DNA of 64,000 nt from Dactylonectria macrodidyma. Taxonomy: Eukaryota > Ascomycota > Sordariomycetes > Hypocreales > Nectriaceae. The DNA lies in contig JAGMUV010000001.1 in the NCBI GenBank assembly GCA_020744425.1, forward strand, positions 2,976,001-3,040,000, written 5' to 3'. This document shows positions 1 to 64,000 of this stretch, in pieces (within the stretch, counting starts at the first letter, position 1; each line of letters opens with the position of its first letter). Both the position numbers and the translations under genes were made by a program. Under the pieces are notes generated by a model. The model did no database searches and had not been told where the DNA came from. It was given only the letters and a program-made list of their open reading frames with translations.

Positions 1-351
1 TAGCCAGGAGGCATCTATATAAAGATATCTTAATTAATTAGGGCATATATAAATGTATTAACTATATTATATTAGACTATTTCTAGATTAAACTTTACTA
101 TAATAGCTATTAAGGTCTGAAAGGACTTTTTAGCTAAGGTAGCTATATATGTATCTTATAGCTTCCCTTTTGCTTATTAGTCTTTTTAAACTACTAGCCA
201 GGCCTTACATTTCTGAAAGTAACTGTATTTATCTGTTTTATAGATATATACTTATATGTAGCCTAAGACCTGTCAATTAGATGCTTAAGGGTCCTTAGCT
301 CAGATCTTAGTCTATAACTTGATTTCCTTATGACTTTAAAGATAGATTTCT
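1..351. other. RIP-degraded AT-rich DNA, unassigned
   Basis: Very AT-rich sequence with no open frame and frequent TAA/TAG in every frame, as left by RIP. It continues beyond a solo LTR at 357-636 as the same kind of DNA. I see no recognisable gene or domain. Confidence 0.6.
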
Positions 352-356
352 TTAGC

Positions 357-636
357 TATTGCATCTGATAGGAAGGGTGTATTATAATGTAAGTAGAAGC
401 TCTTGATTTCTATCTAACTGAGGGCTCGCGGCAGACCTATTTGTAGGTTGCCCTCATAGCTATGATAAGGTTCTCGGTAGACCGGATCCCAAGGGATCCG
501 GGTCTTTGAGACCGGCTTGTTAGGAAGCCGGGTCTTCGAGACCGGCTTGCTAGAAAGCCGGGTCTTTAAGACCGGTTTGCTAGAGATCCGAGCCTTTGAG
601 ACTGGTCTTCAGTCTTAATAGTTAATAGATATAATA
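357..636 (-). mobile_element. Solo LTR, RIP-mutated, with expanded U3 repeats
   Basis: This 280-bp segment is flanked by the 5-bp duplication TTAGC (352-356 and 637-641). Read on the minus strand it has a stretch (about 343-415) clearly homologous to the R-U5 part of the solo LTR at 15728-15942, including the words ATCAAGAGCTTCTA and CACCCTTCCTATC. Its ends TG...CA appear as TA...TA after C-to-T and G-to-A changes. It is 65 bp longer than the other copy because its U3 side contains a 30-bp tandem repeat array. No second LTR of this family is present, so it is a solo LTR left by recombination. Confidence 0.8.
479..612. repeat. 30-bp tandem repeat array with internal dyads
   Basis: About 4.4 copies of a 30-bp unit start at 479, 509, 539, 569 and 599 (partial). 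Each unit opens with AGACCGG and carries GCCGGGTCT or a close variant near its end, so it can fold as a hairpin (GACCGGCTT against AAGCCGGGTC). The array is GC-rich inside strongly AT-rich DNA and lies in the U3 part of the solo LTR, where promoter or enhancer repeats normally sit. Confidence 0.9.
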
Positions 637-641
637 TTAGC

Positions 642-3600
642 CTTTTAGAAGAGGTTTCCTAATAGATATTCTATAAGATCTTAATGCTTTATTAATACTA
701 AAAGTAGTGCATTTCTATATACCTTTACTCTTTTATAGATCTTCTATTCTATTAAGGTTTATAAAAGAGATTTAATTCTAATTAAAAAAGCTATATATTA
801 TATAATCATTTTATTCTCTTATTTTAATATATTTTAAAGTAATTATATAAATAGAGCAAATAGTAATATATCTAAAAGCATAAAGAAGTCTTTATATTCT
901 GCCCTTTTTACTTATAAGATTTTATTAATTACTATTATAAGACGGTTTTCTATAAGTTCATTTAAGTCTTCTTCTTTAGGAAAATCTACTTTAATATAGT
1001 CTTTAGTCTTTAGCTAATTAATCGGTTTGTCTTATTAAAGGGATATAATTTATACGATTTCTTCTAAGTCTACTTCTAAAAGGTTATCTTTAAAGTTTTC
1101 TTAGTTCCTATTATAGCCCTTATCTTTATTAAAAATAATATCTTAAGTACTTACTATTCAATTAATTATAAAGACCTAGATTCTATAGATATTTAAGGAT
1201 TTATATTTAATTAAGAAGCTAATCTATCTTTTTAGCTTAAGTTATATCTTATAGTTAAACTTTTATTATACTTTAAAGGTTATAGTATAAGCTTTATAAT
1301 TAAATACTTTTAAATATATTTAGTTAGGCTGTTTTACTAATTATAGAATTCCTCTAGCTCTAGCTATTATAGTATGTAATTAATTATATAGTGTTTTCTA
1401 GCCTGATTTATAGTTTAGCGTTTAGTTATATAAATAAACTGCTATTCTGCTAATTTCTAGCTATAGTTAATAAAAGAACTTAGTGCCTATTTATATAGCT
1501 CTTTCCTTATCCTTTATTATACTCTCTAAGTGTTTAGTACTACTAGTTTATACTTAGTTATATAGTGCTAAAGGCTTAATAATAATAGCTCTATTCTATA
1601 TAAAGTTTCTAACTTATAGTTTAACCTCTATAATCTTATTATTATATTTAATAACTTTAACCTTAATATTATATTAAACTTCTAAGTATTTAAAAAAGGA
1701 TTTAAAGACTATAATTATAGCCTTTATTATTTAAGATATAAGGTAATAATCCTAAATATAACCTATTAATTAGTAAGTAAGTAATATTTATAAGGTATAG
1801 CTACCTATCCCTTCTTTATAATTATAAAAATTAATAGTAATATATTTACCTACTCTCTAGTCAGACTGCTTTAGAGCCTGTCTAACTTATCTTTTAATTT
1901 TTAATAGGCTATAGGCATTATATTTAACTATTATTAGTCTTTGAATTCATACCCCTTAAGACACTAAGATGAGGTGTTTAAAAGCTTATAGTCCTGGATG
2001 CACTAGGCAGTTATACTAATAGATGGATTCTCTTACTAAAGGAGCCCTCTTAGTATAAGAAGTGAACTTATAAGCTGCTTAAATTATTAGGGTTATCTCT
2101 ACTAATTAGTATTTAATAATATATTAATTATATAAGTCCTTAATTAAGTAGGCGATTGTCTAATTAGAATAATAGAGAGTTATTAAATTATATCTATTAT
2201 CTTAATAAAGTCCTTTTTTCTATAGTTAATATAAGGAGACTAAAGTTATAAGGAGTTAGGGATAGTAGGCTATATCTTTAAGTAATAGAGCTTAAGTTCT
2301 TATTAGTCTGACTATTATTATTCTATATCTTAAAATTAGTAACTTTTAGTTACTTAATTAAATAAAGTTATTTAAAAGGGCTAGCTAGAGATTAGCTAGT
2401 TAATTAGAGTTATTTATAATTAAGATTATTATTCTAAGGTCTAGGATTTAAGATTTTTATAAGGGATAGTTATTACTTTAAGTAATAAATATAGTATTAA
2501 CTTTAGTAATAAGCCAGCTATATAGTTATTAATTAGAGGTTTCCTTAATAGCTAGTTTTAGTAGGTTTTTAGACTTCTTTTAAATAAGAGCTTTTACTTA
2601 TACTTAAAAGTCTAGGTCTTCTTTAAAGGCTTTTCTTACCTTTATTTAAAATTTTTCTTAAGGCCTAAACCCTCTCTAAGCTATATTTAGAAAAATATAG
2701 AAGCATTTCTTAAGAGAATAAAGTAGACTGTATACTAAGTATTTCTTCTAATTATTAAAAGACTTCTAATACTTTATCTTTTCCCTACCTTTCTTTATAA
2801 AATAGTACTAGCTTTTAATAATGCGAGCGTCCTCTAGTTTATTATCCTAAGAGTCCTCCTTAGTAAAGCTTATAAAGAATATACCTTAGGAGATTTTTCC
2901 TATATAACCTAAGCCCTATAAGACCTCTGCATTTTTAAGCTTATTCTAGAAGGCGTTCGCTAGATCTTAATAAATAAGGGATTCTTCTTAAATCAGGTTT
3001 TATTAACTAATTTCATAGGCTGCTATCTAAGTAAGGAGAAGGTATAAAGAGATATTAAGAAAGTCATATGCTTAAGAGCTATAAAAGAGGGTCTTAAGGA
3101 CCTTTTATTACTATCCTTTAGCTAAGGCTTCTTCCCACTCTTCTAACTATTTAAATGCTCAAGTTACAGTCTTTAGAAGTATTTTTATAAGGGTTAAGTA
3201 TGTATTTTAAGTATCTCGTATTTTATCTACTTCTAACTTCCTATACTAAGCATAGAGATTATAGTACTATTTGTAAATCGACTTATACAGCTAATAATAG
3301 GTCTGGATATAACTAAGAGAGATAGTTTAGATAATCCAGTCTTAGAGGGTTCTTAAAGACTTCTTCTATCTTTCTAATAACTTTTCTTAAAGCTAATAGA
3401 AGGAAAAGTCCTATTAGAAGCTCTTCTGACCTTATTTAATTAGGTCAGATAGAGACTATATTCTATTAGTTATTTCCTATACATTATTTAAATTAGACCT
3501 TTTAGTCTTAAGTATTTTTAATTAAATAGTCTGTTATATTACTATTATCTTAGTATATTTGCGTCTTCTGATATCTAGGAAGGCCGGTTCCTCTTTAAAG

Positions 3601-3800
3601 AAAACCTTTCTTTTAAAGTACTATTATAGACTTAGAAGGTTAACCTAAAGAAGGAATTCATGCTCCCAGTCTAGGAAGTCCCTAGGTTTTATAAGAGTAG
3701 CTATAAGACCTTCTTTCTAGGATTTTCTATATAGTATTATAAATAAGATAGAGGGACTATTAAAGATATTAAAATAGGTTAAGGTAGTGAGACTCTTAAT
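642..3800. other. RIP-degraded transposon remnants, unassigned
   Basis: About 3.2 kb of AT-rich DNA with stops in all six frames. Short stretches of cleaner codons can be read on both strands around 2850-3450, but no diagnostic polymerase, integrase or transposase motif is recognisable. It may be the internal part of an element whose LTR is the TGTTAA...TTAACA segment at 3801-3977; that is inference. Confidence 0.5.
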
Positions 3801-3977
3801 TGTTAAAAATTAGAGTGAAAAATTATGTCTTCTGTACTTACTGCCTATGCCTTAAGGTTTTAAAGCAAGCTTTATATACTCTTTCTCTTTTATATAGAAT
3901 CAGCTAGAAGCTGATTGCTAAGCCTTATAGTAATAGGTAGTAATAAGTGGTAACTTTCGCCTCTGATATATTTAACA
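3801..3977. mobile_element. Possible LTR (TGTTAA...TTAACA)
   Basis: A 177-bp segment begins TGTTAA and ends TTAACA. It is less AT-rich than its neighbours and interrupts homology with the full-length gypsy element: sequence from about 3978 aligns with 56530 onward, whereas sequence left of it does not. No matching 5-bp duplication surrounds the segment alone. It may therefore be the terminal LTR of a larger element extending left, rather than a solo LTR. Confidence 0.45.
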
Positions 3978-5559
3978 ATTTATATCTTTTCTTAATAAAA
4001 ATTAGACTATATATATTTTTAAAATTTAATACTATAAATACTTTTGTACTATAAAGTCAGTCTTTAAATTCTATAATAAGTAATAATAGAGTTTAATCTT
4101 TTAATATAATATTATTTAAATAATAGTAATTTATAATAAGTTAGAGCTTACTATTTTTTTTAAGAATAAATATAATTAAATAGTTAAATAAAGACTTTAA
4201 TATCTTAATATATCCTTTATATAATATATTTTTAATATATTTCTTAAGTATTTATAATTATATTTTATTAAAGTTAAAAATCTTATAAAATATAAATAAT
4301 ACTCTATCTTTTAATATAATTTTATAATTCTATTAATTATAATTTAATAGTCTTATCTTAAGTTCTTTTATAAAGAGCTTTTTATAAATATAGTATTATA
4401 TTAATATATTCTTAAGTTTATTTCTTTGAAAATTTTCTTTTTATTCTTTTTTCTATTTTTTAAAGTCTTTATTTATTTCTTTAAACTATTATTATAAGTA
4501 TTTAATTATCTTTTAGAATACTATTTTCTTACTTTTTGAATATTTATATTATATTTTTATTAAAAGTAATAAAGTATTTATTATATCTTTATATAATTTC
4601 TTATTCTTACTATCTTTAAGAATTAAGATTAAAGATCTTATTTTTAAATTATCTTTATTATTATTAGAGAATATATTATTAGAATTAATATATACTTAGC
4701 TAGTTCTCTAGTTAATATATAGATTATATTTCCTTAGCTATAAATACTTAAGTATAATATTATAATACTTTATTAATAAAGATCTTTAAGTAATTAAGTT
4801 CTTTAATAATCTATTTATCTTATAATTAAATATATTACTTTTAAGATTATATAATATATTAGCTTTTTTTTTATATTTCTATAATAGCTTTAGCTTATTA
4901 ACTATTTTAAGATTAATATAGTCTGCTTTAACTTTACTATTTACTAATATATTAAGTTATATTAGTATTATACTATTAACTTATACTTATAACTTAAGTG
5001 TCTTTCATTTTATTACTATTTATATTATATATAGAGCTTTTAATAAAAGTAATTTTCTTTTTATATTATTACTTACTTATTACTCTTTTATAAATAGTAT
5101 TTATTATTTTTTATTTATAATACTTATATTTCTTATTTAACACAATTAGCTATTAAGTCTTTTTATTTATTTTATTATATATATTATAAGTTAATTTTAG
5201 CTTTAGTATAAATTAAATATTCTTTATTATATTATATTAAGTATATTAGTCTTTTAATATATTTTAAAAAGAAGAAATTATTAGAATATTTAAAGACTAT
5301 AATTCTATTAGTAAATCTAAAGCTCTTTATTTAATAGCCTTTAATTTTATTATAAAAGTATAATATAAATACTATATAATTTTCTAATTATATAAGAAAG
5401 TAATTATTCTTTTACTTACTATAGATATATTTTTTATAATATAGGTTATAGTATAAGATTTATATAAGTTTATAATACTAAGAGTTATCTATTCTAATAT
5501 AAGAGCTATTTAAAAATTCTCTTTAAAGTATTTCTTTATTACTTTATACTTTAAGTTAT

Positions 5560-5651
5560 TATTGAATTGGAGACCTATAGTCTAGAATAGCAGCTGTACT
5601 AGTATATATATAAGGCGACCTTACACTTTTGCCACAGTGAGCTATTCAACA
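5560..5651. mobile_element. 92-bp mini-LTR with 5-bp target duplication
   Basis: An insertion relative to the other gypsy copy (which reads straight through near 58140). It is flanked by GTTAT (5555-5559 and 5652-5656). Its ends are inverted: TATTGAAT (TGTTGAAT before one RIP change) and ATTCAACA. It contains a TATATATA stretch and is markedly more GC-rich than its host. The size and ends fit a very short LTR, either solo or of a TRIM-like element. Confidence 0.75.
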
Positions 5652-6886
5652 GTTATAATTAAGTATAAATATAAAGATCTTCTTTAATTTAGAATTCTTA
5701 TCTTTTTAATTATTTATTAATATTAATTTTTATTATTTAATTATTTATAGATGTCTTATAAGTTAATTCTTACTATATTTTACTATTCTCTTATTTCTAA
5801 GGGTTTTTTATATTCTTTATAGTAAGGGTCTGTTTACTCCTTATTATTACTATCTAAGTATTCTTTTATAAGTATAAGAATACTTTTTAGCTCTTAACTG
5901 AGCTATTTATTTAAAATATAGTAGATTTTTAAGCATTTTCTACCTTTTATAGTTCTATTTTATATAGAGTTATAGTACTTACTAATACTTATACTTTATT
6001 ACTTACTGTCTTTTTATAGTCTTTTATTCTTAATAAATTAATTCTAGATTTATTTACTTTTCTTAAAGAATGTTTTTAAATTCTTATTCTTTATATAACT
6101 GATTTTTTAGTAATTATATTTATTATTAGTTTATATAACTTAGGTCTTAGATAATTAGAAGGTTATACTTATATTACTTTTTAAGTTATAATAGTCTAGT
6201 TTAATCTTACTTAGCTATTTATTAAGGATTTCTTTTTTAACTTTCTTTTAATAAGACTTACTATATTCTAGAATAAGTATGAATTATACTATATACTTAT
6301 TACCTTTCTTAATTATAGTAAGAGTTTTTCTAATTATATTTATTAAAGGTTAGCCTTTTAAAATACATACTTATTATTTATTAGCTTCTCTTACTGCCTT
6401 ACGTTTAATATAGTATCTTTAAGTGCTTTTATTTTTTTATATTAAGTATTTTTATTTTTCTTATAAGGGTTTTTTTACTAGCTATTACGCCTATTTGCCT
6501 CTATAGGCTGCCCTTCTAGCTTCTATCTTAGCTTATAGTTCGTTTATCTCTAGCTCGGATTTAGAATTAATTATATTACTTCTTATTTTATTAAACTTAT
6601 TAAAGTAGCTGCTTCTAGTTATAGTAAGTGTTTTTATAAAGTGCTAGTAGTTAGTAATTCAGAGATTCTTACCTTTTATTATAAGCTAATGCTTTTAATT
6701 TATCTTAAGGCTTTAGTACTTATTTTTAAAATATTCTATTTTATTATAATTCTAATATTTAATTATAAAGTAATTCTATTAAGCTATTCTAAGTTCTATA
6801 AGTCTAGCTTAAGTTTTATAAGAAGTATTTACCTAGTTTTTATCTTTTTAATTATTTTAATTCTTTAAGTTATATAAGTTAAAGTT

Positions 6887-7985
6887 CGCTATTGAAACCG
6901 CTGTTCGGACTTTTGTTTCTGCGCTGCCGCGTTCCTCATTGCCGCGTTTTTATATCACGTGTTTGCATTGCTTGAGTTGTCTTAAGACGAAGGACTCGAT
7001 TGATTGGTCGACCTAGTTACAGATAGACTCTTATCCCTCCTCCCTTACATCAGCAGAACCTTCCTCCGCCAAATCCTTCAACCATTCCAGCAGGATTCCC
7101 TTGGTTTCCAACGCAGTCATCACTCCTTTAGCTGCATATTGATCAGCATAAGGTCGGCCTATAACTACATAACCTATGTATTACAGCTCTTTAGGTTATT
7201 AAGGAAGGCATTATTAATAGTTATTATTTCCTTTCTTACCTCCCTTTAAGCTAATTCTTCTAATAAGACTTACTCTATCTTAATCTATTGGATTATATCC
7301 TTATCTAGTAGGGCTTATAAGAACAGGTTCTCTTAAAGGATATAGTAATTAAAGATCGCTAGTTAGATAAGCCTCTTATAACCAGGCCAGCTGAACTTAG
7401 CCTCTATTATGCATTCTAGGCCAGATAGGCGAGATGCTCTTTATAGCCTAGGAAGCAGGCTTCGATCTTCTTCGATTCTTTTAGCTAGCGTATATATAAG
7501 ACGATTCTCGTATGCTAGTATTGGCGAGGGTCCGCCGGGCTGTCGCGCGATGCGCTGCACGCGCATTGTGTCGTTTGTTTGGTCAGGGGGGTCATTTTGA
7601 ATTGCGATTGGGAATTACAAAGCAGTAATTGAATTGCGACGTGATTAGAATTGCGACGAGGTAACTTGGAATGCGACGAACCCTCACAGGGCTTTTATCG
7701 TATGACGATTTTGCCTTCTGACATCTAGCTTTTCTATCTAGCTTTTCTATCTAGCTTTTCTATCTAGCTTTCCAGCTGCTTAACGCATCTCGAAGGGTTG
7801 ATTAGGATAGTAAGGCTTGCACCCTGATGCAGTAGAAACTCTAGTCATTCTGAGTTGCTATTGCCTTAGGCTTAGGTTTTAGGCCCTTATACTGTTATTC
7901 ACTATTAATTGTTTTTTTTTTTTTTACTATTTAACCTCTGGCCCCTTTCTGAGTGTGCGCTGCTAAGGACTATAACCTTAAAAAA
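6887..7985. mobile_element. 1.1-kb dispersed unit, type A (tandem copy 1)
   Basis: First of three tandem units. It starts CGCTATTGAAACCGC and ends ATAACCTTA plus a short A run. It is preceded by ATAAGTTAAAGTT (6874-6886) and followed by ATAAGTTAAAGTTAT (7986-8000), so each unit is bounded by a copy of the target sequence. Common ends surround a type-A middle. On the minus strand about 130 codons beginning near 7553 (MRVQRIARQPGG...) can be read through RIP-type stops; I do not recognise the product. A 13-bp minisatellite (CTAGCTTTTCTAT) lies at 7726-7780. Confidence 0.75.
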
Positions 7986-8000
7986 ATAAGTTAAAGTTAT

Positions 8001-9098
8001 CATTATTAAAACCGCTATTCGGACTTTTATTTCTACATTACTGCATTCCTCATTACCGCGTTTCTATATAGTCACATATTTACATTACTTAAGTTATTAT
8101 AAAACGAAGGACTCGATTGATTAGTTAACCTAGTTATAAATAGCCTCTTATCCCTCCTCTCTTATATTAGTAGAACCTCCTTCTACTATATCCTTCTATT
8201 ATTCTTAGTCCTTTTATATATTAATAATAGCTATATTACTTATAACTTATATTATCTACCCCTTATTAATATTAGCTAATAATTTAAAGAATGCTATTTC
8301 TTTTAGAAATATTTTAATTATTAGCTTTATTATTAATTATCTTAAGAAGTATTATTTATTTTTAATTTAGTTCTTAAATTATTAGTTACTTCTAAAGAGA
8401 CATAGTCTTAAGAATACTTTAGTCTTAAAGATTGCTAAAATAACTTACTTATTATTAGAAAGTCACTAGGTCTTAATAGTTCTAGTTTCTTTAAGACTAT
8501 AATCTATTACTATAGCCTTTAGCTTATTAAGGGTTTTTATATCCTTACTAAGCTTAGTATCTAAGTTATATATAAAAAGAGCATAATAACTACTAAAACC
8601 TGAGTTATTAAGAGCGTAGAATGTATTATACTAGACGTTTATTATAGTATTCATTATAGTTAGTCTCTACTGAGTTAAATTACGATCTGGAATTATAAAG
8701 AGTTGAATTGTGATGTGAGTATGAGTTAGAATTGCAATAAGCTTAGAATGCGACGAATGCAGAGCCCTTACGGGGCTTTTATCGCATGACGATTTTGCCT
8801 TCTGATATCTAGCTTTTCTGTCTAGCTTTTCTGTCTAGCTTTTCTGTCTAGCTTTTCTATCCAGCTTTTCTATCTAGCTTTTCTGTCTAGCTTTTCTAGT
8901 AACGCATCTCAAAGGGTTGAATAGGACAGCAAGGCTTGCACCCTAATGCAGTAGAAACTCTAGTCATTCTGAGTTATTGTTGCCTTGGGCTTGGGTTTTG
9001 GGCCCTCATACTGTTATTCACTATTGGTTGTATTTTCTTTTTAACTGTTTAACCTCTGGCCTCTCTCTGAGTGTGCGCTGCTAAGGACTATAACCTTA
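8001..9098. mobile_element. 1.1-kb dispersed unit, type B (tandem copy 2)
   Basis: Second tandem unit, from CATTATTAAAACCGC to ATAACCTTA, followed by the target copy ATAAGTTAAAGTTAT (9099-9113). It shares its first ~200 and last ~500 bp with copies 1 and 3, but its middle matches the unit at 37749-38842 instead. The 13-bp minisatellite has about seven repeats (8808-8898). It is more heavily RIP-mutated than copy 1. Confidence 0.75.
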
Positions 9099-9113
9099 AT
9101 AAGTTAAAGTTAT

Positions 9114-10204
9114 CACTATTAAAACCGCTATTCAGACTTTTATTTCTACACTGCCGCGTTTTTATATTACGTATTTACATTACTTAAGTTATCTTAAGAC
9201 GAAGGACTCAATTAATTAGTCGACCTAGTTATAAATAAACTCTTATCCCTCCTCCTTTAAATCTTCCTCTACTAAATCCTTTAACTATTTTAGTAGGATT
9301 CCCTTAGTTTCTAATACATTACTCCTTTAGCTATATATTAATTAGTATAATATTAGCTTATAACTATATAATCTATATATTATAGCTTTTTAGGTTATTA
9401 AAGAAGGCATTATTAATACTTATTATTTCATTTTATTTTTCTTTTTAAGCTAATTCTTTTAATAAGACTTACTCTATCTTAATATATTAGATTATATATT
9501 TATTTAGTAGAGTTTATAAGAATAGGTTCTTTTAGAAGATATAATAATTAAAAATCACTAGTTAAATAAGCCTTTTATAACTAGGCTAGCTAAACTTAGC
9601 TTCTATTATACATTCTAAGCTAGATAAGTAAAATACTCTTTATAGCCTAAGAAGCAGGCTTTAATCTTCTTTAATTCTCTTAGTTAGTATATATATAAAA
9701 CGATTCTTATATACTAGTATTAGTAAGAGTCTACTAAGCTATTATATAGTATAATATATGTATATTATATTATTTATTTAGTCGGGGGGGGTTATTATAA
9801 GTCGGTTATATTATAAACAGTTGAATTATAATATAATAGAAATTGAAAAACGTTGAATTATAATGTGATTAGAATTGCGATAAGCTTGGAATGTGATAAA
9901 TGTAGAGCTCTTATAGGGCTTTTATTATATAACGATTTTGCCTTCTAATATCTAGCTTTTCTATTTAGCTTTTTTATGTAGCTTTTCTATCTAGCTTTCT
10001 AGCTGCTTAATGCATCTTAAAGAGTTAATAAGAATAATAAAGGTTATACTCTAATATAATAAAAACTCTAGTCATTCTGAGTTACTATTACTTTAGGCTT
10101 AGGTTTTAGGCCTTTATACTATTATTTACTATTAGTTTTTTTTTATTTTACTATTTAACCTTTAGCCTCTCTCTAAGTGTGCGCTACTAAGGATTATAAC
10201 CTTA
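9114..10204. mobile_element. 1.1-kb dispersed unit, type A (tandem copy 3)
   Basis: Third tandem unit, from CACTATTAAAACCGC to ATAACCTTA, followed by ATAAGTTAAAGTTAT (10205-10219), after which gypsy sequence resumes. Its middle is a strongly RIP-mutated version of the type-A middle of copy 1. About three minisatellite repeats remain near 9951-9995. Confidence 0.72.
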
Positions 10205-10297
10205 ATAAGTTAAAGTTATTCTTTTAGCCTTTTCATTATTTTTTTAGCTTTCTCCTTTTATCTTTTATACTATTATTTATTAATTTTAATAGTTATA

Positions 10298-10720
10298 ACG
10301 TATATGATAAGCTTGCATAACAAACAAGCTTGTGTAACACTTATACTATGCATTTAAAAGTATAAACTTTAAATTTTCTAAAATAAGCTATATAACTCTG
10401 AGATTTTTAGGAAATTAATTTTAAATATTTAAATAAAAAGTTAATATGCTAGTGTTTTTTTTATATTTTTAAATAAATTGTTAAGCTAGTTATAAATAAA
10501 TATATTAAAAAAACAGTGTGAATTTAATACTACTAGCGCTATATGTATATATAATTTAAAAAAATTCATAAAAAAATATATATTATAAATAAGTTAAAGT
10601 TAAAGTTTTAGCTATTTTAAGCCTAATTTGAACTTTTAAGAATTATTTTAAAACTGCAGTTTAAGGTAGAAATCAGAATGTTATGCTTACTTGTTTGTTA
10701 CGCAAGCTTATTATATACAT
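10298..10720. mobile_element. MITE with TA duplication, AAGCTTGCGTAACA subfamily
   Basis: A 423-bp non-coding element flanked by TA (10296-10297, 10721-10722). Its terminal inverted repeats begin ACGTATATGATAAGC and its mirror. Inside each end are two 14-bp direct repeats, AAGCTTGCATAACA then AAGCTTGTGTAACA. The uninterrupted gypsy copy reads through the same site with a single TA (near 59447), a paralogous empty site. The TA target and imperfect inverted ends fit the Tc1/mariner-pogo group. Confidence 0.9.
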
Positions 10721-10866
10721 TAGTAATATACTTAGTAAATATATTAAGTTAATTAAATTTATATAGCTTATCTTTAACTTTAAGTTTAAGTCTTTAATAA
10801 AAGATTTTTATAAATATATTATTATCTTATTCTAATTTAAAAGTAATTTATTAGAATTTAATAGTA

Positions 10867-11290
10867 ACGTACTTAATAAGCGAGCGCCGCAACCAAGCGA
10901 GCGCCGCACCTATACTATATACTCAAAACTCTAAACTTTAAATTTCCTAAAATAGGCTATATAGCTTTAAGATTTTTAAGGATTTAATTTTAAATATCTA
11001 ATTAAAAAGTTAATAAACTAGTATTTATTTAGACTTTTTAAAAAATTATTAAACTAGTTATAAATAAAAATAGTAAAATAGATAGTGCGAATTTTATACT
11101 ACTAGCGCTATAGATATATATAATTTAAAAAAATTCTTAAAAATAAGATATTTTATAAATAAGCTAGGTTAAAAGTCTTAGCTATTTTAAGCTTAGTTTA
11201 GATTTTTAAGATTTTTTTTAAAATCATAATTTAAGGTGAAAATCTTACTGCAGCGCTCGCTTGTCTGCGGCGCTCGCTTATTAAGTACGT
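10867..11290. mobile_element. MITE with TA duplication, AAGCGAGCGCCGCA subfamily
   Basis: A 424-bp element flanked by TA (10865-10866, 11291-11292). Its ends begin ACGTACTTAAT and carry two copies of AAGCGAGCGCCGCA three bases apart. The other end mirrors this with AAGCGAGCGCCGCA and AAGCGAGCGCTGCA. The empty site is visible in the full-length gypsy copy near 59594. The interior is AT-rich and related to the other five MITEs. Confidence 0.9.
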
Positions 11291-11913
11291 TATAAGTAAT
11301 AGTAAATTAAGTTTATTTAATCTTATAGATTTTAATTATCACTTACCTTTCTTTATTAATTATACTAAAAGTATCTTTAAGTATTTTTTTAAAATTCTCT
11401 TAGTTTATAAAAATATTAATAGTATTTTAGTCTAAGCTTACTTTATTATTATTTAAGAAGTTCTTTATAATTAGTTTAAACTAGTTCTTAGTATTTTTAA
11501 TTATTAGATTATTTATAAATAGTAAATATACTTTAGTTAATATAAGATCTTATAAGAAGAATTAGAAATATCCTTTTATTTTAATAATAAATAGAATTAT
11601 ATTATTTAATAAACTATTAAATAGTTTAAGCTTTAGTAATTTAATAGTCTTTCTTAAGTTATAGTTATTATTTATAGCTAGTGTAGTAAGTACTATAGCT
11701 AGTTAATTCTGCACTTATTATTATAGAGTTTAAATTAAAGTATAAGTTATTAAACTTCTATTACTATTTTAGTATTATTTAATAAAATTATATATATTAA
11801 TAATATAAGTATATTACTTAAAGTAATAAGAGTATAGTTTATTTTAAATATACTAATAGTATAAAGTATTACTTAAGTTAATATAATAATATACTAAATA
11901 AAAGCTATTAATA

Positions 11914-12300
11914 TATAATAGTTAGGCTTACTCTAAGGCTTTAGAGTAAGTCTAAAGTATATAATATTTATAATTTAATAAATTAAAATATTATAATAAG
12001 TAATATAAATTATATTTTAATACTAATAAAATAGTAAATTTAATATAACTAAGTATATTAATAACTATTAAACTATCTTATTATAAAAGTATTAAATAAA
12101 TATATTTATGTATTAAAGTAATTTTTTATACGCTTATTAAGTAAGAATGAGTTAGGTCTCTTAGCTTATTATATATAAGTAAGCTGGCTAGTTAGGCTTA
12201 CTTATATAGAGTGAGTTTAGAATGTTAGTATTATATAAAAAGGTAAGTATATTATAGTTCTGCTCGTTATGACTGCCTGGTCTTAACCTAGGCCGTGACA
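11914..12300 (-). repeat. 5' LTR of the truncated gypsy element
   Basis: About 387 bp. The first ~215 bp align with the LTRs at 52352 and 60213. The rest (from about 12131) is unrelated to them but ends in CTAGGCCGTGACA, comparable to GGGCCGTAACA. On the minus strand the divergent part is the U3 side, so the two elements share R-U5 but differ in promoter region. Confidence 0.7.
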
Positions 12301-12674
12301 CGTCCATAATATAAAGCAATCGCCTATAATTCCTTTATTATTACTATTTACGTTCCTTATTAGTTGTTTGCTAGCTTCGTCAGACCTAATACTGTCATTT
12401 TGCCGATGCTGACCGCCTGGTCAATATTCGGCCCTTGATACAATCACCTATGGTCGCAGTACATTGGGTCTTGATATTGCACTGTACTTACTCTAACTGT
12501 CATTAGCTCTGCTTTGGATTTTCTGCGTACTTTATAGGACTTTCCAGAAGCTGACTCTTGATAAAAATATGCGATGATTTAGGCCAGTTCTGGCTTATGA
12601 AATATATATACAAGTATCACTAACGGCGTGGTCTGTGCTTTAATATATAAGTGTGCAAAAAAATGAAGCCGGTT
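12301..12674. other. Intergenic DNA at the edge of the balanced-GC island
   Basis: Composition returns to normal. No open frame longer than a few dozen codons and no recognisable motif. Confidence 0.6.
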
Positions 12675-12925
12675 TCGCATATAGTTGTATTCCCTGCTTT
12701 CCAAGTAGGCATCTCCCTGCTCTTAGTCAACGAGATGCTTTACAGTACCGGTAGTCAAAAAGAGGTCCTTACTTTTAGTCAAAGGCGGTCCCTGCTCTTA
12801 GTCAAATCAGATCCTTCCCTTAGTCAAAACGGATCCTTGCCCTTAATCAAAACAGATCCTTATCCTTAGTCAAAAGAAGAGATCTGTGCTTTTGGTCAAA
12901 AGAGGTCCTTGCTCAAACGAGATGG
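12675..12925. repeat. Degenerate ~23-bp tandem repeat array, copy 1
   Basis: At least seven units on the pattern AGTCAAAACGGATCCTTGC plus CCTT or TCTT, 22-26 bp each, preceded by a conserved leader (ATTCCCTGCTTTC ... AGTAGGCATCTCC). The same leader and the same units in the same order occur at 41085-41325, so the two arrays are copies of one repeat rather than independent expansions. No coding function is apparent. Confidence 0.85.
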
Positions 12926-13110
12926 CATCGCTTCGTTTAATCATTTTTGACAAATGCATCTCTGAGGATGGTCAAAGAAGTCGAATGACTGTGGTCCAGT
13001 TACAGTACAGTCTCGCCAGCCACAGCAGCAACAATGCCCCCCCCCCCCCCCCTTCAAAAATGTTCTAAGTGACGAAGCGCAGGGGTTTCGTTTGAGCAAG
13101 GACCTCGCTA
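12900..13110. repeat. Imperfect inverted repeat around a poly-C tract
   Basis: GAGGTCCTTGCTCAAACGA at about 12904 recurs inverted at about 13090-13108. The similarity extends about 45 bp per arm, and the arms are about 120 bp apart. The loop contains a run of 16 C at 13037-13052. Confidence 0.7.
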
Positions 13111-13740
13111 CGGAGGACAGTGCGGCGGCCGAACGCGAAAGAGACATCTCTTGGCGATCTACCCACCTTAGCGTGGTACCACCCCCACCCAGATGCCGCA
13201 TGCCGAGACGGCCGGGTAGGGCGGCACCAAGCATGGGCCTCATGGGCCAGTAAGAGGCATGTGCCACTTTGCTGTGATAATGCCGCTGTTCCGTCCAAGT
13301 TCGACCGACTTCTCGATCAAGGGAGGACATTGTGTGTGGGGATCGCGACTCCCGACAAGAGGCTTTCCCTCCCATGGAGAGCCTTGAAGCACCCGTTTGC
13401 GGCGCCATTGCACTAACCTTGTTTAAGTCTCACCCGCGATACCCAACCCTGTTGGCGCGGAGAAGTGGAGAGGCGGAGTGTTGCAATGGTTAGGCAGGCT
13501 GACTCGTGGATGAAGAATTTGTTAAGCATCGACATAAAATCCTTCGTCGGTATACGATATCCCCGTTCGGGCTTCTCGGCGCCGATCAGTGAGCGGCGAA
13601 AGATTGTCGACAGAGTGAAGGAAGTCGTGCCTATATAACGAGACAGAACTCTTGTCGCCATCGTGTTCCCTCACTTATCACCACCGTCCTGTACTCCATA
13701 CCTCTTTATCCCTTGCCATTTCTCCCGGAAGCCATTTACA
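13111..13740 (+). promoter_or_regulatory. Upstream region of the sugar transporter gene, with CreA-type sites and TATA box
   Basis: Three SYGGRG motifs (binding consensus of the carbon-catabolite repressor CreA/Mig1) are packed into 22 bp: GCGGAG at 13457, GTGGAG at 13465 and GCGGAG at 13473. A CCCCAC cluster near 13180 gives a further site on the other strand. TATATAA lies at 13632-13638, about 100 bp before the ATG. Open frames on both strands here are out of context and unlike known proteins, so I do not call genes. Glucose repression is inferred from the motifs. Confidence 0.55.
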
Positions 13741-15528
13741 ATGGCCGGTGGAGTTAAGAAACCGGTGAATATCTTCAAGCTGAAGGACTTAGGCGAGCCC
13801 GAAGGCGCTTTCAACTGGCGTCTGTGGTTCTCCGTCATCTCATTCTCCCTACTCGGTGCCGCGAGAGGCATCGACGAGGGTCTCATCTCTGGTGCCTTCA
13901 ACTCTACCGACTTCAAGGACACCATCCACTATGATTCTTATTCAACCGTCGAGCAGGCTAACGTCAAGGCCAATGTATCCGCCATGGTGCAGATCGGATC
14001 TGTTGGCGGCGCTTTCTTGTAAGCCTTCCACTGGCTTGTGTGTAAGGTACTTTTATGATGTTAACCACATACAGTGCCTTCTTGATTTGCGACCGAATCG
14101 GACGTATCTGGGCCACCCGGTTCTTGTGCATTATCTGGGCCGCTGGCATCGCAGTCTTTATCGTTGGCGGTGTAAATGGCAACTTGGGTGCCATATATGC
14201 TGGGCGATTCATTGCTGGCCTTGGTGTAGGACAAACTCCTGTCGTGGGGTATGTTGCAGAAGCGTCGAAAGAAAGGTTCTAATATCTAACTCTGGGGTAG
14301 CCCTGTGTACATCGCCGAGATTGCTCCCGCCTCCATCCGCGGTCTTTGCACCTGCTTCTTCACTGGGGCCGTCTATCTCGGTATCGTTCTCGCATACTTC
14401 ACCAACTACGGCTGTGCAGTCAACCTCGGCGAGCACACCCACAACCGATGGCTGGTCCCTACTAGCTTGCATATCATGATGGCGGGAATCATCTTTATCC
14501 TAAGCTTCTTCCAATACGAGTCGCCTCGCTTCCTGGTCAAGCAGGGCAAGCCCGACCAGGCCGCCCAAATGATGGCCTGCATTAGGAAGCAGCCTGTCGA
14601 TGGCGAGTATGTCGTTGGCGAGATCACTATTATTCAGGCTGCTCTCGACCACGAGCTGGAGGCTACTAAGGGAGTCGGGTTGCTAGGGAAGCTCAAGGAG
14701 ATGTTCTTTGTGCCTAGCAACCTATACCGCCTATACCTAGCCAGTATGGTTCAGTTCCTTTCCCAGTGGTCTGGTGCGGGCTCTATTACCCTCTATGCCC
14801 CTGACTTATTTAGTCTCCTCGGTATTACTGGCACTAATGAGTCGCTTCTCGTTACTGCAGTCTTTGGTATCATTAAGCTCGTTGGTGCGCTAATCTGTGC
14901 CCTCTTCCTTGTCGATGTTATCGGTCGCAAGCGGGCTCTTCTTATCGGTATCACTCTGCAGACTACCTCTATGATCTATATTGCCTCTTACCTTACCGCT
15001 ATTCCCCAACTTGGTGTTGAGGAGGACTTCGTCCTGCCAAACTCTGAACGGGGTGCTAGCCGAGGTGCTATTGCTATGATCTATCTCTCTGGGTTCGGCT
15101 GGGCGCTCGGCTGGAACTCGATGCAGTATCTGCTCACCGCTGAGCTGTTCCCTCTGCGAATCCGTGCGCTAGCAACCTCGTGGGTTATGACTCTACACTT
15201 CGCCAACCAGTACGGTAACTCTCGAGCCGTACCCAACATGTTGCTATCCGTGTCCAACGGTGGAATCTCTCCCAAGGGCACCTTCTGGTGCTTCGCCGCG
15301 GTCACCTTTATTGGTGGGTTGTGGGTATGGTTCTCTGTGCCTGAGACGAGCGGCCGCAGTCTCGAGAGCATGGACCATTTGTTCGACTTGCCCTGGTACA
15401 AGATTGGTCTGCATGGGAACAAGGACGCCGAGCAGAAGGATCTGGCTAGGGATGAGAAGCAAGCCATAGCAGCGGAGCACCATGGCATGGTTGTTGAAGT
15501 GGAGGATAGGCGGAAGCTGGATGCTTGA
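13741..15528 (+). CDS. MFS sugar transporter (three exons)
   Basis: Predicted plasma-membrane hexose or related sugar transporter of the major facilitator superfamily, 559 residues, normal length for fungal members. Exons are 13741-14018, 14075-14248 and 14301-15528. Introns of 56 and 52 bp start GTAAGC and GTATGT and end CAG and TAG, the second with CTAAC before its acceptor; both restore the frame exactly. Signatures in order: DRIGR after TM2, AEIAPASIRG, YESPRFL in the central loop, IGRKR, the AELFPLRIRA region of TM10 and VPETSGRSLESMDHLF at the C-terminal cytoplasmic side. The start MAGGVKK is chosen because it precedes the conserved N-terminus; an upstream in-frame GTG at 13663 is not needed. 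Substrate cannot be told from sequence. The gene looks intact and un-RIPed. Confidence 0.93.
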
Positions 15529-15722
15529 GTGGTGGATGCCAGGTACAAATATGAAGGGTGAGGTGAGCTTCGTTAAGATTCGTAAAATTTATTTGGAACA
15601 TTCCTCTGATATGAGAAGCATCACTTTGAGCTCATGGCACTCGACCCTAACGCCCAGAAGAGAGGATTCCATTTTGGTCAACAGGTAAATGACACTGTTT
15701 CTATGATGGTGAGATCGATTTG
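15529..15722. other. 3' flank of the sugar transporter
   Basis: Non-coding sequence between the transporter stop and a solo LTR. No distinct terminator or gene is visible. Confidence 0.5.
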
Positions 15723-15727
15723 GTTCC

Positions 15728-15942
15728 TGTCACAACTATCATCAGACTCTAGGATCATGTTTGCTTTTTTGTGCCCTCATGACAGGCCACAGGCTCGAGC
15801 CCCTGAAGGCTCGGATCCCTGACTTAGGTCACGAGACCGTCTTTTCCTTTATGTATATAAGGGCTGATTTAGGCCCTTCAAATAGCTAGAAATCAAGAGC
15901 TTCTATTCACATCACAATGCACCCTTCCTATCCGATGCAACA
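15728..15942 (+). mobile_element. Solo LTR, little mutated
   Basis: A 215-bp segment from TGTCACAACTATC to CCGATGCAACA with a perfect 5-bp duplication GTTCC (15723-15727, 15943-15947). It has TATATAA at 15854-15860 followed by the R-U5 words shared with the solo LTR at 357-636. Few RIP changes are seen. It ends about 100 bp before the kinase gene fragment. Confidence 0.88.
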
Positions 15943-16047
15943 GTTCCTGTAAGCAAGAGTGAGGGCTTACGAGCCTCGCGAAGCATCAAGATCCTAGTTA
16001 TCATATATGCTTCTATTAAGTATGGGTATCACCTGGCATGACTGCAG

Positions 16048-16788
16048 TCGTACGAACCAAGAGCGTACGACACATCATCCGCGAGCGGCGGCTGCTCGAA
16101 TATGCCAACCACCCCTTCAGTTGCAACTTGAGATAACGTACTTCATCAGCGTGTGGATCAAATCAGTGAGTGGATCAGTCAGATTTACGCCTTAAAGCGC
16201 GATTTTAGAAAAATTATTAAAAATCCAAACTAAGACTAAAATATCTAAAAGTTTAGAATTAACTTAATTAAGTAAGAAATTATATCAAAGAATTTTACTA
16301 TATTTTATTTATTTTTATTTATAAAATTATTAAAAAAAAAACCTATTTATACTATTTTTTTTAAAAATTATATATATAAAAATCTTAATAAATTAATTAA
16401 AAATTTAAAAATAATAATATCTTATAACTTTTTTATATAAATTTTAAAATAAATTTTTTTAATTTTTTATTAATTATATAACTAGTTTTAGAAAATCTAA
16501 TATTTTTACTTTTAGCTGTATAGTATAAGTGATCTACTTACTAATTTGATCTACTCACTGATGAAGTACGTTATAGCTTCCAGGATATTGAGCATATGTA
16601 CGTACGACCCCTCCAATCCCATACCGAGCGCGCCATGCTTGTGGCTTACCCGCAGCGACAGGTGCCTTGTGGTCGACTTGATGACCGGCGGTGATTTACG
16701 ATTCCACGTCTCCAGAAAGACTTTTACCGAGGACGCGGTGAGGTTCTGGATCGCCGAGTTGGGGTGCGCCCTGAGGCAGTATTGCTAA
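16048..16788 (+). pseudogene. Fragment of an STK32/YANK-like protein kinase, split by a MITE
   Basis: After a 3' splice-like CTGCAG, codons read SVRHIIRERRLLEYANHPF then SCNLR up to 16134. A MITE then intervenes (16136-16571). Reading resumes with FQDIEH, a possible 58-bp GT-AG intron (16598-16655), and RCLVVDLMTGGDLRFH then RKTFTEDAVRFWIAELGCAL. This is the part of an AGC-group catalytic domain around helix C and the hinge; the wording matches STK32-type kinases of filamentous fungi. The glycine loop, the catalytic HRD and the DFG segments are absent. Joining the MITE flanks leaves the frame 2 bp short, so the fragment was probably dead before or besides the MITE. The 3' end runs into hAT-derived sequence. 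Confidence 0.8.
16136..16571. mobile_element. MITE with TA duplication, CAGCGTGTGGATCA subfamily
   Basis: A 436-bp element flanked by TA (16134-16135, 16572-16573). Its ends begin ACGTACTTCAT with the 14-mer pair CAGCGTGTGGATCA / CAGTGAGTGGATCA. The AT-rich interior is related, in inverse orientation, to the same-length MITE at 32451-32886. It interrupts the kinase fragment. Confidence 0.9.
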
Positions 16789-17350
16789 TAATATAATAAT
16801 ATTGCGAGGGGCCCATATTGCCAATATACATATTGTTTATCTTATTAGCAACACTGCATCAAAATAAGCGGATCGCCAATTCAATGTGGTGTCATAAGGA
16901 TCAGCGGAAGACTTATCCTCAGCTATGTCGAATGGCTATTGATATCCTCTCGATCGCGCCTGAGTCAGTTGATCCAGAATCTGCTTTCTCGGGCGGTCGA
17001 CGTACTCTCTCTTCGGATAGAGAAGGAATGACTTGCGAGAACATTGAGAAGGTTGAATGTATCGGTAACAGGCTGCGTGAAAGGCATATCCAGAAGACTG
17101 TAAATGGTGGAATGGGCATAATTACCGATACGGGTTTGATAGTGGTGGCGATGAAGACTCAGATAGTAATTTTGATTGATCTGCGGATGTCTACGGGTGG
17201 TTATAGGTAGATTAATTCGTGATATCATTCGTGCTAAAGTGCTATAGTGATATCAATCGTGCTAATGTCCTAGAGCGATATTCGAGCATACTTTGTGTGA
17301 TATGTGAATATGAATATGAATATCACGTTAGCACGTGATATCATAATACG
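16789..17350 (+). pseudogene. C-terminal end of a hAT transposase with subterminal repeats
   Basis: The frame 16818-17210 ends with a hAT dimerisation domain: YPQLCRMAIDILSIAPES then VDPESAFSGGRRTLSSDRE and VECIGNRLRERHIQ (about residues 34-95). The catalytic core and N-terminus are missing. Downstream, 17220-17345 has repeated GTGATATCAATCGTGCTAA-like words in both orientations, as expected for subterminal transposase-binding repeats. No clear terminal inverted repeats or 8-bp duplication could be matched, so the fragment is truncated. It abuts the kinase fragment at about 16780. The composition is normal, so it escaped RIP. Confidence 0.82.
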
Positions 17351-19024
17351 CAAGTCTGTCCAGGCAAGCCATTGATAGAGCTACTCGATAACTGCAGCAC
17401 TGAGACATCACGCTGCCGAGGCAGCACTTCCAGCTGGAACCGGCGCCTGGAATGCAGCCCGACTAGTGGTTGTCACCCCACTGCAATGAGGCAATTAGAC
17501 GAGTTCTGATTTGGAGCCAAGGAGTTTTGTCACGGACGTTGATCTTGTTCTTTCAGCGTTCTGAAAGGACCGTATCATCAGATTGCGATCCCTCGCAAGC
17601 AATCGAGATCTAGGTTCATTTCTTACTCGAGAACCCGCTAGCGGTAACCTAGGATTATCGCGATCCTTCGGAGGCTTTAGTAGAAGTGGATACATAACTC
17701 GCGTGCAGGCCGATAGTATTTTGAGATGAGGTTTGGGGAAAGTAGATGGGAAGAAGTTTTTTAGGTCTGGATGAGTGAACATAACGACATCTAAAATGAA
17801 GATGAAATATAAGCTTTACTACCGGTGGGCGCGATGCTCAACGAAAGCCGCTTATCGGGGCTGTTGAGTAGCCCAAGAACGATTTTCTATTTATGGAACG
17901 TGCCGAACGAGGCTAGTTGCTGTAGCTTTCAAGAGAGCCACCGTTGTGCTAGGCTATTGGCTGCAGATAACGGGGACTGAGTGCTAAGGGTGGCATGTAT
18001 ACCACCCCCGCATCTCATGTAAAGTGAAGTTACACGTCAATATGCATTGAAAATACACTAATCCTGTCCTTACCCCTGCTGTTGTTTGCCTGCAAACCTC
18101 AGGTTGCTAAATTGTTGAGATGGGAATAAGGGTTGGGACACTGTGAAACTAAAACTGTCTGCCTCAAGTGACAACTTTGTGTTGATATGACGCAATCAAA
18201 AAGTGATATAGCCCGCGGGCATAGGAATTAGGTTGCTATGACATAGAAAGATAGTAATTATTTCCGAAGAAATGGCCTGTGGCCAGGCAGAAACGCCGGG
18301 ATAGACGACTCACCACAGTGAATGATGAGGGAATAGACCGACCCTTCGCTTTACCTTGAAGCGAGCTTGAATCGATCTCTGATCTTTTGCGGGCACAAAG
18401 AATGAGTCACAGGACGACCTGCCTTTACTGTTCCGTTCGCGACGTACCTACAGAATCTTCATGTGTTAGGGCAAAATGCTATGGGAAATTTTCGGAGGGC
18501 CACGCCACCATCCGCGAACCTTCGCGAGACCCGACAAACATGCTACAATGAGGAACAAGACGAGAAATTTATTGATCAGAGTTTGATGTTGGCCAGAGGC
18601 TGTTGCAGTAGTTAGTGCCGTTGTATCCTCCGTACATGTAGTTCGAGGTTTCGACGCTTAGTCAATTGTGGGGCGTAAAAAGCCAATTGATCGGGGATAT
18701 TATAGGACTTCTATCACCACCTAAAATAGGTGAGAGCGGAGGTACCTGTAATTTGCGTTAATTTTCGTTGGTCCGAACCCCTGTCACTAGCGTATGTGTT
18801 GCCTTACCGCACTCGAAGGGATATTCAGCCCCAACACATTGGACGCAACTGTTTATTATACCCGCCCGGCGTAATTACAGCAAATTAATCACTTCGTAAG
18901 TAGTATTCCCAAGGTGCTTAGATAATAGCATCACCCCTGTGGGGGTAGCCATAGGGCTTACCCATTTACCGGGTCATCTTGTCCAGGGTTCACTTCTTCA
19001 TAGTGTGAATGCGTAATGAGTCGG
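17351..19024. other. Balanced-composition intergenic DNA, no gene recognised
   Basis: About 1.7 kb of non-RIPed sequence. The longest frame (minus strand, 17495-17782, 95 codons) is arginine- and serine-rich and resembles nothing I know. No RNA gene is evident. In the pre-insertion chromosome this would have been the 3' flank of the aquaporin locus at 34678, because the pogo element between them leaves a single TA. Confidence 0.6.
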
Positions 19025-19563
19025 TAAGGTCACGACCCACCCTTCCGCCCACCCATGTAAGACGCGGTCGCGTAATCTCCTTCAAGCAACTCCATCATAA
19101 CATCACCAATTGATATCTAAATTGACTCAAATTTTCACCATGAATGCTCTTAAACATAAAGATAAGGTGCTTATAAAAGAAATCCTCGAAAGGGTCTAAG
19201 ATAGTAACGCAATTCGCGCTCTTATAATAGAGTATAATAGGAGCCAGTTAATAATCTATAGTTAAAGACATAGTATAAAAGATGCATATTCTACTTAAAT
19301 TAAAGCCTAAAAATTATTACTACTTTAAGAAGAGCTCTTAGTTAATTATATACTTAAAGAAGAAGCTTTAGAATATACTTTATTATAATTAGAAATATAT
19401 AATATTATATATAAGATTATTAACCTTAGTAGTAAAGATAATACTATTAGTTATTACTAAGTAGAGCGCTTTATTAATTATTAAATAAGATTTAAAATAA
19501 AGGGATCTATATCTATTAAAGCTGCTTCTTTAAATAAGGCTACTCTTAAAAATATATAACTAT

Positions 19564-19965
19564 TATGTTAGGTAGGGGGACAAGAGGGACACCACTACCC
19601 GAAGTGGCGGATGCCGTAGGGTAGGCAGTATGCATAGCAGAGCGAGGGTAGACAAGACTTATAAAACAAAACAGACAAAAAGAGGGCCAGAGCTGCAATC
19701 AAGCGGCTGGCTAGAAAATAAATCAGATATTCTAGTTAATTAAATAAATCTCATTATAATAATATTAAAAACAATTCAATAACTTAAAAATAAAGGTAAG
19801 CAAGAATATAATTAATTACTATCTATATCTAAGTTATCTCTGCCTTTTATCTTAGACTAACTCCTATTATCCTTATTAATAGCTTTATTAAGACTAGTAC
19901 TTAAATTAATCAGCTAATTAAAATGTCCAGGCCATTCTAGCTAATAAGCCCTCAGCCTTAACACA
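19564..19965 (-). repeat. 3' LTR of the 12.8-kb element
   Basis: 402 bp, less RIP-mutated over its first 200 bp than the other LTR. It ends TTAACACA next to the purine tract. Confidence 0.85.
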
Positions 19966-20049
19966 TTCCTCCTTATATAGTCAGCACTTTATTCTCATAA
20001 GCCTAGAGACTATAGATAATAAAAAGAAGAAGAGCCCTAGTAAATAAAG

Positions 20050-23000
20050 GAAATAATAAGAAAAGAAAGATAATATATATAAGTTTAATATCTAAGTATA
20101 GTTAATTAACTAGAATCTAGCTTATATTTATTCTTTTAAGATTATAGTAATTATAAGAAAGGGTCTAAAAAGAACCTAAGTACTAAGGTTATATTAAAGA
20201 TAGTAAGTAAAGTTATAAAAGTGGCTATAATAAGAACTCTTTAATAAAATTAACTATAAAGTATATAAAGAGACTAAGAAGTATTTAATTAAGTAATATC
20301 CTTTAGTAAATTAAATAATTAAGATATATTAATAAGTCTAGTAAGTATAGAGGCAGATAGTAATAGTAATCTTTAGGCAGGTCTTAGAAGCAAAGTATGA
20401 GTTAATTTGCATATAGTAGTATAATTAGCTTAAGAAGGCCCAGTAGGAGGAGGAGGAGCCAATCTTAACCTTAAGGTATTTATAATAGCGTCCTATTAAG
20501 ATAGGGAAATCAGACTATTTAGAATAAAAGTAATAAAGCTTCTTATTTAATTAATTATATATATCTATTAGTAAGGGGCTAGAAGTAAATAGAAAGACCT
20601 AATAGTATATATAGTTATAATATAAGTAGGAGTATTAATATTATTCTTCTTTATAATTTCTATAATTTCTTTAATTATTAGTTTAATAATATAGATTCTT
20701 TTAATTCTATTTATAAATACTTAGTTAAGAATAGCCTTAGTATAATTATTAGTATAAATAATTTAATTATTAGCCTTTTTCTTTAGTAATGTCTATTTTA
20801 TAATAATATCCTTATTAGTCTTCTTTTACTTTTTATTAATAGCCCCTTTATTCGAATTATTTAAGTTATTATAGTTATTACTAGCTATTAGAGTAAGGGT
20901 TATATAAGGCAGAACCATCTGATTAAATGAATCTATAATACTTAAGCTAGGTTTAGAAGTAAATAGTAGAATTAAAGGAGTTTTAAAGTATTAGGATTTT
21001 AAGGTCATTACTAGCTTTAGGTCTTGTATTAATTAGTTAATAAGTTCCTAATTAGTATTAAGAGTGCGTAAGGCAGTTATATAGGATTTAAACAGATTAG
21101 GGATTTTAATAATTTAGCTTAGTTTAAGAAGAGTAATAGACTCTTTAAATATTATAGTATTAATAAGTATAATTATTAATTAAGAGTCCTTAGTCTAGTT
21201 CTTAGTAGTAAGAAAGTCAATTTATTTAATTAGTTAGTAGCCTTTTAATTTAGTAAGGATAATAGTAAGTCCTTTAAGTAGTAAATTATAAATAGAGTAA
21301 TAAGAGAAGGGTATAGAAGACATTACCTTACTATACCTATATTTAATAATAGTGACTTTTCTAAACTTAAGTTTATTATAAATAGCTATTAAGAACTAAG
21401 TCTTAACCCGCTCTTAGCTAATAGAGAGAGTGACTTTAGACAGCTTAGGCGATTAATTAAATAGACTAATAAGCTAATCTCTTTATAAGAAGGCATATTC
21501 TCCTTCTATTAGTTATTTCTTAATACTTAGAGTTATTAAAGATAGATTTATATATAAATAGACCCTAAGTCTTATAGCTCTAGTTATACTTTATAGGTTT
21601 AGAAATATAAAGTAAATAGCTAAGTATTTGCATTTAAAACTACTTAGTTAATTAGCTATAAGAGTGTAGAATATATTAAAGTCATATAAATAGTTTATTT
21701 TAATTAAGACTAAGCATTAAGTATAAGCAAATGCTTTTTAATAATTAAGTAAAGTACAGCCTCTTAAGGTATTATAATAAAAGACTTAGCTAGAGCATTA
21801 ATTAAAGATATATAATACTTAGTAGAAGTCTTTATAGTTAATTAAGCTAATTATAAAACGCTAGTTAAAGATATTCTACTTAATAGTATAGTAGCTAGAG
21901 TTATAGTAAGAGCTTAGTATATATTTAATAATAAGGTCCTTAAGGAGCAGGCACTTATATATTTAATTAACTAAATCTATTATCTTCTTAAGTAGATTTA
22001 TTATAACTATAGGAGCACTATCTAAAAGCAGGATTAGAAATACTATAATAATATCCTTTAGTTTATATATAATTATAATTAGAAAGTTTCTAAGTCTTTC
22101 CTTACTAACCTAAGCATTATTCTATAGCTTCTTATAAAAGTCTTAAAAATAAAGAGTATACTCCTTTTAAAATACTCTAAAGGGCATTATATTATCCTTA
22201 TATAAGGGTTATATTAATATAGCCTTTATATACTTAAAGTCTTTATAGTCATTATATATATTAATTATTCTTTCTTTACTAGACTTAGGCCATTCTATAT
22301 AAAGGTATAATAAGGCTAGTTAATTAACTATAATCTCCTTTAGCTATTTAAATAAGAATGCTTCTAAAGTATAGTAAAATGATCCCTTTCTATAGTTAAT
22401 AATAGCGATTTCCTTACTTTAAGTAGAATAGGCCTTTAGTAAGAAGTAGGTTTATTTATTATTAATAGGGCTGCTTATAGTAAAGGCATTTAGTAGGAGG
22501 AAGAGTAGAGGATTTATTTAAAAGAAGGCTAGGTTAAAAGGAGGTCATTTAATAGCAAATTATTTAATTAAATGAATTATAAAGTCATTTAATAACCTAT
22601 TATTATAATAATAGTAAGATAAAGGATATAGAGAGTTATAGTGAAAGAGGGGGTTTTTTTACTATAGTTAGTAGTAAGGTTTTAGGGATAGGTTTTTTAA
22701 GACTAGGCAGCGCAGGCTTATGCATATTAGTAAAGCAGGCAGAAATGAAGGTAAGTAACTGGTTTAGAGAAATAAAGAAATTAGGGAGTAGAAGGTTATA
22801 GTAATAAGGTTCTTATAGTAGGCAGCGGAGAGAGGTTAGAAGTAAAAGCTTAATTAAGAAGAAAGAGGGTTTCTAAGGGCATTATTCAGGCTAATTTAAG
22901 AGCAGCATTTAATTAAGTAAATGTATTAAATAGTTATAGTTAAAGGGCAATGAGTTCTATGAATAGTAGCTATTATAAGAAAGGAGGTTGAATTATACTA

Positions 23001-24600
23001 AAGAAAAAGGGAAGAGAGAGAAATGGCTTTTCAAAGTCTTAGGCTATAAGAGGTTATTTATTTTCCCTACTAGCTATAATTCACCTAATACGCATTAATC
23101 TTAGTACACGCATTTCCTTTACCTTAAAATACTTTTTTTCTCTCTCTTTCCTTTCCTTCCTTTTTCTTTTTCTTTATACTTTATTAATATTACTTAATTA
23201 ACTCATTTAGTAATAGCTTCTTCTAACTTCTACCTTTCTAATATTACTAAGGTCTGCTAAAAAGCCCTTTTTAATATATGCATTTATATAGTTAGTTAGT
23301 TAGAAAGCGATAAATTCTCCCTTTATACTAGTTTAACTTAGAATAACTATTATAAGACTTTATTAATTAAAAGAAAGTGAAAGGAAGCTTACTTTATATT
23401 AATAAGTATTCCCCCTTACTTAAAACCATTTAATCTAATAGTTCTATAGTTTAAAAAGCACTTTACTATCTAGATTTACTTATATATAGTCCTTAACTAT
23501 AGTAATCTCCCTCTCTTTATTAAGTTCGCCTTTAAAAGAGAGTTACTTAATATTAACTCTATTAAGAGGTATATCTAAGCTTAGATTTATAAGAATAAGA
23601 TAGCTAATATAGTCTTAAAATACTTAATAAAATATATCTTTAATTAGCCTTTTTAGTTAATATATATTCTTATTAACTTAGGCTATTTTTATAAGTATTT
23701 TATTAAAGAATTACTCTATTAATCTAAGTATAAAAAGGCTTTAATTATTACTTTTTTTAAATATTAAAATCTACTATTATATAAGTACTATATTTAATTA
23801 AGTACTTTAAATTATTCTATAATTAAAAAGTATTATATATAGCTATTTTATACTTATTAATCTATTCTAAAGTTTATAAATAGGAAATATATGAATTATA
23901 TTTAGAATATTAATTCTTAGTATAAGTAGTCTTTTCTTAGTAAGTATTTAGCTTTTAAACTTAGTTTTAATACTTCTTTTAACTTCTTATTTAGTATAAA
24001 GTGCTCTATTAATCCTAATGATTAAGTAGTAAGTATTCTTAACTATATAAGCTACTTTTATATTTCTAATGAATTCCCTTTAGCTTAGGAGAATAAGTCC
24101 TTTTATAATAAAGCTATTTAGAATACTAAAAAGCGCGCTATTTAAAATAAGTCTATAGGCTTTTTTAAGGCTTAAGTCTTCAGTTTTTAATCTATTAGTA
24201 ATAGTTTAGAGTTAGACTAATTAATTAATCCGGTTTAGCTCATTTTCTATATACTAGACTCCTTTATTTAGTAGCTTTAATACTTAACTTAGCTATAGTA
24301 ATATAAGATAAATAGGATCCTATTAGTTAGCTTTTTTATAATTAACTTTTTCTCTTATATAAAGTGTACTTATCCTTTTATAGTACTATATTTAACTCAC
24401 TATCCTAAGTAAGTATAGCTTTTATAAGTTTTTCTTTATCTTATAGCTTTAGAGTTATTTAATTAACTGGTTTATATATTTTATATATTAATCTTAATAT
24501 CTATTTAATTATAAGTCTAACTTTTTAAGCTATAAATTTATAAAGCCTTTAATTAGCTAGAATGTTAGTAAATAATAGTTATTTATCTTTTCTTACTTCC
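20050..24600 (+). other. Extra internal segment of the 12.8-kb element with decayed coding stretches
   Basis: Between integrase and the 3' LTR, long stretches read well on the plus strand, opposite to pol, if RIP stops are allowed: about 20080-20560 (Gln- and Lys-rich, ...QYNQLKKAQQEEEEPILTL) and about 23220-24560 (...LYTSLT, KHFTIQIYLYIVLNYSNLPL...). A minus-strand stretch reads at about 21700-22350. I do not recognise the products. They could be an antisense accessory ORF, a captured gene or a rearranged second element. Confidence 0.45.
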
Positions 24601-27600
24601 TATACTATACCCCTCCTTAAAATAATAATAAGAAGAAACTTTAGACTTATTATTATTTCCCAGTCCTTTATCTCACTTAGAGAGATTTAAACTAGTCTCT
24701 TTAGGCTTGATCTCTATATAGAAATTAGATCTCCAGTTTTCTTTCCTCTCTAGCACTAGTGTTAGTCAGTTAAAAAGGAACCTTAGGGCTTGTTTTTAAT
24801 CTATCCTTCTCTCTTAAGCTTATTTCCTTATTCTAATTCATTTAATTAACTGATCTAGCTTAAGGATTACTATAGAAAAGGCGCTCTTAGTAAGAGAGAG
24901 CTAAAGAATCATCATCTGGGTTCTACTAACTGTCTTTATCTTATTAAAACACTTTAAGGTATTTACTATAGTAAGTAATACTAAGTAATAGCCTATTCAG
25001 GGTTTCTAAGTAATACTAGCCTTTAACTAAGGCTATTTTAATCCTATACAGCCCCTGCTATCTAGGCTTGAACTTAGCTACTATAAAAAGGTCGGTTTTT
25101 CTAAGGTTATTATACTATAATACTAAGTTACTAACCTTTAGTAGGGCTTTTCTTAGAGCATAGGGAAATCCTTAATCTTTCTTTACTACTTTCCTCTTTT
25201 TAAACTTAGTAACCTTTTACCTTATAATCTTTATATCCTTATCTAAGAAAGAAAGAGTATAGATTCTAATTATAAATATTTAATTAGATGTTTTTATATT
25301 ATCTTAAGAGATTATCTTCTATATAAGTATATTTCCTTCTAATAAAAGACTTAGTTTATATCTATATAATAAGTATATAAGAGTATAGCTATAGAATACT
25401 CTTAATAATACTCTATCTATAAATAGAATAGTTAGGAGGTTAATTAATTAATTCTTAGTCTTTAAAGTATCTATCTTCTTAATATAAGATATAATATTAC
25501 TATAGCCTAATTCAATTAATCCATTTACCTTAGTATTATATATAGAGATATATATAGTCTATATACTCAGGTCTTTTAAGATATTTATAAGGCCTTATTA
25601 ACATTCTAACCTATTATTAATAACTACTATAATAAGTATTCTATAATAAGAAAAGATCTTTCTTAAGAATGAGTGTATATAAGAGGCTTTAAGTGACTTT
25701 AGAGCTTTAGCTTTAATCTATCTAATAAGGTTATATCTAGCTTCTAGTAAGTACTTCTTACCTTAAGACTCCTTAAGATATTAAGTATTTATATAAATCT
25801 TTATTATAGAATAGCTAGGTCTAATAGATACTATAGGTTTTCTAGCCCATTATATATTATAGATTTAGCAAGTCTTATAGGCTAGAATAGCTATATTCAC
25901 ATCCTTATAAAGGTTTAGCTAGTAGTATTTCTCTTTTAGGAGTTCTATGGTTTTCTCTTAGCCTTAATGCTTATAGTCTTTATAATATGATTTAATTAAA
26001 TGCTTTTATATATCTTTATTCTTAATAACCAGCTTAGGGTTATAGTTTAGATAAGTTATTTATAATTATAGAGTTCCTTTATAAAAGAAGAACCTTTTTA
26101 CTTTAAAGTAAAGATATATATATGCTTTATTTAATATATCCTCTAAGTATTACTAAGTCTATAAGAACCTCCTTAGGACCTTTAACTTATTAGTATATTT
26201 ATCTTTTAGTAATTCTAATAGTAGTTAAGATTCTTATTAGGTTTTAATTAGGTTAATTATAATAGCATTTAATTATTAATTAATAAAGGCCTTAATATTC
26301 TCTTTAGCTTCTTAGTCTAGTTAATTAAATAGGCCTAGTGGTTTTCTAAATAGCCTATTAATTACTATATTCTTAATTCTAAGAATATATTAGACTATAA
26401 AGTTAAAGAGTAGTAAATAACTTATCTATCTATTAACTAATGCTCTTAGGATATCTATCCCTTTCTTATTAAGCTAATAGACTAATACTTAAGCGTCTAT
26501 CTTTAATATAAAGTGGATTCTGTATAAATATATATATAACTATTTAATTAAAAGTAAAACGCTTTAGTATTCTCTTTTTATAGTATTATAATTATATTCA
26601 CTCTAAGTTTATATACTAGATTCAAATCTCACTAAATAGCATTTACTATTCACTATTTATATAAGAATATAACCCTAACCTAATAGACTAGTATTAACTA
26701 TAAGAATGACCTTTTTATAATTAGGAAATAGGTTTAAAATAACTAAGATAAGTACTAATAATAATTCATCCTTTAGTATTTATATAGCCTTAGCTTATAA
26801 ATCACCTTAGATAAATTTAGTATCTTTCTTTAGTAAACTTATTAATAGCTTTATAATAGTTATATATCTAGTAACTTATATCTTATAGTAGCTAGTAACT
26901 CCTAAGAATGCTCTGACTTTTATATCTAAGTTATAGTAAGTCTACTTAGTAATTTTAATAACTTTAGCCTCTTCTAGCAATCTCTTATAAGTACTATAAA
27001 GATACCTAATTATTAGAATAGTTTGTTTATAAAACTGTGATTTTAGTATAGAAATAGTATATTTAGTCAGTTTAATATTTAATAAAGTCTGATCTAGGTT
27101 AATTAAATGCTTTTTAATATACTGTCTAACTCTTAGGCTAGCTTCTTTATTATTATAAATTATAGTAAGTCCCTTTATTATAATATTATTAAAGAAAGCT
27201 ATATAAATATCCAGTATTAAGTTAAATAAGATGTAAGTAATAATCCTTATAAATTAGGCTATAGAATTAGTCGCTCCTTATAGTAGTATGCATATCCTTA
27301 GTAAGCCTAATAGTATTATAAAAGTAATTAAATCCCTGCTTTCTTTAGCTAGACTGACTTAGTCATATCTTAAGAAGAAGTCTAAGAATAATAACATTTA
27401 ATACATTACTATATCCGCTAAGAACTCCTCAGTACTTAGAGGGCTTAAGCTATTACGAATAGTAATACGGTTTATCTTAATAACTGAATTAATTAACTAG
27501 ATTCTACTATTCTTTTTTATAATAAGTATAAAGGGGTTCTTATAAGAGCTATAACCTTCTTTTAGAATGCCTCTTTTAAATTACTAATAAAATAGGTTAA

Positions 27601-30600
27601 TAACCTTTTAGTATAGTCTTAAAGGGATAGGAATATTATTAGCTTACTAAACCTTATAAAGGACGACTTTAATAACTTATAGTAAAGTGATTACTAAGTT
27701 AACTCTTTTATAGTCTTTAAAGTCCTAAGTTAGTATAGCCTCTTTATTATATAAGATAGTAGTAAGTATATCTTATTCTTTCTTAAATAAGGTCTTATTC
27801 ATTTAATTAACTATTTCTATTAGCCTTTCTTTTATTAACTGACTTTCTTTCTCTAAAGTGAAGAATTTAAGTATAAGGAAGTTAGAATACTTACTTCCCT
27901 TTTCTATTTAAAAAGCAATTTCTACTATCTTCTTTAATTTCTAATAAGAATCGCCTTCTAGTACTAAAACATCAAATAGTAGGTTATTAATTAAGTAGAT
28001 CTTAATGCCTTTTTATTTATAAAGAGTGTTTACTTTAATATACTAAGTATTTTTATTAAAAGGCTAACTTTTCTTTAATCTCTTTTTCTTAATAGAGTAT
28101 CTTAAGTATTCTAATTCTTCTTATGCATTAATAATAGTATTAGTATATTAAGTAATTATACTAATAGTAAGGATTTAAATAACTTTAGTAAAGTCTTTTT
28201 AAGAAAGTATCTAGCTCTTCTTAAAGATATTATTATCTTTTAATAGGAAATTATCTAGTTTATAAACTATTAGAGGATTAATTATAAGTAGTATTAATAC
28301 TTTGTACTTTGCTTCCTTAGGTATAATATATTATATTTTATTACTCTTATAGTAGGTATAATTAAGTAAATATTATCTAGATTAAGATAGATTATAAGTT
28401 GCTTTTAATTAATTAAATAATCGAATATAAGCCTACTAGCTCTAATGAATAGTATCTTTAGAATAAATAGAACTATGACTATTAAAGAGAGTGCTATATA
28501 TAGTTAGATAAGCATATATGCATTCTTAAGGTATAGAGTTATAGCCACTTCTCTTACTATTAAGATCTTCCTTTTAGAATAAGAAGTTATAAAAGCACTA
28601 ACTAGCTTAATATTAAGGTTATAGTATTAAGCCTATTTATAAGAAATGAAATTCCCTTCTAAGCCTGAATTTATTAATGCCTTTATTATAATACTTTTAA
28701 GAACTTCTAGCTAGATAATTAGTTATAGAATATCTTATAAATATAATATCTTAAGCGAGTTAGATATACTTATAGAGTTAATTACTAAATTTAGAATTAA
28801 TTAATTAACTAAACTTTCTTCTAGTTTTATATAATCTTAAGAATTATTAATAAAATAGACCTTTCCTTTATTATCTTCTTCTAAGTAATATCCTAAATAA
28901 AAGTACTTAAAGGTAAGGTTATCTAAATTAAGAGAATGATTTTTATTAAATAACTTAACTATAGTAATAGTAAATTTAATATAATCTTTAAATAGGTTCT
29001 TATTATCCTTATATAATAATACTAGGGCTGCTTAGTAGTAAGTATAATTATCTATTTAATTAATTAGTTCAGATATTATTATAGCTATAAGTGCTTTTCT
29101 CTTAAGTATAAATAGCTTAGTTAGCTATTTAGAATTAATAAACTCCATCCTATTAACTTATTTTATTACTATAGTATAATTATTTAAGTAAGCTTAGCCT
29201 AATCTTATATTAATAAGCTTAAGAATAGTACTATAAAGTAAGGAGATCTTAACCCCTCTAATTGCATTAAGTAGAATAGTAATAGCCTTATAGTATTAAT
29301 CTTAAGTAAAGTATAAGTTATCTATTCTAAATTATTCTCTGAATTTCATTTAATTAGCCAGTTTCTAATAACTAAGGATCGTTTTAAGAGTTATATCCTC
29401 TTCTTTTATAAAGACTATAGAGATTAATAATAGCTCTACTTACTCTATCTTACCTCTTTGCCTCTTATTATTATAAGTATTAACTAATACTTCTTATTTA
29501 TTATTATATTCTTCTATTATCTTATAATTACTTTCTTTAGGATTAAAGTAGACTTTTCTAAGTATAAGGGCGACTTAGACTTAATAAATAAAGAAGTACT
29601 CTTTTAATTACTTGCTCTCCTCTTTTAAATAGTTTAAGATAAAGATCAGATTAGTCCTTATAGTAAGTTCTATTAAAGTAATAGAGAAAGTGGTTATTAT
29701 ATTCATTTAATTAATTAATCTAATAATATATAAGTATAGCTTATTAAATATTTCTTACTTATATTTTAAAGGAGTCTAATTATATATAGACTTAATTAAG
29801 CTTTTAATATCTATTACTTAAGTTATATAAAAGGGATTATTAGTATAAGTTAAGGTAATAACTATTAGTTATTAAATATAAGATTCCCTTTAGAAGGCTA
29901 TTACTAAGTATAGTAATAAATACTGCTTATTACTTACTTTTAGTTAGTAAAAGCCTATTTTAAAATCATATTCTATATACCTTCTTTTAAAGTTATATAC
30001 TAAGTATTTATATTAGTTAGAATAGTAGCCTAAGACTTAATAATACTAATATCCTTTTATTCTATTAAATAATAAGATAGTATTTACTATAAGTAAGGAC
30101 TTATTATCTAATTAATTAAATAGATCTACTAAGACTTAGCTAGCTATAATATTCTTTATAGCTTTATTATATTTTCTATAACTCTCTTACTAGTACTAGA
30201 GGGTCGCGACTAAGTCTTAGTTAGTCTTCTCTATTAAGGCTAAGCGAACTTATAATGACTCAAAGCTATATGCTAAATTATTAATAGAGTTATTAAGACT
30301 GGTTACTAGTAATAGCTGAATAGTTAAGCTAGTGGGTATTTGTATGCTATAAGGAGGGACGTGAGCTAGCAGTAATAGGTATTAGAAGGTTACTGGCTTG
30401 AAAGGGGTTATTATAGACTATAGTAATTAAATGGATAGCTAGGATTAGATCGTTCTCTAATGGCTATATCTATATCTAAGCAGGAAATAATATACTAGTA
30501 TAGAGTCTTATACTCTAGCTAACCTAACTTAGTCAGACTCTTATTACTCTTTATATAGACTGACTATATAAGTTTTATAAGCAGGATATAGTAAAGAGCT

Positions 30601-31979
30601 TATAACTAGTAAGAAGTCTTTAAGTCTATTAGATTAATTATTATTATAAGAAAAGAGTAATAGTATATTAGCTATTAGATAGAACTTAGATTAGCAGCCT
30701 CTAGAATCTAAGTAGTATTTATTTAGCTAAGCGTTATTTCTAGGGTTTCCTTAGAGTTAAGATCCCAGCCTTTAAATATATTCATTAGGTTTATCTTAGC
30801 CATAGCCCATTCGAATTATTAAATAGCTAATTAAACTATAGTTTTTACTTCATTATCCGTATAGAAATAGACAAAGTGTGAAGGCTATTGCTTTTTAAGT
30901 ATTCTATTATTTTTAATAGTAATTTTAAAGGCTTCTATATAGGCTATGATATTTAATCTATTAAACTTATATCTCAGTCCTTATACTAAGGAATGAGTTT
31001 AGGCTAGAATACTTAAAGTAATATAATTAAGTTCTACTTCTAAGATATTTATTATAAGCATTATTATTACAGGCCTATTAGTTAATAATATTAATATTAA
31101 GAGGGATGCTATCTCTATAGGGTATAACTAAGGATAAGTTTAATACTACCCTTTTTATTCCCTTCTAGACTAAGTTCTATAACTTAGTAAAGAGTATTAT
31201 TATAAAAGTAATTAATTAAGTAAATAAGAAAGTTAGAAAGTAAAAGCGTGCTTTAAGAATTAGATATTTTCTAAATTGCTTATCTTTATCCTTAGTTATA
31301 ATCTTAAGGATTAGGAGAGTTTTATATAAATCTATCTAAAGGAGATAATTAAGGCAATTAATAGGTCCTTTATAGCTAGCTATATAATTAATAAGATTAC
31401 TAATAATATTAGAATATTAAATAGTAATAATAATATAGATAGTCTGGATCCTTAACTCTTAATGCTTTTTAAGTAGATAGTTATAGAGGGATTAATAGTA
31501 GTTGTCTAATTAATTGCTTATAGGAGTCTAGACTCTTCTTAGGTCTTAACCTCCTATCTTATAATAGCTTTTTACTTTACTTTTATATTAGCTTTAACTA
31601 TAAGTAGTATAGTTAGTATATTATTAATACTAAGTAAAATGCTCTATAGTATTAGTAGTAAATCTATTATAAATTAGTATAATAAATAAAAGTAAAAGGC
31701 GATTTTAGTTCTATCTTTAATAAAATTAATTAATTAGCTAAAGATATTATATACTTTTGAGTTAGAAGCATTAAGTAAGGTTATTTTTAGAGTTAATTAG
31801 ATATCCTATATCCTCCTGATCCTGTGCCCTTACTTACTTATACTACCTCCCTTTCTATACTTAGCTTAAGTCTTTATAATAGCTTAGAAGTATTACTACT
31901 TGCTTAATTGATTTACTGATTGATAGGATTAATTAATTAATTGAATTAATAGCTTATTGCCTTACTATGACCTCTAAAA

Positions 31980-32381
31980 TGTGTTAAGTAGGGGGATAAG
32001 AAGGATACTACTACCTAAAGTAGTGGATGCCATAGGGTAGGCAGTATGCATAGTAGAGCGAGAGTGGATAAGACTTATAAAATAAAATAGATAAAAAGAG
32101 GGCTAGAGCTATAATTAAGCAGCTAGCTAGAAAATAAATCAGATATTCTAGTTAATTAAATAAATCTTATTATAATAATATTAAAAACAATTCAATAACT
32201 TAAAAATAACGGTAGGTAAGAATATGATTGATTGCTATCTGTATTTGAATTATCTCTGCCTTTTATCTCAGACTAACTTCCGTTATCCTTATTGATAGCT
32301 TTATTAAGACCGGCACTCAAATTAGTCAGCTAATTAAAATGTCCGGGCCATTCTAGCTAGTGGGCCCTCAGCCTTAACACA
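31980..32381 (-). repeat. 5' LTR of the 12.8-kb element
   Basis: 402 bp, TGTGTTAAG...CTTAACACA. Differences from the 3' LTR are mostly C-T and G-A. Confidence 0.85.
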
Positions 32382-32450
32382 CTATTTTATAAGATGCTCT
32401 TATATAAAGTAGTAGCTAAGGATATCTCTTTAGATTATATCTTTAATATA

Positions 32451-32886
32451 ACATACTTTATCAGTAAGTAGATTAAATCAGTAAGTAGATCACTTATACT
32501 ATACAGCTAAAAGTAAAAATATTAGATTTTTTAAAACTAGTTATATAATTAATAAAAAATTTAAAAAATTTATTTTAAAATTTATATAAAAAAGTTATAA
32601 GATATTATTATTTTTAAATTTTTAATTAATTTATTAATATTTTTATATATAAAATTTTTAGAAAAAATATAGTATAAATAGGTTTTTTTTAATAACTCTA
32701 TAAATAAAAATAAATAAAATATAGTAAAGTTTTTTAATATAATTTCTTATTTAATTAAGTTAATTCTAAACTTTTAGATATTTTAGTCTTAGTTTGGATT
32801 TTTAATAATTTTTCTAAAATCATGCTTTAAGGCGTAAATCTAACTGATCTACTTACTAATTTAATCCACATGCTGATAAAGTACGT
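32451..32886. mobile_element. MITE with TA duplication, CAGCGTGTGGATCA subfamily, inverse copy
   Basis: A 436-bp element flanked by TA (32449-32450, 32887-32888). Read from its right end it matches the MITE at 16136-16571 base for base apart from RIP-type changes. It interrupts the DDE part of the pogo transposase. Confidence 0.9.
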
Positions 32887-34109
32887 TAGACTAATATAGT
32901 ATTATTAAAAGCATAATTAAAGTAAGGAAAGTTATAAGAATGAGCCTAACTTACTGCTTATTCATTTTAAAGAATGATTACTATAAATATATTACTATTA
33001 TAAAAGCAGTTAGTATAAGAAGGAGATGTCTTAAGCTATATATAGTCTTTATAAGAAATAACTTATAAGAGTAGTGGTTTTTAAAGCATTTCCTTGACTA
33101 AGCTTATGACTATATGCAGACAGGCTTTATTAATAGTAAGATATACTTAAAATAGCTTAAGGAGGTATTTTTTCTAATTATAAAGCTAGAAAACCTATCT
33201 TCTTAGAGAATCTTAGTTATTAATAGCTTCTATAATTATATTATAGTCTAATTCTAATTTTAAGCATTATTCTATTATATTCAGGTCCTTTATTTACCCT
33301 TCTATTTATTATATATTATATAGTTACTTAATATTAGTATATTTAGCTTATTAAAGTGCGAATTTTAATAATATATAAAGCAGTATGCTTTATTTTTAAT
33401 TACAGCTTTAATTTAAAAATAATGCTTTATTATAATATATAAAGTAGCTTATAAGAAAGCCCTTATTAAGAGAAATATCTAAAGCGGTTTTAAAGTACTA
33501 GAAATATAGCCTATTAATATAGAAAAGCTGTTAGTACGTATAATTATTACTAACTAACTCCTAGCTTTTAAACTAGCGCTCTAAATGCCTAAATATAAGA
33601 GACCTTAGAGACCTTAGAGAGTAAAGGTTCTTTATATACTTATAAACCGGGCTAAACTAGATAAGCAGTTAGATTAGGTAATAGATAAGGTGAAGGACCT
33701 TCATAACCTTATTTAAAGGATTAAGGCTAAAGCAGGGGATAAGTTTAAGAAGCTTTCTTACGATTTAGTATATAAAAAGGCAATATCTTTATATTAAAGA
33801 GACTTCATAGAGTCACAAAGGGCTATAGGCTATAAAGCAGTTATATACAACCCTAAGGCTGCCTTTCTTATACATATAGAGATCCTCAATACCTGACCTA
33901 AGCCGAAAGATGAGTCAGAAGAAAAGCCGTAACACAAGAGCCGCCAGATTAAAGCAGTATAAAAAGATGAACACTGTTCAACTCAGGATAGCATGATATA
34001 TCAATTCCAGACGTAGCATAATTTTATACAATTATTTCGTAGAGAAATGCAGTCTTAAAGTCACAGCCCCATCTGGTGTAAGTGGGCGGAAGGGTGGGTC
34101 GTGACCTTA

Positions 34110-34301
34110 ATTGTTGAATTGGACCATGTTAGAACACCTAGGCGCAGGGTGGTCACGTGAGACTAGGTGGTCTTTCGGGACCGAATCGGGTAAGGCTCGC
34201 CGAGCCTTCGCTAGGCTAGACCGTACTAGGAAGCTAGGAACAGCTATACCTCCCTGACCTCAAGGGGCGGGAGCTTGAGGAGAAGCTAGACAATACACAC
34301 A
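34110..34301. other. 3' flank of the aquaporin gene remnant
   Basis: Normal composition, no frame. It contains the short palindrome AAGGCTCG/CGAGCCTT at 34192-34208, of unknown role. Confidence 0.5.
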
Positions 34302-34303
34302 TA

Positions 34304-34649
34304 CAGTGGGGGGCAAGAAGTATTTGAACACCTCCACGTACTGGCCGGGTCCGGCTAGCCCTATTAGGCCGCGATTACATTGCTGCCTTAACAATGCATT
34401 TTCCACCTTTCAACATCACATCATGCCTCGAGGAAAGAAGCTATCACCGCAGCTTCGGGCTCGCCTTTGCGAGCTTCGAGCCCTAGGATATTCATTTCGT
34501 CAAATTCATCATATCCATCGCGAAGTCCTTCTTAACACAATCTGTTACACCTATTTGCAAGGTTAAAGCGGCCTCAAAACAAGCCCGGATCAGGCTAGCG
34601 GGGCCTGGCCGGTACGTGAAGGTGTTCAAATACTTCTTGCCCCCCACTG
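34304..34649 (+). mobile_element. Miniature Tc1/mariner element keeping a transposase N-terminus
   Basis: A 346-bp element between TA dinucleotides (34302-34303, 34650-34651) with inverted ends starting CAGTGGGGGGCAAGAAG and continuing about 30 bp. An ATG at 34423 opens 48 codons, MPRGKKLSPQLRARLCELRA then LGYSFRQIHHIHREVLLNT, the first helix-turn-helix of a Tc1/mariner transposase, ending at 34566. The catalytic domain is deleted. It is hardly mutated, so it is young or too short for RIP. Confidence 0.85.
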
Positions 34650-34677
34650 TACGTTACAGGGTCATCATCGTGGTCAC

Positions 34678-35064
34678 CTATGCTATCCAACAGTAATATA
34701 CTGCAGCCAACAACGCACCAAGCGCTGGCCCAACCCAGTAGATCCAGTGATACCTAGGGAAGCTCGTGCCAGCAACAGCACAGCCAAAACTCCGCGCGGG
34801 GTTAAGAGAGCCACTAGTAACAAATACCCCTATTCAAATATAGTATGAGTTTTCTGCGAGACAGGTTCCTTGGTCAAATCAATGTGACTATACTTACCTG
34901 GGATTAAGGCCACAAATAAAGCAAGTCCGATACCGATAGAAGCGAGAAAAGTGTCTCGAGATTTCTCAGCAGCCAGCATCAAAACAACAAAGACCAGCTG
35001 GGCCGTGAAGAACATCTCCAGGAATACGCCACGGGCAATGGAAGTGTCACGTCCGAGTAAGAAG
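34678..35064 (-). pseudogene. 3' half of an aquaporin (MIP family) gene
   Basis: Membrane channel for water or small solutes. The exon 35064-34898 reads LLGRDTSIARGVFLEMFFTA and QLVFVVLMLAAEKS...FLASIGIGLALFVALIPG. A 68-bp intron (GTAAGT...TAG, 34897-34830) follows. The last exon reads [15 protein letters not shown], containing the second NPA box (NPARSFG), then [20 protein letters not shown] and a stop at 34680-34678. That is transmembrane segments 4-6 of the usual six. The first NPA box and segments 1-3 are missing: upstream of a splice-acceptor-like TAATAG at 35065 the sequence is AT-rich transposon-type DNA. The surviving part has no stop or frameshift. It is either a truncated pseudogene or a gene whose first exon was displaced. 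Confidence 0.88.
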
Positions 35065-35099
35065 CTATTATAATTAATAATATTTCTGTAAAGGTTATA

Positions 35100-35715
35100 G
35101 CAGTGGAAGGTATGGTAGGAGAGGAAGGTTATTGGCGGAACTTGGCGATTGTAGGTCAAGGGATTGACCAATTAGAAAAAAGAATTCAAGATTTAAAAAG
35201 AGCAGAAAAATACAATTAGAAAGGTAGTTAGTTTTGATATGATTAGTTAAGAAATGCATATATTGATGATCATAATCTTTTTAAACTGGCTAAAGAAAAG
35301 CCCTAGCTTTATAGAGAGATTGCTATCTAGTTATATATCTAATCTAGCAGGGGATTTAGACAATTTGTTATAATAAAACCGGTATATATGTATTATAAGT
35401 TTTATAACTATTAGATGTATGTCTAATACTTGAACTCTAATCTTATTAAAAGTTCTTATTATAAATATCTTTTATAAGTATAGTATAAGAAAGATAGGCT
35501 TTTAAAGGCATATTATATACTATTATAAAGCTAAAAATTCAGAGATTCTGAATATAATATTTATATTTTTATTAAATAAAACCTAAAGGAGATATTTCTT
35601 TTTAGTTTTATATTTTATATATAAGGGCTTTATAATTTCTAAAGTAGATTATTAATTTAAAATATTATCTTTTTTATTTATAATTTCTATTATTAATTAA
35701 ATATATCTAAAGATA
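35100..35715 (+). pseudogene. RIP-decayed coding remnant, unrecognised
   Basis: A single plus-strand frame is readable from about 35109: VEGMVGEEGYWRNLAIVGQG, then IDQLEKRIQDLKRAEKYN, and on with TAG/TAA interruptions for about 200 codons up to a MITE. The density of stops rises steadily to the right. I do not recognise the family; a transposon protein is likely from the context. Confidence 0.4.
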
Positions 35716-36151
35716 ACGTATATGATAAGCATGCCGGTCAAACAAGTATACCAGTCACTTTAGTTTTATACCTTAAACACGATTTTAGAAAAAATTCTTT
35801 AAAATTTAAATTAAGCCTAAAATAGCTATAATTTCTAAACTAAGTCTCTTAAATAGAGAATGTTATAGAGAAATATTCTTAGAATTTTAAAAAAATTCCT
35901 TATAGACTTAATTAGAAAAACCTTATTTATACTGTGTATTTTATTATTTTTATTTTTAAAAAGTTAAATAAATTAATTAAAAGTCTAGAAAAATTATAAT
36001 CCTTTGACTTTTTTATTTGTATATTTAAGATTAATTCCTTAAAAATCCTAGAGCTATATAGCCCGTTTTAGAAAATCTAAAATTAGTACTTTTAGCTGTA
36101 CAGTATAAGTAACCGGCTTACTTATTTGACCGGCATGCTTATTATGTACGT
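35716..36151. mobile_element. MITE with TA duplication, AAGCATGCCGGTCA subfamily
   Basis: A 436-bp element flanked by TA (35714-35715, 36152-36153). The left end begins ACGTATATGAT with AAGCATGCCGGTCA / AAGTATACCAGTCA. The right end mirrors it with AAGCATGCCGGTCA / AAGTAAGCCGGTTA. Confidence 0.9.
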
Positions 36152-36153
36152 TA

Positions 36154-36579
36154 TCTATTTTTACACTTTTTTACTTTTTTTAATTATATTAATCTTTTAT
36201 AAAGTGCTATATAATAGCCTTCTTCTCTTTTACTTTAAAAATATTAAAATTAGTATTTAAAATATTAAAATATTATTAATATTAAAAGTTATATCTCTTT
36301 ATTGTTTTTTTAAAAGTATATTTCTTTTTTTCTTCTTTTTTTAATTTTCTTTCTTTATAATTTTTATTTTTAAGTATTTCTTTACTTTTAAGTTCTGTAT
36401 TTATAATAAAAATGATTTTATAAAGTTAGAAACTTGTATTATTCTATCTTAATTTAGCTATTATAATAATTTCTTTTCTTATTTAAAGTTTTTTTTCTTA
36501 TTAATTAACTTATTTTACTTTCTTCTTACTTTTAGATATTAGTTTAAATTATTAGTTAGTTTTAAACTTCTAATATTTA
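36154..36579. other. AT-rich RIP-degraded DNA
   Basis: Stops in all frames and no recognisable domain. Confidence 0.5.
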
Positions 36580-36588
36580 TAAAATATA

Positions 36589-36789
36589 TTATAGCTTAAT
36601 TTACTAGAACAGCGATTGGCTAAAAAGAGCAGCTAATGCGTTTAATAGTTACTATTATAGTAATTAATCTTTTGCTCTATAGTACAGTAGTCTAATATAA
36701 CTATTATATAATAATTACTATAACAGCGACTACTAGGTATACTAACTGCTTTTTTAAGCAAATCGTTGTTTTAATAAACCAAGCTGTAA
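36589..36789. mobile_element. 201-bp MITE with 8-9 bp target duplication
   Basis: Inverted ends of about 45 bp (TTATAGCTTAATTTA... against TTACAGCTTGGTTTA... from the right) flanked by TAAAATATA on both sides (36580-36588, 36790-36798). An 8-9 bp duplication points to hAT or Mutator-type transposition. It has no coding capacity. Confidence 0.8.
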
Positions 36790-36895
36790 TAAAATATATA
36801 TTTTATAATATTGCAGTTTTAATAAAGCATTTTAAAATAGTTCTTTTTAATTATGTTAATATTTATAAAGTGTAAGTCTATTTTATATAAAGTAT

Positions 36896-37232
36896 TGTGT
36901 TAGGCAGGGGGACAAACAACCACCCGAAGTGACGGCGAGCTGGGCCCGAAAGGAGGGCGAAGGACGGCAAGATAAGGCCTAGGAAATAAATAGCCAAAAA
37001 TGCAGATAAAATCATCGGCTAAGCAGCTAGCTGGAAAAGGAAGAAGGATATCAGTTAATCAAGTAAAATAGAATAAGAAAATCAAGGTAAGGAAAATCAG
37101 GAAAAATCAAGTAAAAGAAGGAAGAAGCATTGTTTTTCTATTTAAGTCTGGGAAATCTGCTGCCTCTTATAGCTAGCTACAGGTAACGTGACTGTCCGGG
37201 TCCCGGGCCCCGGGGCCCTCAGCCCCGACACA
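36896..37232. mobile_element. Solo LTR, TGTGTTA family, barely mutated
   Basis: 337 bp from TGTGTTAGGCAGGGGGAC to CAGCCCCGACACA with the 4-bp duplication GTAT (36892-36895, 37233-37236). The ends resemble those of the 12.8-kb element (TGTGTTAGGTAGGGGGAC ... CAGCCTTAACACA), so it belongs to a related family, but the middle differs. GC-rich and un-RIPed within AT-rich DNA. Confidence 0.88.
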
Positions 37233-37236
37233 GTAT

Positions 37237-37733
37237 CTATTTAGTATTTCTTCTTTTAATTTGTATTATTTTCTTTATTTTTTTACTAAAAGAAATAAGA
37301 TCTTTTAAATTTTTTAGCCTTCTTTTTTTATTATTACTTAAATTACTAGTTATTAATTTTTATTTTAAGTTATATAAATTTAATATATATAGTAAGCCTT
37401 ATCTTTCTAAGTATTATATTCTTAATATTATATTTTAATCCTTTATAAAAGCTTACTATCTAGCTTTCTTATTCTTAGTTAAGTTATATTATAAAATTAT
37501 AATATTTAGCTATATATATAGATATTACTCTTTTCTATTAAAGTGCTTAAATATATTATTTTATTACTTACTTCTTATCTTAAAGTTTGAAAGTACTTTT
37601 AAGCTTATATTTAAAGACTTTATAGTTTTTATAAATTGCTTTAATTTCTCTCTTTCTTTATACATATATATTATTAATAACATTTCTTATAATAAGTTTA
37701 AATTATTATAATACTTTACTTATAAAGAATTTT
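37237..37733. other. AT-rich RIP-degraded DNA
   Basis: No frame and no motif. It is the target of the type-B 1.1-kb unit that follows. Confidence 0.5.
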
Positions 37734-37748
37734 ATAATATATTTACCT

Positions 37749-38842
37749 CACTATTAAAACCGCTGTTCGGACTTTTGTTTCTACGCTGCCGCGTTCCTCA
37801 TTGCCGCGTTTCTATACAGTCATGTGTTTACATTACTTGAGTTATCATAAAACGAAGGACTCGATTGATTAGTCGACCTAGTTATAGATAGACTCTTATC
37901 CCTCCTCCCTTATCAGTCCTTTTTACATATTAATAATGGCTACGTTACCCATAACTTACATTATCCACCCTTCATTAATATTAGCTAGCGACTCTAAGAA
38001 TGCTATTTCTTCTAAAGATATTTTAGTTACTGGCTTTACTACTAGTTATCTTAAGAAGTATTATTCATTTTTAATCCAGTTCTTAAATCATCAGTTACCT
38101 CTAAAGAGGCACAGTCTTAAGAATACCTTAGTCTTGAAGATCGCTAAGGCGACTCGCTCACTATTAGAGAGTCGCTAGGTCTTAATGGTTCTGGTTTCCT
38201 TAAGACCACAATCTGCTACTATAGCCTTCAGCTTATTAAGGGTTTCTGTATCCTTACTAAGCTCAGTATCTAGGTCATATATAGAAAGAGTATAGCGGCT
38301 GCTGAAACCCGAGTTGCTAGGAGCGTGGAGTGTGTTGTGCTAGACGTTCATTGTGGTGTTCGTTATGGGTCGGTTGGATTGCGAAGAGGTGACTTGAAAA
38401 TAACGCTGATCTTTGATAAGTTGGTCTCTGATGAGTTGAATTACGATCTGGAATTGTAAAGAGGTAATTGAATTGGGACTTGGAATTGCGACGAGGTAAT
38501 TTGGAATGCGACGAAGTGAAGCCCTTACGGGGCTTTTATCGTATGACGATTTTGCCTTCTGACATCTAGCTTTTCTGTCTAGCTTTTCTGTCTAGCTTTT
38601 CTGTCCAGCTTTTCTATCTAGCTTTTCTGTCTAGCTTTTCTAGTAATGTATCTTAAAGGGTTGAATAGGATAGTAAGGCTTGCACCCTGATGCAGTAGAA
38701 ACTCTAGTCATTCTGAGTTGCTATTGCCTTAGGCTTGGGTTTTAGGCCCTCATACTGTTATTCACTATTAGTTATATTTTTTTTTTAACTGTTTAACCTC
38801 TGGCCCCTTTCTGAGTGTGCGCTGCTAAGGACTATAACCTTA
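37749..38842. mobile_element. 1.1-kb dispersed unit, type B, least mutated copy
   Basis: From CACTATTAAAACCGC to ATAACCTTA, flanked by the 15-bp duplication ATAATATATTTACCT (37734-37748, 38843-38857). A long, variable target duplication and a fixed 3' end followed by A-rich target suggest target-primed insertion, as for non-LTR elements; no RT is encoded. An 80-codon plus frame (37936-38178) exists, but the minus strand also reads as protein-like (SRYTLSIYDLDTELSKDTE then TLNKLKAIVADCG, about 38310-38190) with RIP-type stops. Either could be cargo; neither is recognised. The 13-bp minisatellite CTAGCTTTTCTGT is at 38565-38642, about six copies. Confidence 0.75.
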
Positions 38843-38857
38843 ATAATATATTTACCT

Positions 38858-40218
38858 TTAGCTTTTTTAATAATAAACTAAATTAAATAATATAGCTAAT
38901 AAGCTTAGAGTTAAGTTAAAAATGCTTAAAATTAAATATAAACTTATTATAAGTATTTAATTTATAAAATTTAAAAACTTTTTTAATATCTTTTCTTTTT
39001 ACTATATTAAATATAATATACTTAATATAGCCCTTATATAAAGACTTTTACTTAATAAGGCCCTATATAAGGACATTATTATATTATTAAAATATTAATT
39101 TATTTTTATTTTTATATTATATTATTTTATAATTCTTTAAGAACTTTTTTAACTCTTTTATATAATTTTTTATTACTTTTCTTTAGGTTAGCTAAGTTCT
39201 TTTTAAAAGTCTACTTATTTTTACTATAAGAAACTATTTTAAAGTTACTATTATTATTAATAAGAGAGTTATAAGTCTTATTTTTACCTTTTAAAAATAA
39301 TTTTAAAGAAAGTATTATTAATATTATTATTATAATTTAATATTATTTAAATTTAATATATATAATATAATACATAAGAACTATGAGTATATAATAATTA
39401 AAATACTATCTCTAGCTTATAAATTTAAAATAAGCTAGAAATTTAATTTAAATGTTTATACAATAATAAATTGAATATATTATATTTAAATATTATTAAT
39501 TATATTTAAAAATAACAAAATCTAAAGTACTTAATATAATTAAGTTATATTAATAGCTAAAACGCTACTTATATTAAATATATATTTCTTTAATAGCTAT
39601 ATATTTAAAAGATTATATACTTAATACAGTAAGTGCTTTAAAAGTGTAATATTTTAGGAAGATTTAATTAAAGTTAAAGTGCTTCTATTTAATATAATTC
39701 TTTTTTAACTAACTAAAGCTAAATTGAGTTTATATAATCTGCCAGTCCTGACCGCCCAGTCTTAATATAAGCTGTAATAAATAGCTAACTTATAAAACTT
39801 ACTTTAGTAAGTAAAACTAAATAATATTATATTAGAAGAGCTTATTAAACTTGGTAATATTATTATATTTTTAGAAAATATTAATATTATTTAATAATAT
39901 TACTTTATAAATTCGTAGTATATATTTATAATTTAAAGGCTTCAATTTTAATATCTTTAATATAAACTTAATTAATATATCTTTTATAAAGTAGTTATAC
40001 AAGTAAGCTAAAATAACTAAGATTTATATAAGTAAAGTTATTTTTACTATTTATTATTTTATTATTATTATATTATATTTTATTTATTAAAAGAGTAAGC
40101 TTACTTTTAGTTATAATATATAATTTTTAGTAGCTTAATTAAATACTATAAGATAATAATGGACTAAGTAAAGCTATTATTTAAAGTTAAATAGTATAAG
40201 TAGCCGTATACTCTTACC
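38858..40218. other. AT-rich RIP-degraded DNA
   Basis: No gene. A short segment near 39735-39772 (GACCGCCCAGTCTTAATATA...) resembles the end of the gypsy-type LTR at 12262-12300, so part of this stretch may be an old LTR. Confidence 0.45.
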
Positions 40219-40220
40219 TA

Positions 40221-40645
40221 ACGTATATGATAAGCTTGCGTGACAAACAAGCTTGCGTAACACTTATACTGTACATCTAAAAGTGTAAACTTTAAAATTT
40301 CTAAAACAGGCTTTATAATTCTAAGATTTTTAAGAAATTAATTTTAGATATATAATTAAAAATTTAATAAGCTAGTCTTTTTTTTATATTTTTAAATAAA
40401 TTATTAAGCTAGTTATAAATAAATATAGTAAAATAGATAGTGCGAATTTTATACTGCTAGCGCTATAAATATATATAATTTAAAAAAATTCTTAAAAATA
40501 ATATAGTTTATAAATAAGCTAGGTTAAAAATCTTATCTATTTTAGGCTTGATTTAAAATTTTAAGAATTATTTTAAAACTGCAGTTTAAGGTGGAAATCA
40601 GAATGTCACGCTTACTTGTTTGTCACGCAAGCTTATCATGTACGT
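40221..40645. mobile_element. MITE with TA duplication, AAGCTTGCGTGACA subfamily, best preserved
   Basis: A 425-bp element flanked by TA (40219-40220, 40646-40647). The left end is ACGTATATGAT then AAGCTTGCGTGACA, AAC, AAGCTTGCGTAACA. The right end mirrors it with AAGCTTGCGTGACA and AAGTAAGCGTGACA. It is a close relative of the copy at 10298-10720. Confidence 0.92.
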
Positions 40646-40647
40646 TA

Positions 40648-41084
40648 GCAGTTTATAAAAGCTCTATTAAAATTTTAAAAATATAAAATTACTGAGCTAT
40701 TATATTTTAAAATAAGAAAAAATATTAAGTAATATAAAAAGCCTTAATATATAATTAACTTAGATAATATTATAAAAGCTACTAAAGTAAAAGTAATATA
40801 AAGTAGTTATAAAAAGAGATTTATAATATTCTTTATACTTATTATAATTCGCACTTAACTGGTTTATTAATAATATCTTTTAACTTACTATTAACTATTA
40901 CTTAAGTTCTTCTAACCCTCTCTTTTCTAAGTCTTCTATCCTTTAAGCTACTAAGCCTCTGCTAATCCTATCTTACCTCGCACCTACTACTAAAATCCAT
41001 CTGTCTCTTAATAGAACAGTGTGATAGCAATCACAGCAGCCTATGACAAGTGGATCGGTGGATCAAAAATGCTAGCGTCATTTA
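40648..41084. other. AT-rich DNA grading into balanced DNA
   Basis: No gene. RIP-type composition fades after about 40900. Confidence 0.5.
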
Positions 41085-41325
41085 GTTATATGGATATTCC
41101 CTGCTTTCTAAGTAGGCATCTCCTTGCTCTTAGTTAAAGAGATGCTTTTATAGTAGTTAAAAAGAGGTCCTTACTTTGAGTCAAAAGCGGCCCCTGCTCT
41201 TAGTCAAATCGGGGCCTTCCCTTAGTTAAAACGGATCCTTGCCTTTAGTCAAAACAGATCCTTGTCCTTAGTCAAAAAGAGGTCCTTACTTTTCGCTAAA
41301 TGAGATCCCTGCTCTAGTCAAATCA
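41085..41325. repeat. Degenerate ~23-bp tandem repeat array, copy 2
   Basis: Same leader and same unit order as 12675-12925 (AGTTAAAAAGAGGTCCTTAC, AGTCAAAAGCGGCCCCTGC, AGTCAAATCGGGGCCTTCC and so on). Differences include several C-to-T changes (AGTCAA to AGTTAA). Confidence 0.85.
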
Positions 41326-42394
41326 TATATCCTTATAGCTGGTTTCAGTATAAGGATGTACAGGGACTCAGAGCGGGGATCATATGTAACTCAGAATAAA
41401 CACACAGTTAATCAGACGCCTCACAGAATCAGAGCTCGTGACAAGACGCCGGAAAGCCAGTATGAGTTAACTCATGAGTTAGGATTTGAGTAAACTTAAA
41501 TGCCCAGGTATGGTGGTCGGGGGAAAATACGAGTATCGGCCAGTTCACACGTCGTAGTCCTCTATTCTATGCAATAACAAACCTGTTAGTGCAATGTTCG
41601 GGCTCGTGACATTTACGAGGGCTATAGAAGCCCAGCACGCAGCCAAACCCCAGCCACATGAACCTGGGAAGACATAAATCATAATCACCTACGACTGCAA
41701 GGCTAGGAGACAACTACTAGGCGCTATCGCAAAAGCGCCAGCCCTATTCACAGAGAACCACGTCAAAAGCTCGAGCAAACTTGATAACTGATAAATATCT
41801 TGACTAGGAATAGGCAGGAACTTTACAAGACTGAAACCTTCGTATGCAGCCTAACCACAGCCACGTGAACGTAGATAAAGATAATAATGGCACCCTACTG
41901 CAAGGTCCTAAAAGACAAACCAACACCGTCACGGGACCAACCAACCACCATCACGAGAAATACATTCCAAGGCTCAAACATATTTTGATAAGGAAAATTC
42001 GTAACTAGCTACAGTGATATATCAGCAAGCACAGCCCGCTGGTATGCTCCGTCTAGAGGCATTCCATCTAGGTTTGGTATCTCTAGGAGTAATGCGACAT
42101 GTCGCAGACTCGCACAAAGAAACAAAAGAAAGATCAACGAAACTCTTTGTCAACTTGTGCTGCAACCAAAAATAATTAAAACTAACTTGAAGAGCAACTT
42201 TCCGGAAAAAATGCCCAGGCCGTATGCATCATTCATCATCATCCACATGTTTGCTTTCCCCAATCTCATGTACGGTATCTCTAGAAGAAACACGCCGCAA
42301 TCAATCATCCACTCCTTGCTATTATTCGGTTCCATGCTTTGCAGTTTTCTAGGTTTGGTTTAAGAATTAGAAAAGATGAGTTTCTCAAGTTTTG
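41326..42394. other. 3' flank of the erdS-like gene, no gene recognised
   Basis: Balanced composition and no long frame. Two related segments of about 80 bp (41637-41717 and 41843-41922; shared words GCAGCC, AACC, CAGCCAC, GTGAAC, CTGCAAGG) lie 206 bp apart, an old tandem duplication. Short frames around 42150-42363 overlap on both strands and are not convincing. Confidence 0.55.
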
Positions 42395-42612
42395 TTAGTC
42401 CTGGAAGAACTTGACAATCTGCTGCAAGTCGCGCAGACCAATACTATGCTTTGGATAGCAAATGTAGACTTCTTCACCGAGAGCACCAAACTTGGACCGG
42501 AAGGTAGCCTTACGTCGCAAGCCCAGGCTGTCGACGATGGATCGGTAAGTGGCGGCGAGGAAGCGCGCGCGCACGCCGCTAACGTGCTCGCCGGGAGTCA
42601 ATCTCTCGGAGA
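42395..42612 (-). pseudogene. erdS: erdS-like gene, 3' part (C-terminus of DUF2156 domain)
   Basis: Seventy codons from 42604 to the TAA at 42397-42395 read RLTPGEHVSGVRARFLAATY, then RSIVDSLGLRRKATFRSKFG and EEVYICYPKHSIGLRDLQQI, ending KFFQD. This is the C-terminal end of a DUF2156 (MprF-like aminoacyl-tRNA transferase) domain. It lacks its own start; the in-frame ATG at 42625 lies inside transposon DNA. It is the missing end of the gene at 61066-63276: both halves carry the 8-bp copy of CTCGGAGA (here 42605-42612), and joining them gives ...GAGVSE + RLTP... in one frame. Confidence 0.9.
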
Positions 42613-42785
42613 CAGAGTCAGACATCTATCGAATCTATCGAATGTGACTCCCGAAGATTCGAATTTAATTGAATGCACTTCCCGTAGATTCGAATTTAAT
42701 CGAATCCGAATCCTATAGATTTGAGTCGAATCGAATGCACCTCCCGCTGACTCGAATCGAATCGAATGCACTTCCTGCAGACTTG

Positions 42786-42994
42786 TGTTAGATTGGATCA
42801 TATATAAAGCACCTGATCGGGCGGTTATGTAATGATCTCCAGGGTTAAGACTGCCTATTAGTACAGATACTTCAAGCCCCTACTTTTAGTAGTAATTAGA
42901 ATATATATACAGTCATAGCTAAGAGACCTCCTAAATATATATAGATAATATATATATAATTAAGTTATTTAAGTATTATATAAGCTTTCTAATA
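42786..42994 (+). repeat. 5' LTR of the copia element
   Basis: 209 bp, less mutated than the 3' LTR; differences are mostly C-T or G-A. Confidence 0.88.
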
Positions 42995-45900
42995 ATTAAG
43001 AGTCTTATATATTATATTACTATTCTATTAAATACTTAACTAAGTATAGATTATATATAAGTACTTATAGAACACTTACTAAAAATAATAATAACTAATT
43101 TAACTACTAGGCTTATTATAAAAGATAATTAGATTATTTAGTTTAAAATACTTAAGATAAAGGCTAAAAGAGAGGACCTTTAGAACTTCTTTAACCCTAT
43201 AAAGATTAATAAGCTAGAGCTTATACTTATAGTACTAACTCTCCTAAATATTAAGAAGTTCTATAAGAAATATACATTAAGTAATCGTAGAATGCTTACT
43301 AATACTCTATTAACCTTTACCTAAAGTGCTAATATAATTATAGCCTAAATAGATAATAATAACCTAACCTTTTAAAAAGGGGATAATATAACTATCTAAG
43401 CCTAAGATATTAATAAACTAATAGAGAAAGGTCTTTAAATATATAATACACTATATACTAACTATAAGTACTATAATAAGCTATACTTATAAACAGTTAA
43501 GAAGATAAAGACTATTAAAGACTAGATTATAAATATAATTAATAAAACCTATTCTTAGTATTATTACTTAGATAAGAAGTCCTTTACTAAGTAGATTTAA
43601 TCATTCTATAATAAGTTCTTTTTTACTAAAGATAAATATAAGTAAAAGGCTTATTAAGTATATTATAAAATATTAGCTAAACTGTACTTAAATAAGATTA
43701 TAATTTATTAAGTAATTAGTAATTAGCTTATATATTAGAAGAATGCTATTAATAAAGCCTAGGATATTAAGCTTTAAGAGGTAATAGAGCCTAATTAATA
43801 GCTTAATAACTTAACTAGCACTTTATAATCTATATTAATAGAGTTATAAATTAATGCTTATAATATAACCCAGACTCTCTAGGTTAGAGCTAGTACTCTT
43901 ACTATTAGGCTAGTTATAGTAGATATTTATAGAGCGATTAGTAACTAGCTAGAGTCTTTAAAGAAGGCAAGAATTATATTAGGCGCCTTTTATAGTAGAA
44001 GTAGCTAAAAAGAATAAGACAAAGGTTATTTAGAAAACACTTAGTAAAGAGGCAGAGGTAAGAAGCATTTCTATTAGAGTATTAAAGATAATAAGGAATC
44101 TAAGTACTTAGTGTATTACCTCTTCTATTTACTTATATGATATTACTATGCCTTTTTAAAGAGGATGCTATAAGGATTTCTACTTATTAAGTATATTACT
44201 AACTATATTAAGCAGTGGATTGAAAGGAATAAAGATAACTTAGCTAATTGGATTAGAAAGATTAAATTAAAAGGGTCTGTATAATTTAAATTAGTAAGGT
44301 CTTATAATATGAATACTGCTCTAATAGCTAGTAAATACTATTTACTATAAGATTCTGTCTTCCTAGACTTAAGAATAATACTAGATATCTTCTATAATAT
44401 AATAAGAATAAAGAACCTATAACCAGCTCTTTTAAAAGACTTCTTTTAATTAAGTATATAGTAAGTATTAATTAATAAATATAATAAAAGAACTATTACT
44501 CTAATAGCTACTAATAGTTTACTAAAGAAGCTTATAATCTCTAATATTATACTATATATAGCTCTTATTACTAACCTTATATTCTTTTTAAAATTAAAAA
44601 AGTAAGGCATTTAATAAGATATAAGACTAAGAAATAATTATTTTAAAAGATTAAATAGAACCTTCTTTAGAGCTATTAATAAGTAAGAAGGATAGTAAGT
44701 CTTTAAAAAGAAGGAGAGCTAACTAATTATATTAAATACTTAATAAGCACTTATTAATAGCTTAGTAGTACTCTTCTCTAATTAACCTTAGAAGAGATAA
44801 AAGCATATATTATAAACTTATAAATAACTTCTCTAAAGAGATACTATTATATAGTACTAATAGTTAGGTTATCTAAGCTCTAATGCTCTTAGGTATTTAA
44901 TAAGCGCTTTAAGAGGCGTTAGACTGAAGATAGAAGAGCCTAAGGGACTATAAAGGATTATAACTATTAACTATAATACCTATAGTATAGTAAAGGCTTA
45001 TTAAATAATTAAATAGGCTCTATAAGAAGTAATAGCTAGAGTAAGGCCAAGTGACTATATTGCTTTTAATTTCTATTTAATAACTTAAGGCTATACTAAT
45101 TATATATTAGTCTGGATCTTTATAAATAGAGCTACTAGTTATTTATAGGACTATTATATAGATAATTAGTTAATACTTATACTATACTTAGCGATTACTT
45201 ATTTTTTTAAAATACTAAAGGTCTAATACTCTATTAAAGTTAAAGTAATTAAATATAATAATAAGATTATAAATATATACTTATAGGTTATAAAATTACT
45301 AAGGGATTGTAGAATACTTACTAAGCCTTTAGCATTTAATACTTAAGTATAAAATAGAAGCATAGAATAAGTAGTTACTATTATTATTTAAAAGAGCTAT
45401 ATAATATGCACTAGAGCTAAGCTACTTAAATACTTATAGCCAGAGTTAATAAAAGCAGCTACTTACTTATATAATTATATACTATTAATATATAGAAACC
45501 AGAAGACCCTATATAAGCTATTTTATAGCTAATTTTAGCTAGAAGAGACTGCAAAGCCTGATCTTTTATACTTCTAAATATATAACTATAAAGTCTTCGC
45601 CCTTATAGCTAATGCATAACTATAAAGGAACTGGTTATAAAGGCAGTTACTAAGAGTCTGGATTGGCTTCTTAGTTAGTTATATATTTAGTAATTCTTTT
45701 AAAGTATAGAATTCATTATAAAAAGAGGTCTTTATTACTTAGAATATTATCTTTAATAAATAATAACTATTTAATAAGTACTTAAAGAGCCTTTAGAACA
45801 ATTTATTAAAAGAAGACATTAAGGCTATTTAAAAGCGAATCTAAGAGCTACTATTAATATAAGAATATATAAAATAATAAGTATTATAACTATTAAATAA

Positions 45901-48107
45901 TAAAGTAAATAAGATTTAAAATAAGTTAGGAAATAGTTACTTTATTAAATACTTAATAAATAATTAAAAATAAGAAGAACTTAGAAAAATATTAGAAGGG
46001 TATATAATAGCTAAGTTTAAATTACTTCTTACTCTTCTATAATTACTACTTACTATATTCTTCTATACTTTAGCTACTAGTCTTAATATAAAGAAGTATA
46101 AAGAAGGAGAAGTAAATAATAAGATTAGTTATAAAAAGGTTAATAAATAGTTAGTAAGATAAAAGATCTCCTTTAAAGCAGTATTCTTAACTAAAAGACT
46201 CTAATTATTAAAATACTACATGAATAACTGCTAAGCGGTCTATAGTAGCCTAGCCAGCTCTATTAGATCATTTAATAAAAGAAGTATCACTCGCCCTTAG
46301 ATCAAACTAAGTATAGGAAAGTAAGAAGCCTAGTAGAATAAGACGAGCTTTATAGTTATTATAGAAAAGCAAGAAGCCTAGTAAGATAGAATAAGCTCTA
46401 TACTTAGGGAGGAAAGGCAGCTTATTATTAGTATATATTAGTAATTATTAAAGCCACTTCCTAGCTTATATATAAAGAGATTAAATTATCTGTATTAAGA
46501 TATAATACTTATAGTTAAGAAGGTATATTTATAGAATTATATAGAGTTATAATTATAAATTAAAGTTACTAAGTCTATAGTAAAAGATTACTAAGTACTT
46601 AGCTATTATTAAGTTTATATTTATAAGCTTAATAAGTATAAGAGATTCCTAAAGATTAAAGCATGCTTTATAATGCATAGTAACTAGTAAGCAATCAATA
46701 GCTAAGAGACCTATATAATAACTCTAATAAGTATATCATTTAAGACCCTTATAGCCCTAACTAACTGTTTTAACTATAATATATTATAATATAATATAGT
46801 TAATACCTTTATATATATAAAGCTTAATAAAGAGATTTATATAGAAATGCTTAGAGGATATTAAAAGCTAGGAATGATCCTAAAGCTATAAAAAGCCCTC
46901 TATAGTCTTAGATAATTGCCTCTTTTATAGTAAAAGCACTTTAAAAAGGGTTTACTACTAGCAGGCTTTTACTAAGTACTAGGTAAGGACTATTACTAGC
47001 TTTATAAGGATATTATCTTCTTCTTCTATATGAATAATTATATCCTCTGCTTTCTAAAGTAAGTCAAACCCTAAGTAATATTACTAATAGAAGACTTATA
47101 GAAGACCTATTATCTAGAAGGAGGCAAGCTTCTGTAGTAATTCCTAGGGATCGAAGTAATCTAAGACTATAAAAACTGTCGCCTATAGTTCTTATAGTCC
47201 TCCTATATTAATAAGATATGCTAACTGCTTGCTGATTATATACTAAGACTACGAACGATGACTCTTATAATATAGGAAGAACTATTACTCTATAAAGAGA
47301 TCGCTAGCTCTAGAAGCGTCAATCTTTATTAATATAAAGTCAGAATGATTATATATATAGCTATAATGACCTAACTGAATGTAGTATTTATAGTAAGCTG
47401 GCTAGCTAGGTTTAATCAGAACCTAGGGCTATAGTACTATTAAGCGGCCAATTAAGCCTTATAATACTTTATTAAAACATACAGTCTTTCCCTTAAATAT
47501 AATACGATCTCTAAATATAAAGAAGATAGCTTATAAGTAGTTTTTAATATAAGTTTTATAAATAACTTAATAGACTATTAGAGCTTATAAGCCTTTATTA
47601 TAAAGCTATTTAAAGGGGTTATATTATAAAGAGTAAATAAGCAGGATATAGTTATAATATTAATAACTAAAGCCAAGCTACTTACTTTATCCTAGGCTAC
47701 TAAAAAAGCCCTCTTTATAAATAGACTTATTTTAATATTAAAAATTAATTTATCTTTACTAACTGCTTACTAAGTGACTGCCTTACCTTTAAGAGTTACT
47801 ATTAAGTGTAATAATAAATAGACTATCTGACTAATTATAGTAAAGCTTATATAGTTATAAATAAAGTTATAATATATTAATATTTATAATTATTAGCTTA
47901 AGTAAGAGATATTAGAAGAAAAGATTAAAGTAATCTACACTCTGTTAATATAATTACTTACTAATAGCTTAATGAAGAGCTTACTAAAAGAGGCATTTAC
48001 TAAATTCACTTAGTAGTTTAAACTAATAGATCTCTTTAATTAATTAGAATAACTAAAGAAAGATAAAAAGCATAGCTTAATAGTAATACTCTTAAGCTAA
48101 AGGGGCA

Positions 48108-48316
48108 TATTAAATTAGATTATATATAAAGTACTTAATTAAGCAGTTATATAGTAATCTTTAGAGTTAAGACTGCCTATTAGTATAAATACTTTAGGCC
48201 CTTACTTTTAATAGTAATTAGAACATATATATAGTTACGGCCAGGAGACCTCCTAGATATATACAGATAATACACACACAATTAAGTCATCTAAGTGCTA
48301 TACAAGCTTTTTAATA
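48108..48316 (+). repeat. 3' LTR of the copia element
   Basis: 209 bp, directly after the purine tract and followed by the ACTTG duplication. Confidence 0.88.
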
Positions 48317-48599
48317 ACTTGAATCGAATCAAATGCATTTCTTATAGATTCAATATATATTAAATGCTAAGATTTAATTGGATTTAATTTAAATTTAATT
48401 AAATATATAATAAATCCTATAAAAATAGAAAATGTTAGATACTATAAGATATTATATAATATTATATAACTTTAAGAAAGATATAGTAAAACTAAGTTAA
48501 TTAAGTAAGTAATAAAAGAAAGCTATTAAGTAGATTATATATTACTTATATCCTTTAATAATATAAGTATATTAACTTATTAGCTATTACTAAGGCTAA

Positions 48600-51500
48600 G
48601 TAATAGTAGTAAAGGTATATAGATTCTAGCTTTATTTTATAATTAAATATACTAAGCTATTATTACTATTTCTTTCTTTAGCTAGCTTCTTAATAATACT
48701 ATTATATATCTTATATTATTAAACGTCCTTTTACTCTTTATAGATAATAATAGAATAATAAGCATATTAATAGCTATTTAAAATAGTTATAAGTACTAAT
48801 TAATATTAACTTTCTACTAATTAATTAATCTACTCTTATAATAGTAACTATAGATAATATCCTCTATATAGTACTATATATATTCATTATTAGCTATTAT
48901 TACTATAGTTATTTATTTTATCTTATAAGCACTTTTATAAGGATTAGATAATATAAAAGTTTAGCTTAATATTAAACTAACTATACTCCTAGAAAGCCTT
49001 CTCTTAATATAATCTATTAATGCTTTATTAATTATAGTAAGGACTTTATAATTAATATCGCATTCTTTATACATCTCTTAGATCTCTAATAACTTCTCTT
49101 TATGATTAGATCACTAGCTCCTAGCCTTAGGGGAAGGCACTTAAGACTATAGTTAATTAAGAAAGCATTACTTCTTTACTAAATTAAAGATAATAGTACT
49201 TATATAAGTAGCACTAGTTAGATAACTATAGTACTTAGATAGCTTTATTTACCTAAGCGTAATAAAGATCTTAAGTAATTTTTAAGTTTTATTATTAAGC
49301 TTATTATAAATAGAAACTTTAATATCCTTCTTCTCCTTACTTACTAGGTCCTTAACTTCTTTAAAGATTATACTCTTAATAGTACTTTTAAAGTAATTAA
49401 GTAGGATCTTAAAAATAAGGAAGTACTTATTAAAATTACTATAAGTCGACTTAGTACTAAGAATACTACTATTCTAAAGTTACTTAGTAATGACTTTAAA
49501 AGGCTTTAGAAGCTTAATAAGTATCTTAATAACCTTCTAGTTATATGCACTTAGTTAGTATTCTAGAACTGCTAGCCTTATCTTCTTATAAGCACTCTCA
49601 GTCTTTTAATAGTTTTAAACGTTATTAAAGAAAGTACTAAGTGCTAAGTAAAGAAGAAAAGCCCTCTTTATTATATATATATCCAAGTCCTATTAAGTAG
49701 CGTTATTAAAGACCTAGTAGAGTATAGATTCCTTACTAAACTCCTTTTATTAAAACTAAAGAAACTGCTTATATAATTATAGATTTATTTATAGCTAGAT
49801 CCTAATATTATAGAGCATTCTTAAAGCACTATACTGATTATACTCCTTAAAAGTAGTACTATTAATCTTATCTAGAGCTAGGTAAGATAATATAAAGTCC
49901 TTATAAGGGTTATTAATAATATTATCTTATATATCTTTATTTATATTATCTTCTATCTTCTTATCCAGGGCCTTATTAATAGCTTAATTAACTTATTCTT
50001 TATTACTATCTTAATTATTACTATTAGCTACTATAATTACTATGAAGTTCTCCTGCTTTAAGCTACAAAGCATAGTATACATATAGAGGTTAAAGATATA
50101 CACTATATAGTAAATCCATTACTCTTTAGAAGAAAAGCTATATTTAAATATAAAATCATTAATATAAGTATTATTATTAGTAGTATTATTAAGTATAAAG
50201 TACCTAACCCTATTAAGGTCATTAATTTACTAGAATATAAGCATATTAGTTACTTTATTAGTAAGTAATATACTTATATATTACTTATAGAGAGGTTAAA
50301 GTCTAAGGAGGATTCAGTACTAAATGAAGTTATAATTAATAAACTAAGCATTAATTCTAAAGAATAAGATATAAGATTTTAATATCTAGCTATTAAAAGA
50401 GAAATAGATTTAAAATTAAATACTGCGTAATACTTTAATTACTAGCCTAATAGTACTTATATACTTAGATTTAAATATATAAAGAAGTATCTTTATAAAG
50501 GGAATAAGGGCCTTATTAAAGAGCGGGTTATTATAAAGTAAGACCTATTAGAATTGCTTAGTATTAATAGTCTTAAATAGTAAGTTATAGTATATAATTT
50601 AGTTAAAGAGGAATAATTAAAGGTCTTTAATATAGAATTTTTTATATAATTTACTAAGAAGAAACTGATTATTAGGATTATTAAAGTTAGTACTAAGGAA
50701 GTAGTTAATAGCCTAGTTATATAATAATATGCCTCCCCCACTATAGTGCATAGCTTTATTCAGAGCCTTTTAAATTAGTATAGTATTAAGCCCTAGGCTA
50801 AGGGACTTACTATAATTCTATGGGTTTTATAAAGGTATTTCTTAATAAACACTCTTATTAAGTAGATAAAGTAGAAATCTGACTTCTTCTTAAACCCTTA
50901 GGTAAAGCAGTCTATATAAATCTATTTTAATTTATTAACCTATTAATAAGTAGAATAGTCCTTAATATAGTACTCATATTACTATTACTATGCTCTTATA
51001 TCTTAACTACTTATATAGCGCTTAAATCCTAGCTATTTTGCCTATTTTTAATAGTTTTAGAATATCTAATTAATTTTAATAAAGTCTATAACAGTCTTAT
51101 AAGGATAGAGAGATAGAGTTATTAGTAATAATGCTATTAGTAAAGATAAAAACTTAATAAGTTCTATTACTCTTAGCTAATTTAAAGGGTATAGGCTTAA
51201 TAAGAATATTTTAAAAGATATTATATTATAGTTTAGCTTATTAAGTATTATAAATAAATCAGTCTTATAAGTCCTCTAAGCTAAATAGGGCTATTAGAAG
51301 CTATTAAGGCTATAAACAGGCTTAAGTTATACCTATCTATAGTAAGATATATAAGTAATACTTAATAGTATATATATATTATATATATTAATATAAAATT
51401 CATAAAGTAGTCTAATATTATTAAACTTATTAAGTCTTATATATAAGAATAAATAAAGTTACAAGTAAGTAATATAAATAAAGATTTTAATTAGTGTATC

Positions 51501-51900
51501 TTAATATAAAGGAGTGGAGCATAAGGATACTAGAGTTAGGAAACTACTAACCTTCCTTTTAATAATTAGTATAAGAGAACTCTTTTAAGTATTAGTCTAC
51601 TAAGCCTCTTAGTACTATATAACTAGCTAATTTATAAATCCTGGGTCTATAACTAAGCTTTTTAGCTATTAGGTCTTAATTCTTCTTTATTCTTCTTAAC
51701 TTAAAGACCCCTATTAGCCAATATTATATTACTATATATAGAATATAAGAATGTATTACTTTAATTTAAACTAATCCTTATTAGTACTAACTTTGCATTT
51801 ATTCTTATTCTATTCTACTAATAAGGATTGATTTTTTTAAGCTCTTTATAAACTGGCATATATAAGGCAAAATAGTAAGGACTTAGTGAATAAGTATAAG
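48600..51900 (-). pseudogene. hAT transposase, RIP-mutated
   Basis: On the minus strand a protein reads through frequent TAA/TAG. The N-terminal part near 51730-51560 reads GVFKLRRIKKN...KLSYRPRIYKLASYIVLRGL. The middle part (50050-49400) has ...AYNQKVIKILIKLLKPFKVI... like the hAT region before the dimerisation domain. The C-terminal part near 48850-48640 reads QLFQIAINMLIILLLS then RTFNNIRYIIVLLR, the mutated form of the hAT dimerisation signature. Length about 1,000 codons. It is presumably the transposase of the element that split the erdS-like gene. Confidence 0.75.
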
Positions 51901-52351
51901 AAGACTATACATTCTATATTCTTTAAAGGAAATTCTAAGTTAGAAGTATTTACTTAATTATATATTAATTAATATAAAGAGAGGCTCTTAATAAGAGAAA
52001 TCTAGAAATACTTTTTTTTTATTTTTTTTTATAAAAATATATATTCTTTTAATCCTATTAAAATATTAATATATATTTAAAATAACTAATTTTAAATATA
52101 GTAATACTAGGCTTATAATTACTAGCTTACTTTATACTATATTATTAAGAGAGTATTACTAGCCTTATTTAATTTATAATAAAAGTATTAGTATTTTCTA
52201 ACTTTATAAATTAGATTTTATAGTTAAAATAACTTATTCTTTAATATCTTTTATATAATATATATTCTTTATAAATATTAATTAAATGCCTTATTTAAAG
52301 CTATAAATTAAATTACTATTAAAATTTTATCTAGTATTTAATTATAAATTA

Positions 52352-52734
52352 TATAACGGTCGGGCTTACACTAAGGCTCTAGAGTAAGTCTAAGGCGTGT
52401 AGTGTTTATAATTAAGTAGATTAGGAATGTTATAGTAAGTAATATAGGTCACAGTCTAGTAATAGTAGAATAGTAGATTTAATATAACTAAGTGTATTAA
52501 TAGCTAGTAAGGCTATTTTTATAAAAGTGCTAAATGAATGTGCTTATATACTAAGGTAATCCTAATAGATTATAGTTTAGGATTATAATCCATTTCTTAG
52601 GATTATAATTAAAGATTGTAATTTATTATTAGGATTATAGTTAAGGATCGTAATTTAATAGGATTAGTTAGAAATTAGTAAAGTAAGTATGTTTTAATTA
52701 GTATTATATAGTCTATATAGACTGGGCTATAATA
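52352..52734 (-). repeat. 3' LTR of the chromovirus
   Basis: 383 bp, aligned end to end with 60213-60595. Contains direct repeats of AGGATTATAGTTAAGGATCG-type words. Confidence 0.9.
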
Positions 52735-55700
52735 CGATATCTCCCCTCTATTAGTCTTATCTTTAAGACTATATAAATAGGCCTTATATAATTTCTAATA
52801 TTAGTCTATAACTTCCTTCTATAAATATTCATAAATATACTAATATAATACTATAATATATAATAAAGTAAAAGGTAAAGAAAGTAATTAAAAAAATAAA
52901 AAAGATAACTAAGTATAAATCTCTTTAAAATTTTACTAAGCTTAATAACTATATTATTAATATACCTTATACTTATTATTTTAAGCATAAGATTAAGTAT
53001 TAGATAAAGGATATTAGTCATTTTAATTATTATAAGGAATATATTTATTATAGTTAGTCTTATAATAGTATCTATATAGTATCTTTATATAAAGTATTCC
53101 TTCCTTCTTTAGTAAGTTTATACTAATATTTCTTTAATAAACAGGCTAATTAATTAATAGAAAAAGCTTACATAAGAGGAGGAGGAAGCCAGTAATTAAA
53201 TCATACTTATCTATAACCAGCTAGCTAAACTGTAAGCATCTTTAGTAATAGTAGTGAACTGTTTGGCTTAAATTAGGAAGATTAAGAAGAAAGTAAAGGA
53301 ATAGGGTTCTGATTTATTTAAATAGGGGATGTAAGAATTAGATAAGGAGGACGGAGTCCTTCTTATATTAGAGGCTTATAAGAAATAGGTAGTTTATAAC
53401 CTAAGGTCATTAGGTATTCTAGATGAGACTAATTAGTCTACTTTTAGTCTTAAGGGCGATTTTAGTAATATTAGGTCTTTAATTAAACCTAGTGTTATTA
53501 GTGAAAGTTCTTTAGTAAGTACTGTATATAAGTAAGGTTTTTAGTAGGTTCTTATTAATTACTGCTTTTAGAGTAATTCTTCTATTTAATAAGGTATTTA
53601 GTCTTATTATTTCTAATTCATATATTATAGATCTTTTTAACTTTATATTCTTCTAATCCTTTAACTTTAGTCTTATATTTATTATTATATTTAGTGTAAA
53701 TTATATTTTTCATAGTTTTAAAGAGTGAGATATAGAAGACTAAGTAAAGTCTGACTTTTAATAATAAGTCTAACTAGTAGTTATTTTCTAAGATTCTTTT
53801 AATGATTTTATAGGGTCTGATATATTTATAGTCTAGTTTTTTATTTTCTTATTTTATTTTAATGTTTTTTATAGCAAAGTATACTATATCTTCCTCTTAG
53901 AAGGATAGTCTCTTTATCTATTTTTTATTATAGTATTTTTTTATCTAGTTTCTAATAAATTCAAGTTTAGTCTTTATTTCTTTATATAGATTTTTTAATT
54001 TTTCTAATATAAAGATAGCTTTAAAAATAATTAATCTATTATAACTTACTTTATAAGTATTAGAAATAAATCTAAAATTAGTATATACTAGAGTGAGTTT
54101 TATGCTTTTATAAATAATTATATTATAGCTTAACTATATAATTAATAGCTTCTTAACCTAATCGTTTTATTTATAATTAATATAGTATTAAAAATATTAT
54201 TTTAGTATTTAGTTTATTTATTCTATCTAATTATTAGTCTATAGTTAGAAAGCTATAAAGAGTTAGTAGTTTAATTCTAAATAGTCTATTAGTACTTACT
54301 AAAACTTAAAAATAAATAGGGGTTTTCTATTAAAAAGAATTTCTAAAGATAGCCTATAAGTACTAATAATATTTCTTAAGAAGATATAAGCAAACTGCTC
54401 TATATCTGTTAATTCTTAATAAAGTATAAAATAAGAAAATTTCATAAGTCTATTTATAATAATAAGAATACTATTATAAAGAGTTCTAATTATAAGATCC
54501 TCTAATAAGAGTAGTTTCATAATAAAATCTATTATAATAGAGTCCTATAGTCAGTTTATAATTAGTAAGGATTATAATTCTCTATATAGTTTATAGTATT
54601 ATACCTTAGTCTTTATATAAAAGTTATATTATTAAATAATGATTTAAATTACTACTTTTATCCTAAGGAATTTATAAGTCATTCTAACTCTATTAAGGGT
54701 TTTATTAACTCCTTAGTATCTATATAATAAGTATTTATAGATTTCTTATATAAGTTTATATTATAATTCTTTAAGAACTTATTACTTCTTTATTTATTTA
54801 TCTTTAGATAGTATATTATTATACTCTTAGATTTATCTAAGTAGTGGATTTCCTTATTCTACTAAGTGTTATATTATAGTAATCATTCTAAAGATATATA
54901 ACTAATCCTTAGAGCATTTAGAGCATTATACTATTAAATCCTTTATAGTTGTATATATATTTTCTATTATATAGAATTCCTTTATTTATATAATAGCTTA
55001 AGTAGATATCCTATTATATGCCTAATTATAATAGTATTATATAAGGTAATTCTTTATATTATCTAGTATAATAATTCTACTATTTTTACTTTATTTAATA
55101 TACCTCTTCTAAGAGTAGCTATTAGTAACTTAGTTAAATTAGTAATTATTTAGTTCTTTTAGCTTCTTTAAGTATTCTACTAATAGTTACTTTAATAAGT
55201 AATACTTTAAGCATTCTTTAATTATATTATAAAGCGCTTTATTAAGTCTATAGGTTTAGTATATTTTTATAATATATTATTATAATATATTAATATTTTT
55301 ATTATATAGTCCTTTTATATATAAGTCTTATACTATTTAGTATTAGAAGCTATTAAGGATAATAATAAGTCTATCCTTATATATAACTTTCTTAATATAA
55401 CCTTAGGCCTAGTCTATCTAATAAAATACTAGTCTATTATTCTAGATTAGTTCTAAGTATTCTAGTTATAAAGGTATTATTCCCTTTTAAGCTTTTATAA
55501 CGAATTTCTATTTTAAGTATCCTTTAAGTATAAAGTATAAGAGTTATTTATTAACTATTCTTTTATTATTATTAAAGTCATATTATTAACTAATAGTATT
55601 AGCTCTTCTATTTTCTAAGCCTTTATAATAAATAATAGTATAATTAAATTCTAAAAGGTATTTAGCATATTATAATTATTATTTACTAAGTTCTTAAGTA

Positions 55701-58700
55701 ATAATAAAGTATAAGATATTCTTATAGTCTATATAGACCTTAATCTTATATTTACTTTTTAAAAAGTAATATTAGAATTCCTTAAAAGTATTAATAATTA
55801 TAAGGAATTCTTTATTATAAATAGGGTAGTTAAGTTCTATATTATGCATTTTATAAGAGAAGAAGGCAATAGGGTATAATACTCTATTATTATCTTATTA
55901 TCTAATTTAAGCGCTTTATATAAAGTCTGAAGAGTCTATTTTTAATTCGATTTCTTATTTAAGATTAAAAGTTACTAGAATAGGTTTGCTTAATATAATC
56001 TCTTTAATTTTATTAAATACATTTTCTATAATAATATCCTATTTAAATTCTACTCCTTTTTATATAAGGTTAGTAAGTAGTATAGTATATTTACTAAACC
56101 CTTTAATAAATTTTTAATAGTAATTAGTAAATCTAAAGAAGGCTTATACTTTTATAATATTTATTAGTTTTAACTATTTACTAATAATAGTAATTTTCTT
56201 TAGATCTATTTTAATCTTATTATAAAAGATTATATATCTAAGAAATTCTACTTTTAAAGTATAGAAATGACTTTTCTTTAATTTAACTAATAACCTATAG
56301 TCTTATAATACTTATAGTACTTTATAAATATATTTAATATATTCTTCTTTTATTTTAAAAAAGATAAGAATATTATTTAAATAGTATATAATAAATATAT
56401 TAAAGTACTTATATAATATATTATTAATTATTTATTAAAATATAGTTAGTATATTTATAAGTATAAAAGGCATAATAAGGTATTTATATACTTTAAACTT
56501 CATTCTAAAAGCAGTTTTCTATTTATATCCTTCTTTAATATAGATAAGGCTATATGCATTTTTAAGATCTAGTATTATAAAGAACTTCATTCTATAGAGT
56601 CAGTCCTTAAGCTTTATAATAAGTAATAATAAGGTTCGATCTTTTAGTATAATATTATTTAAATAGTAGTAATTCATAATAAGTCAGAATTTATTATTCT
56701 TTTTAAGAATGAATATAACTAAATAGCTAACTAAGGACTTTAATATTCTAATATATCCTTTATATAGTATATTTTTAATATATTCTTTAAGTATTTATAA
56801 TTATATTTTATTAAGATTAAAAATCTTATAGAATGTAAATAATGCTTTATCTTTTAATATAATTTTATAGTTCTATTAACTGAATTCTAATAATCCTATC
56901 TTAAGTTCTTTTATAAAGAGTTTTTTATAAATATAGTATTATACTAATATATTCTTAAGCCTATTATCTTTAGGATTTTCTTATTATTCTTTTTTCTATT
57001 TCTTAAGGTCTTTATTTATTTTTTTAAACTATTATTAAAAGCATTTAATCGTTTTTTAAAGTATGTTTTTCTTGCCTTTCTAATACTTATATCATATTTC
57101 TATTAAGAGTAATAAGGTATCTATCATTTCCTTATATAAAGTCTTATTCTTACTATCTTTAAGAATTAAGATTAGAGATTCTCTTTCTTCTAAGTTACTT
57201 TTATTATTACTAGAGAGTATATTATTATTATTAACTAGTACCTGGCTAGTTCTTTAGTTAATATATAGATTATATTTTCTTAACTATAGATACTTAAGTA
57301 TAATATTATAATACTTTATTAAGATAATATTAAAAGTAATACTTTAGTTCTTTTTATTAATAAAAACCTTTAAGTAATTAAGTTCTTTAGTAATTTATCT
57401 ATCTTTATAATTAAATATATTATCTTTAAGATTATATAATATATAAGCTTCCTTCTTATACTTTTATAATAGTTTTAGCTTATTAACCACCTTTAGGTTA
57501 ATATAGTCTGCTTTAGCTTTACTATTTACTAATATAGTAAGTTATATACTATTAATTCACACTTTTAGCTCAAGTGTCTTTCATTTTATTACTATTTATA
57601 CTATATATAGAGCTTTTAATAGAGGTAATTTTCCTTTTATATTATCACTTATTTATCGCTTTTTTATAAATAGTATTTATTATTTTTTACTAGTAATACT
57701 TATATTTACTTAGTATAGTTAGTTATTAAGTCTTTTTATTTATCTTATTATATATACTATAAGTTAATCTTAACTTAAATATAAATTAAATAGTCTTTTT
57801 TATTATATTATATTAGGTTTATTAGTCCTTTAATATATTTTAAAAGGAAAAACTTATTAGAATATTCTAGGATTATAATCTTATTAATAGGTTTAAAACT
57901 CTTTATTTAATAGCCTTTAATTTTATTATAAAGGTATAGTATAAATACTAAGTAATCTTCTAATTATATAAGAAAGTAATTATTCTTTTACTTACTATAA
58001 ATATACTTTTTATAATATAGGTTATAGTATAAGATCTATATAAGTTTATAATATTAAAAGTTATTTATTCTAATATAAGGGTTATCTAAGAATTCTTCTT
58101 AGAGTATTTTCTTATTACTTTATACTTTAAGCCTTAATTAAGTATAGATATAGAGATCCTCTTTAGCTTAAGGTTCTTATCTTTCTTTAACTATTTACTA
58201 GTATCGATCTTCATTACTTATCTATATATAGATTCCTTATAGATCGATTTCTACTATATTCTACTATTCCTTTACTTTTATTAAAGACTCCTTATACTCC
58301 TTATAGTAAGGGTCTGTTCATTTATTATCACTACTATCTAGGTATTCATTCATAAGTATGAGGATAAGCTCTAGTTTCTAACTGAGTTATTCATCCAGGA
58401 TGCAATAAGCTTCTAAGTACTATCTGCCTTTAGCTATTCTACTTCGTAAGAGTTTATAGTACTTATTAGTACTAGTATTTTATCATTTGCTACCTTACTT
58501 AGGTTTCTTATTATTATAGAGTTTATTCTAAATCTATTTGCCTTTCTTAGAAAATACTACTAAGCACTCATTCTTTATATAACCAGTTTATTAATAGTTA
58601 TAATTATTGTTTATTTATATAGCTTGGGTCTTAAGTAGCTAGAAGGTTGCGCTAAGTGCGTTTCCTAATTAACTATAATTTACCTTAACTTAGCTTAGCT

Positions 58701-60212
58701 ATCTATTAAGGATTTCTTCTTTAACCTTCTCTTAATAGGATTCGCTATCTTTTAGGATAGGTATAAATTATATGCATTTATCGCCTTTCTTAACTATAGT
58801 AAGAGTTTTTCTATTTACAGTTTTTATTATAAGTCGGCCTTCCGGGATGGGGTCCTATTATTTATTAGCTTCTCTAGCTGCCTTGCGTTCAGTATATTAT
58901 CTTTAGGCGCTTTCATTTTTATAGTCTAGGCGCCCTTGTTTTTCTACTATTATTTCTTTTACTAATTATTATGCCTATTTGCCTTAGTAAGCTTCCCTTC
59001 TAGCTTCTATTTTATCTTATTATTCATTTATCTTAGGTTTGGATTCAGAGTTAATTATATTTTCTTTAGCTTTACTAAATATATTATAATAGCTGCTTCT
59101 AATTATAGTAAGGGTCTTAAATAAGTACTAGTAGTTAATAGATCAGAGGTTCTTACCTTCTAATATAAGCTTATGCTTTTAGTTTATCTTAAGGCTCTAG
59201 TACTTATTCTTAAAGTACTCTATTTTACTATAATTCTAGTATTTAACCTTAGAATAGTCCTATTAAACTGCTTTAAGTTCTATAAGTCTAGCTTAAATTC
59301 TATAAAAAGTATTAACCTAGTTTTTATCTTTCTGATTATCTTAGTTCTTAGGGTAATACAGATTATAATTACTTTTTTAGCCTCTTTATTAGTTCTTAGC
59401 CTTCTCTCTTTATCTTTTATACTATTATTCGTCAATCTTAATAGCTATAGTAATATACTTAATAAGTATATTAAGTTAATTAGCTTTATATAGTTTATTT
59501 TTAACTTTTTCTTTAAGTCTTTAATAAAAGATTTTTATAAGTATATTATTATCTTATTCTAATTTAGAAGTAACTTATTAGAATATAATAGTATAAGTAA
59601 TAGTAAATTGGATTTATTTAATCTTATAGATCTTAGTTATTACTTACCTTTCCTTATTAACTATACTAAAGGTATTTTTAATTACTTTTTTAAAATTCTC
59701 TTAGTCTATAAATATATTAATAGTATTTTAGTCCTAGCTAGCCTTATTATTATTTAAAAAGTCCTTTATAATTAGTTTAAACCAGTCTTTAGTATTCTTA
59801 ATTATTAAGTTATTTATAAATAATAAGCATACTTTAAATAATATAAGATATTATAAGAAGAATTAGAAGTACCCCTTTATCCTAATAATAAATAGAATTA
59901 TATCACTTAGTGAACTATTAAATAGTTCAGGCTTTAGTAGCTTAATCATTTCTCTTAAGTCATAGTCATTATTCGTAGTTATAGTAAGTACTATAGCCAG
60001 TTAATTCTACACTTATTACTATAGAATTTAAATAAGGGCGTAAAGTTACTAGACCTCTATTACTATTTCAGTATTACTTAGTAAGGATATATATACTAAT
60101 AGTATAGGCGCATTACTTAAGATAATAAGAATTCAGTTTATTCTAAATATACTAATAGTATAAAGTATTACTTAGGTTAATATAATAATATACTAAATAA
60201 GAGCTATTAATA

Positions 60213-60595
60213 TATAATAGTTAGGCTTATACTAAGGCTCTAGAATAGGTCTAAGGCATATAGTATTTATAATTAAGCAGATTAGAAACATTATAATAAG
60301 TAATATAAGTCACGGTCTAATAATAGTAGAATAGTAGATTTAATATAACTAAGTGTATTAATAGCTAGTAAGGCTATCTCTATAAAAGTGCTAAATAAAT
60401 ATACTTATATATTAAGGTAATCCTAATAGATTATAGTTTAGGATTATGATCTATTTCTTATGATTATAGTTAAGGATCGTGATCTATTATTAGGATTATA
60501 GTTAAGGATCGTAATCTAATAGAATTAGTTAGAAATTAGTAGAGTAAGTATGTTTTAATTAGCATTACGTAGTCTGTGCAGACCGGGCCGTAACA
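60213..60595 (-). repeat. 5' LTR of the chromovirus
   Basis: 383 bp. Retains the outer end GGGCCGTAACA; its R-U5 half also matches the LTR at 11914. Confidence 0.9.
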
Positions 60596-61065
60596 AATTA
60601 TTATTAAAATAATAAGTAACTATAAAGTACTTAATTTATTATAAATCTCTTTAAATATCTTTTTATATTTACTAATATATTTTAATAATAATATATAACT
60701 ATAGTTAATAAAGTATATTAAGCTTAGTTATATAAAATTATATTATTAGCTTTTTAATATATTTATTAAAATTATATAAAAAATTAATTCTTAGTAGATT
60801 TTAATTAATTATAATACTTATTTAATTAAATTAATTAATATTTAATTAAACCCTTAGCTTCATTTAATTCAATAGCTAATTGAATAAGCTTATATTCGAT
60901 TTAATATGAATCGAACGGGTTAGTAGTAGGTTCGTATCGAATCGAATGAGCTTGTGGAAGATTCGTATCGAATCGAATGTCTTAGCGTTCGATTCGATAT
61001 TCGTAAGACTTGGCGTCGAATGAATCTATCGATTCGACTACCCATTCGATAGATGTCCATCCCTG

Positions 61066-63276
61066 CTCGGAGACGCCAGCGCCAAAGGTGACCTGGCCGG
61101 TGACAGTAGACAATGCGTGGCCAATGAAGGCCTCGATGGCGCCGTTGACAGCACCAGGGAAGTCCAGAGCCCACTTGACCTGCCAGCCATGGCGGGGGGC
61201 GAGCTTAGCCAGCACCACTAGTGAGAGGACCTTGCCGTCCTTCTCAGCTGCGAAGTAGCGGCGATGCTCCTGGTCGACCCAGGGGCGCACCTCAGTCAGG
61301 TGGACTTGCTTGCCCTTACGGGCAGCCTTCCACTCCTCGATGGCAGGGTCGGCGCGGCGAATGAGGTCCTCGTTGGCCTTGACCTCGTGAATCTTGACAC
61401 CTTCGCGCTCAACACGGCGTGCCTTGGCGGTAAGACCGCTAACCTGCAAGGCATTGTGCTTGTCGGCGTCGACGCGCTGCTCCTCAGTGCACGACAAGCT
61501 CCGCCAGCAGAGTTCGGATTCAAGAATCTTCTGGACCTCGTAGGAGACGAGCATCCACACAGGAGTCAATCGCAGGTCAACAGTGATGTGCTTGACAAAG
61601 GTGTGAATGACCTCTGTATACTGGCTGCGGTCGCACAGAGGATCGCCAGTAATCAAGGCGAACTTCTCCTGCTGGACCCAGCCAAGAGCAGCACCAGTCT
61701 CGTGTCGCCAAATCTGGAAGCGGTCATCGAGCCATGATGTGCTGGAGGCGTCACCGTAGTTGGCGATAAGCTTCTCGAGAGCGGGCGGGTGATCGTGGGA
61801 CTGGGGCTTGGTAGTGTCGGCCTCGGGATGGGGTAGGCCGGCGGCCCTGGTCGGGAGAGACTTGGGATCACGATGGAAGAGGGAGGCGTAGCGCACATCG
61901 CCAAGCTCAAGCATCCAGGCGACGATACGCTCAAGACCAAGACCAGCGCCAGCATGGGGGGGAGCGCCGAGCTCAAAGGCCGTCAGATAATCTTCCATGC
62001 CGTCGTCCGACATGCCGGCGGCAGTCATATTGGCCCGGAGTTCCTCTATATTGTGGATACGCTGACCACCGGAGCAAATCTCCTGGCCGCGAACGAAGAT
62101 GTCGAAGGATCGAGTATACTTGGGGTCTTTGGAATCATTGGCAGTATAGAAGGGACGGGCGCTGGCGGGGAATCTGTCGAGGACGTAGTAATTGGTGCCG
62201 AACTTTTCGCGGACAAGTTGGCCGAAGCGGATCTCGTCGGGAGTAGACAGATCCTCCTCCTCGCCGTCGTGGCCATCGTCGCGGAGCATCTGGATACCCT
62301 CGCTGAAGGTGATGATAGGTGTCTCATCCAACCACTTGAACTCACCGCTTAGCCATCAATTGCAGATAACCTCAATCTCTCGAGAGGAGTAGACGGCCTT
62401 AAAGACCTCCTTAAGGAAGATATCGATAAGCTAAATAACCTCGTGGTAATCAGTATCGATAGCCATCTTGAGGTCCAGGCCTATGTATTCAGTCAAGTGG
62501 CGATGAGTGTTGGAGTTCTCGGCACGGAAGACCTGGCCGACCTCAAAGACACGGCCAAAGTCGGCGGAGACGGACATTTGCTTGGCGAGTTGAGGGCTCT
62601 GAGCAAGGAAGGCCCGGCAGCCGAAGTAGTTAACGGGGAAGACAGCAGCGCCGCTCTCGGTGGCAACGGGCTGAAGCTTAGGAGTGTGAATCTCGACGAA
62701 GCCATGCTTCTCGAGGGTGTTTCGGAATGCGTGCGAGACGAGGGAGCGCACGCGGAAGAGAGCCTGATTGGAAGGGTGTCGGAGATCGAGGATGCGCGAG
62801 GACATGCGGTTGCGCAGTGTCTCAGGAGGCTTGTAATTGCTGAAGGGCAGGTTCTGCACGGGGTTGACGAGGTGAACGGAGCAGATGTCGACCTCTACGC
62901 CAGAGTGTGTCGCCGATCGGATGGGCTCTAGAGGCTGCTTCAAGACACCGCATACTTGCACCAGCGACTCGAGGCTGATCTTGCGCACCCACTTCACGAA
63001 GTCGGCATTATCGGCATCGCGAGCGAGGACACCCGATACGGAGTGAGTCTAATCACGGAGGAGGAGAAAATCGAGAACCTTGGAGAGCGGTCGCTGAGTC
63101 TCAATGCGCGCTCGGAAGGTAACTTTTGTGCCGATAGGGAGAGAATCAAGCTGAGAAATTGTCTTGATCTCGCCAGGATGCACAGGCCAGTCGACGCTCG
63201 TGCTGGTGCGACCACTCTCAAGAGAAGTGCGGCTGCTGCCGCTTGCAGCGTCTCTGGTGGTTAAGGTGCCGTCCAT
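61066..63276 (-). pseudogene. erdS: erdS-like gene, 5' part: AspRS fused to DUF2156 transferase
   Basis: ErdS proteins charge tRNA-Asp and transfer the aspartate to ergosterol. One minus-strand frame from ATG 63276 shows the anticodon-binding OB-fold (about residues 40-130), class II AspRS motif 2 (FRAENSNTHRHLTEYIGLDL), motif 3 (GAGLGLERIV) and RDPKSLP, then DUF2156 (ALITGDPLCDRSQYTEVI..., RHGWQVKWALDFPG) up to GAGVSE at 61066. The frame is cut by the hAT element; the last 70 codons are at 42604-42395, giving 806 codons in all. It is further broken by TAG at 63051-63049 (RD*THSV), TAG at 62433-62431 (HEVI*LID) and TGA at 62358-62356 (N*WLSG). Each fits one C-to-T change from CAG, CAG and CGA (or CAA with more), consistent with RIP leaking from the repeats. 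Non-functional as it stands. Confidence 0.9.
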
Positions 63277-63323
63277 GCTGGACCTGGCGAGTGGCTGTGG
63301 GACTCGACGCCGCTGTCGCGCAT
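63261..63323 (-). other. Possible upstream ORF overlapping the erdS-like start codon
   Basis: ATG at 63323-63321 opens 20 codons (MRDSGVESHSHSPGPAWTAP) ending at TAA 63263-63261, 47 nt upstream of and out of frame with the main ATG at 63276, which it overlaps. Such an arrangement usually lowers main-frame translation. Whether it lies in the transcript is unknown. Confidence 0.4.
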
Positions 63324-64000
63324 ATTATTGCGGATAATTTGCGCTGTGGTTGCTGTGCGTCTTGTTGGTGAGTTGTTATGTGGTCATGTTGCTGTTTTGG
63401 AAATAGTCGTGGTCGCGATGGAGTTTTTGGTAATACATCCAATGCTCAGCTGGCCTCGGGAGCGGGCGTGCCTAGTGTGGTCCAGTCGAAGGCGCCGGAC
63501 GAGAGAGAAGCAAATGCTGAAAGAGAAGCAGCCAAGGCAACTGAAGTGGGAGACGAGGTCTCGACGGTCGTGGTGCCTTTAACTCGATGCTTGGGTCCCA
63601 ACAGGATGCAAAAAGGCTGAGGCGATGGGAGACGGATTGTCCGTCATAGTGGTCATAGCTGGTTTCGGTGGATGTGGCACTGTGGGTCTGTGAGAACGAT
63701 CCACGCTTGGTACCTTGGATACTTGGGTCAAAGCAATTTTAGGTACCTTGGCGTTGACGATCGGGTGGCGCTGCTTTCGGTTGCTTTCGGACCTTTTGGG
63801 GCTGGGTAAAACTGGCGCCGGTCAGAGGATCAGGGCTGGGGGAGTGTCAGGTTGATGTACTTGCTCGATCGCGGCTGTGGTGTCTGGGGAATAACTTCCA
63901 AGAGTCCAGTACGCCTGTCGTTACGCAGGTAAAGTGCTTGGCTGGCCAAAGATCAAGGCAGGGAAGTACGGAGTAGGTTCAGTTGCTTCTTGTCCGCTCC
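63324..64000. promoter_or_regulatory. Upstream region of the erdS-like gene
   Basis: Balanced composition. Short frames on both strands (63328-63620 and 63442-63218) overlap each other and match nothing I know. No TATA box stands out and no second gene is visible before the window ends. Confidence 0.4.

Follow-up and report, generated by a model that had tools for sequence, protein, structure and literature searches.

Does a transposon that cuts through an ErdS-type gene of Dactylonectria macrodidyma deprive this fungus of sterol aspartylation, and where did the interrupted gene come from? ErdS is ergosteryl-3beta-O-L-aspartate synthase, an AspRS fused to a DUF2156 / LPG_synthase_C domain; its function is taken here from PMC9437257 and PMC10449517. 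According to a review (PMC9437257), roles suggested for such lipid aminoacylation lie in membrane remodelling, trafficking, antimicrobial resistance or pathogenicity. The locus lies in a window of 64,000 nucleotides (bases 2,976,001-3,040,000 of contig C1, 7,196,004 bases) of the 77.3-Mb genome, which comprises 77 contigs. An earlier note on this DNA had read two minus-strand fragments as the halves of one ErdS gene, parted by a nested hAT insertion, and had proposed that this datable event abolished the pathway.

The two fragments (Table 1) are pieces of one AspRS-DUF2156 gene. When the right piece was scanned as two separate stretches, Pfam placed tRNA-synt_2 in both and LPG_synthase_C after it, the domain pair and order of an ErdS-type protein, as the note had proposed. 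The 69-residue left piece alone has no Pfam match; it is in register with the C-terminus of the family, and 60-65 of its 69 residues are common to the 14 best of 121 proteins. We also looked for homologues in which the C-terminal residues do not follow the GAGVSE at the end of the right piece. The alignment over the break is gap-free in 120 of 120 homologues among the matches listed, with exactly 69 residues after the junction in 119 of them, and a second D. macrodidyma copy, on contig C5, agrees with this order of the two pieces. A strict motif pattern for the junction had matched only 33 of the 121 proteins because it allowed too few residues, and was replaced by the alignment.

Table 1. Features of the split ErdS-type locus (window coordinates)
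Feature	Position	Strand	Description
Left piece	42395..42604	-	Open frame; encodes last 69 residues of ErdS-type protein and stop
Target duplication CTCGGAGA, left copy	42605..42612		8 bp
hAT left end	42613..42785		First 171 bp of insert (42613-42783) 95.3% / 94.2% identical to hAT copies L045 / L046
Nested element 1, LTR-type	42786..48316		Direct repeats of ~209 bp, 80% alike; 5-bp duplication ACTTG (one copy 42781-42785)
hAT body, degenerate	48317..52351	-	69.6% identical to L045 (3592 aligned columns); transposase of relatives on this strand
Nested element 2, Ty3/Gypsy-type LTR retrotransposon, degenerate	52352..60595	-	LTRs 89% alike; 5-bp duplication AATTA
hAT right end	60596..61065		60658-61065 77% identical to L045; 60838-61069 88.8% identical to L046
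Target duplication CTCGGAGA, right copy	61066..61073		8 bp; doubles as end of right coding piece
Right piece	61066..63276	-	737 codons, 3 in-frame stops; tRNA-synt_2 and LPG_synthase_C domains
N-terminal extension remnants	63277..63637	-	Changed reading frames; tblastn with F. falciforme and F. euwallaceae N-termini

The insert between the gene pieces (42613-61065) measures 18,453 bp, and its ends, CAGAG... and ...CCCTG, are directly adjoined by the two copies of the 8-bp duplication that the note had recorded. The CAGRG motif is a mark of hAT ends. Short terminal inverted repeats of this type, together with an 8-bp duplication, characterize the present copy and two others in the genome: L045 on contig C4 (5,230 bp, duplication GATGAATG) and L046 on contig C33 (4,766 bp, duplication CCCGAATC). 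An open 744-codon transposase frame with a Dimer_Tnp_hAT match (E 9.7e-24) is found at L046:477-2711; in the hAT body of the window, neither this nor any other Pfam domain matches the three minus-strand frames (48322-52346). Subtracting both nested elements and their duplications leaves, by arithmetic, a hAT element of about 4.67 kb. Nested element 1 contains no Pfam domain in six frames at E 0.01. The hAT-type ends and the nesting thus stand as first described, and we regard the split and its nested hAT as real, though of an ordinary kind. Elsewhere in the window, the plus strand has another fragment of a hAT dimerisation domain at 16800-17207 (E 4e-10), and an open frame of 669 codons lying to the left of the window (L052:413-2419, minus strand) looks by eye like a Mutator/FAR1-type transposase.

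The note had further held that deleting the insert and one 8-bp copy restores a continuous frame of 807 codons. This does not hold, and the transposon is not the only lesion. The right piece has stops at codon 76 (window 63049-63051), codon 282 (62431-62433) and codon 307 (62356-62358); the alignment columns of codons 76 and 307 hold one residue each in 23 of 23 aligned relatives, and that of codon 282 is variable. Upstream, an N-terminal extension has left remnants in two other frames, which makes it probable that translation did not originally start at the ATG at 63276. These remnants emerged from a tblastn search with 19 N-termini at E 0.01, of which 15 match, most of them along a stretch of just ~31 residues that takes in the start of the right piece. 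The far stretch, up to 63637, is matched by four N-termini, those of F. falciforme (summed E 1e-20), F. euwallaceae (2e-18), Fusarium sp. AF-6 (2e-18) and F. zealandicum (3e-13). For three short F. oxysporum proteins the match reaches 63323-63332, and for Neonectria it covers only the last part of the remnants; at this threshold, nothing was matched by the N-termini of the C5 copy, Cylindrodendrum, P0004 or P0006.

Decay is also visible in the amino acid sequence. The split copy is changed at 27 of 425 columns that are invariant in all 23 relatives; when the relatives were left out in turn, 0-11 such columns were changed, with P0021 highest (11/436), followed by P0022 and P0023 (9/434 each). 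Fourteen of the 27 changes are compatible with C-to-T or G-to-A, 12 are not, and one needs several steps. With its stops, upstream frame changes and insertion, the split copy has no intact frame and is a pseudogene.

The same locus (window 60985-63276) underlies a public protein record, EDB81DRAFT_896862 (P0123, 719 aa). Compared with the DNA, this model skips stretches of 30 and 105 nt, which removes all three stops, and it closes with 27 residues that come from translation of the hAT end. Were it right, the stops would be spliced out and the product would be a shorter protein whose tail the transposon encodes. That the record exists, and that both skipped stretches start with GT and finish with AG, speaks for such a product. 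Against it, one of these stretches is only 30 nt long, two of the three stop positions fall in the columns with a single residue in all relatives, and the product would lack stretches that are conserved in AspRS, along with the last 69 residues. We consider the chance that the model is correct close to negligible, and the record unfit for use as an ErdS or AspRS sequence.

Whether the pathway was lost depends on the rest of the genome, in which the note had advised a search for a second erdS copy. A DNA search that used a 701-base part of the right piece as query gave two places, the piece itself and C5:1220428-1221108 at 74%; no third copy appeared in this search. The C5 locus has an unbroken ErdS frame of 930 codons from the first ATG, with both domains, and corresponds at 100% to protein EDB81DRAFT_844527. 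It is changed at only one of 426 columns invariant in the other 22 relatives. Three solved structures named 'Aspartate--tRNA ligase, cytoplasmic' (9w9e, 9w9f and 9w9g), compared with the C5 copy alone and by sequence alone, align with residues 167-936 of its translation (E 4.8e-241 to 3e-233); because of the length of the match, we infer that they are ErdS proteins.

That the transposon abolished sterol aspartylation in D. macrodidyma is therefore very improbable. The insertion by itself would remove the last 69 residues of the split copy, as that claim supposes. The split copy, however, has three further stops and is a Fusarium-type second copy, and the well-conserved frame on C5 leaves the loss of the pathway unsupported. 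The native C5 gene presumably still makes ergosteryl-aspartate. The claim of pathway loss is thus corrected, in that D. macrodidyma keeps an unbroken erdS, and the presence of a Fusarium-type second erdS is a more interesting point than the split itself.

We next consider whether the event can be dated. The composite RIP index is 1.16 for the insert; the right piece has -0.67, the left piece (210 nt only) 0.08 and the C5 gene -0.58; the related hAT copies L045 and L046 give -0.51 and -0.56, and L046 is not RIP-like. It is the insert, not the right gene piece, that has a strongly RIP-like composition, consistent with RIP as the process behind it. The divergence of the LTRs or of the hAT body is therefore no clock, and with the stops and the insertion also unordered relative to each other, the proposed dating is not supported. 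Nor is there support for the idea that the stops arose when a recent duplicate underwent RIP, given the index of the right piece and the 12 of 27 changed invariant columns that fit neither C-to-T nor G-to-A.

To place the split copy among its relatives, we compared it with protein sequences from Fusarium and other genera. With the right piece as query, all 19 non-self matches of at least 80% identity are named Fusarium, and the C5 protein comes next at 79% (among the 120 of 4457 matches listed). Three trees were built: a quick one of 45 rows, a careful one of 30, and a careful one of 26 on the columns of the window. In all three, the split copy groups with this distant genus rather than with its own genome's copy. 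Support for the Fusarium stem is 98 in the 45-row tree, 100/98 with P0029 and 81/97 without it in the 30-row tree, and 100/99 in the 26-row tree. Joining the split copy to the C5 copy is 174 log units worse in the 30-row tree and is rejected (AU p 1.2e-36); a group of the split copy, the C5 copy, Cylindrodendrum, P0004 and Neonectria is 156 log units worse (p 2.7e-50). The tree and this test reject the view that the native gene was recently duplicated. With blastn, matches between the C5 locus and the flanks examined (38-44 kb of the window, L004 and L050) are confined to the coding part.

Within Fusarium, the rows closest to the split copy are 806-829-aa proteins of some F. oxysporum (support 92/92 in the 30-row and 80/85 in the 26-row tree). 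Short ErdS proteins of this length (P0014, P0018, P0019, P0021, P0023 and P0024) occur in some F. oxysporum and in F. falciforme, and they group apart from most long Fusarium copies. Their small clusters of one to three sequences each suggest a patchy second copy. In the best tree the split copy falls together with the short copies, although support for this union is weak (57/33).

Given the Fusarium grouping, the rejected union with the C5 copy, and an identity of 93.5% to F. euwallaceae once its own unique changes are removed (86.2% for the C5 copy treated alike), the split copy was probably an extra erdS acquired horizontally from a Fusarium solani-like lineage. The N-terminal remnants favor this reading as well, in that they match proteins of the F. 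solani complex and not the N-terminus of the C5 copy. Several observations count against it, among them the sister position discussed below, which is not rejected. Support inside Fusarium is moderate (81/97 in the 30-row and 87/83 in the 26-row tree), and the only neighbor tested for co-transfer proved native. This neighbor, about 27 kb from the split gene, is a quinate-type sugar transporter gene (MFS) on a G+C-richer island amid AT-rich repeats (window 13639-15528, plus strand); its protein is 96% identical to one encoded on another D. macrodidyma contig and 91% to one of D. estremocensis, so a transferred block, if there was one, does not clearly extend to it. Other features of the neighborhood are a fragment with a weak Major intrinsic protein (aquaporin) match, E 4e-4, below the Pfam cut-off (34830-35168, minus strand), and, about 6 kb past the 5' end of the pseudogene, a bacteriorhodopsin-like fragment (L004:9226-9711, minus strand, E 5e-6).

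The main alternative is an old paralogue. Here erdS would have duplicated in an ancestor of Nectriaceae, Fusarium would have kept copy B, and the Neonectria/Dactylonectria side would have kept copy A as its main gene, with the pseudogene as the sole surviving B on that side. Such a history agrees with trees in which the split copy is sister to all 17 Fusarium rows (p 0.105; p 0.128 without P0029, 26-row tree) or in which the long Fusarium copies form a clade without it (p 0.195), none of which is rejected. A tree that places the split copy outside the group of Fusarium and P0029 is rejected (p 0.0038), in a test that leans on the long-branched P0029. An old duplication also sits poorly with the 93.5% identity to F. 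euwallaceae set against 86.2% for the C5 copy, and it requires losses in Neonectria, Cylindrodendrum and Mariannaea, none of which has a row near the split copy among the 120 of 4457 matches listed. We consider it possible but rather unlikely. The account that we lean towards, with some reserve, is a decayed second erdS of Fusarium-like derivation, split by a nested hAT, beside an unbroken native copy on C5.

Under this preferred account, the erdS sequence would have come from a Fusarium-like lineage, most likely via horizontal transfer or introgression, and, to judge from the remnants, would once have encoded a protein with a long N-terminus. It has taken three nonsense codons and N-terminal frame changes, with no order implied relative to the hAT. 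As the end structure and related copies show, a cut-and-paste hAT entered just ahead of the part that encodes the last 69 residues, producing the 8-bp duplication; two LTR-type elements then entered the hAT, as their nesting and 5-bp duplications show. The composition of the insert, in contrast to that of the right gene piece, is RIP-like. On the broader proposal that erdS is a mobile accessory gene in Nectriaceae, with a F. solani-like copy entering some F. oxysporum and Dactylonectria beside the native copy, here decayed and transposon-split, we are evenly divided. Accessory erdS copies are not reported in the open-licence literature searched. If the transfer is true, a gene for membrane-lipid aminoacylation has been gained and lost as an accessory gene.

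Like Ty3/Gypsy LTR retrotransposons with a chromodomain, nested element 2 has, on its minus strand, a Ty3/Gypsy-type RT, RNase H, a Tf2-1 SH3 domain and a weak chromodomain match, along with LTRs and a 5-bp duplication; unlike them, it is degenerate and has no integrase match at E 0.01. The insert shares with the hAT superfamily (Dimer_Tnp_hAT, PF05699) its 8-bp duplication, its CAGAG/CAGGG ends and its relatives elsewhere in the genome, L045 and L046, but its hAT copy is degenerate, with two other elements nested inside. The split copy differs from ErdS in being cut by 18.5 kb, in its three stops and in the frame changes of its N-terminal remnants, yet it has both ErdS domains in the same order, a right piece 88% identical to Fusarium relatives, and a C-terminus that is contiguous in relatives.
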